Of a stretch of 64,000 bases of DNA, positions 1 to 64,000 are shown piece after piece (within the stretch, counting starts at the first letter, position 1; each line of letters opens with the position of its first letter). The notes beneath the pieces were generated by a model. It was not told the origin of the DNA. It saw nothing but the letters and a program-made list of their open reading frames with translations, and did no database searches. Position numbers and translations under genes: made by a program. The DNA is from Schistocephalus solidus (Eukaryota; Platyhelminthes; Cestoda; Diphyllobothriidea; Diphyllobothriidae): the NCBI GenBank assembly GCA_017591395.1, contig WEDG01004056.1, forward strand, positions 62,001-126,000. Direction: 5' to 3'.

Positions 1-84
1 CTCTAAATGAGCGATAACTTTCGGAGGAAATTAAAAAACCGCACGTTCAAAGCTTGCCATAAAGCACACGAGAACTCTGGAGGA

Positions 85-138
85 CCCACTGACGCACCGA
101 GCCCTTCGCAACTAAGATCGGCAAAACACGTGTCTGGG
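85..138 (+). ncRNA. Decayed hammerhead ribozyme, family 1
   Basis: Stem I halves CCCA and TGGG and the palindromic stem III ACACGTGT are kept. The core reads CTGACGC (A9 lost) and GAAA has become AAAA, so it should be inactive. Stem II (ACCGA with TCGG) is largely kept. Confidence 0.55.
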
Positions 139-440
139 CTTTCAAATACTACTTACTTACTACTTTCAAATACTTTTAGTTAACTTAACCTTAACTCAAT
201 ACGACTTAACCTCAATATTTATATCCTACGGGCGGTCTGTTGTAGTTTAATGAATATTACGCGCTTAAACCACAGGGGCTGGTGGATTTTGGCCCAAATG
301 TTCATATGAAGTTTAAGGTGTATGCTTATAGAGCCTAAAATATTTTGAGTTGCTCCAAGTTAAAGATTAATTTCTGAGGAGGGAAAAAGCTGAAATTTCA
401 AATCTGGAATATCTACCAGAAAGCCCCCTTTATTGCGGGA

Positions 441-510
441 CCAACTGATGAGCCTTACCCCTCGCCGCTGAGTCTTCCACCGACAGAATTTCGGCGAATC
501 ACGTGACTGG
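441..510 (+). ncRNA. Diverged hammerhead ribozyme, family 1
   Basis: The core CTGATGA is perfect, followed by stem II GCC with GGC. GAA is followed by a palindromic stem III, TCACGTGA. Compared with the young copies, the 15.1/16.1 pair is swapped from A-U to U-A, which departs from the conserved hammerhead pair. Stem I is weakened by a mismatch. Activity is doubtful. Confidence 0.5.
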
Positions 511-540
511 ATTTTTAGCTAACACCTCTGAGTGTGGTGT

Positions 541-1078
541 AGCATATAGCCTATACATGAAGACAGTGTTTAAACAATGGGATTTTATGGCTAGACGCTG
601 TCAACCTTGATGTTTCTGAACATTGTCGGCGATCTGGTGAGTTTTAAAATGGAAGCTGCCTCTTCCTGTGTCTTCATCAATTTAGTTACCTGCAAAACGC
701 ACAGAGATAGGTCAAAAGTAAGTGTAAGCGACAGTGCCGGAGACTCTTACGTGGGACGAAAAGAGTGAAAATGGAGTCTTTCAACATCAACCCGCGGCAG
801 TATCATCTACTTCGAACTGGATGATGACTGTCCGTATGCGATGGGGTTCAAGTTTTAGTCTTTCAACAATCACTCAAAGGTCTCTACGTTGATAATGACC
901 GGTAGTTTGTGTTCATCAGGCACGCTGATCGTATAGACATGAAGCTGATCTGTTTTACTACCGTGATTTTGTAGCGCAGACTGACAAGATGAGTTTCGTT
1001 TGCGAGAACCACAGCCACTAAACCTGCTGTCCCGGTTATTTGCCTGCCTTGTGCTTTACGTGGTTTTAACATTTCTAG
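541..1078. other. Non-coding stretch, probably intron
   Basis: I see no gene or clear repeat here. It ends in the acceptor ATTTCTAG before the exon starting at 1079. Confidence 0.4.
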
Positions 1079-1306
1079 GATGTTGAAGAGACTACTGACA
1101 ACCTAAAAGCCACATGCGACACATTTTTGGCCACCTCCGATGAGTTAATTCGTCTTCTCACTTCACACGGCCCCTCGAGTCTCTCAGCGGCTGTTGCGAA
1201 ACGTACCAAACCGACCTCCGGCGGTCCAACAAGTGACGGGCCGCAGTTTACACCAGACATCCAAACGCAGAAGCCTCTCATTCCAAGCAACCTTCAGACC
1301 ACGCCA
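1079..1306 (+). CDS. GLTP-domain gene, linker exon upstream of the GLTP domain
   Basis: Open frame starting after acceptor ATTTCTAG and read from phase 0: it begins DVEETTDNLKATCDTFLATS and continues with a Ser/Thr/Pro-rich stretch. The LKxxCDxxL pattern recalls the segment behind the PH domain of FAPP-type proteins (PLEKHA3/PLEKHA8), which is a weak resemblance. The end is uncertain: the donor GTACAA after 1306 gives phase 0 and fits the next exon, and another phase-0 GT lies at 1355; the frame stays open to 1486. No start codon is assigned: any N-terminal PH domain would lie left of this window. Strand and phase agree with the following exons at 3306, 6544, 13700 and 16066. Confidence 0.5.
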
Positions 1307-3305
1307 GTACAATTCAATGGCAATAGTGTATTCCCTGACCAAGATGCAAGGCGAGTTCTTTGCCCCCCCGTTCATCCTCATTCTCACAAAGTTCCTGCTT
1401 TTCTCACTATATATGTTAATCCTACCAAGATGGCCTCCTTGCGTTCTTGCGGGTGTCTTACCTTGGCAGACCTGTTTGTCACCTAGGTACTTTTTGCTTT
1501 TTGTAAGTTGTAAGCTGGAATTTTTAAAACCGGTCATTTGGTAGCGCGTATGCAGGAGATGAGAATTATGTAACCTGAAGTTAACTTGTGCGTCAGTTGC
1601 AATGGCAAAGTGAGGTTTATTTCGGAAGAAAACCGTAGTTGCCCGTTCTTTTGAAATCATCCACGTCACAAGTAGTAATGCATTGGCTGGTAAGGAAGCT
1701 CAGTATTGTGTTTGCGTGACAAGGGTTTTCTCTGGTTTTCCTCACTGCCACTATCTTCCCTCTTAGATCGCTCACCCATATGCAGCCCGAGTGAGGTCAA
1801 CCCATGATTATTATATCGAGCTCGCAAATTTTCCATCAAAAATGTGCCATAAGCTTAACTGGCTTTCTTTAAGGTAAAATGCAAAAGCCAACCCCTTAAA
1901 CGACTGCCAAATGCGCTTTGATCTCTATTTAGGTCACAAAGGTTGTGCTTTGTTGGTGAGAGGTCATCTATCCGCTTGCATTCCCTTCCAATATGGCTTT
2001 GCAAGCTCCGTCTCCGCTCTGCGGAAAAGCTTCATTACAAGTCACACCATACGGCCGAGCCTTACCCTTCGGCTATTTGTAAAACAGGTTCAAACCGTAC
2101 TTAGTGGGTTAGATTTGATGTAGTCTGGGTACGGTCCGCCTCGGTCATCCCGACGTTAACCACTCAGCTGTGGGTGAGAGAGGTGAGAGAGCGAAAGAGG
2201 CAATGAAAGTCACCGTCTTTGTACCCAGATTGTTCTGGAGCACACAATGAACATCGTAGTTGGCCACGTTTGAACAGTCTTTCTGCGCAAATACTCGCAT
2301 TATCTTCCGGTGGAAACTACCAGTAGATCAGTCCTGATATCAGAAAATAATACCAACTGTCATCTGAAAAGTTATACACACATGTAGTTGTTCAACAATT
2401 AGGGTACTAAATGTGAGCCTGCGTATTTAGCCCGCTAACCAAAAATTTGCAATAATTGGATTCATTCAAATAAAACTGTACAATTTTTAATGTAAAATCG
2501 GTCGATCGTTTAGCCATAAAAGCGCACATCTGCTAGAAATCTCAGACAGCTGAGCTAAAACGCAAAACTGCTTCAGCGTCCTTAAGAGATTAAATAAAGG
2601 AGAAATATTTCGGCTTCAGATGGATTGCTGATCTATCCTTACAGATTTCCCGGTCGATAGCGTGTCTGGGTTGAAAAAATACGGTTATACGGCTAAGGAA
2701 GACTTGATGATGCCAGTATTAACCGTGTTAAAGAGGCAGTCTTGAAGATTCACTGCTGGGCATTACATGCACGCACCCTGTAAACATCGGATTTTTGAGA
2801 GGATCTAGGGATTTGTTACTTTTACTTCAGGATAGAAATTAGCCTTTGCAACATTTGAAGTAGAATTAGTTTGCATTAACCCTTTTATGATTAGGCTGGT
2901 TGGTAAGCCGTGCCTCGGGAATTCCTGTTTTTCTTTTCTGCCTGGGGAGATGCATGTGCACATCTGTGAGCGAAACCTGTTCCTCACACTGTTCATATTA
3001 TCGTTTAATCACTGGATAAATCGAACGAGATCTCTTTTATTCCCTCAAAAGTTGGGAGTTCCTCCTATTGAGACGTCAAACGGCCAAATAGTTGCTAGTC
3101 CTTGCAATCACAACGTTCTGAAATCCTGTACGACAGTTCACAGCTGACCTTTTGTTTCAGTGTCAGCAGCAGCAGAGACAATTTATCTTAAAATATTTTT
3201 TTCTGCCGCCACGAAATTCCTTTGAGCAGCATTGGACAACCGAGCTAACGGCACACCTCTCTCCTCTACTCCCCTGACTATAGGCTAGAACTTGGCAACG
3301 TTCAG
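1307..3305. other. Intron
   Basis: No coding signal or recognisable element seen. It ends in AACGTTCAG before the next exon. Confidence 0.4.
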
Positions 3306-3496
3306 ACCTCAACCATGCCCAGCAGCACGACGAAAACGGCGAACTCCGAGCGTAAGTTAAGTTCACGGAAAAATTCTCTCAGCGATGATACCCACACCGC
3401 AAATCGACTGTCCAATGGCACCCTGATCAATGCTCAAATGCGATCCCTTCGTCTAACGCGTCCCTTTCAGACCTTCTTTTCAGTCATGGAGTTCAG
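3306..3496 (+). CDS. GLTP-domain gene, exon leading into the GLTP domain
   Basis: Starts in phase 0 after the acceptor GTTCAG and ends at TTCAG before the donor GTTAGT, leaving two bases of a split codon. It encodes a basic, serine-rich stretch (KTANSERKLSSRKNS) and ends in LRLTRPFQTFFSVMEF. Joined to the exon at 6544 the border reads FFSVMEF-S-FEDIPS. That matches the pattern FFS-M-x3-FxDI at the start of the GLTP domain in FAPP2-type proteins. An upstream exon start, at the acceptor TTTGTTTCAG near 3160, cannot be excluded. The phase fit on both sides is the main support. Confidence 0.7.
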
Positions 3497-6400
3497 GTTA
3501 GTAGCAGCCCGGCTTACCATGTCCCCCTCCACTATTTATTACTTACAAAACCACAAGAAAGTTTAGAGAAAGTTTTTTTGGCTAAATTGTAGCGGGAAAT
3601 GCAATCATCAACAGCTTTTATACCTTTTACCGGAATGCCCTATCTCCTACCTATCTCATGAATTCTCAAAAAAACGCTAATACGTGTTTATGATTCGAAA
3701 AATAAATATTTCAAGGGGTTAACGTAGGAAATATCGTGCAGACTGATCCCAAGGCACTTTACTCGCTTCAGGCTACTGGGCTACCAACTTCTTTACTGCA
3801 AAAATGACTACTTAGGTAGTATTGATTTTCATGCTCTTAGAAAATCATCTATGTTTTGTGCAAAACATTCTTCAGTTGTAAAAAAGCTTCTAATTATAGG
3901 GTTTTTATGACTCTGAAATACCTACTCATATAGCATCAGTTTTCTGCATTCAGTAATACTGCTTTTTAATTCGATATGCTCCATATCCATTTTAAAATTT
4001 TATGAGCACTGCGAAGCACCTTTCCCATTGCGTATAAAATGTGTGATTTGCCTTTGTTTGAATGTAAACTGCAGGATGTTTGGAAACCCAGAATGCAATT
4101 GTAACAGCCGGTCGAGTTAAAAATAACTTGGCAATTGAAAGTTTGAACTAAATAAAACGTACTCTGCTACCAAATGATACCAAGAAAGACTATTACCCTG
4201 CATATATTCTATCAATTATATTTGAATTCATAAGACTATTGAAAATCAAAGGGAAACGTCTGTACTATTTGCGTAGGCATAAAGAAGCTGGTGGAAAAGC
4301 CCGCATTCTAAAGTGTTTAAATCTCTTGAGATTTGGCTGCAGGATTGTTACTACTACAGCGTCACATCAGTACTCTTTTCGCAGGGGGAAAACAGTTTCA
4401 AATTTAAGTTAAACTTTCATGGGATAGTCTACCTGCTGTATGACAGTTCTGCTGTCGCAAGCAACGACATCCGCCGAGTTTCACGCGGAGTGGGTGGATC
4501 ACCCGTGACTTGTGCACTAATTATTTTATATCTAGGAAGCAGACTCGAGAGACATCGCTATCACACCCTCTTACCCACTGTCCTCAGATGCCATTTGAAG
4601 AAGATGGCCAGAGATGAATTCGTGCACAGTGTCTGATAGCGCTCGACTGTTCTTTGTAGCGTTAGTAATAATGACTATACATTAGTCACCACAATCAGCA
4701 CATGGAGTATTGAGTGGGATGACAAAAGACACCAGAATGAGGAAGTGTATTTAGTGACAGAAACCAGAGTCACTGTCTCAGGCAATAGTTGCTACTGATG
4801 GGCCAGGACGCGAGCTGAACGTGTCACGTTATGCCCGAAAAAGGTTCTCTCTCTCTCTTTTTCCTGTAACAGGAACCATTGGCGATGCCATGGCTAGCAT
4901 TCGCTGCGCCTAGTCAAAGAGAGGGAGGGCTACAGAGGCAGTACGGGCAGCTGCACGGTTTTGTTTCTCTATCCAGGTAACCTGTTCTGTCTAAACCGAG
5001 GATTGACCTGTTCAACGGAGACATGGACGACTGTGACTGCCTGGATGTGCACCTGTGAAGAGATTTCGGTTTCCTTTTGGAGGTCACATTAAGTAGGAGC
5101 CATTGTTCTCTAGTCCTTGGTTTGATCAAGGACTTAGTTATCCCTCTCAACTGGTAGTCGTGTATGCCCATGGCGAAAAGAGCGTGGTGATAGTTCAGAT
5201 GTGTCAGGTTTACCATCGTGAGAAATAAGCTAGTTTTTCATGCGAAATAATATTCCAGGATTCAGCTATCTTTCCTTACATGCGCGCCGGTGCGTTTGTC
5301 GCATTTTGATTAGTATTTAAGCTCTGCGATCGGGGAACTGCTGGCTGTTAAGTGAATCAGCTTTTAGCAGCCAAGCATTGAACAGGGATGGCAGACATCA
5401 CTGTGATGGTTACTGGCAACGCCATCTTCCCTTGAAACACAGGCTTGAATGGGTTACTATAAGGGCTGCCCAGAGATTCGTTGTTTAGCAAATTTTAGCA
5501 GCTGACTACGTTAACCGCATTCCGACTGCTGCAAGCTGGAACACCATCCCGCTTAGTGAGTGGATTTGCCTGATCATATATTTTCCCGCACGTGCGCACT
5601 ATAAAACTGGACGACTGACGTCTGCTGGTCGGCTTAAGTTCTATTGAATTTACGCCTCTCTTCGTCACTTACAGAAGGCGGAATATCTCCGTGGAGCTAA
5701 CTAAACGCAGAATCGCTCACGAATTACACATACCGGAAACCCTGCTAACACGAATTCACATTTGCACCCGGAGATAGGCGTGGGTGCTGTGACCAACAAT
5801 GTCCAATCACCCCTGTTCTCGTGCCCTGCGTGACGTCGTACCTACCAACCCCACACCTTGGGCCTAAATTAAGAGACCTTGGAGTTCATAGTGATGTCTT
5901 AGAGATCACATTAAGTAACAACCCTTGAGCTCCAGTGCCTGATTCCATGTGAGACCGAGTTTAACCTCCCAACCGGCAGTTCTTTAAGCCTGTGCTGACT
6001 AGAGCGTGGCGATAGTCCGGAACTATCAAATTTACTAAAGTGAGAGCTATGCCAGTCTGTCTGTCTGTCACCTCTCTCTCTCTCTCTCCTATGCGCGGTA
6101 ACCTGTCTGAGTTTGTTGGCTCGAATGGTACTGATATGGTAAGCGGCGGCTCACTTGGTTTGTGAATCTCCTTAGCCTGTCACGCCACATGACCCATATT
6201 TAATAAAATTCGATACCCACACACGGGAAATGAGCCACAGCTCGCATGTGACATCTACCTTCTCATACCTTTGCGGGAAATCGTGCGGCATGTAATTATT
6301 GTATAAGTCGTGATACGTAGGTGCACGTCATTTTCATATGGTTGCATACCCTTTAGGGCTGTTGAACCCCAAAGTTCCCTTCAAGTGCCGCTAGTCGTTG

Positions 6401-6543
6401 TTCTTTGAATGTAGGAATAAATTTATATTATATGCTTTCATGTTTCTTCTCTGTTGAGTTAGAGTGTGTCGATGTGTGTACTGTGGTTTAGGTTTTCGCA
6501 ACACGCATTTAGCAAACTTGCTCATTTTCCCCTTTTCACGCAG
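3497..6543. other. Intron with old repeat debris
   Basis: Contains a diverged direct duplication: about 5083-5240 and 5903-6060, about 820 bp apart, share GATCACATTAAGTA-like and AGAGCGTGGCGATAGT-like blocks. Near 5440-5600 one frame reads ...ASWNTIPLSEW..., like the C-terminal WNxLP motif of non-LTR retrotransposon ORFs (weak). Short CT tracts lie at 4847-4862 and 6069-6088. 3497-4640 shows nothing. Confidence 0.4.
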
Positions 6544-6924
6544 TTTTGAGGACATTCCATCAACCGTTACCTGCGATCGCCTCAGGGCCGTCGAGTTTTT
6601 GGCCTCGTCGCGGGGTCTGTTGAAGTTCTTCAACATCCTCGCGACGTCTGACGAGACTGGCCAACCGGTACTCTCTCGTCTCGGCAGTCTTCAGACAGTC
6701 TACGCAGATGTTATGGGCAATATTGTGCGCCTGGAGTTAGCTGTGAGAACGTTATGTGAGGAAAAAAAACCTCTCAGCAAGAATGCCTCGAAAAACACCA
6801 AGCATCCCTCCGTCAATCTCAAGTCCCTGGATATTTCTCTGCAGGACATCATATCGGCTGAAATGCAAGCCGGTCGATGTCGCAACATCGGTTCAGCCTA
6901 CTTTGCAATGCTTTGGCTCTGTAG
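6544..6924 (+). CDS. GLTP domain, central exon with the lipid headgroup site
   Basis: Glycolipid-transfer-protein fold: the family carries sphingolipids between membranes in the cytosol. Acceptor CACGCAG; donor after CTCTGTAG. The exon enters in phase 2 and leaves in phase 2. It shows the family signature DVMGNIVRL, where Asp and Asn of the D-x3-N-x2-K motif bind the sugar headgroup. The motif lysine (K55 in human GLTP) is arginine here. The exon ends in AYFAMLWLCR, holding the conserved Trp of the LWLKR motif that stacks on the headgroup. Predicted helices at SRGLLKFFNILATSDETG and LDISLQDIISAEM fit the all-alpha fold. The Trp plus D/N set and the seamless joins to 3306-3496 and 13700-13868 make the assignment firm at family level. 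Confidence 0.88.
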
Positions 6925-9689
6925 GTTCGTCCCTCTAAAAAATATTATTTAATTGCTGCATTCCGCATATATTGTTTTCAGACACGGAAGAAGAAGGCTA
7001 TTAAATAGCCAGAATCATTTCTTTATTTACCTGAGTTTTCAAGCTCTTATTTGAGTCCATAGTCAGAGATAACAGAGGCCAAAAACCAATCTACGACTGT
7101 AGGACCTAGGGGCTAATCTACCATTTATAACGTCTCTTCGAGGTGACGGCGTAGGGCCCCCCGTATTCCGCGGCCGATCGATGTACCGAGTTCTCATATG
7201 GGGGCCAGGCTTATATCGATTCGCTGCGTGTCTTGGTTTTGGCGTGGGTTATCCCTCTTGTGGCTGTAAAGTTAAACTTGTGACGCATTCCGTACGTGTG
7301 CAATAATCAGTCACCCCCTCGCACAGCCAGGTTTGTTTTCGGGCATGCATGATCCGAGTCTGCTTGCAGTCTAATCAATGTAGTTCCGAGGACTGTTTAG
7401 ACACGATATGGGCGATAAACTACACCACACTGGTCAATGGGTTTAAATCGGCACCTGATCGTTGATGACCCTGCTGCGCACAGCAAATTGGTGTCGGTGT
7501 GTACTTCTGACGCCTAGTCTCGCAGAAAGACCCTCGGTCCTTTTTGACACGTTCTTGAGGTATGGCAGAGCAAGAGTTGATTTGCAGAAAGCATGACATG
7601 CATGAATTTGGTTGAAGTTACGTCACTTTTCCTGCATGCTGCGTTTTACTACTGTGCCTTTAGGGCAGTAGCAGGATCCTATGTATGGAAATAGTGGCGT
7701 AGGTAGTCGAAATATTTCTCTCGCCGATTGCTAGGGGAAGCTTTAGGGTGTCATTGCTGATAAGCAAGCAGGATACCTAAAACAATGTAAATCGTGAATG
7801 AGAGATCTAATGCAATGCACTTTTGCGCCGACTATATCAGATCAAATACTTGTAATTGAATGATGTCGGATGATTGCTTATAACTGATTATTTGAATGAC
7901 TGGTTTTGGAGCACTGGATGTTTGGAAAAGGGAAATACCCTTGTTTGACAAGAAAGGGTAGAATTAGACTGAGCAGGTTAGATAACCGTGTTTATCAAAA
8001 CTTTTGTTTACTGGTCGCGTTCGTGAATTTAACCCCCCCCCCCCACAGGGAACCAACTTAACCCTGCTTTGACCAGCAGGTCTACTGTGTGTGTTTGGTA
8101 AGGGAATCTTGCTGACTTAAGTGATATTAAGAATAAGTTTTCAAACTTTCGTGTAATTGAGCTACGGGCACCTATAGGTTCAGTCGAACTTTTCAAACAG
8201 AAACGTCCCAAAACAAGTTCAGCGGAGGTTGTCTCGTTCGACCTGGGTTTCTGCGTAAGGATTACAGTCCAATATTCTCAATTTGAACCGTATATCTGCC
8301 TCATACTTACATTCGCAAATTCAAAAGTAGTCTTAGTGTAAGCATTATTATTAGAAGAAGTGTTATTAGTATTAGTAGTAATAATTGTATAAATATTGCT
8401 AATAATAGTGGTATCATTATTAGTAGTAGTATAAACATTATTAGTAGTGATATTATTATTGTTAGTATTAGAAATAAGTGTTTCTTACACACGGACATTG
8501 AATCTAAGCCCGATTTATCTTTCTCTGGAACTACATCTTTTCGTTGGACACCATAAAACCTCTTCTTTGTTAACTGACGTTGCGCAAACAACACGTCCAG
8601 GGACAGCCACTGAGGAGTTCAAGCCCTTGCATCTGCACTATGTAACGACAGCAAATTGAAAGAATATGCCTCTGTGTTCTTTTTAATTACGTGCTTAAGT
8701 TACGGTTATTTTTTCCCAATGCAGTACTGCCTCAACAATATCTAGGCTGCTGCTATAATACTAACTGTTACCTTACTGTGTAAAATTGTGTCATTGGATC
8801 TCTTCTTGTAACCTTTTTTTCAAAGTTCTTCGTCGTTTTATCTGAAGTTCTATTATCCATCGGTAGTATATCCCTCAATAAACTGGACAGATATAAATAA
8901 AATATTGTGGGAATGTCACTGGCCAACCATGTTGCAGGACACGTTTTTCCTGTTATGTCATTGAGCTTAATCTGGTGCCGTCGCAGTTGGTCTTAGAACG
9001 ACGAGCATTGAGAAAGAAGCAATATGAACACAGATAAGGAAGATTTAGCAAGCTGGTCATTGTAGGCTTGTAAGCCGTCACCAGACAGCCATATCGAATC
9101 TTGTTAGGAGGAGCCGTCATGCTCACACACCACCCTGGCGACTCTTTCCTACGCTACACAATCGATCCACCCATAGGCCGCGTGCATGGTGGTATCGCAC
9201 AATCTGCCCACAGGGATTAGTGCTCCACTTAATCATTTGGTTAAGTTGAGATGCTAACCCTTCATGGACTCAAGCGAATTGGTCCGATTGCATTCCGATC
9301 TTGCCAATACTTGGACGTTCGTTGGCCTTACAATGCGCTGTAATAATACGTCAATAGACATCTACTCTTTCGCCTATGCTTTTGAGTTCCCTTTGGGGAT
9401 TCGATCGAGCAGTTTTTGGATGGCGAAAATCAAAGTTTGGGGCAAGACCATAACAAAATTCAGTTTTTTTAAATCTCCCATCATCAATAATTGTTAAGTT
9501 CGAGGCTCTCCTAATGGACCACGTGCCGTTTTTTCGGTGATTATTATTTATAATAATAGCTTGCACGGAAATATCCGAATCATCCGTATAAATATAACTC
9601 ACTGGTCCCCGATTTTCTTTTAATTCGGCTGATAAGGAAAGTTTGTTTACCGTAAGTGTACGACCGATACGCGTGTGTATGTATGGGTG
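6925..9689. other. Start of a 6.8-kb intron
   Basis: No exon or recognisable element seen apart from a degenerate (ATT/TAG)n simple repeat at about 8337-8480 and a run of Cs at 8033-8044. Confidence 0.4.
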
Positions 9690-10240
9690 TAGAGGTGCAA
9701 CTTGCCCTCCCACCTCAGACTGGCTCGGATGGTGATCTGATTGTGAAGGTGGGGGAGATGTCAACAGCTCAGCGCATTTTCCTCACTTAAAACAATCTGA
9801 TGCGCTTGAAACTATCACGGTGCACTAAAAGCCGTGGCTTGGAAGGTTGCCAACTGACGGGATAACTCGGACCGCGTGGTCAGCCCAATGTGTGTTTTGT
9901 GTGGAGTGGCTGACTGGCGGACTGAGAGTCAGGTTGCAATGGCTCCTTCTTAATGTGGCCTTTGATGGCACTCCCACTCAGTGGGATCCGAGCCAGATGT
10001 GGTGATACGCCCAGGAGCGGCTCCAGCCGCGCTAGCCACCTGCGACCTCTCCCATCTCCGGTCTTCTTGAGTCTGTCTTGACACCGGGCTCAGTTGGGGG
10101 AGGAGGAGAGAGTGCGATAGCTGCAACGCAAGTCTACTATCACTTAAAACCAATTCACGCGCAAGTCACCGTCCCTGCATCACCTGGAGTGGAGCATACG
10201 GTGGACCTCGTCGAAATCGATAGTCGAACTGTCAGTGGTA
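9690..10240 (+). repeat. Repeat family A: 3' region of a non-LTR retrotransposon
   Basis: One copy of a repeat seen at least nine times here. Its landmarks in order are: a TGATCTGATTGTG-like block; AAACTATCACGGTGC; AAAGCCGTGGCTTGGAAGG; CTGACGGGATAACTCGGACC; TGGCACTCCCACTC; CTCTCCCATCTCCGGTCTTC; GGGCTCAGTTGGGGGAGGAG; CACGCGCAAGTCACCGTCCC; GGAGCATACGGTGGACCTCG. At 25380-26330 and 10805-12190 the same sequence follows a zinc-finger-ending coding remnant, so I read it as the element's 3' untranslated region. The short ORFs in it are not conserved genes. Confidence 0.7.
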
Positions 10241-10339
10241 CTAGTGGTACACAGATACGATTTGGTCGCTCAATTTGTCTCGTACAGGCGATGAATGCAC
10301 CCGTGGCCGCCTCTAACTGGTACCCAACTCTCACCTGTG

Positions 10340-11170
10340 GCTCCTCATAGCTAGGCTCTTCTCTGCAAACACACCCCGAGCAACTGTCACGACTGGCGGG
10401 CTAAATCAGGTGACGGTCTCCGATGTTGTGTGGGCCTCCACACCTAGTATGTCTGACTCCCGAACTTCCCACCTCCCCCTATCAAAAAGTCCTACGGTGG
10501 GGGTAACAGCAACCCCGTTAGTGACTCAGGCTAACTCAGCTCGTTCTCCCACTAAAACAAAACCGTGAGCCATAGTGGAGTTCGCCAGCCGTCTGGGATG
10601 TCCGAGCAGCCCTATTTAGGGACAGCACTACATGCCTCCTAGCAGAGGAAGGGGCTAGAAAAGGTGCCCTAAACAAATAATTGCTCTCACATATTCTGCA
10701 GCCGGCCGCGGCTCGCAGATCGCAAAATACCTGGTCGTAAAACTCAAACAAATAACAATACCTGCTATCCCCATCGCGCGCGCCGTACCCTCTGGGCTGC
10801 TCAGGTGAGTCCACTCACACTAGCAGCCTGGAACGTTTGTTCCATTTTAGACAACCCGAGGAGCAAACAGCTGGAACGGAACACAGCGCTACTCGCTTGG
10901 AAACTATCGTGCTACAAAATGGACATTGCTGCACTCAGCGAGGCCCCATTCTCTGAACAGGGTCAGCTGGAGGAGGTGGGTCCCGGCTACCTCTTATACT
11001 GGAGCGGCCGGCCAAAGGCAAAGCGATGCGAGGCTGGTGTGGACTTTGCCATCCCAAAGAGACAGGTGAACCCGTGGCAGGAGCACCAGCATACCCGACT
11101 GAACTGTCCGCACTGCCCAACACACATGCACATACCACATGGGTCTATTAGGTCACATGAGTCTCCGTGA
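10340..11170 (+). pseudogene. Internally deleted non-LTR retrotransposon: endonuclease start joined to C-terminal zinc finger
   Basis: The frame 10805-11170 starts like an APE-type endonuclease: LTLAAWNVCSILDN, then KMDIAALSEAPFSEQGQLEE, and YWSGRPKAKRCEAGVDFAI. The Asn of AAWN and the Glu of LSE are the usual N-terminal active-site positions of this endonuclease family. After GVDFAIPK the homology stops. Within about 20 residues the frame reads LNCPHCPTHMHIPHGSI, a worn version of CPHCxRTFTHRMG, the C2H2 finger that ends the same element's polyprotein at 26215-26330. The rest of the endonuclease and the whole reverse transcriptase are missing. The DNA continues into the element's 3' region (11171-12190). 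10340-10804 may be its 5' leader. It lies inside the GLTP-gene intron, in the same orientation. Confidence 0.7.
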
Positions 11171-12190
11171 AAACCTGCGGTAGAACACCGGCGGCTATAC
11201 CACAACATTACATCTCAATCCATCAGCCTATGCACCTCTCATGCTCACACGCCACACCACAAAACATGCTCTAAGTTTGCACAGCTGATTAGGAGGCAAG
11301 TATGATCCTCGGCCATTTCTCCACGTGACTCCTCCACTGCATATGTGGTCTGAGCTTGAGTACATCCCGGGGCGATTAGCACCGCGGTTGGAAGGTTGCC
11401 AACTGACAATTAACTCGGATCTCGCAGTCAGTCCAATGTATGTTGTGTGGAGTGGCTGACTGGTGGTCTGAGAGTCAGGCTGCGATGACTCCTTTTAAAC
11501 GTGACCACTGACAATCTCACACATTTGAGATATAAGCCGTTCAACCCCCTGTTATGTGAAATCCTGGTGCTTGTGTTTTGGGGGCCAGGTCGTGTATGTA
11601 GTACACGTAGACGAGGTCACCAGCAGCTGAGCCCACTTTCACCTCAGACAACTGACCGGCTCGGACAGTAGTCTGATTCTGGTGGTGGAGGAGAGAGTAA
11701 GGTCGAGAGCTCAGCTCATTTTTCTCACTATAAACAATCTGACGCGCTTGAAGTTATCACGGTGCGCTAAAAACCGTGGCATGGAAGGTTGACAACTGAC
11801 AGGAACACTCCGACCGCATCGTCAGCCAAATGTGTGTTTTATGTGGGGTGGCTTACTGGTGGATTGAGCGTCAGGCTGCAATGATCCCTTCTTAATGTGG
11901 CCTTTATAGCACTCCCACTCCTGTGATCCAAACCAGGTGTGGTGGCTCACCCAGAGGCAGCTCCGGTCGCACCAGCCACCTGTGCCCTCTCCCATCTCCG
12001 GTTTTCTTGACTCTGTCATGACACCGGGCTCAGGTGGGGGAAGAGAAGAGAATGCGGTTGATGCAGCGCAAGGCTACTATCACTTTAAACTAAATCACGC
12101 GCAATTCACCGTCCCTGTAAAACGGTGGACATCACCGGACTACGACGGTCTAACTCTCGTTTGTGTGGGTGTGCCCCTTAAAAGGGCTAC
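11171..12190 (+). repeat. Repeat family A: 3' region of the deleted element above
   Basis: Continues from the zinc-finger remnant. The part at 11171-11480 corresponds to the stretch directly behind the zinc finger at 26215 on the other strand. The part at 11480-12190 matches 33040-33760 (GTCAGGCTGCGATG, AAGCCGTTCAAC, CAGGTCGTGTATGTAGTAC) and then the family A landmarks. Confidence 0.65.
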
Positions 12191-12289
12191 GTAGTAGATG
12201 CGTTTGACCAACATGGGGGCCACATGAGGTCACGGGACGCGTTATTCGGATTGCGCTCCCATAAACAATGCTTAATATGGGGGTCTGGT

Positions 12290-12545
12290 GGCACGCCTAG
12301 GGGCGATTAGGGCCTAGGGGCACCGGCTGCGCCAGTCACATGCGCCCTCTCCCGCCTCCGGTCTTATTGAATTTCATGACACCGAGCTCAGGTGGGGGAG
12401 GAAGAGAGTGCGTTGTAGCTGTAGTGAAAGGCTACTATCAATTTAAAATAATGCAGGTGCAAGTTACCGTCCCTTCACTACAATGCTGTGAAGCATACTG
12501 CGAATATCGTTGGACTATGACGGTCGAAATGCCGTGTGTGTGCGT
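12290..12545 (+). repeat. Repeat family A, partial copy
   Basis: Carries TGCGCCCTCTCCCGCCTCCGG, GAGCTCAGGTGGGGGAGGAA and the CACCGTCCC-like end. It is truncated at the 5' side. Confidence 0.55.
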
Positions 12546-13699
12546 TTACGAGCGAAGTTTCAAGGTCGAGATATTTTATCATTTTCGCAGGTCTCAAAGA
12601 ATGCGAAAAAAAAGCATTTCTGTTCTGGAAACGGCTATAGTTACGTGGACGTTTTGATAACCTCACTGCTTCATTCATCAGAATGGTATGGTAGCTGTTC
12701 CTGATGTCCATATTTTCTGGATATTAGACATTTGTTTAAATTGGTTAACAGGTGCCCACCTATCGGTTATGGGTCTCACTAGTCCCGTTCTGCCTTTGGC
12801 CCCTCTCTCGAGCCCGCCAACAGCTGCATAACGGCCAGTTTTATGGACAAGGAACATCACTGAAAAAAACAACGGAAAATGTAATGACGATTTCTGACTT
12901 TTTATCCGTCAATAGCCAGCCATAAAAATGTGCCATCACTCAGCCAAAGTTTATACACCCCTCAACTGAGTGCGTCAGGCAGCATGCTCGTTCCTTGTAC
13001 CTGCAACAGAAGTCTTCCCATGTGGTCCCATAGAGATAATAAGACCAGGAAAACCGACAGGGCCGTGTGTGAGGCAACGAAACATCTCATCTCGTTTTGT
13101 CGTTCGACTTCATCTAGGGCCCTCGCAGACCGTCGCATCGTGACCAGTGACACATGCAAAGAGGAGAGTGGGTACCAACAAAAAGCATGAAAATGATAAC
13201 TCAAACCCAGGTTACCAGAACCTGAGATTCAAACCCGTGTTCTTCGGTCATCGAGCGTTAATAAGTTCAACGGTCTTCCCCTGGGTCACAAGCCCGTTGT
13301 CCGGTCGAGTATGCTCGTGGATATTGGCCGTCGTGATAGAGTTTTCCACCAAGGTTCTAATGTTGGCTTTATCTCTTAACGACATCAGTTTCCAGGTTAT
13401 ACTTCTCACTCGTCAATAACTGCGGTTGGGTCTATCCTGTCTGACGACGTCTTGTAAGCCAGAAATTGCCCTCCCCGGCTCCCTCATCCTCGTATCATCC
13501 CTGTCAGTTGGAACACTAGCTGGTCGTATTGAGCTGTATTCGTCTACTAATTGTATACGTCGTAGGATTTGAGTCTTTCGCCCACTTCAATTCATAATCA
13601 TTGCAGTCCTGGGCATTCGGACTTTTCATAAATTTTGTCAATTCTCTATATGTGGCTGTGGTCACTCATTTGCCTGCTTTTTCCTTCCGCACACTTTAG
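12546..13699. other. Intron remainder
   Basis: Nothing recognisable except 12765-12850. That stretch resembles the tail of the family 2b repeat (CTCACTAGTCCCGTTCTGCC, TCTCGAGCCCGCC). Confidence 0.35.
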
Positions 13700-13868
13700 A
13701 GCTCTGAACTTTGCGACGGACTTTATTGCCGGATTGTTCGCAGACTACACGACTGCAGGTGAACCCACCGGCACCAGCGTAACCACTCATGTGCAAACAG
13801 CCGCTACTAATGCCTACGTCCGGACCCTGCGCCCCTTCCACGATTGGACACTTAGAAACACTGCAATG
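13700..13868 (+). CDS. GLTP domain, exon with the conserved His
   Basis: Acceptor CACACTTTAG, donor GTAAGA. The single leading A completes the Arg codon of LWLCR, so the border reads LWLCR-ALNFATDFIAGLF, matching the family's LWLKR-x-LxF stretch. The exon ends AYVRTLRPFHDWTLRNTAM, in line with the AY-x6-H-x-W motif. The His of FHDW corresponds to H140 of human GLTP, a headgroup ligand. It leaves in phase 0 and joins the last exon at 16066. Between the two motifs is a short Thr-rich loop (TAGEPTGTSVTTHVQTAATN), longer than the loop in human GLTP as far as I recall. Confidence 0.87.
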
Positions 13869-16065
13869 GTAAGAGAGCTAGGGAGAGCGACAGAGAGCAC
13901 GCGCGCACCCTTGTGTCCTAGCGCCCTTGTGCCTATACTTCTACGGCCTGCTTGTAACCGATTTTTATGCTTCCTATGCAATCAGAAAGATGCTCCTTCT
14001 TCAAGGCAGCAGTTCACGCAATGCCACAACACGACTTGCCTAACCATATGCAGTAGCACCTCGTAGGCATTCTGGAGACTTTGAAAGTCATCGAATATCT
14101 GCCAAGCAGCTGCTGCGAGCAGCGAAACAGAGGCGGTCAGAAAAATGCATGCTGATAAATTACATCCGTAGCTTGATGTACCGCACCTACCGGGATAGGC
14201 GTCGCTCACATGTCTGCATTAGCACTTCTGGTGGACGTTTCGACAACATACGTCAATTGTGCCATGATGGGGTTCCTAAATCATCAACGAGCTCTGATTC
14301 ACCTGACAAACGACAAATGCCTCGGAAAGCCAATCCTAACTGCAAATTCGAATGCATGATATGTGTTAGACCTTATGTAGCTGGGGACGCCGCTAGCCTC
14401 CTAGACGGTACAGGGGTTCGACTTTGACGCAATTTATGCAACGGACCCTGATAAAGATCCCATTGGAAGGCTGCTGAGGTGCCTATTACCAGCCGACGGC
14501 CTCTCAATCGACTCTCACATTGACGTGCCCATGGCCTGCGCGATTTAAGTTCTAAATCGACAAGATGCAGAAGAGACTTTAAGGTTAAAATAGTTTAGCT
14601 CACGGTGCGATCTGCCAAGCCAGTCAGATCTATCGCGGACCGCCTGCTCGTTTCTCATAGAATAACTCTGTATTCGATCTTCACGACCATAAGTACGGCT
14701 TTACTGTCCAAATATTGTTAACTGACAGAATATTTTCTTGAAACGGCTTTCCGTTATCACACATACACACCAAGTTACTTTCGAGGCGGACATTTTTTTA
14801 TTATTTCCTGTCCTGTTTCATCTGAAGCATGTTTAATGAGGTGCGTTTTTCCGGGGTGACCTTGTCAAGGAAGCAGAGGCTGTCAGCGGGATCAGTGAAG
14901 TAGCATATTCACATCCGTAGGCTGAAGAGGTCTGTGCATGATGGGCATCAGCAGGAGGGCGTCCGTACGATAGGATTCGAACCTGGGTCCGCTGGTTAAC
15001 GCAACATAGATATTACCATTACGCGCTTCGATTTCGTGCATCAGGCACGGCGGGCACATAGATAGAGTTCTATGTAACCAGACCCGATTACAGGCCTCAT
15101 GGTTGTCGAACTCGTCAGAATACAAACCAACTCTCCAGATGAATGGCTCCAATTCCTTTGGATTGCAGTTGACTCACCTTCGCTTGCCTTGTGTGCTGAG
15201 ACTGTTTTTTTTATTTTTAATGTTTATAAAGTATTTACATGCCAGGTTGCATTTGCCAAACTTATGTTAAAATAAGTAGCCTTTGCTGGATTCGAACCCA
15301 CGCTTGCAAGGGGAAGGCACTACTACAGCCAACGCTCTAGCCAACTGAGCTATGAGGCCCCACCGAGAGCCGTGAATTTAACCGCACTTGAGTCACGTCA
15401 GCCGCCCAGCCTACTGCAAGGTATGAAATCCGCCAAATCTGATACATTAAGCTGACTGACCAAACAGGATTTCCTAAGCAATCAATCTTTAATCCACCAG
15501 CCTGATGTAATAAGCAGGGGTTTAATAAATAAATAAATAATTAATTAATTAATTTATCTGACATAACTCTCGAAAACTCTGCGGCCTTGTTGAGACACAA
15601 ACCCACAACAGTAAGGACAAGACTTCTATATAGCCAACGTTCTAACCACTTGAACCACGAGGTCTCAGCTTGCTATTGGGGGATCATATCCCACAGACGC
15701 TGCCGAGGTTTTACCCTTGCGTCCCATGAGTACTTTGTATTTGCCAAAATCTCTATCAATGTTATTTTCCTTCGGGAATGCTGCCGGGCTGATTTCACAT
15801 ATCTACGCTCGAGCTTATACGACACTTACTGTCAGGTGGTGAAGCTCTGATTAACATCTGCTCTGATTAACATCTGCTAATTACTTATCTGATAGTAGAG
15901 CCCCTTCTCTGATCATCTGCGCAGTGTGAATGAGCATGTTTGTGTTTCTGCCTCCCCGGTGGTATCTTTTGGTTCCGATTGATTGAATAATGACAAAATA
16001 GGACGCAGCAGATCTCTATCGCTAATTTCGCACATTCATCCTCACCCTCTGTCCTCCCCTACAAG
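13869..16065. other. Intron
   Basis: Contains tRNA-like repeats listed separately and an (AATA)n/(AATT)n tract at about 15524-15556. Ends CCCCTACAAG. Confidence 0.4.
15272..15362 (-). repeat. tRNA-derived repeat with pol III boxes
   Basis: On the minus strand it has a box A-like TAGCTCAGTTGGCTAGAGCG and a box B GGTTCGAATCC, and starts GGGGCCTCA. A similar but more worn head lies at about 15585-15675 on the same strand (CGTGGTTCAAGTGGTTAG). A box-B-like GGATTCGAACC at 14970-14980 may be a third. The anticodon region is not a clean stem-loop, so I call these SINE-type remnants rather than tRNA genes. Confidence 0.5.
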
Positions 16066-16332
16066 GTTATTATCCAATCCATCCCGACGTTTGAGCAAAT
16101 CAAAAGTATTCTGCTGCTCATTGACAATACGGCGCCCTCAGCCGCCCTGATGCAGCCCTCAGCCGAGGCACTGGCTCAGCTGCAATTGGACGCTGATCGC
16201 TACGCACTGGCACTGAAACGCTGCCTCCAGGTTGTCCACAGCATGTTCCTCCAACTTGAACTTGAGCCCATTTTCTGTCCAGCGTCCGCCGCTACTGAGG
16301 CCAATTTGAAAGCCAACCCGCCAGTCTCCTAA
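16066..16332 (+). CDS. GLTP-domain gene, last exon
   Basis: Starts after CTACAAG in phase 0 and runs 88 codons to a TAA. It opens VIIQSIPTFEQIKSILLL, which corresponds to the helix after the His motif in GLTP proteins, and continues with two more likely helices (DADRYALALKRCLQVVHSMFLQ). The tail, ELEPIFCPASAATEANLKAN, is short. With exons at 3306, 6544 and 13700 it completes a GLTP domain of roughly normal size ending close to the protein's C terminus, as in FAPP2. No classical AATAAA polyadenylation signal is obvious in the next 250 bases. Confidence 0.8.
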   Translation, partial: VIIQSIPTFEQIKSILLLIDNTAPSAALMQPSAEALAQLQLDADRYALALKRCLQVVHSMFLQLELEPIFCPASAATEANLKANPPVS

Positions 16333-17129
16333 GCTCTTAGCGTTTCCTCTCACTCTCACTTCCAGATGTGATATAATACTGTCTTTCTAACCCCCCCCTC
16401 ACTCATACAGCAGTGCAGACCCTCCAGCAGCCTTTACGGCAATGAGCGACTTCTTTTTGTAAGCTTTAACCAATTATTTTCGCCTGCCCACTTTTGGGTT
16501 GATTTTAACCCGTTTTATCTGCCCCCCATCCATTGTCCCGTCCACCTTCTGCTCTGATACACCTTCATTTAGACTTATTTTCCATACCTGTGCTAGATGC
16601 TTTAGAAAGGAAACGCGTTCAAAAACAAGCTAGCAGTTAAATGAAAGGTCTGCTCGGGTAATAGACCTACTTAAACAAAATACGTTTTGATCAGTTGGTC
16701 CTGGTGCCCACTGCCAGTGAAAGAACTACGCAGAAAACAATCCACGGGCTATTATGAACCAGCACGCTGAAGCCATTCTCGCGATTGCGTGATTTCCCGT
16801 TTGGCAGACCAAACTGATTGCAGGTCTGCTATTTGGGTCAGCCCAGTCGTGAATTAGTTCACCTTTCGTCTATCCTCACCAGCTGTGGTTGTAAGCGAGG
16901 ATGGACCCCGGAATGTGTACTTCATAATCGGCATCGCTCCAAACACTTTAGATAAACTGAAAGATAAGCAATATACGCCTATGATTTGCTTATTTCGCAG
17001 GTATTCTCCGAGCGTTCAAAGTTGGTTACATGCTCGGAGTCGTGATTGGTTCTCAAATTAATGAGGCGTTTTGAGTTTTGTTATAAAACAATATTCACAC
17101 TTTAGGGGTGAATGCGGATTTCTATCGCA
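16333..17129. other. 3' flank of the GLTP-domain gene
   Basis: Presumably holds the 3' untranslated region. No other feature seen. Confidence 0.35.
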
Positions 17130-17240
17130 ATTTTTTCTACCGAGTCGCTGAACTGCTCACAATTGCAACAGCAGCCGTAGAAAAACTGGCAAAACACCTG
17201 CCTGGGTCTTTAAATAGTACCTAAGAGGGAGTACGGTAAA
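17130..17240 (+). repeat. Remnant of the family 1 hammerhead repeat
   Basis: Aligns by eye to the 3' half of the ribozyme and the following unit body: GAACTGCTCACA..., ACTGGCAAAACACC, TGCCTGGGTCTT, GAGTACGGTAAAG. The core is destroyed. Confidence 0.5.
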
Positions 17241-17264
17241 GTACATCTATTATGGAATATATAT

Positions 17265-17400
17265 TTCGAAGAAAAGGAGCTATTTGGGAAATTGGTAGAA
17301 AACATTATTAGGTAAATTTTTGACGCTGGCTCCCCAGCTCGTCATCTGACGTGAAGTAAGCGTGCAAAACAGTTAAAATTTAAAAAATGCCTAAAAATCG
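17265..17400 (+). repeat. Short dispersed repeat, inverted partner near 24300-24420
   Basis: Shares TTTTTGACGCTGG, a GTCGTCATxxGAC-like block and TGCAAAACxxTTAAAATTT with the reverse complement of 24290-24400. Nature unknown. Confidence 0.4.
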
Positions 17401-17499
17401 ATATTGTTTAGTCGTTCCTGCCAATGATTGTCATTGTAGGGTGAATTTCCGTTTGGATTGGTTGTCAACTCTTCCGTATTTCTTTCTGATTGCCGTACA

Positions 17500-17713
17500 C
17501 AGGGTCCAATTAAACGTGTCAGTTAATCCATGAGTTATCTGAGTAAATTTCCGATGACGGCAAATAAGCCAGAAATGGCCATTCTAGTCTTCTTGTCTTT
17601 TTCGGTAATATATATTTATATAAATGAAAAGTAAAAATGCTCTTCGGGAAATGGAGTTGTACTCGTAAATTTTCAAGTTGGTGACACCAACCCGTCATCA
17701 GACGAAATTAACA

Positions 17714-17766
<53 letters not shown>

Positions 17767-18035
17767 AATATGGAACCCAAAAAGACAAGGGAGATCGGAA
17801 TGGCCATTTCTAGCTTATTAGCCATCATCAGCCAGTCATACCCAATCCCAAGTGTGGGAGATTAAGGATTCGAACCCTTGTCTTTGTAGGTTCCATATTA
17901 TCAAAATATGCTACATTTCGCTATGCGACCGCCTATGAGGGCTCAAGTCTTATTTCCAGGGCACAACGGAACGTAAATATTCCTTAAGCAGATCGGTGAG
18001 CCACACACTATCATATATATATATATATATATATG
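17500..18035. repeat. Family 2 hammerhead-tRNA repeats around a TA tract
   Basis: 17530-17610 is a worn plus-strand copy (CGATGACGGCAAATAAGCC). Then comes a TA tract (17716-17763), a minus-strand half unit (17764-17905) with the ribozyme and a box B-like head, and then the plus-strand unit tail (17905-18012: GCTACATTTCGCTATGCGAC, AGGGCACAACGGAAC, TTAAGCAGATCGGTGAGCC) running into a second TA tract (18013-18034). The head-to-head arrangement and the TA borders repeat what is seen at 62017-63652. Confidence 0.7.
17793..17837 (-). ncRNA. Hammerhead ribozyme-like motif, family 2
   Basis: Read on the minus strand: stem I GACTGG, core CTGATGA, stem II TGGCT/loop AATA/AGCTA, GAA, palindromic stem III ATGGCCAT, H17 = T, stem I return CCGATC. 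All core bases are present. Stem II pairs fully if one G-U is counted. Stem I has one mismatch and one wobble. Confidence 0.65.
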
Positions 18036-21000
18036 CATATATACTTGTAGGTAGGCGTATATATGTCGCGCGAAAGACATATACCGACCAGGTTGCAGAA
18101 CATGCGCGTCCCGTTACGCTTTGGAGCTCAATTTAGAATGAAGACAGATACATAGGCCCTATATATTATGCGCAGAATTACGGTCGGTTCTTCTATCAGC
18201 ATGTGTGAATGCGTTTGTGTTTTGTCACAGCGCAGTGCTCTGACTCTTTCATTTTACAGCCTTTGCAGGCAGGCAGACAGAAGCAGATAAAACTATCGAG
18301 TTACTGACCATATTTTGTACATAATAATTCTAATGTGCAGGCAGAATTATATGTAAATTCAGCAGCTTTTGGACTGAGTAAGATGGAACTGTGATTATGT
18401 CAGTATAATAAGAAAACTTTCAAGCGTAAAGTGATTTCCAAAAACAAACATTCTGTACTCAAATATGATTGTAATAATATTACGATTCCTTCCAAAGCTT
18501 CCTGAAGTTAACTTTTAGCAGTTAATGTCGAATTAATTGACGAACTCTTCTTATCGTAATACCATTGATTTGTCCCACCTAGCCCCGGCAGGAAAGGCGG
18601 GGCTCGACTGCATTCGAAAGCATTTTTAAAAATTTGAAAGTATTGCATAATTTAATTAATTTTAAATCCAGGAAAAAAAGTGCTTTTTAGAAATTAGATA
18701 TAGCAATTTTTTGAAGAGGCGTTTTCCAAAGCTAATGAAAAAATCGACAATTCCGTCCAGTAAAAGACAAAACCATGGACCACGTTGTGTTGATAAAGCG
18801 GACTCTGACTCTTCACGCTAAGACGCCCTCATGCACCGCTTATTGCAGTTTTAGATGGTGCTCTGGTGGTTTCCAGAGAAGGCAAAGTTGGACATAAAAG
18901 CAGTTCTGTCCATGAGTTTTATTTTTGAATTGTTCTGTTGCATCGCCTACCGTCCACAATCGCACAAAATAGCTAATCGGAATACGATGAAACTATAAGT
19001 TCCAGGAAATAAATGGGACAGCCGTCCTCGTCACTAGCGTTGCATCGCGAAACTACAAAACAACAAACGGCCCGCTGATTTGGGCCGATGAAGGTAGTGG
19101 CGGTTAGGCGAATCCATACTGGAGATTTTAGTTTGATAGTAGTTTCGCCTTCGCCATATTAGTATTTATATTTGCGAAGCTTGACTCGTTATTCGGACGG
19201 TTATAACGCCCATCTTTATGGAATGCAGGATTACAGTTTACTCTCTGCCTGTGAACATTGTCATGTCCCCATTACTTGGCACTTTAAAGAGTAAGTTTAA
19301 CCAGAACAGTCGTACATGCCACCATGAAATCAGAAACAAACCTAGTTCCCGTTGTCATCCGGGAAAGTTGTGTTATAAAACATACTACTCATATTTGTCA
19401 GTAATATTATTTTATAATATCTCTTTAACTTCCCTATGGAGTGACATGAGTAAATGCGGAGCCCTTACGCGGTTATTCTGTGTGCATAAGGCTGGTTGGC
19501 TTACTCTAACTGTAATCGTTGTTATCAGAATCTGACGCAGTTGCTTAGTAACCATAACTTCTCCGAAGCACATTTTGTCTGTTTTTGTATTCCCACTCAT
19601 CGATCTCCATTCGCACCTTGTTTTTGTTCCTTCTACTCCTTTGTTTTCAACCGGCAACCTCATGGTGGTGTAGTTCCTCACCTAAATGCATGCCCATTTT
19701 TCAATTTTCTCCCAACTTATTAACTCTTCCGTGTGCTTTTTATCTAATCCTTTATTCCGACAGAACCACAAAAAATATCCAACTTATTCCGACTGCCTTC
19801 TGACATTCCGGTGAATAAACTAGCATTGCATAAAAAAGGCTAGAGAAGATAAACGGACCTTCAGATTAATTGCTCCCAAGAATTTGACGAACTGGAAAAT
19901 GCATGGTCAGTTTATCATGATCGACCGACTGGCTTGGACTATAACAACGTTCCTATTGGGCAGTACACTTTATGCATTGAAGTTTTCTAATGCAGATTGC
20001 ATGTTCGGTAACGGCATATGAATTTATTAATGCGTGCGGATATCCACACAGAGCGTTTTTGGTCACTATTTTAAGTCGGTTGATTCTAATTCGTTTCGTT
20101 TCAATAAACATCAGACACTTGACTTAAAAGGTTTATAGAAATATTAATAGTATGTGCGAACGAAAAATGCGCGCGTTTTCTATTCCCTGAAAAAGGGCTT
20201 CTGTACAAATCTCCCATGTACAGTTATGCGGTGGTTAAATTTTTCAAATACCGCCCTGCTGTAGGAAGGTTTGCTTAATGAGTATTTATCACGATAGCCT
20301 TATGTGCAAACGCTCAAAGCACATACGAATTGCCAAATATTTCTACATTAACCTATTATAAACGCTGTTTTCAAGGAATAAATTTTAACAATGCAAATGC
20401 GTAACTTTGCAGAAAGTTATGATGTCGTAAGGTTTCATTACCTCTCCATAAAATGCGTACGGTCATTCTATATTTATCTGCATGTTTTATATATATAAAA
20501 AAGTTATACTAAATAAAACTAAAACAGAATGCTAAGTTAACATGCGAGAAAGGAGATAAGCGTTGTTAAGTTGAGGGAGAACTCGTGAGACGCGATTTTA
20601 ATTACATAGCGTGATGAAGTTGGAGGACCACGTGATAGAGCTGCTTTCAGTATGCTGGAGTTTTCATCCCGTGGCTTCCAAAAGCTCGGGAGCAGCCCAG
20701 CTGTCATTCGAGGTAGGTATTCAAATGCTGTCTTTGCGTCCATTGCAAGGCCAGTGCCCAAAGCGTATTTCCTAGCTGCAATCCAGGGCACCAAATATGC
20801 AGCCATCAGCAGCCATTTTGGAGTATGTTCAGCTGACCGAATTGAAAAGTTTCCTTGCCTGTGCTAAATGTGTTCACAGTCAAAACTAAGGTTAACTCAT
20901 AGATACAGTTTTATGTGGCATGCATGACCAAGATCGCTTTAATTGGACTATCTATACCAGGCATTAGAGAACTTATGAACGAATTAGAGGCAGTGTACAT

Positions 21001-21059
21001 CCGTTCGATCGTGCATCGGAGCCATCGCTTGAAATTTTTGATACTTAATCACCCTAGAA
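18036..21059. other. Intergenic stretch
   Basis: No gene or element I can support. Short open frames on both strands lack domain features and splice-site support. Confidence 0.35.
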
Positions 21060-21400
21060 GTGGAGGTAGATGCGCCCCGATGCTCTAGATCTGACATATA
21101 TGTTGGATTTCATTTTCCGGCAGACTTTCCCGTTTTCAAAACTAACCGAGTTTGTCATCGATCGTATCTGATGAACAGATTTTGCTGGCTCTATGGAATA
21201 GGCACAAGACAAACTTTCGTTTTCTTTGATATGAAGCAAAGCGCAGAAGGTGTTGGCACTGTCATTTCCAGGTGGGCTTTCACTAGTCACATAGCTGCAT
21301 GGAACCGTCTGCCAGCAGATATCCAAATACGTACAAGAAGGGCTATCCCAGTTAAACCAATTAAAGACACCGTGCACGCCCCATAAAACGATGTCTGTGA
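21060..21400 (+). pseudogene. Possible C-terminal fragment of a non-LTR retrotransposon ORF
   Basis: The 108-codon frame ends FTSHIAAWNRLPADIQIRTR. This recalls the FxxRxxxxWNxLP motif near the end of many reverse-transcriptase polyproteins. Nothing upstream gives a reverse-transcriptase signature, so this is weak. Confidence 0.35.
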
Positions 21401-21699
21401 GTTTACAGGTAGATGCAACTGCCAGTACATTGGGCGCACGCCAAGTCACAAGGTAATTTGATCAACTGAGCTCAAGTACGAAGCACCATGTGGACCATGG
21501 CCAAGCGATTGACCCAAACACTGCAGTTAAAAGCCTAGCTGGACTTACGTTTGCGCAGGAGCCAGAAATGCATAAGCAGCTAAATATTTTCTGCCTTGAT
21601 AAAGATCGATGATGGAATAAAGCACGTTCTCCCTCCTGTCACCATAGTTAATGTAAAAAAGAACCAAATAAACTTTTAATTAATATAAACTGCATTCGT

Positions 21700-22085
21700 T
21701 GATAAACGCTCACTGAGTACAAACGGTACTCACTCGTTTCGCTTTACCTTGCGGCTCACTCTCGAGCCCCGTCATCAGCCGCGTAGTGACTAGTAGAAGA
21801 AAAGGTAGATGCACAATGTCAAGGGAGACTGGAATTGCCATTGCTGGCTCGGTTTCCATCATCTGCCAGTCATACCTAACCCTAGGTGGTGCAAAACACG
21901 AGGATTGAACCCGCAATCTGTTGCTCCGAGGGGTCGTTGTCTGGTAATTCCAGTCTCCCGTGTATTTGCTGGCAATATTCGTCTGCCTTTTCTACTACTA
22001 ACCACTGCGTGGCTGCTGGCAGGGCTCGGGAGTGAATATCAAGGCAGAACAGAACGAGTGAGTTCCGTTAGCGATCAGTGAGCGT
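21700..22085 (-). repeat. Family 2b repeat (tRNA-like head, worn hammerhead, alternative tail)
   Basis: A worn ribozyme region lies at 21829-21877 on the minus strand (GACTGGCAGATGATGG..., AATTCCAGTC). A box-B-like stretch follows it. On both sides are copies of a tail containing GTTGATxAACGCTCAxTGA, CTCACTCGTTTCGC and TCTCGAGCCCCGTCA. The same tail occurs at 29055-29145, 29280-29370, 35400-35520, 40855-40960 and 41130-41230. Confidence 0.6.
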
Positions 22086-23284
22086 TCGTCAACGGATGTC
22101 GATAGTCTCTGCGAACTCACTTTGACAGTTGATGAGGTACATGGGAAGAGGGCGAGTCTATCGAAGTGCCGTAGTAGAGAAGGTTTTTAATTTGATCAAG
22201 GGCATAGTAATAACAGTCCTGAAATGTACACTTCGTACGTCTGCCTCTATTTGAAGCTGCAACTTCAACCCTCAATGCCTGTTAAATTTCCGCTAATTTA
22301 AAGAAAGGTTAACGCCTTTTCAGCTTTCGTTCGCGAATTTCCATTAATTCAGAATTCCCAATGTCATTTTAAGTAAACATTCAGACTCAAAATAACCCAG
22401 CGTCGACCGGAAGCGCGTTACAATTTCGTGGAAGGAGGACGATACTTATGCATAACAAAGGATATCCATGGTTTACTCAATAACCAGCTTCTTGACATGT
22501 GACCCTATGACATCTACTCCTGAAATTGTCCACACATTCAATCTCATACCATTTTCTACACCCTTATGAAGAATTTAAACCAAAAAACTAAATTGACGGG
22601 ATTTCATCTTCCAGTTTCTTATCGACCTGTCTGCTGCCGCTTCCCGCTAATTTTTGGGCACAATTGACATGATCTAGAGTGTTCTGTCAAAAGTTTTCCT
22701 GCTTTTATTGCTTTATTTGCGCAGTTGATTGCCTACACCTCCCCTAAATTAGGCTTTGGTGCTCATTACGCCTTTTCCGGTTCTGCGCGTTTTTGGCTTA
22801 TATTAAATGATGGTTAGCTTAAATCGGCTTTCAATTGTTTTAAAAGCTGTTTTCGTGCTGGCATTTATCTAAAAAAAGTAACTTACGAATGGAGCGTTCG
22901 CCTCTATTCACCGGTGCTTTCATCTGACTAATTAGACGCATATGTTTCGATGCAGCTCACCCAATGAATAAAAATCAAGACATTCGGCCAGTTTTACCTT
23001 AAAGCATGGCGTTTCAGGCCGCTTGTCTGTCAGGAGTACTTTATTTATTGCCCATAATATACTTTTCCTACGCAGCAAACGCTTTACTTGGCGTTTATTT
23101 ATAAATGCTGCTTTCTACGTGCCTTGCGAAGCACCCAGCGTGCGCTGAGTTTAACGCCTCCTCTCAGCGGACGTGAGCAGGTTTTCCGGTTTTCATGGCG
23201 AGCATAGACGTCTGCGCCTGTTTGCTGCGTCTGTCCGGATGTGGGAAAGTATGCTCACAGCTGCTGCCTCTACGAGGAGCAGAA
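22086..23284. other. Intergenic stretch
   Basis: Nothing supported. Confidence 0.35.
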
Positions 23285-23485
23285 GGTTGTTAGTGTACCG
23301 CAATCATGGCTTTATTCGTCTGAGCTTTCGAAATCTTACTGGAGTCCATCATCAGCGATAAAACAGCAACATAAACGAGTAACGATTATTGGGGAGGCGG
23401 GGTGACAGGGGCTAATCTGACGATGGACTTCAGTAAGAGTTCGAAAGTTTAGACCAATAAAGCCATGATTCTGGTGAACGAACAA
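23285..23485. repeat. Inverted pair of family 3 (Penelope-type) hammerhead ends
   Basis: The two halves are about 75 bp each and reverse complements with some differences. The minus-strand half (23355 down) reads CTGATGATGGACTCC...GAAAGCTCAGACGAATAAAGCC-like. The plus-strand half (23417-23465) reads CTGACGATGGACTTC...GAAAGTTTAGACC followed by AATAAAGCCATGATTCTGG. Both end in GAAGGTTGTT-like sequence outward. The stretch between is about 60 bp. Confidence 0.6.
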
Positions 23486-25379
23486 CCTTCTTCTTCTTTA
23501 CTTATGCACACACCTGGAATGCGGACCTTCGCCTCAATTCACGAAAACATGTATTTCAGGCGGACAGAATAATTGGCTGTCGTCGGGGCGACTCAGCCCG
23601 AATACGATTGTCTGCATTAGCTATAAAATGACCAGTTTATGAGACAGAAATATGCGGCAAATGCTGAGAGCTTGTCAGCTCTTAGACGGCATTCTAAAAG
23701 AAGAGAACGAACTCAGCTAATGCCATTAAAGTGGGATATCCAATGACATGCCTCGCGTAGGACTACCTTCAAAATCATGGCTTGCTACGGAGTTGAGAAT
23801 TGAGATTTTATCAAAATGAAGGGGCTGATCGAAACCCTGTTGGTAAAGAGAAGCGTTTTATTTGCCTGAGACCTCGGATTCTAAACAGCCACTTAAAAAA
23901 ACAAAATCAAAAATATACTGCCTAATTCGCAGACTAGTGCATCAAGGGCTCGCCCTTCGACTGCAGAAACTGGAATTCATCAAAGACACACATCCAAATG
24001 AATGCGTTCAAAACAAGACATTGCGAGAAGTTACCGAGTCAATGGGAAACTGACACTCACATCACCTCCTCAGAACTGATCTGACTTCAGTCAACGAAGC
24101 CATCTGACATCTTATGAACACGGAGGGACTTCTAATTAGGAGACAGCTGGGTGTACGGCTGTATTCCGGTCATACCTTTGGGACTCACTTCGCATAGCTC
24201 AGTAAATCAGGTTCTCGGGAAAGAGGGGAACGAGGGCTAATCAATACAGACTGACACGCACGTTTGCAGCTTATTTGCACCAAATTACTATTGATTTTTT
24301 AAGAACGTTTGAAATTTTAACGGGTTTTGCACATTTACTGAGGTCTAATGACGACCTAGAGAACCAGCGTCAAAAATGTACCAATACACTTTCCTATATT
24401 TTTTTCCCGAAAAACCCACTTGCCTGCTAATTATATTACTTGGGATGCCTGTCCTCCAATTCCAACTTTATACATGTTACCCCGTTTTCGCATATCTGAG
24501 GATTAAGTGAATTGTGCCCTGGCCAAAGTAGGACAGAAACGATGGATGTCTTGCGATCACGATTATACGAGTTGGAGGGAGTTTTAGTTGCTCAAGGTGA
24601 TAATCTTCTATGAAAAAATATACTTTTTATGGTGCAGACGACTCATCTTTGTGAAAAAGTGACGGTATTTTGCACAAGAGCATAAGAAATCGGTTATAAC
24701 AAGAGAGCAGAATATCCAGTCCTATCTTTAAGTGCGTTCTGCTAACGTGCCAATACAGCAGTGAAATTGCGTTATCTCAACAACAGAACTGTACTATATG
24801 TATGCACCATTCAGGAAACGAAACAGTGATTAGGAAACAAGTAAACCACTACGATGCATAAGACTCTCTGAGGCTCGATCTTAACCCAGTAATAATGTAA
24901 TGGACACACATCCAAAAAGAGTATATTGCGGCAATTTAACTTATGGATAGAGATCAATCAGAACGTCTTATGCAAAAATATAAACCACATTGTGTAGTTG
25001 CTTGCAATGGTTGGGTTTTTCCCTATGTATATAACCCTAAAAATAAAAACGTTTGAGTAGCAACAGAAGCTGACGTTGTGCCGCAATTCTGAGGCGAAGA
25101 GAATATCAAATAGACTTGCAGATTGAAACAGTACCATAACAATGTGCTTGCTTTTATAACCGTGGGGTAGCCACATCCTGACTATTCTTACTACATGACA
25201 TTTCATCAATCGATTTTCTAAGAACGTTTCCTTTGCTTTCTCACGTGATATGCCATATCGATCTACAGGATAGGGCGTAAAAATCCCAATTTTGACGAAG
25301 GACACTTCAGAGTCAGAAAAGACCCATCACGCTGTGCAGTATTTGACCAATAAAAAACCTAGATTTTGACTTACGACTG
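23486..25379. other. Intergenic stretch
   Basis: Only the short inverted partner (about 24290-24420) of the repeat at 17265-17400 is recognised. Confidence 0.35.
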
Positions 25380-26330
25380 ATCGACAGTCGATTACGACGA
25401 GGTCCACCGTATGCTCCACGTATAGGTGGTGCAGGGACGGTGTCTTGCGCGTGATTTAGTTTGAAGTGATAGTAGACTTGCGCTGCATCTACTCCCCACC
25501 TGAGCTCGGTGTCATGACAAGGTCAAGAAGACCGGAGATGGGAGAATGTGCAGGTGGCTTGCGCGGCTGGAGCCGCCCCTGGGCGTACCACCACACCTGG
25601 TTCGGTTCCCACGGAGTGGGAGTGCCATAAAGGTTACATGAAGAAGAAACCATTACAGCCTGACTCTCAATCCACCAGTCAGTCACTCCACACAAATACA
25701 CATTGGGCTGACCACGCGATCTGAGTTATCCCGTCAGTTGTCAACCTTCCAAGCCACGGCTTTTAGCGCACCGTGATAGTTTTAAGCCCGTCAGATTGCG
25801 TATAGTTAGAAAAATGCGCTGATCTGTTGACCTCACTCTCTCCCCGACCTCCAAAATCAGACCACTGTCTGAGCCGGTCAGTTGCCTGATGTGGGAGTGG
25901 GCACATTGGCTGACGGATTGGCGTACCCATCTTCGCGCGCCACAGCACAAACTGGCCCCCATAAAGCACACACTAGGATTTACTTACTCAGGGGATATGG
26001 AGGAGCCATCGCCTCTGACTCCCAGTCCACTGGTCAGCCACTCGACACACACAACACATACACTGGGCCAACGGCGTGGTCTGGTGTAAGCATCAGATTG
26101 GCAGCCTTCCAAGCCACGGTTTCTATTAAACCGGGATTGTCTCAGGTAAGTGATGATGGTGAGGGTGTAGTCTATGTTTTGGTGTAGGTAGTGTGCGTTG
26201 ATATGGCTTAGCCTCCGGTGGTTTACCACGGGTTTTCGAGGAGGCGCATGTGTCCTAATAGGCCCATGCGGTGTGTAAATGTGCGGGAGCAGTGAGGGCA
26301 GTGAAGGCGGGCGCGGTGATTTTATGTCGG
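25380..26330 (-). mobile_element. 3' end of the family A non-LTR retrotransposon, with zinc-finger C terminus
   Basis: On the minus strand, about 26300-26215 encodes LHCPHCSRTFTHRMGLLGHM then RLLENPW and a stop. It is a C2H2-type finger with the last His lost in this copy, and is the C-terminal end of the element's polyprotein. Behind the stop follow the two parts of the 3' region seen at 11171-12190: first 26210-26000, then the family A landmarks down to 25380 (GGAGCATACGGTGGACCTCG on the minus strand). This copy shows how the coding part and the repeat family belong together. Confidence 0.7.
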
Positions 26331-27587
26331 AGCCTCAGACTCTGTTTCACCAGCTTCCGTGCTATATATTCGCCTAATACTATATCTTTCAATTTTAAAT
26401 TGTGTCAGAGGCCTCTCTTAAGCAGTACTCTAATACTGCCTGCACGAGAACGTGTATGGACTATTATTAAGTAATTGCTCTTCTGTGATTTTCTACACTA
26501 TTTCAACTCCTAAATGCTCTGAGAAGTGTTCATTGGTGAAAATCTACCCGCTAGCGGTTTTAGTCAATGTAATGCAGTACGAAAAATCTATGTGTACGGT
26601 GTGTGCGTTAGCAACCTAAACACGAAACATGCTGTTAAGTGGGGACTAGTTGTCTAGGCAACCCAGCGCGATAACGCCATAAAACTAGTTAAATGGCTTC
26701 AATGAGCTGTCAACGCGGCGTTGTGAATAAGCAGACTTGACATGGCTTCCTTTACTCGAAAAAATGCATAAAGGAGGGAAGACGAGGAAGCTACGTATGC
26801 AGCGTAAAATGCTAGAATTCTGCGAGCACATTGGTGATAGAACCACCACGCACGCATGCCTAATTCAAGGCTACGCTGGAGGAAGGCTGTGTTAGAGCAT
26901 CTGAAATGGGAAATGTTCTAGGGTCTACTACCTCGTAAACATGCAACTTCTCGATGATGTAAAATGACGTATACAGACGGCAGGAAAAGCCGAAGGATGC
27001 AGAACGTCTCAATTCCTGAAAACATGTTTAATATAGCCGATTGCAATGTATGGGCACGTATAGAAATTACTCTTTAAATGCAATTGCCATATCTTGCCAC
27101 CACGACCGGGCTAATCAACTGTATACCAATAAAATAGCTTGCAACAAATAGGGACAACAAATGAAAAGTAAATAAGCTATTATTGTTTGAATTGCTACTC
27201 GAGGGACACGAAAGGCTTTTTACGCATGATACTTACATCATTAAAAACTTCAATGAAACTTAAAACGTGTCTTAAATCTTTCTAAATAAAAAAGGTCGAT
27301 TTTTCCGCGTGAACATTGAAATGTCAAAACGGACTTCCCCTGGCTGAACTTGTTGAAGAAATCAGTTCAGAGAAAGACCTGCCACTTCGATGGACAGCAA
27401 CTTAGATGCCTTCGGGTTGATCTAGCTGCGTAACCTGACCCACAGATCTCAGTCGGAGAAAAGCCACTTTGAGTGAGGATTATCTAAGTGTGACATATCT
27501 GAATATTTGAAGCATTGTGACCCAATAAGCAAGCGAGTAGAGCAGGAGTTATTGGACCCAAAAAATATGTGATAACCCATCAACTGC
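26331..27587. other. Intergenic stretch
   Basis: Nothing supported. Confidence 0.35.
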
Positions 27588-27821
27588 AACTCAAATGTTT
27601 TGCAGTTTTTACAAGTTCTCAAATTTTACACCAACCTGCATGCTCCCCCGCCCTATTAACCCAAGCTACTCCGTTTATCTGATTTGACAGTGATTCTGAC
27701 CATACTACTTTCGGTTATTTATCACATACACCGTTTAAAGGTTGCATTTCTTAATCTGCCGGTAATGTGAATTCACGATAGCATAGTGGCCCTTACTCCA
27801 GATGCCCGATGCAATGCTGAG
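27588..27821 (+). repeat. Direct duplication, copy 1
   Basis: 234 bp identical by eye to 28373-28606 except for about three substitutions and no indels; constant offset 785 bp. Starts AACTCAAATGTTTTGCAG and ends GATGCAATGCTGAG. No TG...CA ends, no obvious target-site duplication and no coding content. Confidence 0.9.
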
Positions 27822-28372
27822 CAAGGCCACTGTTTGAGTACCATAAGACTTATCAATGAAAGAAGCAACCTAGAACATTGTGAGAGGGTAAAGGTCAAAG
27901 TAAAAGGAAATTTGTCGACCAATTTACTAGATGTAGGCTGACCACGTGCTCCAGCGGTTTTCACAGGTCCGGTTTCAACCACCGAATAAAGGTCACTTCT
28001 AGGCAGTGCAGGGATCGAGCTGCTTGTGCTTGAACAAGTACTCGAAATTCTATCTTTGAGCCAACGGATTGATTAATATCAAGCAAGTGTTTGGTTATTG
28101 AAGAACGCGAAATTTTGTTTTCCTGCTTTAAAAGCTACCTGGGCACGTGCAACACTCTGGATGACAGTCAACCCAGTTCACATTTAAGTAAATATGCCAT
28201 ATAGTTAACCAGCTAATAACAGCAGACAATGTCAATCCCTACCAGCGGAGATTCCATCTACCCCAAACAGGTTTCCTGGGTCACCGCTCGTGCAAAACTA
28301 TTTTGACAATCGAAGGCGGCTTGCCTTTGGTGAGTCAGTCTCGACGCTATATAGGCAGCTGGATCATGCCGT

Positions 28373-28606
28373 AACTCAAATGTTTTGCAGTTTTTACAAG
28401 TTCTCAAATTTTACACCAACCTGCATGCTCCCCCGCCCTATTAACCCAAGCTACTCCGTTTATCTGATTTGACAGTGATTCTGACCATACTACTTTCGGT
28501 TATTTATCACATACACCGTTTAAAGGTTGCATTTCTAAATCTGCCGGTAATGTGAATTTACGATAGCATAGTGACCCTTACTCCAGATGCCCGATGCAAT
28601 GCTGAG
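28373..28606 (+). repeat. Direct duplication, copy 2
   Basis: Partner of 27588-27821. The differences include CTTAATCT/CTAAATCT, GAATTC/GAATTT and GTGGCCC/GTGACCC. The 551 bp between the copies shows no primer-binding site or ORF that I recognise. Confidence 0.9.
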
Positions 28607-28869
28607 ATCCTAGGGCCCACTTGAACGTGCATACAGTCTGGTTCTCAGTCAAGCACAGCTATCTAAACCATTTAAATTAACTTCGAGGGCGACGAAGACA
28701 TAACCTCAATCAGGGCTCTCTGACGCATGCCCCACTAGCATTCTCGGGATGCTAGCGGCACCGGAGCGCTACCGTCGCCCAGCTGTCCATATACTCCAAT
28801 CTGTTCTCTAACCACCCTGTGCAGATTAAAATAAGCAATTCGACTGTCTTAGTCGTAAACTCTTTCGGG

Positions 28870-29375
28870 CAAAGACAATAGAGACTGGAATGGTCCTTTC
28901 TGGCTTATTAGCCGTTGTCATTCAGTCATACCCAACCCCAGGTGGTGCACGACCCGAAGGTCGAACCCGCGACCCTTTGAGCCGAAGTCAATCGCACTAA
29001 CCATTGAGGTACGGGCTCGTTGTCTTGCCAGTTTAGATCAGGAATATTGACTTGCATTCGTTGGTGAAGGCTTAACGATCGCTCGTTTTGCTCTGGCTTG
29101 AGGCTTACTCTCCAGCCCCGCCAGCAGCCGTACAGCGGCTACCAGTATAATATGCAAAGACAAGGGAGAGTGGAATAGCCATTTCTGGCTTTTAGCCATC
29201 GTCAGAGTGTCATATTCATCCAGGGATCTAAGCCCCGACTCGATGGCAATATTCATTTGCCTATTCTACTACTAGTCGCTGTGTTACTGATGGAGGGTCT
29301 GTAGAGTGGGTTTCAAGGCAAAGCGGGACGAGTGAGTTCCGTTAGCGATCGGTCAGCGTTCATTGATGAAAGCGT
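28870..29375 (-). repeat. Tandem dimer of the family 2b hammerhead-tRNA repeat
   Basis: Minus-strand units with 284-bp spacing: the ribozyme remnants start at equivalent positions 28882 and 29166. The first unit keeps a good pol III head on the minus strand (box A-like TACCTCAATGGTTAGTG near 29010, box B-like GGGTTCGACC near 28960). Both ribozyme cores are damaged, for example AATGACA in place of CTGATGA in unit one. Confidence 0.65.
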
Positions 29376-29589
29376 GTCTAAGGTCTGTCAGCCTCTGAAT
29401 TCCTCGTAGACCTTCAAGTTCAGACGATCCAATCAGAAACAAGCATGGTTATTTATATCAATCCCAAAGAATAAGACGCAGGTACGTGAAGATGCATAGG
29501 ACGAGGTACAGTGTTCACTCAAAATTGAACTACTCATGAGGCTGTTTAAATTTATCCAAAAAATTACTTTACTTTTGTTGGGAAAACCT

Positions 29590-30280
29590 ATGAGCAGATC
29601 TTAGGAACTCCAGTGGGCCGCTTGATCTCCGGTAAGGTGTCAGAACTGGTCCTATAGGGGATAGAAAATACGGCCCTTCAGCCAAATCGAGCCTGTATGT
29701 TGGCGATGTTACGTTGAATTCACGTTTATTTTCGACAAGAACACACTGCTGCAAAACTTCCACAACTTGCTAAATTGAAGCTTCCCTGATATAAATTTCA
29801 AAATAGAAGAACACCTTTCCTCGTCATCTCCTCAGCTTTCACTGCAACCACCCGGTGACTCAAACACGAAGCTGCGAGAGAACGCTCTTCAAACGGATTC
29901 ACTCATTGCAGTCAAGCGAGAAGAAAAGATGCGGAACGCCCGATATCTCCGTGACCAATTTGTGCGGAATGGCTATCCTTAGGCGTTTATAAGTCGATGC
30001 CTACACAGTCAGCCTTGGAGCAGCCAATTAGAAACAGAACCATTAATATGGAACGTCCTGCGACACGTTAAGGACTGCTCTGCAGTGACTGAGCGCATCA
30101 TTGCCGGATGAGATGTTGGCATTTCACGCCAGCCCAAAGCTTCCATGCACAGCAAGGTGATGATGGAGCGACGAACTATCGCAAATTGCTACCCACGCCT
30201 ACGAAACGCGCCATGGTTTCAACTTTTCAACCATCAGGCTAACCGCACACTCGGGAAACATGACGAGACGAAAATTGATT
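29590..30280 (+). pseudogene. Penelope-like element reverse-transcriptase remnant
   Basis: Broken frames carry several Penelope reverse-transcriptase hallmarks in the right order: GRLISGKVSELVL-stop-GIEN (about 29615-29670), a worn YxDD as LYVGDVTL near 29694, LLQNFHNLLN-stop-SFPDINFKIEEH (about 29745-29810), then, after a deletion, HPVTQTRSCERTLFKRI (about 29848-29900) and YLRDQFVRNGYP near 29945-29980 followed by a stop. The NGYP motif marks the end of the Penelope reverse transcriptase. No GIY-YIG domain is seen behind it. Confidence 0.7.
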
Positions 30281-30489
30281 GAAGTCTGGTACCTTTAAGT
30301 TACGGCGGCCTTCAATCTTTCATTCTTTCTTAATATTGCTACTTTTAACTTAAATTCGTAGACTTATCTTTTTTTCTTCCGATTGACTGCTTTTCCAAAC
30401 TACTGATGCCTGCTGAATGAGTCACCTTAGATATAATTTTAACCATTCTCTTCCAATTTCTGTAACCCCTCAGGCGTAGCTGTCGTAGC

Positions 30490-31150
30490 TCTTGTGGTCC
30501 CTTCTGCTCTAAGATATTTTGATAAGAGCTGCCGTGCGTCCGCATGTGCATTTCTTGACAACTCCTCTGCCTTCAACAACACCTGTGCCATCTCCTGTGG
30601 CACTCCCTTTTGGGCGGTTTCTTGGCTCGAATACTCACTCAATTCAGGCAATCTGGCAGGCAGAAATCAACGGTCAATTTCAACAACAGTGGAGTTCTTC
30701 AAGGTGCCATCTTAAACGCTCAACACTTCTCCCTCCACACTGACGATGTGAGATCATCAAAAGATTATTTGCATGTTAAATATGTTGGCAATATGGTCGT
30801 TGGTCATCCTATTAAAAATCAAACATATCTCCGTTTCATGTAGAATGGCCTGGACCAAGTCTCAGCATCGTCGTCAGAAAATGGTTTCCTACTGAACAAT
30901 CAGGGATCTGTCTGGCGTGTTCTTCGACTGCGACCCTCTCCCAGTCCTGGAACCGTAGACTTCCTTCCCTACGAGGTATACCCCTCCGGTCATTTGGCGT
31001 TACTCTGAAATCCATTAGTTCATTCTCCATTTATATTGATAATCTTTGTACGAAGAGTCGTAAATTTATGCATTATATTTGTCGTTAACGCCTCTATCAC
31101 ACACCTCAATCTAGTATCCAGTAATTTTACTAGATGCCTGTATTCCCCCT
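30490..31150 (+). pseudogene. Non-LTR retrotransposon reverse-transcriptase remnant
   Basis: Plus-strand frames show a worn reverse transcriptase of the jockey/CR1 style: ACAFLDNSSAFNN (about 30540-30585; intact elements have FLDYSSAFNT), then NNSGVLQGAILNAQHFSLHT followed by DDVRSS (about 30685-30755; usual QGxxLSPxLFxLxxxDL), then KYVGNMVVGHP at 30778-30810 in place of YADDMVV, so the catalytic Asp pair is lost, and ENGFLLNN near 30880. A minus-strand 70-codon frame here is its shadow. Confidence 0.75.
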
Positions 31151-32639
31151 TTCATTTCATGTGGGTCTCCTGTAATTTTTCCAACTTTGCTTAGAACGTA
31201 TTTTTTGCTATCAAGGTGTATGCTCTGAATTCTGTTTTCTACTGTCAGTGTTTTTTATTATTGTAAAACGACACTTCGCAACGGTCAAGTAATCTGCTGA
31301 ACGAATTTTTTGTGGTGTTACCAATCCCCTCCACTCCTACCTTATTACCGCACAGTCATTTTGCCCGATGCGCCGAGGTTTTTGTCACATAGCTTTTATT
31401 GCATAGACCTATCAACAGTATGTACTTTCGTTTTTTAGCACGCACGCACGCACGTGTAAAGAGACCAAAATACAGAACCTGAGGTTGGAACTGTCTCTCG
31501 CAGTAGAGGTCCATTTTTAGCAATTTGATTCTTGCATAATCTGTTAATTTATCCTATTTTCTTAGCGCATGGAGCCACTTTTGCTGAAAATTTCGAGTAA
31601 AAATTTCAAAGTAAAGAATATTCCCCTCTGTGGCCAATGGATGAGAACTAAATCAATCGACGTATCGATTTGGTGCCGGTGTACGAAGCCCTGCGCAGTC
31701 ACCTCCAAACTGGAATCAATTATTACTGATTGGTTTTTACCCCTACACGTGTCGCTTTTTTTTGTTGCTACTATCAAATTGACGATCAACTCTTGCAGAA
31801 AGATGAAAGCTCCGAATAAAAAGCAAATTGGTCCGGTGCTCGAACAGACTTCTCCTTCGCTCATATAATATTTTTTTCTCTGGAATCCTACTTTACTTCC
31901 TGTTAAAGATCGGTCTAGACGGCTGGGTTGCTTAGGCCTCCCTGTGAATTAAGCTGTCACAACAAAACTCCTCCATGCGACAACACACAGTAAAGGGGGG
32001 TTTGCGCATAGTGAGCGAACCTTCAACTAATTAGCTAACAGACGACCGCTCAACACAAACCGACCAGTTAAGAGAGTAGATTTGTCTTTAAAACAGGCCT
32101 TTGCCTGAAAAATAAAGTGACACAATAGAGAGAAAAAATGCGAGAAAGTGCAGTACACGACCAGATGACGTAAACGCTAAACACATAGAGGGCGGAATGT
32201 ATACTAGGAGATAACCATGAATATGCATATGTGTGAAGTTGGGAAGGCCCCGTGCACTCGAAAGATAAGCAAGGGAGGAAAGAGTGGAGGGTAATAACTA
32301 TCACAGCCAACATGCGACACATATAAGAGGGGGCGGGAAGGGAGGAGTGGAGGATTTAAAAGGATAATTTGTGAAGGGAGAAGGGAGGGGAAAGCTAATG
32401 GCAGATCAGAAACGAAGTATCCACGATGACTGGACTGGAGTCGGCGGCAGACTACTCATCAGTAAGTCGGTAGGTGGGGTTCTCGTAACCTCGGATGACC
32501 AGATTACGAGTGTACTGATCGACTGGAACAGAGCAACGAAAAACTGAAGCACAGTAAGAAACCATTCTAATTGTCATCAAAATAACAGCGGAATGTCGGA
32601 CACGCCCTGGCGTGCCACCAGTTTCAAAAACTGGAGTAC
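31151..32639. other. Intergenic stretch
   Basis: Contains a short CGCA tract near 31440. No gene supported. Confidence 0.35.
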
Positions 32640-32960
32640 CGACAAAGACAAGGCAGATCGAAATGACCATTTCTAGCTTATTAGCCATCATCGGCTACGT
32701 GAAGCTAACCTAAGGCGTGGATCCACTACCTTCGGTCATTGATTAGAACATTCTATCAATGAGCAACGGACTTATTATCCTGCTGGTTGTGATAAGAACT
32801 CTGGATTGGATATGATTGTCTGATGACAGCTAATAAGCCAGAAATGACCATTCCGGTATTTCTTGACTTTGTCGGTACTCCATCAAATGTATATGTTAGT
32901 AGTAGCAATGCGACTGCCCGCGAGGGCTCTAGATTGAGCCAAAAGGCACAACGGGACAAG
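32640..32960. repeat. Family 2 repeat halves in opposite orientation
   Basis: Minus-strand ribozyme remnant at about 32652-32696 and plus-strand ribozyme at about 32816-32862 (CTGATGACAGCTAATAAGCC then AGAAATGACCATTCCGG), followed by the family 2 tail (GACTGCCCGCGAGGGCTCTA, GGCACAACGGGAC). The tRNA-like heads are missing or eroded. Confidence 0.6.
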
Positions 32961-33039
32961 CATGTTCCGTAATTTGAGCAGTGGAGGCCTCTTCACCATG
33001 TTTTGAAAGAACCCTTGGCTGTGGTAATGGGTGCGTGTT

Positions 33040-33760
33040 TGTGCGTTGAGTCAGGTTGCGATGGCTCCTTCTTAACGTGACCTCTTGCTGTCTCCCACAT
33101 ATGAGATGTAAGCCGTTCAACTGCCTCTGTTATGTAAAATAACGGTGCTTGTGTTTAGCAAGCCAGGTCATGTACGTAATACGCGTAGAGGAGGTCCGCA
33201 GCAGCTCGCCCACTTCCACATCAGACAACTGACCAGTTCGGGCGGTGGTCTTATTGTGGGGTTTGGAAAGCATGAGGCCGATGGCTCAGCGCATTTTCCT
33301 CACAAAAAGCAATCTGACGCGCTTGAAGCTATCACGGCGCGCTAAAAGCCGTGGCCTGGAAGGTTGCCAACTGACGGGATAACTTGGACCGCGTGGTCAG
33401 CCCAATGTGTGTTTTATGTGGAGTGGCTGACTAGCTGACTGAGAGGCAGATTGTAATCGCTCCTTTTTAGTGCGGTCTTTATAGCAGTCCCACTCCGTTG
33501 GATCCGAGCCAGGTGAGGTGGCAGGCCCAGTGTGGGCTCCGGACGCAACAGCTACCTGTGCCCTCTCCCATCTCCGGTCTTATTGACTCTGTTATGAAAT
33601 CGAGCTTGGTTGGGGGAAGAGGAGAGAGTGCGGTAGCTGCAGCGCAAGGCTACTATCACTTTAAACTATATCACACGCAGGTCACCGTCCCTGCACCACT
33701 CAAAGTTGCAAAATATGGCACGGTAGATATCCTCAGACTACGTCAGTCAAACTGCATGTG
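33040..33760 (+). repeat. Repeat family A, 3' region copy
   Basis: Nearly full 3' region, starting GTCAGGTTGCGATGGCTCC and running through the landmarks to GTCACCGTCCCTGCACC. The 117-codon frame inside is not conserved in other copies. Confidence 0.65.
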
Positions 33761-34397
33761 TTTGGCTACAAGCACGCCTTCAGTTGACTTATGCTCGATG
33801 TATATCAGGCTGCATAGACACTCCGAATGGGATGGGACAGTTGGCCGTTAGAACAGTAAATATCAGTAAAAAGTTTTTAATAACTAGCTTAGAATAGATG
33901 CGAAATAAACCCAGCTGGAAAGGGTAATCGTAAGCGTTATAGCCCAACGGTAGATGGAAGAGAAGTAAAGCCGCTCTGTGAAAATAAACACGTTATCGTC
34001 AGCCTGCAAACACGCAGGTGTTTTTTGATTAGCTAAAAATCGACTTATGTAATTGGAGCCCGAATCGTTCGGGAAATTTCCCGTCTGGAGGCGCGTTGGT
34101 CGTTGATTGGGGGTTGCATGTACGCTAATCCCATCGCGGAAAGTCTCACATGTTCCACCGGCAGTAAGATGTGTCGCACGCTTGAGCAAAGGCAACACAA
34201 GGGTTTGATGCTGCATTACACGCTGATTGGCTGCCTGATTTCATGCGGGCTTTCCGCGGCCAGCTTCTCCTGCTGCACCGTGCATGGTCACGTTTTGTTT
34301 TCAATTTGGGCTTTTGACTCCACACATTCGGTGGCATGGCAACTACTGCTTATAAATACTGCAGTTGTTGTGCTATCAATTACCGTATCTACGACTA
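33761..34397. other. Intergenic stretch
   Basis: Open frames overlap on both strands without domain features. Confidence 0.3.
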
Positions 34398-34437
34398 TCT
34401 CTGATGATGGGTTAGACTGAGAATCCAAAACGTCAGG
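34398..34437 (+). ncRNA. Hammerhead-like motif, family 3
   Basis: CTGATGA core, then T, stem II GGGTT with AATCC, then AAAACGTC (consensus GAAACGTC) and AGG pairing with TCT (one G-U) for stem I. ACAATAAATGC follows. G12 is mutated to A, so probably inactive. Confidence 0.5.
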
Positions 34438-34449
34438 ACAATAAATGCT

Positions 34450-35265
34450 GGAGTCAGTACACAGCTTATTAGGCGACAGACTGCAAACACATTGTAGGAG
34501 TTAGTGAGGACAGCAAATGTACGGGTTGCAATGTAGTTTTAATGCCAGTCTATCAAATCGCAGTCATGTGCATTACCACCCGAGTCATCGGAGCCAATGG
34601 AATTTCCGGCGGTACATAAAACAATAACTTTCAGTATAGAACCTAATTCCTGCTAAATGCGGAAATTTGCGAAAGATTGATAAAGACTCGCAAACCGGCA
34701 ATAGCGTTTGGACCAAAGCTTTGTCATCATGATGAACATCCTCAAACAAATTAAGATCTTTAGGAAATGCGAAAAACTAATATTACTCTGCTTAAAATTA
34801 CCAACTTTTTGAAAAAGCGGCAAATTTCAAACACAAGAAAAATAGCTCTAACTGTGACTAATAAATGTAAATAAAATAGTCAGGTGAAATCGTAAGGATA
34901 ACGTTTTATGTATATTCCGAGATGTTTACTTGTTAAAATTTATCCATCGTTATTTCTGGTATTGGATCACAATTAGCTTCAGATTACTCTTGAAAAACCA
35001 GTGAACATTTCACTATTTTCATTATTTAAATCGATGGGTTCATAAATTTCGATCCAAGTGTGTATTTACCATATCCTTCAAAGTAGCCTACGTCTTAAAA
35101 ACATTCACCGTTAAAAAAGAGTGGCGAAACCGAGCTTGAAAACGCTTAAGCCGACAGCAGACAAAACTGCTGTAGGTTAACGCTCTGTACATTGCCTAGC
35201 ACTTTCTGTTGTTCACTCTGACTGAGCGAAAAAAGCCCAACCGTGCGATTACGTTCAACGGTATT
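34450..35265. other. Intergenic stretch
   Basis: AT-rich; nothing supported. Confidence 0.3.
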
Positions 35266-35269
35266 GGTT

Positions 35270-35525
35270 GGGTTAGCTGGACTATGAAACCTGAAATGGC
35301 AATTTCTGTCTAATTAGTCGTCATCAGCCAGCCATACCTGACCCCGATGGTGCACCACCTCCGCCAATAAAGCCAAATGACAATTTTAGTAACCCCTGGC
35401 TTCGTTGGTAATGTTGATCTGTTTGTAGCCACTGTGCGGCTACTGGTGGGGCTCTTAAGTGAGCAGCAAAGTAGAACGGGTTGAGTGGATTCTGTAAGCG
35501 ATCAGTCAGACGTCCATCAATAAGA
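35270..35525 (-). repeat. Family 2b repeat, worn
   Basis: Minus-strand ribozyme remnant at 35290-35335 (GGCTGATGACGACTAATTAG) next to a GGTGCACCA-type stretch, then the 2b tail at 35400-35525. Confidence 0.55.
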
Positions 35526-35927
35526 GTTTGCATCGAAACTGCACCATGTCGACTATCTACGGATACGGCTGTCTTTTGGCAGTTCAAAGCTATTTTGGTT
35601 ACTGGAGTGGCAAGCACTATTCACCTGCAGTGGATGCAACAAGGGGCTTACGGCTTTTTTAAGGACCCACAGCACCTAATGTGTTGAGATTAAAGGTGCA
35701 GTAGATGACAGAAAGTCAGAGCTGTTTGTTTGAAAGAATTCTATATTGCGAGTTGATAAGCAATAACAGGAGTGAGGTAATTATGGTACCGGGTGAGCCT
35801 ACCCATGCTTTCAGTCTTCAAGCTTCAACTTTCTCAATATATATTGAAATTCTATGATAAAAAGTATAGCACTTTCATCCTCATTATCTTCTTTAACTCG
35901 CTTTCACTAGAGGAGGCTGTTCGATAC

Positions 35928-36885
35928 ACACACACACACACACACACGATAATTTGACCATCGTAGTCCAATGATGTCCGCCGTATGCTCCGTGGAAGGG
36001 TGGTGCTGGGACGGTGACTTGCGCGTGAATTAGTTTTAAGTGATAGTAGCCTTGCACTGCAGCTACCGCACTCTCTCCTCCTCCCCCACCTGAGCCCAGT
36101 CTCAATACAGAGTCAAGAAGAGTGGAGGCAGGAGAGGACGCAGGTGGCTGGCGCGGCCGGGTCCCCTAAGTCCTAGCCGCCCCTAGGCGTTCCACCACAC
36201 CTCCCATGTTCGGCATTTGTTAGCGGAGTGCAACCCGAATAACGCATGCCATGCCCTAATGTGGCCCCCGTGTTGGTCCAACGCATCTACCACGTGGCCC
36301 GTTGAGGGGCACACACGTGACAGTTCGACCGTCGATTTCAACAAGGTCCACCGTATGCTCCACACCAGGTGGTGCAGGGACGGTGACTTGTGCGTGAATT
36401 AGTTTTAAGTGATAGTGGCCTTGCGCTGCAGCTACCGCACTCTCTCCTTCTCCCCCACCTGAGCCCGGTTTCAAGACAAAATCAAGAAGACCGGAGATGG
36501 GAGAGGGCGGAGGTGGCTGGCGTGGCCAGAGCCGCCCCTGGGCTACCACAACACCTGGCTCGGATCCCACAGAGTGGGAGTGCCATAAAGGCCACATAAA
36601 TAAAATGCCCTTGCAGCCTGACTCTCAGTCTGTCAGTCAGCCACCCCACACAAAACACACCTTGGGCTGACCACACGGTTCGAGTTATCCCGTCAGTTGG
36701 CAACTTTCCAAGCCATGGCTTTTCACGCACCGTGATAGTTTCAAGCGCGTTAGATTTTTTATAGTGAGGAAAATGCACTGAGCCGTCGATCTCACTCTCT
36801 CCCCAACATCCACAATCAGACCACCATGCGAGTTAGTTATTTGTCTGATGCGAAAGTGGGTGCAGCTGCTGGTAACCTTGTCTAT
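35928..36885 (-). repeat. Two repeat family A copies with a CA tract
   Basis: A (CA)n tract at 35928-35947 is followed by a partial minus-strand copy (35955-36180) and a longer one (about 36300-36885), both with the GTGACTTGCGCGTGAATTAG, CTCCCCCACCTGAGCCC and AGTGGGAGTGCCATAAAGG landmarks. Confidence 0.65.
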
Positions 36886-36899
36886 GCGTACTACCAATC

Positions 36900-37294
36900 A
36901 CCAGGATTTCACACACACACACACTCACTTACGAAAGTTTGATGAAGTGATAATATCTGAATGAAGGGAAGTGAGCCCGTGCGCAGTAACTGACTAACCT
37001 AAGCAGGCTATCTGTGCGTGCTACACAAGAACCTGTCTCCTCAAAATTCATTAGGCATTGATGAGGACAGCACTGAGATTACGTGAGTAGCGGAGGCATT
37101 GCAGCCTGCCTCTCGGGACAGACTTATTATGTCAGCTGGCAATGACCTTTAGCGTGCCATGAACACCAGACATTAACGAAACCGAGTATATGGAGTGGGC
37201 TGATGTGTGTGTGTGTGTGTGTGGTCTGACCGAGTGAGGGTGCATGAGAACCAACTTAACCATCATCGATAAGGAAGAAGGCGTGGACACTCAC
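36900..37294. other. Non-coding stretch with CA/GT microsatellites
   Basis: (CA)n at about 36911-36923 and (GT)n at 37204-37222. Nothing else supported. Confidence 0.4.
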
Positions 37295-37508
37295 TTGTCG
37301 GAGAGGAGATGTCGGCGTAGGCAGTAGCGGCGGCGGCGGCGGCAGATGGGGTGGTGGGGGTGGCAGTCAATCCGTTGCCAAGACGATTCTGTGAGAACGG
37401 GGGTGGCGGTGCTGGTGGTGGTGGTAGTGGTGAGGAGTTAGCTATATGAAGGATATCCTCCCGAATGGGCTGGTAGGTCGCTGAGTTCTTCATAGTGATT
37501 GGCAGGTG
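37295..37508 (-). CDS. Proline/alanine-rich cytoplasmic-tail exon of an unidentified membrane protein
   Basis: Acceptor GCCTTGGTTAG on the minus strand, preceded by a pyrimidine-rich stretch; donor ACAA before GTGAGTGT. It enters in phase 0 and leaves in phase 1. It encodes HLPITMKNSATYQPIRED, then SSPLPPPPAPPPPFSQNRLG, then a Thr/Pro stretch, a run of alanines and YADISSPTS. The polyproline runs look like SH3/WW/EVH1-type binding sites. It joins in phase 0 to the membrane-segment exon at 40087-40374. More exons should follow below 37295; none was identified. The YQPI and proline-rich tail recall scaffolding tails of adhesion-type receptors in a general way only. Confidence 0.6.
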
Positions 37509-38079
37509 CTAACCAAGGCAAAACATGACAGGCCAGTTTGACAGACAACGTGGGTGGCAGGTCAGGGTCAAATGGATAGGGGAGACAATTTAGAGTGAGG
37601 TTGGCTGTTAGAATGTTTATCGAAAGGAAAAATCTCCAGTTAATGAAATAGTTACGGATTTTATCGCACAACAACCAATAGAACAGCCCCCACCCCACAT
37701 AAGTAAAACGTTCTGGTCGAAAGAAAAGGTAACCGAATGCACGGGCATATAAGTTGATACGCCGTGGGAAGTTGGCTTTCTAGTCCCAGAAGGGATCATC
37801 TCAGACGCATGCATAAAAACACTCACAAAATATGAAGATCAAAACGCACTCCAGTGGGTTGTGAGGACCGACTCTCAATTTATAATGCAAAGTTGATTCA
37901 TTCACGGTAACATGCAAGCTTTTGCTAAGAAATCATTGAAAGAACTTCTTGGGATATAACAGCCTTCTGGAGCTCATGATTCGGCTGTTTTCTTCTGCTA
38001 CTTTTCAGACATGATCTCTTATGACAGCATATGTCACTATTAAGTTACCTGAGTTTTCATTAAAATGTTACAATATGCC
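37509..38079. other. Intron
   Basis: Nothing supported. Confidence 0.35.
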
Positions 38080-38430
38080 AGTTCGACCGTGCTTGCCAAC
38101 GAGGTCCGCCGTGCGCTTCCCAGCAGAGCAGGTGCAGAAACGATGACTTGCACGTGATTTAATTTGTATTGAGCGCAGACTTGCATAGCATCCACCGTAA
38201 TCTCTCCTCACTTAACCACCTGGACCCGGTGTCAGGGCAGAGGCAGGAAGACCGGAGGGGCGGTGGATCGGATTGAGGTGGCCGACGCGGCGTTAACCTG
38301 CGACTGGGCGTGCTGCCACACCTCAGCCTCACGTGTGACACGTGCGCACATCTCCAATCACGCCTGCCTTGCCCTGCTCTGCCCACCACGTGTTGGTCCA
38401 ACTCATCTTCCATGTTGCCCCGCTTAGGGG
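38080..38430 (-). repeat. Repeat family A, diverged copy
   Basis: Minus-strand copy: GTTCGACCGTGCTTGCCAAC, GGTGCAGAAACGATGACTTG and ACTTAACCACCTGGACCCGG mark the family, with many substitutions. Confidence 0.55.
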
Positions 38431-40086
38431 GACACAAGCCTCACAATACACACATCACACACTACTTACTTCGTGAGCAGTTTTACAGTAGATGCCCTAG
38501 CTTATGAAATGTCAACCGAAATTGCAAAATGTCTTTTCGTTTCTAACAAATTACTAAGGTAGCATTGTCATATTGACTATTTTGTAGTCGGTTAGATATT
38601 TTTGTCACGTCAGGAGGCCGGTTTTGAACAACCTACCTTCTGACCGTCTGCAAAATGCATACTTTGAAAAACTTAATACTTAAGTAGTATGCCAAATTGT
38701 CTTTTAAATTGTTTTTAATGGGAATTTTCACAACCCTAAGTAGTATGCATTCTCATCAAAGAGTTTCGATGCCCTTATAAATTCAAATAAACTATATAAA
38801 AACATGCACGAAAAATATTCTTTCTTGTATGAATTTGGTAACAAATTACACATTCTTCAAAGTTCATTGTTGAAGAACGGGAATCTTTCGGTTTTAAAAA
38901 GCTTACAAATTGCTGAATAATTCTGAAGCCTATCAGCCGTTACACTTGAATTCAGGGTTTCAAACTACATTTTGTATGGATTCCGTCTAAAGAATTTGCG
39001 ACCAAACGAGCATAAGAAAGAATATTTTTGTACATGTTTTCATGCAATACACTGAAAAATATTAGAAAACCTAAAATCAATGAGGAAAATGCATTTTTAA
39101 CCGGTTTTTTTTGCCGGCCGATAAAAAGTAGCTCGTTTCAAAAGCCGACATCCTGACGTGGGTAAAAAATCTTGAGGTTTAAGCTGCAAGATAATCATTA
39201 TGACAACACTACTTAAGTAATTTGTTCGAAACGATAACACATTTCAGAGGTGCATTTGACATTCCATACGATAGCGAGTCTACTGAATATCTGCCGGGAC
39301 GGCCGGACCAGAGCCTCAAAACTCCTTACCAGATTTTACTTTCTCTCGCCTGCGGTCATAGCTTCCGAACAGAAAATTGCATTTAAGCCGCCTCGACCTA
39401 CCACCACCCTCATGGTTATGTCTTGCTCGTTACTACACGATGGCCAAGACCTGACAGAAACTCGGAGTTTCCGGACGCAAGTAATCGCCCGCATTTGAGG
39501 CCAGACTGCTACTTCTCAAGTGAAGGAAAACCGCTCTACAGCACTTGAGATCGTCTTCTGACAGGCCTGTTCGCTGCAGGGGCGGTAAAATGCACAGAAC
39601 TGAGGAAAATTAGAAACTTTTGAGGGGGTGGTTTTTTGCACCAGAGTGGAAATGCGCCTCGTTCACGGCAGGTTCTACGGAGGAGGGGGCGGAGAAGGAG
39701 GAGGAGATCATTTTACGCAAATATGAATGGTTAACTGAATAACCAACTGACTGGGTGAGTTTAATAGAATTTCCCGCAAATCTCTCCCAGCATAAGGAAG
39801 TATTCCTGCATGCAAGAATTCCACCTTTAGTACGTTTTACTGAAGGAAACAGGGAGTGAGTCGGAATTGTTTGCCGTCATCGCGGTCGTAGGCTCTTTGC
39901 ACCCCGTGCCAGACGTGAATTGAAGTCCAGAATCCTCAAGCGCCCGGTAGGTAAAGTCACCAGACGCAAGACCAGTCTAGTCTGTGCTAGAGTCAACCAG
40001 TCAGGCAGAAGGTTATGCTAAATGGAGGGACAGAATGAGAGAAAATGGACGGTTGGCGGAAGGATGGTTGCGGCAGCACGACTCAC
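38431..40086. other. Intron
   Basis: No exon or recognised element. Confidence 0.35.
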
Positions 40087-40374
40087 GTGGAAGGCGCGGT
40101 AGCGACTGCTTCTGGTACCACCGGGACGACGGCCGCCCAGAGAGGATTTGAAACGGTTCATCAAGCGGTCCGTGAGACTGGTCAGTTTAGCGGTGGCAGT
40201 GGCGGTGGTGTCCGACGGCCGTGGGGGCTCCAGCAGACCCACCCGGGAACGTACGCAAACACACAGGTAGCAGCCCAAAACTATCAGCAGGCTGAGAAGA
40301 CTGACAAATATGACCAGAGTCGTTGAAATCAGGCCATAGATGTGGCTGTATTCGGTACTTGCAGTTGAGTCATT
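40087..40374 (-). CDS. Single-pass membrane segment exon of an unidentified protein
   Basis: Acceptor TTATTGTTCAG and donor CAC before GTGAGTCG, both on the minus strand; 96 codons, phase 0 on both sides. It starts NDSTASTEYSHIYG, then one clear transmembrane helix, LISTTLVIFVSLLSLLIVLG, followed by CYLCVCVRSR: cysteines and basic residues suggest the downstream side is cytoplasmic. The tail is basic (RLMNRFKSSLGGRRPGG) and leads in frame to the proline-rich exon at 37295-37508. Upstream it could join the exon at 43145-43486 (phase 0). The product family is unknown to me. Confidence 0.65.
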
Positions 40375-40539
40375 CTGAACAATAAGGCAATAAACATACA
40401 CATGAAAACATGACAGTCAACTACAGAGGCACTGACCTTACTTAACAAGTTTAAAAATACTGCTACGCATACAGCCTGGTTTGCTAAACATTGAGGCAAA
40501 GGTTACTTTTATGGCCCCGCCCAAGCATTAAGATGGCCC

Positions 40540-40700
40540 GGTGCATAAGGTAAGTAACAGCATATATTAATAATAAAAGTAACTCTAACATAAACATAAA
40601 CCGTACCCGAAACCTTACCGCTACCGTTAACACTTAACCTACCCTTAACCCTAACCAAAAACTTATCTTTAAGCTTAACCTAAGCCCAAAGCGTGATTTT
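40540..40700 (-). repeat. Telomere-like degenerate repeat block
   Basis: Irregular CCCTAACC/TTAACC-type repeats (ACCTACCCTTAACCCTAACC), degenerate; same family as 41560-41780, 42880-43020, 43650-43760 and 52261-52380. Confidence 0.55.
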
Positions 40701-40854
40701 TACCCTGAGTTACTTGGAATTTTCGGGCGGTTCCTCTCCTGATATCCTGTTTAGGGAACCATATATACCACTCTTGTCCAAAATCAAATAAAGTAAAAGA
40801 AGTCGGAGTGAAAAAGCCATGTCCAGCAATCTCAAATGCAATTTGCAGACTTCC

Positions 40855-41235
40855 ATTAATGAACGCTCACCGATCGCTAACGGATCTCACTCGTCCCGTT
40901 CTGCCTTGGGGCTCACTCTCGATTCCCGCAAGCAGCCACATCGTCGCTAGAAGTAGTAGTAGAGGCTGATGAATATGGCCGCCAAAAACAAGAGAGACTG
41001 GAATGACCATTTCTGGCTTATAAGCTATCATCAGCCGGTCATACCTAACTCAAGGTGCCTAACCACTCGACCGGCGAACGCTCTAACCTACTGAGCCACG
41101 TGCTTGTTGTCTTGCCGGGAGATACTGAGATTCGTTGATGAACGCTCAGCGATCGCTAACGGAACTAACTCATCGCTTTTGCCTTGGCGGTCACTTTCAA
41201 GCTCCGCTAGACTGGAAACATCTCATCATGCGCTG
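40855..41235 (-). repeat. Family 2b hammerhead-tRNA repeat
   Basis: Minus-strand unit with the 2b tail on both sides (40855-40960 and 41130-41235), a ribozyme at 40996-41040 and a worn tRNA-like head at about 41060-41115 (GTGGCTCAGTAGGTTAGAGCG on the minus strand). Confidence 0.65.
40996..41040 (-). ncRNA. Hammerhead ribozyme-like motif, family 2b
   Basis: Minus strand: stem I GACCGG with CCAGTC (one mismatch), core CTGATGA, stem II TAGCT / TTAT / AAGCCA region with one mismatch, GAA, palindrome-like stem III ATGGTCAT, H17 = T. All invariant core bases are present. Confidence 0.6.
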
Positions 41236-41559
41236 TACCTACAACTTAAGTACTAACTGGTGTCTCATCTAGCAAAGCACTCGAAACGAATTCGGAAGTA
41301 GAGGTTTGCCTTAAAACCATACTGCAGGGTAAAGGCATTTCGATTAGGTGGCGTTAATTTGTTCGCATATTGCAGTCATAAAAGGAAACGTCAGAAAAGA
41401 TATAATTACGGGGCAGTAGGGAATTCAGAGGCACCGAGAAAGGTGCCCACTAACGTTGGGGGTGCAATGTATAGCCAACTAAAAAACGAACGCGAAAAAG
41501 GAACCGTACACAATATATGTGACTTTGCACTGAATTCCGATGATATTATATCTAGGATT

Positions 41560-41780
41560 AAGGAGGGAGGAGTTATTGTTAAGTTTAGGTTAGGTTTTTA
41601 GTTCGCGTTTCAGGTCAGAGGGTTAGGGTTTTTATCGTACTACGTTTAAGGGTTTTAGGTTAAGGGTAGGGCTACGGTTAAGATTAAAGTTACTGATTAG
41701 ATTTATGTTGGGGCCGGTGTTACCGTTAAGACACAGGTATAGTTCCCCGTCCTAAAATTTACCATACACCATCCATTTTA
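41560..41780 (+). repeat. Telomere-like degenerate repeat block
   Basis: GGTTAGGTTTTTAG, GAGGGTTAGGGTTT, GGTTTTAGGTTAAGGGTAGG and similar strings. Confidence 0.55.
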
Positions 41781-41898
41781 AACGGGCGGAGGGATTCCTT
41801 TTCCCACGACGGCCATACAAGGCATTCCTGCCACACTTAACTCATGTACATATTTTTCACAGAGATTAATAAAGCTGAAGTCGGTATGCATACGATTG

Positions 41899-42363
41899 TC
41901 ATCGTTTGGGCAGCCGGGGCGTGCGTAGCTTCGGTCGTCCCAATAGGATCATGTCATCCTCCATCCCGCCTCCCACTTCGATAACCTCTGCATCACCACC
42001 ACCACCGCCACCACCAGCACCACCACCCAAGTTATCATCACCAGAAAATGTGTTCGCTGGAATATGAAGTGTATTGGTTCGAAGTTTCGGATTCGCGCTC
42101 AAACCCATCATCATGTCGAAATTGTCGCAAGGGCTGAAAATCAAGTGAGCTGGCTCATAGGCAATTACTAAGCGCAATGGCAACGTAGCTCCATATTCTG
42201 CACTGAGAATTTGGCTAGGCAGATGGTCAAGGGTTCCATTGACAGCGAGTCCAATCGTCGACTTATCCTTACGCCAAAAAGTCGAGAATGGTGCTAACAT
42301 TTCGACAGTCACCGACTCGGATGCGGACTCATGAGCAAACATCGCCCCGTTTACGATCAGCAT
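41899..42363 (-). CDS. Open frame with coding character, unidentified
   Basis: A 154-codon frame with the look of real protein: EMLAPFSTFWRKDKSTIGLA, then LPLRLVIAYEPAHLIFSPCD and NFDMMMG, then a glycine run and an acidic stretch, ending RTPRLPKR and TGA. It has no stop-free extension upstream: a TAA lies two codons before the first ATG, and no convincing acceptor follows it, so it could be a first exon starting at 42363 or 42342, or a short gene. A donor-like GTGATG after ACATTTTCTG (about 42047) would drop the glycine run. It lies between two exons of the minus-strand gene; its relation to them is open. I do not recognise the family. Confidence 0.45.
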   Translation of the reverse strand: MLIVNGAMFAHESASESVTVEMLAPFSTFWRKDKSTIGLAVNGTLDHLPSQILSAEYGATLPLRLVIAYEPAHLIFSPCDNFDMMMGLSANPKLRTNTLHIPANTFSGDDNLGGGAGGGGGGGDAEVIEVGGGMEDDMILLGRPKLRTPRLPKR

Positions 42364-42470
42364 CGATTAGCGCGATATCTGCTAATTTGATTAGGCGCTT
42401 GGCGGCGTGGCAAATGCGTCCTATAACTACTGACCCCTGGTGACTTCATCATGCATATCTGCGACAGTCT

Positions 42471-42512
42471 CTTATGATGGATTCAAGTGAAAATCCGAAA
42501 ACTCGAGACCAA
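42471..42512 (+). ncRNA. Hammerhead-like motif, family 3
   Basis: CTTATGA (one change from CTGATGA), T, stem II GGATT with AATCC, then GAAAACTCGAGACC and AATAAA. The stem II pairing differs in sequence from the 34401 and 23355 copies but is kept. Confidence 0.45.
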
Positions 42513-42879
42513 TAAACACCATGTTCCAGCTAGAGCCACTGCTTCTTGTGAACTGCTTCTTGGAACTTTCCTCTTTGGTTCCATTGTCATCACCATCATC
42601 ATCACCTCCAAGTGATTCAGGCTCTATCCGAGCAGTTGAAAGAAGATTACTGACTGAGTAGTTTGCATGTCTGTATAAACATTACATGTCTGCTTAAAAT
42701 CAAACATATTTCCTGATAAATCACAATGATGCACATCAAAGCGACATCGCAGTGACCGAGAATGGCAGAGTTGGTAAAAAAAGGATTATGCATCAAACAA
42801 AAACTGGAAAGGATGATTTATACGACCCCAAAAACAAGACATGAGAGCAGGAACAGGTGTCTTTATACGGTTCGGGTGG

Positions 42880-43020
42880 AGTTAAGATTAGGGTTAGGTT
42901 TAAGGTAAGGGAAATGTTAGTGTTCAGATAATGTGGGGTTCAGATTAAAACCAGTTTCAACTGTAGGGTTAAAGTTTAAGATTTTCGTTAGGACGCGAGT
43001 AAGGGATAGCTTAGGGGAAT
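42880..43020 (+). repeat. Telomere-like degenerate repeat block
   Basis: AAGATTAGGGTTAGGTTTAAGG and related strings; degenerate. Confidence 0.5.
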
Positions 43021-43144
43021 ATTGGCTTTTCCTGGAATTAACCGCGAGGTCAACTTCCGTACTTGGATGGGCCGTTCCTATTCCCGGGTCCACTTAAGGT
43101 GGACCATACAGGTAATCCTTACCAAAACCACCCAGGCCACCTAC

Positions 43145-43486
43145 CGTAGTGTACTGCTGTAAGTCCATCAGAAGTCGATCCAGGTACTGCGTAGCTTCCA
43201 ACCACTCCTTCCGATGACTCTCGTTGCGCCAAGCTGAATCGCGTGAGGCGGCAAGAGTCTGCGAGAAGAGAGCCCAGTGCTTGCTGAATTCGTCCATATC
43301 GACGACAGCACCTCCACCGCTACCGCCGTCCGAGACAAGTTGACGCATTTGTTGCAAGGCTAACGCCTTAGCCTCGGTCATTGCGCTCTGGGCCAAGTTC
43401 AGTTCATCAGAGAGGCGTTTATAGGCCGCACGCAGGGGAGCGGAATACTCTGCCGGTTTACCTTCTCGAACGACTCTACCCATCAC
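43145..43486 (-). CDS. Helical (coiled-coil-like) exon of an unidentified protein
   Basis: Acceptor ACGTCCTCAG before GTGATGGGTAG on the minus strand. Frame: VMGRVVREGKPAEYSAPLRA, AYKRLSDELNLAQSAMTEAK, ALALQQMRQLVSDGG, then DMDEFSKHWALFSQTLAASR and a long helix ending LLMDLQQYTT. Donor ACG before GTAGGT gives phase 0 on both sides. Alternatives: a donor GTAAGG at 43122 (phase 1), or read-through to the TAA at 43094 with tail GGLGGFGKDYLYGPP. Heptad-like spacing suggests a coiled coil or spectrin-like helical bundle. A phase-0 end would allow splicing to the membrane exon at 40374. Confidence 0.6.
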
Positions 43487-43649
43487 CTGAGGACGTGAAC
43501 AAAACAAGGGGCGAGTAAGAATACGAGCAAAGTCAGCGAGGAAGGAGCTACCTTCGGTAGTTAGGTAGGGAGTACTTACAAGGGTTACAAACCAGGAAGG
43601 TAGCCCTGGGAATAAATCCAGGAAACGCGAGAATCGGCGTGTCCTAACG

Positions 43650-43760
43650 TACGCTTTATCTAACTGAAACTTACCTTAACGTAAGGCCTAACCAAATGTA
43701 GGGTTAAGAGGAACTCAATGGATTGGACCAGTGTTGAGGTTAGGGCATAGGAAAGATTAA
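43650..43760. repeat. Telomere-like degenerate repeat block
   Basis: TTACCTTAACGTAAGGCCTA and GTTGAGGTTAGGGCATAGG; the most worn of the group. A run of Cs lies at 43860-43869. Confidence 0.4.
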
Positions 43761-43999
43761 CCTTCCTGGAATTCTGCGTAGGGCCACATTTATTATCTGG
43801 GCGGGGCTTTCCTATTAAGTAATCCATTTTGTATTTCCGCTCCAATGCCCCTTCCAGTCCCCCCCCCCCCTATAATTTAACCCCCCTATCGATTGCAGAA
43901 TACCAGTTACCATGAAGGCAGGTAGATAAACTATTGAGCTAATCGAAAGGTTTCAGAGTCTTGGGTAGGAAGCTTAACAAGGAGCAGGGTACTGTGAAT

Positions 44000-44160
44000 G
44001 CGTGGATGTTACACGCGGCATGCACGTCATACGACTTACGAAATGATTTACCATACTGGCAGCACGGGTACAAACTGAATATAAGCCCCACCACGTGTTT
44101 CGCCGATATTCTGCCACTGCATGAAACAGCTGCGAGAGGTTCGGCTCACCGGTGGATTGC
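44000..44160 (-). repeat. Family 1 hammerhead repeat remnant, minus strand
   Basis: Ribozyme remnant at 44085-44157: on the minus strand GAGCCGAACC...ATATCGGCGAAACACGTGG, so stem II (GCCGA/TCGGC), GAAA and ACACGTG are intact. CTGAGGA has become CCGGTGA and the cleavage-site TC is lost. Unit body follows to about 44000. A separate plus-strand body fragment may lie at 44500-44620 (ATGACGCGCTTATCC, GATTGATTTTGGGC). Confidence 0.55.
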
Positions 44161-46029
44161 TTCTGTTTAGCTTACTAAGAAAAACTTCGTCAAGCTGCAG
44201 TAAATCGGTCATAAAACTGGTTTTTAGGCGTATACCGAAAGGTTGGGTGATAACTTGGACCGAGGTCTATTAGCCATATCCGGATAAACGAGTTATATTC
44301 ATTAAACGGTCGGCATATGGGCTGTGGAAATTAAAAAGACGATTCATTTCAAGAGCGGAATAACTGCAAAAAAGCACATAGTGAATGCTTGGAGATCTGC
44401 TAATGAACCACGTCTGTCGAAGCCGTGCCATGCACTTACAGAATAGCAGCGGAACACGTGGATTGGCCTTTTTTACCTGTTATCCCGGTATATACTAATG
44501 GTTTTTTGTTGTGAGGTTAAAGGAATATGACGCGCTTATCCCGCTGTAGCTGATTGATTTTGGGCAAAAATAGGAAGAGCAAATTTCGGTATGCGATAAT
44601 AACCATACTTCAGACTGATGAATTCGGAAATAAAAGCAGTAATTAGAAGTATGGGCTGTCAGAGACGGCAGCAAGCCACCATTATTGATTTATATTCACA
44701 AATGAACACAGAGTTCTAACCCAATGCAGCAACCAGGTTTTTTTAAATTTGTACGAAATTGAGTAATTTTTTTGTTCAAGTGCGCAGGCTGATGATACAT
44801 CAAGGTGGCAACAATCTCCACACACTTGACGGAAAATGAAGACTTGTTCTTATTATTCAATTGGTTAGTCAAAAGAGAAGTGTCAATGCTTGTAGTTGGA
44901 CAAAGACGTTAAAAAGGCGTTTAGTCGAAAATTTAATTATTTACCAGTCAAAGGCCATCTCTCGATAGCTCTTAGGTTTCAATTCTATGCCATTTAAATG
45001 GCCTAAAACAGAAACAGAAAAATGTTTCCCAAAGCAAACAATTAAGACCTGCAGAATGGTAAACATTTCATGGCTAAAGCGAGGATTTCATCCAATTCAG
45101 CCTACCACGTAAACAATTCTCGTCATCCCTAGTACGGTCATCATCATCATCATCATCATCATCATGATTATCGTCAGTATCATCAAGAATGGAAAACTGT
45201 GTAACTTAAAAATCATCGTCATGATGAAGTAACTCCGGGATAAGTTATGACTTCGAAACCAGAAGCCGAAAGTGGACTTTTTTGTATGTGTCACCTAGTG
45301 CCCCTAACGGTCCACGTGATAGCTGAGCTGGATCAACATTGGAGGCAAATCAGGATACGGCATGCCATATGTGGGTTGAGTTCCCATAACACGGGGAAGG
45401 GGGGGGGAGGCTTGCCGAACGTGAGTACACAGGCTCATGCTGCACTTTGCCACTTCAAGAGAGAGGAGAAGAATACGCTTTATTTTGAAGTATCTTTCAA
45501 AATTTTCAGCAAAAATATAAATGGCTCCATTCACTTGCCATTTATGGATCATATCCACATTAAAGGAAACTAAAGTGTGAAGCTTAGTTGAGTTTCGTGC
45601 AACGGAGTGACAAAGGGTACGCAGTCTGAGGTGACCCGATGGGGGTAATAATTTTCCGAGGACAGCCAAGCGGTTTCATTAGAAGCGTGGGACTTTATGT
45701 ATGCAGACAAAAGATGCAAGTGTGCTTTCTATGGTACTGCAATAACATAACATCGGGAACACCATTGCAACATTTTTTTCGCAAACGCATGCTGAGTATT
45801 AAACAAGAAAGGTAATCTTTTATCCAAGGTGTGACCCAAAAAGAAGGAGAGTGTTCACTTTCCCATTGATTAAGTATACTTAAAGCCTATGTTTGTCATT
45901 TGACAGTAACATTAGAGAGACATCCGTCGATCCACCCGACTGCAGGCTGCAATACGGGTAATCATGGTTCGTCCTGAATCTCCAGTTCCAGAGTCATCAG
46001 AGACAGTCATATACAGAAAAGAGCTGCCA
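44161..46029. other. Probable intron
   Basis: Holds the possible family 1 body fragment at 44500-44620 and an (ATC)n microsatellite at 45138-45165. No exon found. Confidence 0.35.
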
Positions 46030-46090
46030 CGAAGAACAAAAAAGAATAAAACGTCCAGTTTCCGCCTTTTAAGCATCATCAGACTGTCAA
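46030..46090 (-). ncRNA. Hammerhead-like motif, family 3, worn
   Basis: Minus strand: CTGATGA, T, a short stem GCTT/AGGC, then GGAAACTGGACG and TTTTATT. The AAACxxGACGTTTTATT end resembles the other family 3 ends; the catalytic strand is shifted. Confidence 0.35.
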
Positions 46091-47782
46091 ACTTCAGTCA
46101 AAGGCGAGATCAGTGTTAAAATAAAGCAGTCCGCAAACTTCGTAAGTGGAGTTATTGTGATTCGGGTGCTCTTCAAAAAGGTTGCTGCAAACATTGCAGT
46201 CCAACGCTCGGCTACTGGATCTACGAGCTCGTACCCCCAGCTTGTTACCCGAACTATGCAAAATGCCACCTCAACGATCTGCCTACAAAATGACAAGATG
46301 TCGCGCCTTTCTGCTACAAATCTCCTATTTGTGCAAAAGCTGCTTCCGACAGCTCAGAAGGCACTGGGACAGCCATTTGCGGCAGGTACATGTGTGTGGG
46401 AACTTTCAAAGGCAATTTTTATGAATACGCGTTTTGGTACTGAGTCGTGACACCATTAATGGTGTACTCTATTGTGTAGAGTGTACTGTGTGTGTAATTT
46501 ACTGTGACAATTTGACTGTTTGTGCAATCATAATTATAATTGCTTGTTTGCTTGCTGATTACAGGTCTATGGGTAGTCGGGTTTTGTTTTGGACGTTCAT
46601 TGTCCTGTTCAGTTTTGTTAACAAATATGACCCAACTGGCCATCTGCATTAGAAGGGATATCCTAAAATTCATTTCTTCTGTTAATGCTTTTAAGAAATA
46701 GCTACTTTTGAAGGTGTTGGTAAAAAAAGAACAGAATCCACATTTATGCCCAGTCACTTGAACACATTGAAAATCATGAAGTATTTGTCGATAATTCAAG
46801 GACGATCTGAAACGAATTGCCATTTTCTTCCAGAATTACCTAAAAAGAAATTTGGTTTAAGTAAATTTTTCTTAATATACCCAAAACGGTATCTTCAAGA
46901 TTTCATCTGACTATTATTTTTGCATTTATTAGTCACAGTAACAGCGGCTTATCAGTTTTTCGGGTTCATCACTTTCTTAAAATACAGTGGTATTCCTAAA
47001 AAAGTTAATATTATATTGCCTAGGTTGCTCATTAGTAATTCAAGGTTTTTATACATGCGTTTGTGCTGGTCTGCGAGTTATTATCGTCTTTTATAAATTT
47101 CATCGCATTTCATGAGATAGGTCACGAACTGTACATGCTAGTTACGTGCTAATTACGCGCCCTTCTTGGAACCTGATATGTGATATGAGGACCAGTTCAT
47201 GTGGCTCACGGAGATTCGTTGTTAAGATCTCTGAGCCGCTGTGCCTGAGCCCATATGTGGTTATCTTGACAAAGCACTTTCCTCAGAGTAAATTTGGTGA
47301 GGAAGGATGTATCGAAATTCTGTAATCAGTCCTTGTGGCATGCGGCGGGTGTGGTCGATTGTAGCGTTCTAACTGTTACGCCCACTGGTTTGGGCTTACA
47401 ACAGGAGGTTAGGCGGATACCTGTTTTTACTCGGAGCTTCCGTTCTAGAATCCCGGACCAAAAGCATATTGATCACATTCAATAGTATGCCTTAATAATT
47501 CCTAGTCCACCACTTTGAACAGGTTTAGCAGGGGTTCAAAGCGAAGCCGGGGTGCGGAACAGAGCACCCGCCCACATCTGAAACAGATCAATGACAATGA
47601 AGCCTACGCAAATTTAATACTTGCGATCCATGTAGACAAAAATTGCGTCTCTGGCTCAATGAAGACCTAAATTTGGTTCCAACCACAGGACCCTCAAGCC
47701 ACCAAGCCTGGATATGGTCAACTGATAATGGCATACAAGCCCGAAACAGTCAGTTATTTGCCTGGGGGGTGGGACGACTCAC
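46091..47782. other. Probable intron
   Basis: Nothing supported. Confidence 0.3.
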
Positions 47783-48058
47783 TGCGTTTAGTCGTTGAAT
47801 AGCAGAGCCAGCAACAGCCACGTGGTCCACCAGCTCCCTTTGAATCTGGCTGATAACCGTCAGATTGGCAGACTGGCCAATGCGATGGCCCTTTGCTTCG
47901 GTGCCACCGATGGCCTTGGGAGACGCCGGTGCAGCGGCGGGCGCCAGGAGGTACCAGGGCACATGATGGCGAATCGCGTTCAGGTGACGAACACTCTCCT
48001 GCACTGAGAAACTCATGGCAGTGAGGAGTCGAGCCAAGGCTGTTTGAATCCTGTCAAT
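47783..48058 (-). CDS. Helical exon of the unidentified minus-strand protein
   Basis: Acceptor CTTTCTCTCCAAACGCAG with a long pyrimidine tract; donor CTAAACGCA before GTGAGTCG, both strong; 92 codons, phase 0 on both sides. It encodes IDRIQTALARLLTAMSFSVQ, ESVRHLNAIRHHVPWYLLAP, an Ala/Pro linker, and QSANLTVISQIQRELVDHVA, VAGSAIQRLNA. Two amphipathic helices flank a Pro/Ala loop. No membrane segment. I do not recognise the family. The splice sites and codon choice make it a convincing exon. Confidence 0.7.
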
Positions 48059-48295
48059 CTGCGTTTGGAGAGAAAGAGAGGCGGATGAGAGACGAAGAAC
48101 AAGTAGAGCAGTCAACAGAAATCAGAGGACCTTGTTCGAAAATTATAAGCTGGTCAGAGGGTTATACTTACGTGGTTTTTCGTATATTTAGATAAAATGT
48201 TGCAACTGTAGTTTAATCCATAAGTTAATTTGTTGTTCCTACTTCAGTATACTCTTCAAATGCTGTTAAGAGCGTTTTATACTGAAGTAGTGGAC

Positions 48296-48870
48296 AAGGA
48301 AGAAGCGGCGGCGTCAAGATATCTCCTCCGATATGGTCTCCTTAGAAGGAGCAAAAGCTTGTTGCAGGTGCGATGGGCGGGTAATATTCGAGAAAAAAAT
48401 GTTTCATGAACAGAATGTGCCAGTATGTAGGCGCATAAGAATGGGTTGTCGGTCTGTTCAATCAGTAAGAAAGTGGAACGCATTCTTTCAGCATTATGAT
48501 TTCAATGGAAGACCACAGTAATTTGGTTATATAAGAAACTTTAGGGATAGTTTATCTCGGGAGCCACAGAAGGTCACTGGAACAAGTACCAACGCTTACT
48601 GGTAGATCTCCAATTACTGTGGTTGACTGGCTCAATTAATGTCAAGACATTTGCTCCGCAATTGCATCTGTCGCTAGGAAAGGCAAGCTGGATGGAGCAC
48701 CGGAAAACCTTATACAAATCGACTAGACGAGATTTTTAGGGCATCATGAGTACACTCGTGGTCGTCTTATATGTGGAGATGCACCTGCCGAAGAAATGGA
48801 TTGCGAAAAATAACAAAATTATCGGGATCACGGCTCATGCATTACTGGTACACAAGTCTTTGGATTTTAC
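48296..48870 (+). pseudogene. Merlin-type DNA transposon transposase remnant
   Basis: Broken frames in order: RYLLRYGLLRRS (48317-48352), then in another frame CCRCDGRVIFEKK (the N-terminal Cys-x2-Cys zinc-binding stretch) with FHEQNVPVCRRIRMGCRS; near 48600 ITVVDWLN-stop-CQDICS; 48715-48790 IQID-stop-TRFLGHHEYTRGRLICGD; then about 48825 DHGSCITGTQVFGFYQ. This is the layout of Merlin/IS1016-like transposases: zinc finger, xVVDWxNxCR, the catalytic IDExxF (here the residue after ID is a stop), KYxRGRxxxG and GxWVFG. There are at least three stops and one frameshift, so it is dead. Terminal inverted repeats were not found by eye. Confidence 0.7.
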
Positions 48871-50103
48871 CAGTGTAACGTTGTACAACAGCGACATTGA
48901 TGCCTATCCTTAATCGCATAGTAGTAGCCAAATGATCAATACATTCTGAAGAATGACCAGCTTATCCGTGAGCTACTCAGGCTGGGTACGATCATAAAAC
49001 CATCAATCACCAGGAAACGTACGGTGTCCCAGCAAATCGAGAGGATTGTGTTAGACGAAAACCATTTCACTGCAATTCAGCCCAATCCTATTTATTTATT
49101 AATATATTGATTAATGTTGTTATTTAATTTGGATTTAATTCGCAATAAAGAAAACATATTTTAAAGTTGATTGAAATTTTTGCTCAGCTTCTAGTTAGGT
49201 AGGAATCACGCTAAAGTAGAACACCCATGGTAGGAATGACGATAAAGAAACACCGATAAAATCTTCCGGGGGCCAACGTGTCTCAGTTATGACATCTTAT
49301 TCATGGCCGGTGGACATGTCATTCTAAAGTTGCCATTTTTTTGCGAAACGAAAAATGGAAAGACATCGAGAGAGGAGTGGCATTATTTCCGCTCAAAGGG
49401 CGTCAACAGCCGTTACGTAAGACGTTGGGATGATAGCAGCTGATAAATCAGCATCTTAACCCCTCACTCCGAAGGGGATTTCCGTCGAAGGATTGACGCA
49501 GATTTTCATATGGTGGGTTGAGTTGTGAGACTGTTCAGGGGCGTGGTGGTTCCCCTGCTATGTGTGGCTTCCAGAAGCCATTAGGGATGCGTTCATTTCA
49601 GGGTTGCCTTAACAAGGACTGTCCAAATGGCCTGTCCTGGTGAAGGCAGCTGACGATATGGATAACGTAAGCATACCTAAAATAGCATGGAACGGGTACT
49701 TCGAAGATCGTTTTACGGGAAGGAACATGATCGTGGCGTAGAACATTTTTAGCCTATTTTCCCAGTGTATTGATTGGTTGGAGTCATCTGTGCAATGGCT
49801 TACGACAGAGCAAGGTGAACAGACAGGAGTGTGCACCTTCCTACAATCTGATTGGCGAATCGCCGCAGTCAATTCACTTTTAATATAAAGAAAGTACAGA
49901 TGAGGGCGTAAACCCATTACTCGAGTGACTTTGAGGCTCGGTGAATAACTGGACTACGTTTGAATCTTACTTTCGTCACGGCCTGTACTTATATATATAT
50001 AATGAGCCCAAAGAAGCCATGTTTGGGTGATAGTCCGTCTACAGGAGGCATAAATCCCAAACATGAACCATCATTCCTTCAGCGTGAACCGAATGCAATT
50101 TAC
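48871..50103. other. Probable intron
   Basis: AT-rich part at 49090-49180; no exon supported. Confidence 0.3.
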
Positions 50104-50178
50104 TAATACAGATAGTCCTCCTTAAGCCGTTTAGGGTCGGCCAGCAACTGCCGCAGGTCCTCCCACTCGCAAGGGAAG
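50104..50178 (-). CDS. Possible small exon, weak
   Basis: Minus strand after acceptor CTGTGTGTGTAG: CEWEDLRQLLADPKRLKEDY, charged and helical, up to a possible donor GTAAAT. It needs a phase-2 entry, whereas the neighbouring exons of this strand use phase 0, so either an exon is missing or this is chance. Upstream in the same frame, SLSDAYAMFRNFLNK (about 50195-50255) ends at a possible donor. Confidence 0.25.
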
Positions 50179-50539
50179 CTACACACACAGGTGTTGGATA
50201 GGCAACAAATTCTGACCTTGTTGAGAAAGTTACGAAACATTGCGTATGCATCGCTTAGGCTTATTCTGGGCCACCCAGAAGATAAATTACGCATTAAATT
50301 GAAAAGGCAAAGATATTCCGCCTGACTGGGTCACTTTCCCAGTCGTCAAAAAGCCTGATTAACCGCAAGTTATAAAGCTCCAGGTACGTCTGTATAGTCT
50401 AGCGACCGAGAGGTGCAAACGCTAAGTTACATCTAGGAAAGATAAGCAAGAGCACGAAGAGTATTTCGACCAGGATGCAAAAATGGCAGTAAATAAAATG
50501 CAACGTTTACTTTGGGTACATGGGTAGTACTAAAAAGGA

Positions 50540-50660
50540 AAACGGAGACTGGACTGCTTATTTCTGAATTGCTAGTCGCCATCACCTGGGGTTGGTCAAA
50601 GTTGTCTGATGACGCCCAGTAAGCTATAAACTTCGTCCCAGTTTACCTTTAAGTTTTTTG
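50540..50660. repeat. Worn family 2 fragments
   Basis: GGAGACTGGACTGCTTATTT and, facing it, TTGTCTGATGACGCCCAGTA recall minus- and plus-oriented ribozyme halves. Confidence 0.35.
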
Positions 50661-51039
50661 CGTACGCCCTTTCACAAAATGAATAGCATTTTGCCTATTT
50701 ATTAACGCCCTTTCAGGAATGCTTTCAAAGGTTCTCCAGGAATGCCATAATCGTTTTCTATTCTAGTAGCCAAAGCACAGGGTGAAGAGGAGAACGTTCC
50801 ACTTTCTTCCTTCTACAATCCTTGAAACAAAATGGACATTGATCTGCAGACACAGGAAACACAGAAGCGCTGAAATTAATTGTTTACTTCGTAGGCACAG
50901 CCCTGCTTTCGGACAAAACACCAATCGCTTATAAGTCGGTTGAGATTATAATGAGGAGTAATAGTTTACGGACTGAGCAGGAGCATGAATATCGGGCTTT
51001 CTCGGGTTTCTCATACCTTTTCATGATATGCTGCAATGG

Positions 51040-51320
51040 CGCCTTCTTAATGTGGCTTTTATGGCACTCCCACTCCATGGGATCCGAGCTAGGTGTGGTG
51101 GCACACCCAAGGGCGGCTCTGACCGCGCCAGCTACCTACGCCCTCTCCCATCTCCAGTCTTCTTGACTCTGTCATGACACCGGACTCAGGTGAGGGTAGA
51201 TGCAGCGCAAGTCTACTGCAACTTTAAACTAAATCATGCGACAGTCACCGTCCATGCACCACCCTTCCGTGGAGCATACGGTGGACATCGTCGGACTACG
51301 ATGGTCGAACTGTCAAATAT
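51040..51320 (+). repeat. Repeat family A, partial copy
   Basis: TGTGGCTTTTATGGCACTCC through CTCTCCCATCTCCAGTCTTC to GGAGCATACGGTGGACATCG, plus strand, with an internal deletion. Confidence 0.65.
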
Positions 51321-52260
51321 AATATGCTTACCCTCATTTCACTAGCCGAACATAGACCAAAATAAATACAAACTTGGAGGTCCAATTAGCACTGCATACT
51401 TAACCGAACGGTAACTATAGCCGCCCCGCGATAAGTATAGGAAATTTGACATCATGAGAGCTGCTGAATTCAGCTGTTCACAGGCTTAGCTTAGCCCAAA
51501 AGCAAAAGGCAGGTGAAATGGTGGCCTAGACTGACCAATGTCTGAAACCAGACATTGGCGATTTAACGGGAGAACAAATTGTGAATGTGTGCACGAACAG
51601 GAAACTCTCAGACCGGTCAAGCTAACAATGCTCCTTTTTATGTCGGCCCAACGAGCAGAGTGCTTGTTCTCAGACGTAGAGCGAGGCCAATACTAGTTAG
51701 CTGCCTCTCGCCACTGACAGCACGTGAGTCGACGTACTTACACACGCACACAAACGCAGGTCATCAATCCGATTTGGCACAAACAGACACCTCACGAGAG
51801 GAGGTAACCTTGATGAACTCAGATTGGTAAGCAAGTAGAGGTCTATTTTACTCCCGTTCTCGTGACTCAAGACAACCTGGCATATGAGAAAATAAGATCA
51901 TGCCATAAACTATGGTTGGTAAGAACTTCTGACAGAAAGCGTGACTTATCCAAACACCCACCGCCCAGTGATTGGGGGAAGCATCAGTGGCAGACACAAG
52001 GAGGACGAGAATAATTGTTTCTGGTCTTTTGCCACCCCACCAGACAGACAGCAGACAGGTATACCCTCGACTTCAAGCAGATCATACATAAAGGTTAATC
52101 CAACTAAAGCTTGGCGATTGAGCGCAGCTCTCCACACAGTCAGGCAGGGGACTCTGCCAAATTTCCCTCTCCCTCCTCGAAGCGGAAACAAGAACGGGAA
52201 CCGCCCTGCTCATTTAAAATAGACGGCCTTGTGGTAAACTTCAGGAAGAGTAAATACTCG
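51321..52260. other. Probable intron
   Basis: Overlapping frames at 51940-52220 on both strands have no recognisable domain. Confidence 0.3.
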
Positions 52261-52380
52261 CATGTATTAACCCTAACAGGAACCCTAGCATTAAACTTAA
52301 TTTTAAATCTTTATCTTTTCCGTACCCTAAACCTAAGCCCTACAGTTACCACGAATCCACGCCACGCCAACCCTTAGCCC
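52261..52380 (-). repeat. Telomere-like degenerate repeat block
   Basis: TTAACCCTAACAGGAACCCTAG, then TACCCTAAACCTAAGCCCTA, then CCAACCCTTAGCCC. Confidence 0.5.
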
Positions 52381-53966
52381 ACCTAAATACTTAACTCTAC
52401 TTCCCCAGTATTTGGCGCTAAGCCGCAAGCAATGTGGGGGGTCCCCTTTTCCGTGTCCTGCTCAGGCCTCAACGGAAGCCATTCAATTAGAGATTTCAAA
52501 AAGTGCTTAAATGGCTTAACCATGCTCGTGCAGTGTGCGTCACTTTTGGCGGCCCTGCTGCAAGAAACAAATTCTCAATTCTAACAAAACTAGACTTCAC
52601 CCTCTGGGATATGGACGGTAGGGAAAAAAAAATAACAGTCACAGCAAATGAAGCTATCAGAGTCCTGTTCTCGTGTTCGCACACCAAAGTACTCTGCCGG
52701 CTTAAAACCTTCTTAAGCGCTATGGTTTAGAGGCCTCAAGGTGTTGATGCAGGGAGAGAGAGAGAGAGAGGAAGGAACTGCACAGAAAAGTCATCAATCC
52801 TCCCCCTTAAGGATAAGGCGTGGTCGCTGACCAGACATTTTTCGTTGTCCTGCACGCGTGAGTTCCGCTTTTCAGTCTCTGCTCAAACACCATTTTTGCC
52901 GGAATACGCACACCCATTAGGACGCTTATTAACGCTGGAAAACCAACTTTCCAAAGAGGAGTGGGAATGAGGCTGAGTTAAGACATGATATTAGCAGTAT
53001 TGATGGGAGTGAAACAAGCAGGAGAGAAAAAAAAGGGAGAAGAGGAACAGGACAAATAGCAAAAAGGAATAGGAATCGCTGGATTAGGAGTTATAGGAGA
53101 AGAATGGGGTATGAGGAGAATGGGGAGGGGTGGAAGCTGAAGGGGGAATGGCGTGCACGCAGGTATGAGGCCGAAGTTCTACTCTGTCAACCGGTTCCCA
53201 CGCATGGGTTTAACATGCGCTGTCAGCAAACTCATGACCCTCATCGAAAATGCTGGACAAACAACGCGGTTCATACAAAACGCTACCGCAAACAGAAGGT
53301 TTGCATTTCGTTCTGCAATCAGAAGAGTCGCGTTAATGGGATCCCTAGCAGTGAATATCAAAGCTCGGCTGAAGATCTTTGTCAGAAAATCGCAAACAAC
53401 ATCCTAAAGCGTCCCCTTATAAGTGACCTCATTTCCTGAAATTATCTACTGAACTGCTGGGGAGGAGAAGCAGTCACTGCATCATGTTGTCACGGAAAAC
53501 TGGAGTAATACCTGCCTGGTTTGCTTTGTTTGGGTAGACCCCGAAGATATGTGAATCAACAAAAGGGGACAGATGGGATTGCTGAAACGTTGCAAAAAGG
53601 CCAGTGGGTATCGTCCGGTTTCTGACTTTGCTCAGGAGGCAACTCGTTGATGGTTATGCCGATAAGCATACGCGGATGTCGACGGGGACTTCTGAGGGCC
53701 AGCGACTCGAGATAAGGGATGGAGGGAGGTGGAAGCGAGACAGTAAAGTGATGCTATTTATGACCTGCTCAGTCTCCGGGCTACCATGCACGCAGAAGCA
53801 GTCAACAACAGTCTAACCCTCCCCACTACTTGGGGTCTCCGCTGCAGTCCCTTATCACAATCACTCCCGTTATCTTTGCATGCCCCAGATCCGGCGCACG
53901 AAGGCATAACAAAGGATCAGTACGATGTCGCAGTGCACGGGGTGGCAGGGGGAGATAGCGATCGAG
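52381..53966. other. Probable intron
   Basis: Short (AG)n at 52752-52770. Frames at 53104-53439 have no domain or splice support. Confidence 0.3.
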
Positions 53967-54060
53967 GTGGAGGGAGGAGGAGGAAGAGGAGGAGGAGGAG
54001 GAGGAGGAGGAGGAGGAGGAGGAGGAGGAGGAGGAGGAGGAGGACGAGGAGGAGGAGGAG

Positions 54061-54096
<36 letters not shown>

Positions 54097-54237
54097 GAGG
54101 AGGAGGAGGAGGAGGAGGGAGGAGGAGGAGGAGGAGGAGGAGGGAGGGAGGGAGGAGGAGGAGGAGGGAGGAGGAGGAGGAGGAGGAGGAGGAGGAGGAG
54201 GAGGAGGAGGAGGAGGAGGAGGAGGAGGAGGAGAGAA
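53967..54237 (+). repeat. Purine-only GGA/GAC-rich microsatellite, about 270 bp
   Basis: Mainly (GGA)n with interspersed GGACGA and GGGA variants, almost entirely purine on the plus strand apart from the GAC steps at 54040-54090. All long open frames over it are translation of the repeat. Confidence 0.95.
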
Positions 54238-54879
54238 ATGTGAGTAGACCAATGGCTGGAAAAATTAAGTCAAGGCGGGACGAAAAAGACAATGGCAATA
54301 ACAGTGTGCGAATGCGCCTTCGCTCCACTGTGCCCATCCTCGCATGACGGGGACGGCGAGCGGGCGGGGGGAAGGCGTGGTCGCAGTAGTGACGGATAAT
54401 TGGCCGACTGCGCCACACGCCACCGTCACTTCCACCCTCACACTAGGGCAAAGGTAGTACTCCCAGTTGTTGCTATTTTTACACAACTACCGTGGACTGT
54501 CGGAAAACGGCAAACCACCAACGGTAACGCCCAGCAGAGAGATTAAAACAAACGTCAACCTGATAACAACGTGCGCTTCGGTAGGAGGAGGAGGAGGCGG
54601 CAATCAAACTGAGCAGAATTCAGGCAACACATAACTTTAAGTTAACCCTCTATCTCTGCCTCTCTCTCTCTCCTTAAAGACGGAGAGCATCCGGAAAGCC
54701 CGTCAAAACGAGCAGGACGTTCAGGCTGATGGTCGTTTTTGTCTTGAGCAAGCCTTGCACACCACAACCTCAGAGACTGACTTTCATCAAAAAAGGTTGC
54801 CTCTGAGCACTAGTATAGAAAAAAAACTATTCGCTGGTGTGCAACCAGAATGTGACAGTGGATTTTAGTCCCCTTAACT

Positions 54880-56490
54880 CGCTTGGAGCAAGAAAAACAG
54901 TCCTAAAAACTAAGCCTTTCTCACAGGCCGAATCTACAATCCGTCAGCTAACCGGACGGCCAGACGGACACAGGCGCAATATTGTGAGCTAGCTAGACGC
55001 ATGGTGGCAGACAAACCCAAATCATAAAGCACTGAACAGCTTCTATCAATTATCAAAAACCTATAAATCCAACATCACCCTCAGCCGGTCGTTGCCCAGA
55101 AAGGCAACACCACTTATATTTAAGCAATAGGAGTTGCGCCAATCTACATTTACTTCGACAGAGATCCACGATCTCTATTAATTCGGGCTCACATTTCCTC
55201 AGTGCTATTTGGAGGCAAAGCTTTGCAACCTGACCAAATTATGGTATAGGGCGGAGTGTTTTCAAAATCGCATCGGATTTGGCGCATACAGGTCTACCCA
55301 AGCCGCTCCAAGAAAAGTAAGACGAAGTGAGGAGGTCTTCAAGCATTAAGCACCGCATGCAACCCTTGCCATTCTGCCTACGAACCATTTCAAATTTAAA
55401 TGGTGGCATATAGTAGCCAAACAAAGGAGCCGTGGGGATTATATCAGTATCCCGCCTAGGTGCAGAATTGGTTTTCCAATAGTTTGGACAAGCTGCTGTC
55501 CACCATTTCAACCGGTCTTTTGATACGTGTACATGGACGACACATTAGTCATGATTTAGGGACAGACTGTCAGGCTTTCAGAGACCCGCTTGACGGCAAG
55601 GTAACCGACATTCGATTCAAAGGAGAAGAAGAGATAGCCTAACAATCAGCTCCTTTTAACACTCTTGTCACAAGAAAGCCCGATGGTGGAATGAACGTTG
55701 CAGTGTCTAGAATGGCAAATAGCACAACCCAGTATGAACTTGGCTTTCGTGGGGACGCTCTTCAAAAGGGCAAAAACGCACCGCAGTGATAGACGAAGAA
55801 CGGATACCCAGAAAAACTTTATCAGCCGCTGCCTCTGCGCACACCCACGAAGAATAAACCAGAGAGAGCTAACAATAATTTGACACTCGTAACAAGGTAT
55901 TGTCTGAGAAGCAGCAGAACGCAATGGCGCAGAGCTGGGCGAGAAAACCGAGTATCCTCCGACAGCTACCATGCATACAAAAATTAAGAAGATAAAGGAC
56001 GAGTTGGACGCAAGTGAGCAGTCGGGCGTACCTTATCAAATTCCATGCCACGACTGTCCCCGTCATTACACAGGCCAGACAGGAAGACGATTCGGCTAGC
56101 GAATACTCGAGTACAAAAGAAGCGATCAAATGTCTAAAGTCGCTAAACACATACTGGACGAAGGCCAGGAGTTCAAATTGACCAGCATACTGGCGCAAAA
56201 CGGCAATTAGAAAGCACGCTAAATTCTGGAGGCGCGAATGTCGGAAACTATGTTCATCAACATCCACTCCCCTGCTATCGCTCGGTACATCCACTTCCCA
56301 TTCAAGGACACATGCCGTCACTACTCCATAATACCAATGGGGATCTTGCGGCACGAGCTCGGTCCAGTCATTGAAACGTCCTTGCCCTCCCTTATGTTTT
56401 AACTACAGAAAATTTTCATTTGTTGTTGCAATCACACAGCATCAAATAATGGACGCCTGTAAGAGGTTGAAAGCTCAGACTAATAAACCT
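54880..56490 (+). pseudogene. Penelope-like element: reverse transcriptase plus GIY-YIG endonuclease remnant
   Basis: Broken plus-strand frames. A reverse-transcriptase active-site VYMDDTLV is kept at 55527-55550 (YMDD at 55530-55541). Then FRDPLDGKVTDIRFKGEEE, and NTLVTRKPDGGMNVAVSRMA follow near 55580-55720, as in Penelope reverse transcriptases (FPDIxFTxEEE, FLDxLVxRxxxG). At 56028-56100: VPYQIPCHDCPRHYTGQTGR, the start of a GIY-YIG nuclease (YxIxCxDCxxxYxGQTGR), then RILEYKRSDQMSKVAKHILD in the right spacing. Stops interrupt at 56097 and elsewhere. After the ORF, 56441-56487 holds a worn family 3 hammerhead end (ATAATGGACGCC...GGTTGAAAGCTCAGACTAATAAACC-like), as expected for an element whose ends encode ribozymes. 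Confidence 0.75.
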
Positions 56491-57929
56491 TCTGATCCAG
56501 TGATAGAAACCTTAGCCATTTTACAACAAGAACCTGGGATTCGCATATAAGCGTCTTCATTCGTATAAAACCGCTTCTTATTCTATACCTTTTTCTATGA
56601 CCGCACGTATCCTACCTGCCTTCAAAGCTCATTTTCAGTCAACCAGTCCACTAGGATCATTACCTGAACTGGCAAAAAGTATGGCCCAGGTCCGAGTAAA
56701 ACCTCTCCTTCAGATGACGCTTTACCTTATCTGCACAACTTTTCACCGACTGAGGTCGACTTGAGAACCAATCAGGCGCTCCAGCGGTTAGGAATCAATT
56801 CCCCTTGACTTGAGTGGCAGCCAAGCATCGCTCACCTGGGGAAAAGTGCAGCCGATTTCCATCGGGTTCACTTCACGCCTCCATTTGCATACCAGGTGAG
56901 AAAATCTGCTTCTTTACAATTTTAGCGCATGTTTTCGCGATCACAAGCCCAAAAGAGCATTTAGTAATTTTTTCGTCCTCAGTAATCATCCCTAACATGT
57001 GTACTGGTTAACAAATGGCGTGGTGTAGAAATTAGGCAGGTTTGATGGTATATTCAAGGTCAGGAAGAAGTCAAACAAGGAGAAGAATAAGAACGTGGAC
57101 GAGAAAGTGGCCATCTGAAATTGAAATGGATTTACATAAATTTTAGTAAATGTTCGTCTGGTGCCTTCTGCGAGATAATTCCGGCTGTATTTTCTTTTAC
57201 GCGGGTTTGTATTCTGAAATTTTGTAAACAACACATATAATGTGGTTGTACTGTGCTTTTTTCACGTATTTGCATGTGTTCGCGTTGAGACGCGTGATTT
57301 TCGGACGTGTGAGTACAATTTGTATTGAAGATGTGCGTGATGGGTTTAGATCGGGGCCGCAAACACTACGTTCCCAACCGAGTTGTGATGTAGACGAAGA
57401 TGACCAGCCGAGACGATTAATGATTTGAATGTGCTGTCCCATAATAAACAAATTAGTACAATGTCTTTATTTCCGAGGTAACAGATGGTCGTAACGTTTG
57501 TTCCTTGTTTCCAAAAGCCCTTCCCTTTGTGAGTGGAATGAAGATATTCAAGGAGGACAAGCCAAAAGTGAAATTTGATATTGCAATGGTGATATATAAA
57601 GGGCTGAATGGTGGAATGTTCTTGATTAAAGTGCCGTTTAGTGTTAATAAGATGATTTGGGCAGGTTCTCAGGGCAGCGGGTGTTAATGAGTTTGAATCT
57701 GCATCCTGAAAATTGCTTGTCAGAGGGGGGGGAAAACTGGCAGGCTTTGAGCATTTGCAAGGCCGAGCTCCTGCACCCGATCAATGTCGTATATTTGTGG
57801 TCCAGTTTTTACGGTAGTGTACCAAGTTTGTCGACCCTATGTGAGGCGTTCAGGGGTCTCATGGTTGATCTGCAGAACTACAAGAGCAGTGTTCAGGGTT
57901 TCCTTACAACGTTGACTTCCCCACATCAA
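56491..57929. other. Probable intron
   Basis: No exon or element supported. Confidence 0.3.
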
Positions 57930-58335
57930 CAGTTTGACCATCGTAGTCCGACGATGTCCCCCTTATGCTTCACAGATGGGTGGTGCAGGGACGTTGACTG
58001 GTGCGTGAATAAGTTTTTAGTTATAGTAGACTTTCTCTGCATCTACCGCACTTTCTCTTCCCTTACCCACTTGTGCCCGGTGTCAAGACAAATTCAAGAA
58101 AAAAGCGGAGGAGGGTTAGGGCACAGGCGACTGGCACGGTTCGAGACGCTCCTGACCGTGCCACCACGTTCGCATCAAAAGTGGCTGGTGCGGCATGAGC
58201 CTACACCTACGCGTGCCACAACGCTCACCCCATTTTCAGCATTTGTCAGGGGAGCCAATTCAAAACTACCCAAGTGGCACCCTTATTTAGCCCTCATATT
58301 TGTCCAGCGCGGCCCGTTTAGGGGGCAGGACGCGC
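57930..58335 (-). repeat. Repeat family A, diverged copy
   Basis: Minus-strand copy: TTTGACCATCGTAGTCCGAC, GGGTGGTGCAGGGACGTTGA and CCGGTGTCAAGACAAATTC mark it. The 264-codon plus-strand frame (57657-58451) runs antisense through it and is not a gene. Confidence 0.6.
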
Positions 58336-58589
58336 GACCTCTGCGCAGTTTGGTAAAGGCATGTTCTGCCCCAATCTTCCCTCCATATAAGATTTTGTCG
58401 AGTGCTCGGCCAAATGGCTGGGCAGGATTCTTGAGTAGAAATTGCGTATAGGTGGACTGCTTGTAGGTACTGACGTAGGGCGATAATTTGCTGTCTTCCT
58501 ACTGTCTAACACTCGATTGCAAATTATTAAGGGGGTGTCGGCAGAGCACTTGAAAGAATGGGGTAGCCCTGTTAGGAAAATTGCCACTT

Positions 58590-58730
58590 ACAAACATGTT
58601 TAGATGCCTGCTAGATTATACGTGTAATTTCAAATCCATAGATTGGATCAGCTTACCGGCAGATGCCATATCCTCCAGAGTCTCCAGTCATTTTAGAGTA
58701 AACACCTTCAAATTTCACTGTCCAAACCAC
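58590..58730 (+). pseudogene. Possible C-terminal non-LTR ORF fragment
   Basis: FKSIDWISLPADAISSRVSS then NTFKFH resembles the WNxLPxxV...SxxxFKxxL end of such polyproteins. Weak. Confidence 0.3.
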
Positions 58731-59008
58731 ACCCCCATGGCTTCTACTATGCGCGCGTGGCTCGATGACAGACTTCATTTAAGGACTTGCAACACTGTTG
58801 TGAGCACGGCTCCGCACATTTTTTTTAAAATCATCACCCTCATTAACTAACGTTCAAGTGCAAGCCCAGGAAAACAGCTGCTGCTACCAGCGTCGCTTTC
58901 TCTACCCATCGTTCTCACGCCAAGAAACGTCTGATCCGGATTGTGAAGATGTTTTTTGCTTCATATTTACACACAGAGTGCCCCCGGAAGGCGGACGGAA
59001 GAACTAAC

Positions 59009-59167
59009 CTGGAGTTGAGGTTCCTGTAGAGTATACTCAAATTCCTCCTCGCTAGCCTTGTCCTCTGGCTCAAATTCTGCATCCAGAACAGAGTGTTCTG
59101 CATTCTCCAGACGGATCCATTCGGCCTTGTCGTCCTCCCAAAGCAGCTCCAGTTGTCTGCGAGCATT
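59009..59167 (-). CDS. Acidic coiled-coil exon of the unidentified minus-strand protein
   Basis: Acceptor TGTTACATAG and donor CTCCAG before GTTAGT on the minus strand; 53 codons, phase 0 on both sides. Sequence NARRQLELLWEDDKAEWIRL, ENAEHSVLDAEFEPEDKASE, EEFEYTLQEPQLQ: charged, strongly helical in the first half. It continues the helix of the exon at 63681-63929 in frame. Family not recognised. Confidence 0.65.
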
Positions 59168-59509
59168 CTATGTAACAGGATAATATGATTTGATAAACCA
59201 AAGTATGTGGGGGTAATCGCAATTTAAGCAGTCAGCATTTTTGCAAAACCGGAGATACACTGTCTGCCGGTAGAGGGCGCCATCGCGCGGTCTTAGTCAC
59301 ACTGACGCAGGCGTTGATTAACCCGATAGGAAGGTCGACACCGCGGTTATCACAATAACCAGGTGCAGTGGCACCAGCCAAAATCGATAATTGCAAGACC
59401 GACCAACGCACCTGATAGTAGAATTTCTAGGCCAGTCTATATCTCTCAAGGATTTTTATAATTTATAATTGTTTTGAAACGCACAACAGGAAATATTTTG
59501 TGAAATTAC

Positions 59510-59799
59510 TAATTGGGGGGCGTGGATTCATGTGATTCGGACATGACTTTTCCAGTCTGACTCCAAAAATTCATTTTTCGGATCACCTAACTCGACGTCC
59601 TTCACTTAATAATTTTAGAAATTATTTCCTTGATTATTCTCTGGAGTTCATATACCAGAAACCGCCTAGAGAACGCTGCGGGACGAACTGAGCCCCTTGT
59701 TGTTGCGTCATTCAGCAGAAGAAACATCGTTGAACCACGTGTTTAGGCTTTAAGCTGGTATCTATGTCGAGAGTACGGTATGCCACGGTATAATGTCTT

Positions 59800-59803
<4 letters not shown>
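59510..59803 (+). repeat. Diverged family 1 hammerhead repeat unit
   Basis: Follows the young unit throughout (GATTCGGACATGACTTTTCC, CCTTGATTATTCTCTGGAG, TATACCAGAAACCGCCTAGA) and ends GTCTTTGCCATATAT in the TA tract at 59804, the same end point as the last young unit at 62016. The ribozyme (59683-59747) has lost part of the core (ACTGAGCC) and the cleavage site. Confidence 0.75.

Positions 59804-59863
<60 letters not shown>
59804..59863. repeat. (TA)n tract
   Basis: About 60 bp of alternating TA directly at the end of the family 1 unit. Confidence 0.97.
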
Positions 59864-59865
<2 letters not shown>

Positions 59866-60552
59866 CTAATTGAAGCAAAAATGTGCGTCCCCGGGCATAA
59901 ATCAGAAGAAGAGGCCGAGGTATCGACCAAACAGCCAGAGAAACGCTTGAAGCCTGGCACACCGTACGTTCGTTCATTAACCGTTGTACGATTCTCCCGG
60001 CGGCCTACCAGGCCTTACGAGTGCGGCTCAATCGACAGAATCGCAGGCAAGAAGTCAGACTGTTCGCGGTCGCAAGCAACCGCATAACGAGCCAGAACAC
60101 ATGCCTGAGTGAACCTAGGCCACGCACCAACACATTCCAGGGGATAACCGCGGAGAACGCAAACCAGCAAGACCTCCGGCCAGGCATGAACGTGAACGGA
60201 CGTGAACTTAGTTTGCGCACGAAAACCGATGATGAGCGTCTCCAACCCGATAGGAACGGAGACACCGGCAATGACTCAGCAACCACCGATGAGCCGTGCA
60301 CGGACAGATTCAAACGATGGACGAGAAACAGACATGCGGATCCGGTACACCAAACGCGGGCAATGCAGACGAGGTAAATGACACTTGCCATCCCGACACA
60401 GCCCCCAGGCGAGGTGAGGGAGAATAAAAAAATCAATGATCAGCAGGACAGCAACTAACTCCCCCACCCCCCTGCAGTGCATCCTGCACGAATAGCTGTC
60501 GAGCCAGCATGTTCAGAACCCATAAATACTGTGAGGCGCCGTACTGAACCTA
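59864..60552 (+). other. Unidentified segment between a TA tract and a family 3 motif
   Basis: Plus-strand frames of 74 and 118 codons (59863-60087, 60021-60377), charged and Arg/Thr-rich (RLQPDRNGDTGNDSATTDEP), no domain recognised. Bounded by the TA tract and, after 60552, a hammerhead-like motif. It may be the interior of a non-autonomous element. Confidence 0.35.
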
Positions 60553-60592
60553 CCTCCGACGATGGAATCTTGTTTGATTTTGAAACGTCAGG
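60553..60592 (+). ncRNA. Hammerhead-like motif, family 3
   Basis: Stem I CCT with AGG, core CCGACGA (U4 changed to C), T, stem II GGAATC with GATTTT (wobbles), GAA, palindromic stem III ACGT, C17. ATATTAAACC follows. Confidence 0.5.
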
Positions 60593-60627
60593 ATATTAAA
60601 CCTATTGTTCCCGTGATCGCCTCTTCT

Positions 60628-60631
<4 letters not shown>

Positions 60632-60669
<38 letters not shown>
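60632..60669. repeat. (TA)n tract
   Basis: Left border of the family 1 array. Confidence 0.97.
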
Positions 60670-60671
<2 letters not shown>

Positions 60672-60834
60672 ATTGTCTTCGACCCAAATGTTCATTGAAA
60701 TTTCGGGTCTGACCCTAAAAAGTCATGTCCGAATCACCTGACTCCATGTCCTGCACTTAATAATTTCAGAAATTATTTACCCGATTATTCTCTGGAGTCC
60801 ATATACCAGAAACCGCATAGAGAACGCTGGGGGA

Positions 60835-60906
60835 CCCACTGAGGAGCCGAACCCCTCGTTGCTGTGTCACACAGCAGCAGAAACATCGGCGAAACACGTG
60901 TCTGGG
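60835..60906 (+). ncRNA. Hammerhead ribozyme, family 1, unit 1
   Basis: Stem I CCCA with TGGG; core CTGAGGA (N7 = G is allowed); stem II GCCGA with TCGGC, its loop holding a hairpin GCTGTG-TCA-CACAGC; GAA; palindromic stem III ACACGTGT without loop; cleavage expected after C17 (60902) in GTC. All invariant positions (C3, U4, G5, A6, G8, A9, G12, A13, A14, A15.1, U16.1, H17) are present. Confidence 0.85.
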
Positions 60907-61189
60907 CTTTTAGCTAGTATCTATGTCGGAAGTACGGTATAACGTCTTTGTCATATAAGATTCATACTACTTGTAGAACTACTTGTTTGTAGAATGGGCA
61001 TTACGTGGTTATTCCACAGTGGTTGATTGTCTTCGACCCAAATGTTCATTGAAATTTCGGGTCTGACCCTAACAAAGTCATGTCCGAATCACCTGACTCC
61101 ATGTCCTGCACTTAATAATTTCAGAAATTATTTACCCAATTATTCTCTGGAGTCCATATACCAGAAACCGCATAGAGAACGCTGGGGGA

Positions 61190-61261
61190 CCCACTGAGGA
61201 GCCGAACCCCTCGTTGCTGTGTCACACAGCAGCAGAAACATCGGCGAAACACGTGTCTGGG
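61190..61261 (+). ncRNA. Hammerhead ribozyme, family 1, unit 2
   Basis: Same sequence as unit 1 in the ribozyme region. Predicted cleavage after 61257, so neighbouring ribozymes would release 355-nt monomers. Confidence 0.85.
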
Positions 61262-61543
61262 CTTTTAGCTAGTATCTATGTCGGAAGTACGGTATAACGT
61301 CTTTGTCATATAAGATTCATACTACTTGTAGAACTACTTGTTTGTAGAATGGGCATTACGTGGTTATTCCACAGTGGTTGATTGTCTTCGACCCAAATGT
61401 TCATTGAAATTTCGGGTCTGACCCTAAAAAGTCATGTCCGAATCACCTGACTCCATGTCCTGCACTTAATAATTTCAGAAATTATTTACCCGATTATTCT
61501 CTGGAGTCCATATACCAGAAACCGCATAGAGAACGCTGGGGGA

Positions 61544-61615
61544 CCCACTGAGGAGCCGAACCCCTCGTTGCTGTGTCACACAGCAGCAGAAACATCGGCG
61601 AAACACGTGTCTGGG
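61544..61615 (+). ncRNA. Hammerhead ribozyme, family 1, unit 3
   Basis: Identical ribozyme region; predicted cleavage after 61611. Confidence 0.85.
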
Positions 61616-61898
61616 CTTTTAAGCTAGTATCTATGTCGGAAGTACGGTATAACGTCTTTGTCATATAAGATTCATACTACTTGTAGAACTACTTGTTTGT
61701 AGAATGGGCATTACGTGGTTATTCCACAGTGGTTGATTGTCTTCGACCCAAATGTTCATTGAAATTTCGGGTCTGACCCTAAAAAGTCATGTCCGAATCA
61801 CCTGACTCCATGTCCTGCACTTAATAATTTCAGAAATTATTTACCCGATTATTCTCTGGAGTCCATATACCAGAAACCGCATAGAGAACGCTGGGGGA

Positions 61899-61970
61899 CC
61901 CACTGAGGAGCCGAACCCCTCGTTGCTGTGTCACACAGCAGCAGAAACATCGGCGAAACACGTGTCTGGG
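61899..61970 (+). ncRNA. Hammerhead ribozyme, family 1, unit 4
   Basis: Identical ribozyme region; predicted cleavage after 61966. Confidence 0.85.
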
Positions 61971-62014
61971 CTTTTAGCTAGTATCTATGTCGGAAGTACG
62001 GTATAACGTCTTTG

Positions 62015-62016
<2 letters not shown>

Positions 62017-62066
<50 letters not shown>
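62017..62066. repeat. (TA)n tract
   Basis: Separates the family 1 array from the family 2 array. Confidence 0.97.
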
Positions 62067-62071
<5 letters not shown>

Positions 62072-62099
62072 ATGAAATGGAACCGACAAAGACAAGGGA

Positions 62100-62144
62100 G
62101 ACCGGAATGGCCATTTCTGGTTTATACGCCGTCATCAGCCAGTC
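62100..62144 (-). ncRNA. Hammerhead ribozyme-like motif, family 2, inverted unit
   Basis: Minus strand: GACTGG, CTGATGA, stem II with a CGGC...AACCA arm (weakened), GAA, ATGGCCAT, T, CCGGTC. Stem I pairs over 6 bp with one G-U. Confidence 0.65.
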
Positions 62145-62160
62145 ATACCCAATCCCAAGT

Positions 62161-62230
62161 GTGGCACACCTGGGATTCGAACCCGCGACCTTTGGTATTT
62201 GAGTCGACCGCTCTTCCATTGAGCCACGGG
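62161..62230 (-). promoter_or_regulatory. tRNA-like pol III promoter head (minus strand copy)
   Basis: Minus strand: box A-like TGGCTCAATGGAAGAGCG and box B GGTTCGAATCC. Confidence 0.7.
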
Positions 62231-62406
62231 CTCGTTGTTTTGTCGGTTGTGATCGGGAATATGATGATATTGCTACACGTCGCAATGCGACCGCCTGCAA
62301 GAGCCCTAATCTGAGCTCCAGGGCACAACCGAACACACATGTTCCTTAGGCAGATCGGTGAGCCCCACACTATCATCATATTCCCGATCACAACCGACAA
62401 AACAAC

Positions 62407-62476
62407 GAGCCCGTGGCTCAATGGAAGAGCGTTCGACTCAAATACCAAAGGTCGCGGGTTCGAATCCCAGGTGTGC
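62407..62476 (+). promoter_or_regulatory. tRNA-like pol III promoter head, unit 1
   Basis: Box A TGGCTCAATGG and, about 35 bases on, box B GGTTCGAATCC. The D-arm GCTC/GAGC pairs; the anticodon arm does not, so it is not a functional tRNA. Equivalent heads at 62709-62778, 63011-63080 and 63313-63382. Confidence 0.75.
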
Positions 62477-62495
62477 CACACTTGGGATTGGGTAT

Positions 62496-62540
62496 GACTA
62501 GCTGATGACAGCTAATAAGCCAGAAATGGCCATTCCGGTC
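62496..62540 (+). ncRNA. Hammerhead ribozyme-like motif, family 2, unit 1
   Basis: Core CTGATGA and GAAA intact; stem III ATGGCCAT, H17 = T; stem I GACTAG/CCGGTC has one mismatch; stem II CAGCT/AGCCA has mismatches at the core-proximal end and one above. Confidence 0.65.
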
Positions 62541-62797
62541 TCTCTTGTCTTTTTCGGTTCCATTTTATCATATGCTACACGTCGCTAGGCGACTGCCTGC
62601 GAGGGCTCTAATATGAGCTCCAGGGCACAACGGAACATACATTTTCCTTAAGCAGATCGGTGATCCCCACACTATTATCATATTCCCGATCACAACCGAC
62701 AAAACAACGAGCCCATGGCTCAATGGTAGAGCGTTCGACTCAAATACCAAAGGTCGCGGGTTCGAATCCCAGGTGTGCCACACTTGGGATTGGGTAT

Positions 62798-62842
62798 GAC
62801 TGGCTGATGACAGCTAATAAGCCATAAATGGCCATTCCGGTC
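62798..62842 (+). ncRNA. Hammerhead-like motif, family 2, unit 2 (G12 lost)
   Basis: Stem I GACTGG/CCGGTC and core CTGATGA are intact, but GAAA reads TAAA, which should abolish cleavage. Confidence 0.6.
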
Positions 62843-63099
62843 TCCCTTGTCTTTGTCGGTTCCATTTCATCATATGCTACACGTCGCTATGCGACCGCCT
62901 GCGAGAGCTCTAATCTGAGCTCCAGGGCACAACGGAACATACATGTTCCTTAAGCAGATCGGTTAGCCCAACAATATCATCATATACCCGATAACAACCG
63001 ACAAAACAGCGAGCACGTGGCTCAATGGTAGAGCGTTCGACTCAAATACCAAAGGTCGCGGGTTCGAATCCCAGGTGTGCCACACTTGGTATTGGGTAT

Positions 63100-63144
63100 G
63101 ACTGGCTGATGACAGCTAATAAGCCATAAATGGCCATTCCTGTC
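63100..63144 (+). ncRNA. Hammerhead-like motif, family 2, unit 3 (G12 lost)
   Basis: Same TAAA change as unit 2, so units 2 and 3 share a recent ancestor; stem I return reads CCTGTC. Confidence 0.6.
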
Positions 63145-63401
63145 TCCCTTGTCTTTGTCGGTTCCATTTCATCATATGCTACACGTCGCTATGCGACCGC
63201 CTGCGAGAGCTCTTATCTGAGCTCCAGGGCACAACGGAACATGCATGTTCCTTAAGCAGATCGGTGAGCCCCACACTATCATCATATTCCCGATCACAAC
63301 CGACAAAACAACGAGCCCGTGGCTCAATGGTAGAGCGTTCGACTCAAATACCAATGGTCGCGGGTTCGAATCCCAGGTGTACTACACTTGGGATCGGGTT
63401 T

Positions 63402-63446
63402 GATTGGCTGATGACGGCTAATAAGCCAGAAATGGCCATTCCGGTC
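63402..63446 (+). ncRNA. Hammerhead ribozyme-like motif, family 2, unit 4
   Basis: GATTGG/CCGGTC stem I (wobbles), CTGATGA, stem II CGGCT/AGCCA, GAA, ATGGCCAT, T. Core complete. The C10.1/A11.1 pair is a mismatch, whereas the minus-strand copy at 17793 has U-A there. Confidence 0.65.
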
Positions 63447-63582
63447 TCCCTTGCTTTTGTCGGTTCCACCTTATCAACATATGCTACACGTCGCCATGCG
63501 ACCGCCTGCGAGAGCTCTAGTCTGAGCTCCAGGGCACAACGGAACATACATGTTCCTTAAGCAGATCGGTGAGCCCCACACT

Positions 63583-63585
<3 letters not shown>

Positions 63586-63652
<67 letters not shown>
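63586..63652. repeat. (TA)n tract
   Basis: Right border of the family 2 array, 29 bases from the exon at 63681-63929. Confidence 0.97.
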
Positions 63653-63655
<3 letters not shown>

Positions 63656-63680
63656 AGAGCGAGAGGGAGTTGAAACTTAC

Positions 63681-63929
63681 ACTAAGCGTTGCATTTATAG
63701 CCTCCATTCGCTCGTAGATTTTCAGACGGGCATCATGAGCCAGGCGAAATGCCTCGTTGGCCCACATGTTCTCCAGTTGTCTGCGCCTATCATCTGTAGT
63801 TTGCATCAGACGAAGAAATTTCTCTTCAAACTTTAATTGCTTCTGATTGGTCAATTGACGAAGAGCTGTCTGCTCGTCAATCGTGGTGTCCTCGCTCTTG
63901 ATCTCCACTGCACGGGCTTCGAGGTCAAA
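63681..63929 (-). CDS. Coiled-coil exon of an unidentified protein
   Basis: Acceptor CACCTTGAACGCAG and donor CTTAGT before GTAAGTTT on the minus strand; 83 codons, phase 0 on both sides. It begins FDLEARAVEIKSEDTTIDEQ, then LTNQKQLKFEEKFLRLMQTT, DDRRRQLENMWANEAFRLAH and DARLKIYERMEAINATLS: heptad-rich, highly charged, a coiled coil throughout. Joined to 59009-59167 the helix continues without break. Earlier exons lie right of the window. The TA tract and family 2 array sit at its donor side, so array expansion happens inside this gene's intron. Possible types include cytoskeletal or ciliary coiled-coil proteins, but nothing in the sequence decides. Confidence 0.7.
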
Positions 63930-64000
63930 CTGCGTTCAAGGTGGAAGATGTAAAAAAGTAACACGTGCCTGGGCTGTAATTTCGACGGTCAGCGACGGAG

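Follow-up and report, generated by a model that had tools for sequence, protein, structure and literature searches.

A probable young retrozyme insertion with type I hammerhead motifs in a tapeworm intron

The locus and its host gene

The DNA analysed here, referred to as the window, is a single stretch of 64 kb from the tapeworm Schistocephalus solidus. Near one end of it lies a minus-strand gene, of which two exons (63681-63932 and 59006-59167) match a protein of unknown function from Dibothriocephalus latus with 71% identity over 89% of the query. Residues 2-85 of that protein correspond to positions 63932-63681 and residues 86-139 to positions 59167-59006, both on the minus strand, and the 4513-bp intron flanked by residues 85 and 86 (59168-63680, minus strand) has GT-AG ends, GTAAGT...ATAG. 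This intron holds a tandem array of 355-bp units, a second array made of 302-bp units, and a single diverged copy of the 355-bp unit, referred to below as the 59-kb copy. The 355-bp array lies on the plus strand, opposite to the host gene. As its ribozyme motifs are read on the plus strand, the transcript of the host gene would carry their complement only and should not be cut.

The 355-bp array

The array occupies 1348 bp (60669-62016, plus strand) and consists of three full units, at 60669-61022 (354 nt), 61023-61377 (355 nt) and 61378-61732 (355 nt), followed by a partial unit of 284 nt at 61733-62016. Tandem Repeats Finder, run on the window, delimits it as 60669-62021 with a period of 355, 3.8 copies and 99% matches. 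An earlier reading made from the sequence only had described a four-unit array of 354-355 bp with a ribozyme in every unit; the four ribozymes are indeed there, but the fourth unit is incomplete. The units run head-to-tail without any LTR-internal-LTR layout. GC content is 43.7% for the unit at 61023-61377, and the longest stop-to-stop stretch in six frames is 66 aa, in keeping with the earlier statement that the array has no open reading frame. A pattern search of the doubled 355-bp unit found no B box on either strand.

The remaining units are 99.4%, 99.7% and 100% identical to the first, and the differences are confined to three alignment columns (51, 116 and 245), one of which lies a few bases 3' of the ribozyme motif. 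The sequence-only reading had taken the identity of the ribozyme regions as a possible sign of selection. That suggestion has to be dropped, because three differences placed at random would all miss the 76-nt motif with a probability of 0.49; identical ribozymes are then no evidence for selection.

Hammerhead motifs

The four motifs lie on the plus strand at 60833-60908, 61188-61263, 61542-61617 and 61897-61972, each being recovered both by the Rfam hammerhead model RF00163 and by a structural descriptor. All four contain CCCA, CTGAGGA, GCCGA...TCGGC, GAAA, CACGTG, TC and TGGG, and all four have the features of a type I hammerhead, namely CUGANGA, GAAA, the A15.1-U16.1 pair, an NUH cut site, three stems and an open end on stem I. 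The stem III that can form within each motif is one pair only. Cleavage is predicted between 60902 and 60903 in the first motif and after 61257, 61611 and 61966 in the others; with C17 at 60902, 61257, 61611 and 61966 the predicted RNAs released would be 355, 354 and 355 nt long.

A strict descriptor, with at least 4 bp in stems I and II and at least 3 bp in stem III, gives four matches in the window, all within the array, and one match in 1500 Markov-1 control windows of 64 kb. The claim that every unit has a complete hammerhead with all invariant positions is sustained. A loose descriptor returns seven rows from the window (the four array motifs, one at 63408, and one at 17831 found twice) and 23 matches from 1500 Markov-1 windows. 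CTGANGA is absent from the minus strand of the array. Exact ribozyme patterns found no match in viral or genome contig collections, where tapeworm DNA is not expected.

The comparison with Rfam that the sequence-only reading had proposed gives a divided answer. At the gathering score Rfam finds no hammerhead in the window, the sole Rfam match above cut-off being a tRNA. When an E-value threshold is used instead, all four array motifs are matched at 22.8 bits against a gathering score of 34 (E 0.04 in a search of 4501 bases against 4227 families), and the alignment spans model positions 1-45 of 45, untruncated. The gathering score is a curator's cut-off and not a structural feature. Stem II of the array motifs has 37 nt where RF00163 expects 6, forming a long extra hairpin, and this insert is the likely cause of the low score.

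Predicted fold

The stem III of an individual unit has just one base pair, C-G, and a palindromic ACGU tetraloop. Because of this single pair a monomer transcript is expected to cut poorly, and efficient cutting should need two units paired as a double hammerhead, to judge from the predicted fold and from the axolotl example considered below. When 510 nt containing two motifs are folded, the structure of minimum energy is such a double hammerhead, with an 8-bp joint stem III, stem I formed between units, and CUGAGGA left open. Its shape alone is cited here, as the energy is indistinct from that of shuffled sequences: the gain on dimer formation is -11.5 kcal/mol and 84 of 300 shuffles are at least as low. 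A thermodynamic proof of dimerization was rejected on these figures. The monomer fold lies 1.5 sd below shuffles (z -1.5), and the circular monomer fold, computed without a shuffle control, has an energy of -94.3 kcal/mol.

Older copies of the 355-bp family

The 355-bp family is represented in the window by the array and four further loci. The 59-kb copy (59489-59803, plus strand) matches at 213 of 254 aligned bases and its ribozyme core is deleted. An old tandem dimer (57-593, plus strand) matches at 360 of 497 aligned bases and retains remnants of two cores at 88 and 445, where Rfam finds no hammerhead match. Two more copies are old and decayed: one at 44010-44303 on the minus strand (the 44-kb copy; nhmmer E 1.4e-13), and one at 17139-17240 on the plus strand, made up of the ribozyme region and the 3' part (the 17-kb copy; E 7.8e-7). 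The array is, by its sequence, a young member of the family and the older copies have damaged cores. Two weak nhmmer rows of the doubled unit (E 2e-7 and 5e-7) at 44207-44567, on the plus strand and so opposite to the 44-kb copy, are possibly another inverted piece of the family; the same search also gives minus-strand rows inside the array.

The ribozyme region was aligned from five loci, leaving out array units 2-4 and the poorly kept 17-kb copy. CACGTG is unchanged in all five rows. Invariant columns number 25 of 104, with a longest run of six (permutation p 0.009, tested after being noticed). The structure used for scoring comes from a single row of the five, and on that footing 84% of cells are paired against 27-39% in slid controls; column shuffles reach the observed value in 25 of 500 cases for paired cells, 32 of 500 for the score and 70 of 500 for pairs changed on both sides, a weak covariation control. 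Since the old dimer is itself tandem and CACGTG is invariant in all five rows, tandem form and a palindromic stem III are, on these alignments, features of the family.

Ends of the elements

Both flanks of the array are (AT)n. A tract of (AT)19 (60632-60669) marks its 5' end, and (AT)25 (62017-62066) lies directly at its 3' end and meets the 302-bp element on its other side. The 59-kb copy likewise ends at its 3' side on (AT)30 (59804-59863). The array and the 59-kb copy stop at one common unit position (...GTCTTTGTC or ...GTCTTTGCC), where (AT)25 and (AT)30, respectively, follow immediately; this common stop corresponds to unit position about 284 and is seen at these two loci only. There is no AT tract at the 3' end of the old dimer or of the 44-kb copy. 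All six of the AT tracts of at least 12 nt in the window adjoin an edge of the 355-bp or 302-bp family, where chance would give 0.023 per tract, a count not fully independent because the element edges were partly set where the tracts begin. No target-site duplication is readable inside (AT)n. The unit sequence just past the stop point is ATATA, which would allow a broken (AT)n end to serve as primer. An inverted 5' piece is found in three elements: the 59-kb copy (about 59491-59551), the 302-bp array (62070-62272) and a small element of the 302-bp family (17761-17877).

A fixed 3' end, an AT-rich target, tandem copies and 5' inversions would together fit target-primed reverse transcription. 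Excerpts of a paper on Penelope-like elements describe a protein that cuts AT-rich DNA and reverse transcription that starts at a fixed internal site (PMC11167929). The enzyme that copies metazoan retrozymes back to DNA is, in the sections of PMC7229834 used here, only proposed, Penelope-like elements being named as a strong candidate. By analogy, the copier of the array would most likely be an AT-cutting enzyme such as that of a Penelope-like element.

The neighbouring 302-bp family

The second array (62068-63585, plus strand) begins with the inverted 203-bp piece at 62070-62272, continues with about 4.4 forward units, and has (AT)n on both sides. Identity between its units is 92-94%, and it is older than the 355-bp array. 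Its units contain a tRNA-like part (RF00005, 29.8 bits) and, by pattern, a B box. They also contain a hammerhead-like motif with CUGAUGA, GAAA and a palindromic UGGCCA. The best example (63402-63446, plus strand, core at 63408) has a 6-bp stem I, C.A at the base of stem II, a palindromic stem III and an AUU cut triplet. Rfam gives no hammerhead match to the motif of this family.

The motif was collected from 14 places, this being the number left when six opposite-strand readings of the same palindrome are taken from the 20 rows of the pattern search. Across them 77% of cells are paired, but covariation is lacking: no pair is changed on both sides, and 500 of 500 shuffles attain that value. Next to the core stands C.A or another non-pair in nine of the 14 places and U-A in five, and G12 has changed to U in two of the four forward units of the array. 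Conservation of the core columns is 0.95 against 0.82, a figure partly biased because GAAA and stem III belonged to the pattern by which the places were picked; restricted to the CUGANGA columns, the comparison gives 0.94 against 0.82 (p 0.006). From its sequence the motif is probably a hammerhead, and a weakening of it is likely. The mismatch at the base of stem II has a parallel in the axolotl motif HHR_Amex2, which has one at the same place and still cuts, according to extracts from PMC7229834.

Two of the eight 302-bp 3' ends examined share a fixed end point; the other six are older and continue into different sequence without an AT tract, which suggests subfamilies. Older members lie at 32629-32992, 40860-41143, 21733-22082 and 35280-35508. 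The small element mentioned above (17716-18034) lies between (AT)24 and (AT)11 and consists of the inverted piece at 17761-17877 followed by a forward piece reaching 18012; in its motif, whose core is at 17831 on the minus strand, stem II starts from a paired U-A at its base.

Comparison with known systems

Metazoan non-LTR retrozymes are described, in the portion of PMC7229834 used here, as tandem non-coding repeats of 150-450 bp with type I hammerheads, GC under 50% and no LTRs, and platyhelminths are among the phyla named there as hosts (Cervera and de la Pena 2020, PMC7229834). The array resembles them in its tandem non-coding units of 354-355 bp, each with one type I hammerhead, in its GC content of 43.7%, and in having dispersed copies. 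According to the abstract of that paper most invertebrate retrozyme motifs self-cleave efficiently and amphibian ones act as dimers (PMC7229834); unlike those invertebrate motifs, the tapeworm motif has an amphibian-like stem III. HHR_Amex1 of the axolotl, from a 330-bp repeat, is reported in part of the same source to have a helix III of a single pair with a palindromic tetraloop, and to cut poorly alone and well as a dimer (PMC7229834). As far as that account goes, the array is similar in unit size and in its single-pair stem III with a palindromic tetraloop but differs from the amphibian motif in the long extra hairpin of stem II; the likeness is one of description and not of sequence. The array is flanked by AT tracts; flanks of this kind do not come up in the portion of PMC7229834 used here, and the word 'microsatellite' has no occurrence in its main text. 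No paper on tapeworm retrozymes was found among the literature matches listed, which were part of the whole.

SINE-like elements of the SMalpha type carry internal Pol III promoter boxes. Unlike SMalpha, the 355-bp unit has no B box by pattern, whereas the 302-bp unit has one. The SMalpha and W-element repeats of Schistosoma have type I hammerheads, with an extremely short stem III in the candidates and functional evidence reported, and SMalpha is called SINE-like, in the parts of PMC8490949 drawn on here. Within those limits the array is like both in being a flatworm repeat with type I hammerheads, again by description and not by sequence. Penelope-like elements are portrayed in excerpts of PMC11167929 as having tandem copies, a type I hammerhead, an AT-rich target and reverse transcription that begins at one set internal site. 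The array, as compared with those excerpts, shares the tandem arrangement, the type I hammerhead, the position on an AT tract and the fixed 3' end. Such elements code for a reverse transcriptase that has a GIY-YIG nuclease, whereas the array encodes nothing over 66 aa.

Origin of the array

The array is, in our view, very probably a non-LTR metazoan retrozyme that inserted recently in the tapeworm, copied from RNA circles at (AT)n. The retrozyme-like character claimed by the sequence-only reading is upheld by the type I hammerhead found in each 355-bp tandem unit, the 43.7% GC, the lack of an open reading frame, the dispersed copies that differ in age, and a 3' end common to an independent copy. 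From the observed sequence, motifs, predicted fold, common 3' end, AT flanks, older dispersed copies, intronic place and strand, we infer transcription, cleavage, RNA circles and the identity of the enzyme. In a plus-strand transcript of the array, successive units would pair through their palindromic stem III sequences, and the resulting double hammerhead would cut once per unit. Small RNA circles are the presumed vehicle by which metazoan retrozymes spread. A reverse transcriptase would be supplied in trans, most likely an AT-cutting one such as that of a Penelope-like element; copying would begin on an (AT)n target, from a fixed point of the circle at about unit position 284, and go round the circle about 3.8 times to give the array.

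The near-identity of the units within a single block could also arise if one retrozyme copy had been expanded at the DNA level, by unequal crossing-over or rolling-circle amplification, into a satellite array that is now silent and in which the ribozymes are passengers. We regard this as unlikely, since the array stops on an AT tract at the 3' point where a diverged independent copy also ends, the tandem form recurs in the old dimer at 57-593, and all four ribozyme cores are intact. That the array is what remains of a Penelope-like element, its tandem pseudo-LTRs with their own hammerhead surviving and the coding part lost, seems improbable, even though such elements are, in the excerpts of PMC11167929, tandem, with type I hammerheads of little or no stem III and AT-rich targets. 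The units measure 354-355 bp and none of their open stretches exceeds 66 aa, and the core remnants of the old dimer are 357 bp apart, which would leave no room there for a reverse transcriptase. A chance likeness to the hammerhead has the Rfam score below gathering in its favour; against it, RF00163 is matched over its full length, the strict descriptor has one match in 1500 Markov windows, and the palindromic stem III is invariant in five of five diverged loci. We consider it highly improbable.

Retrozymes of this kind are already known and platyhelminths are already named as hosts; what is of interest in the retrozyme insertion proposed here is its ends and an amphibian-like stem III in an invertebrate. 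By analogy with the axolotl motif, the array would place an amphibian-like, dimer-type ribozyme in a tapeworm. Clean ends in two insertions of one family make the mobilization step testable. If the common 3' end holds genome-wide, DNA sequence by itself could show where on the circle copying starts and what its target is, and these could then be matched to an enzyme.

The 355-bp and 302-bp families have unrelated bodies and lie in one intron; both are tandem, with a hammerhead or hammerhead-like motif and a palindromic stem III, and the young elements of either family stop at a fixed point particular to that family, immediately at (AT)n. Across the two families three elements carry an inverted 5' piece. 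Tentatively, and with some doubt on our part, one AT-cutting reverse transcriptase, most likely Penelope-like, may mobilize self-cleaved RNA circles in tapeworms, the start point on the circle being readable from the genomic ends. If true, this two-family reading would bear on which enzyme moves metazoan retrozymes.

Other features of the window

Two further exons on the minus strand (40039-40374 and 43103-43483) match a hypothetical protein of Spirometra sp. Aus1 with 74% identity over 66% of the query; a third protein query from the window gave no match. At 71-74% protein identity, the Dibothriocephalus latus and Spirometra matches point to a diphyllobothriid-like tapeworm as host, probably a species other than these two. 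An open stretch at 13632-14063 on the plus strand has a match to the GLTP (glycolipid transfer protein) domain that barely passes the Pfam cut-off, with 27.2 against 25.6 bits, and a weaker GLTP match lies at 6458-6949. A long GAG trinucleotide repeat of 88 copies extends from 53964 to 54233.
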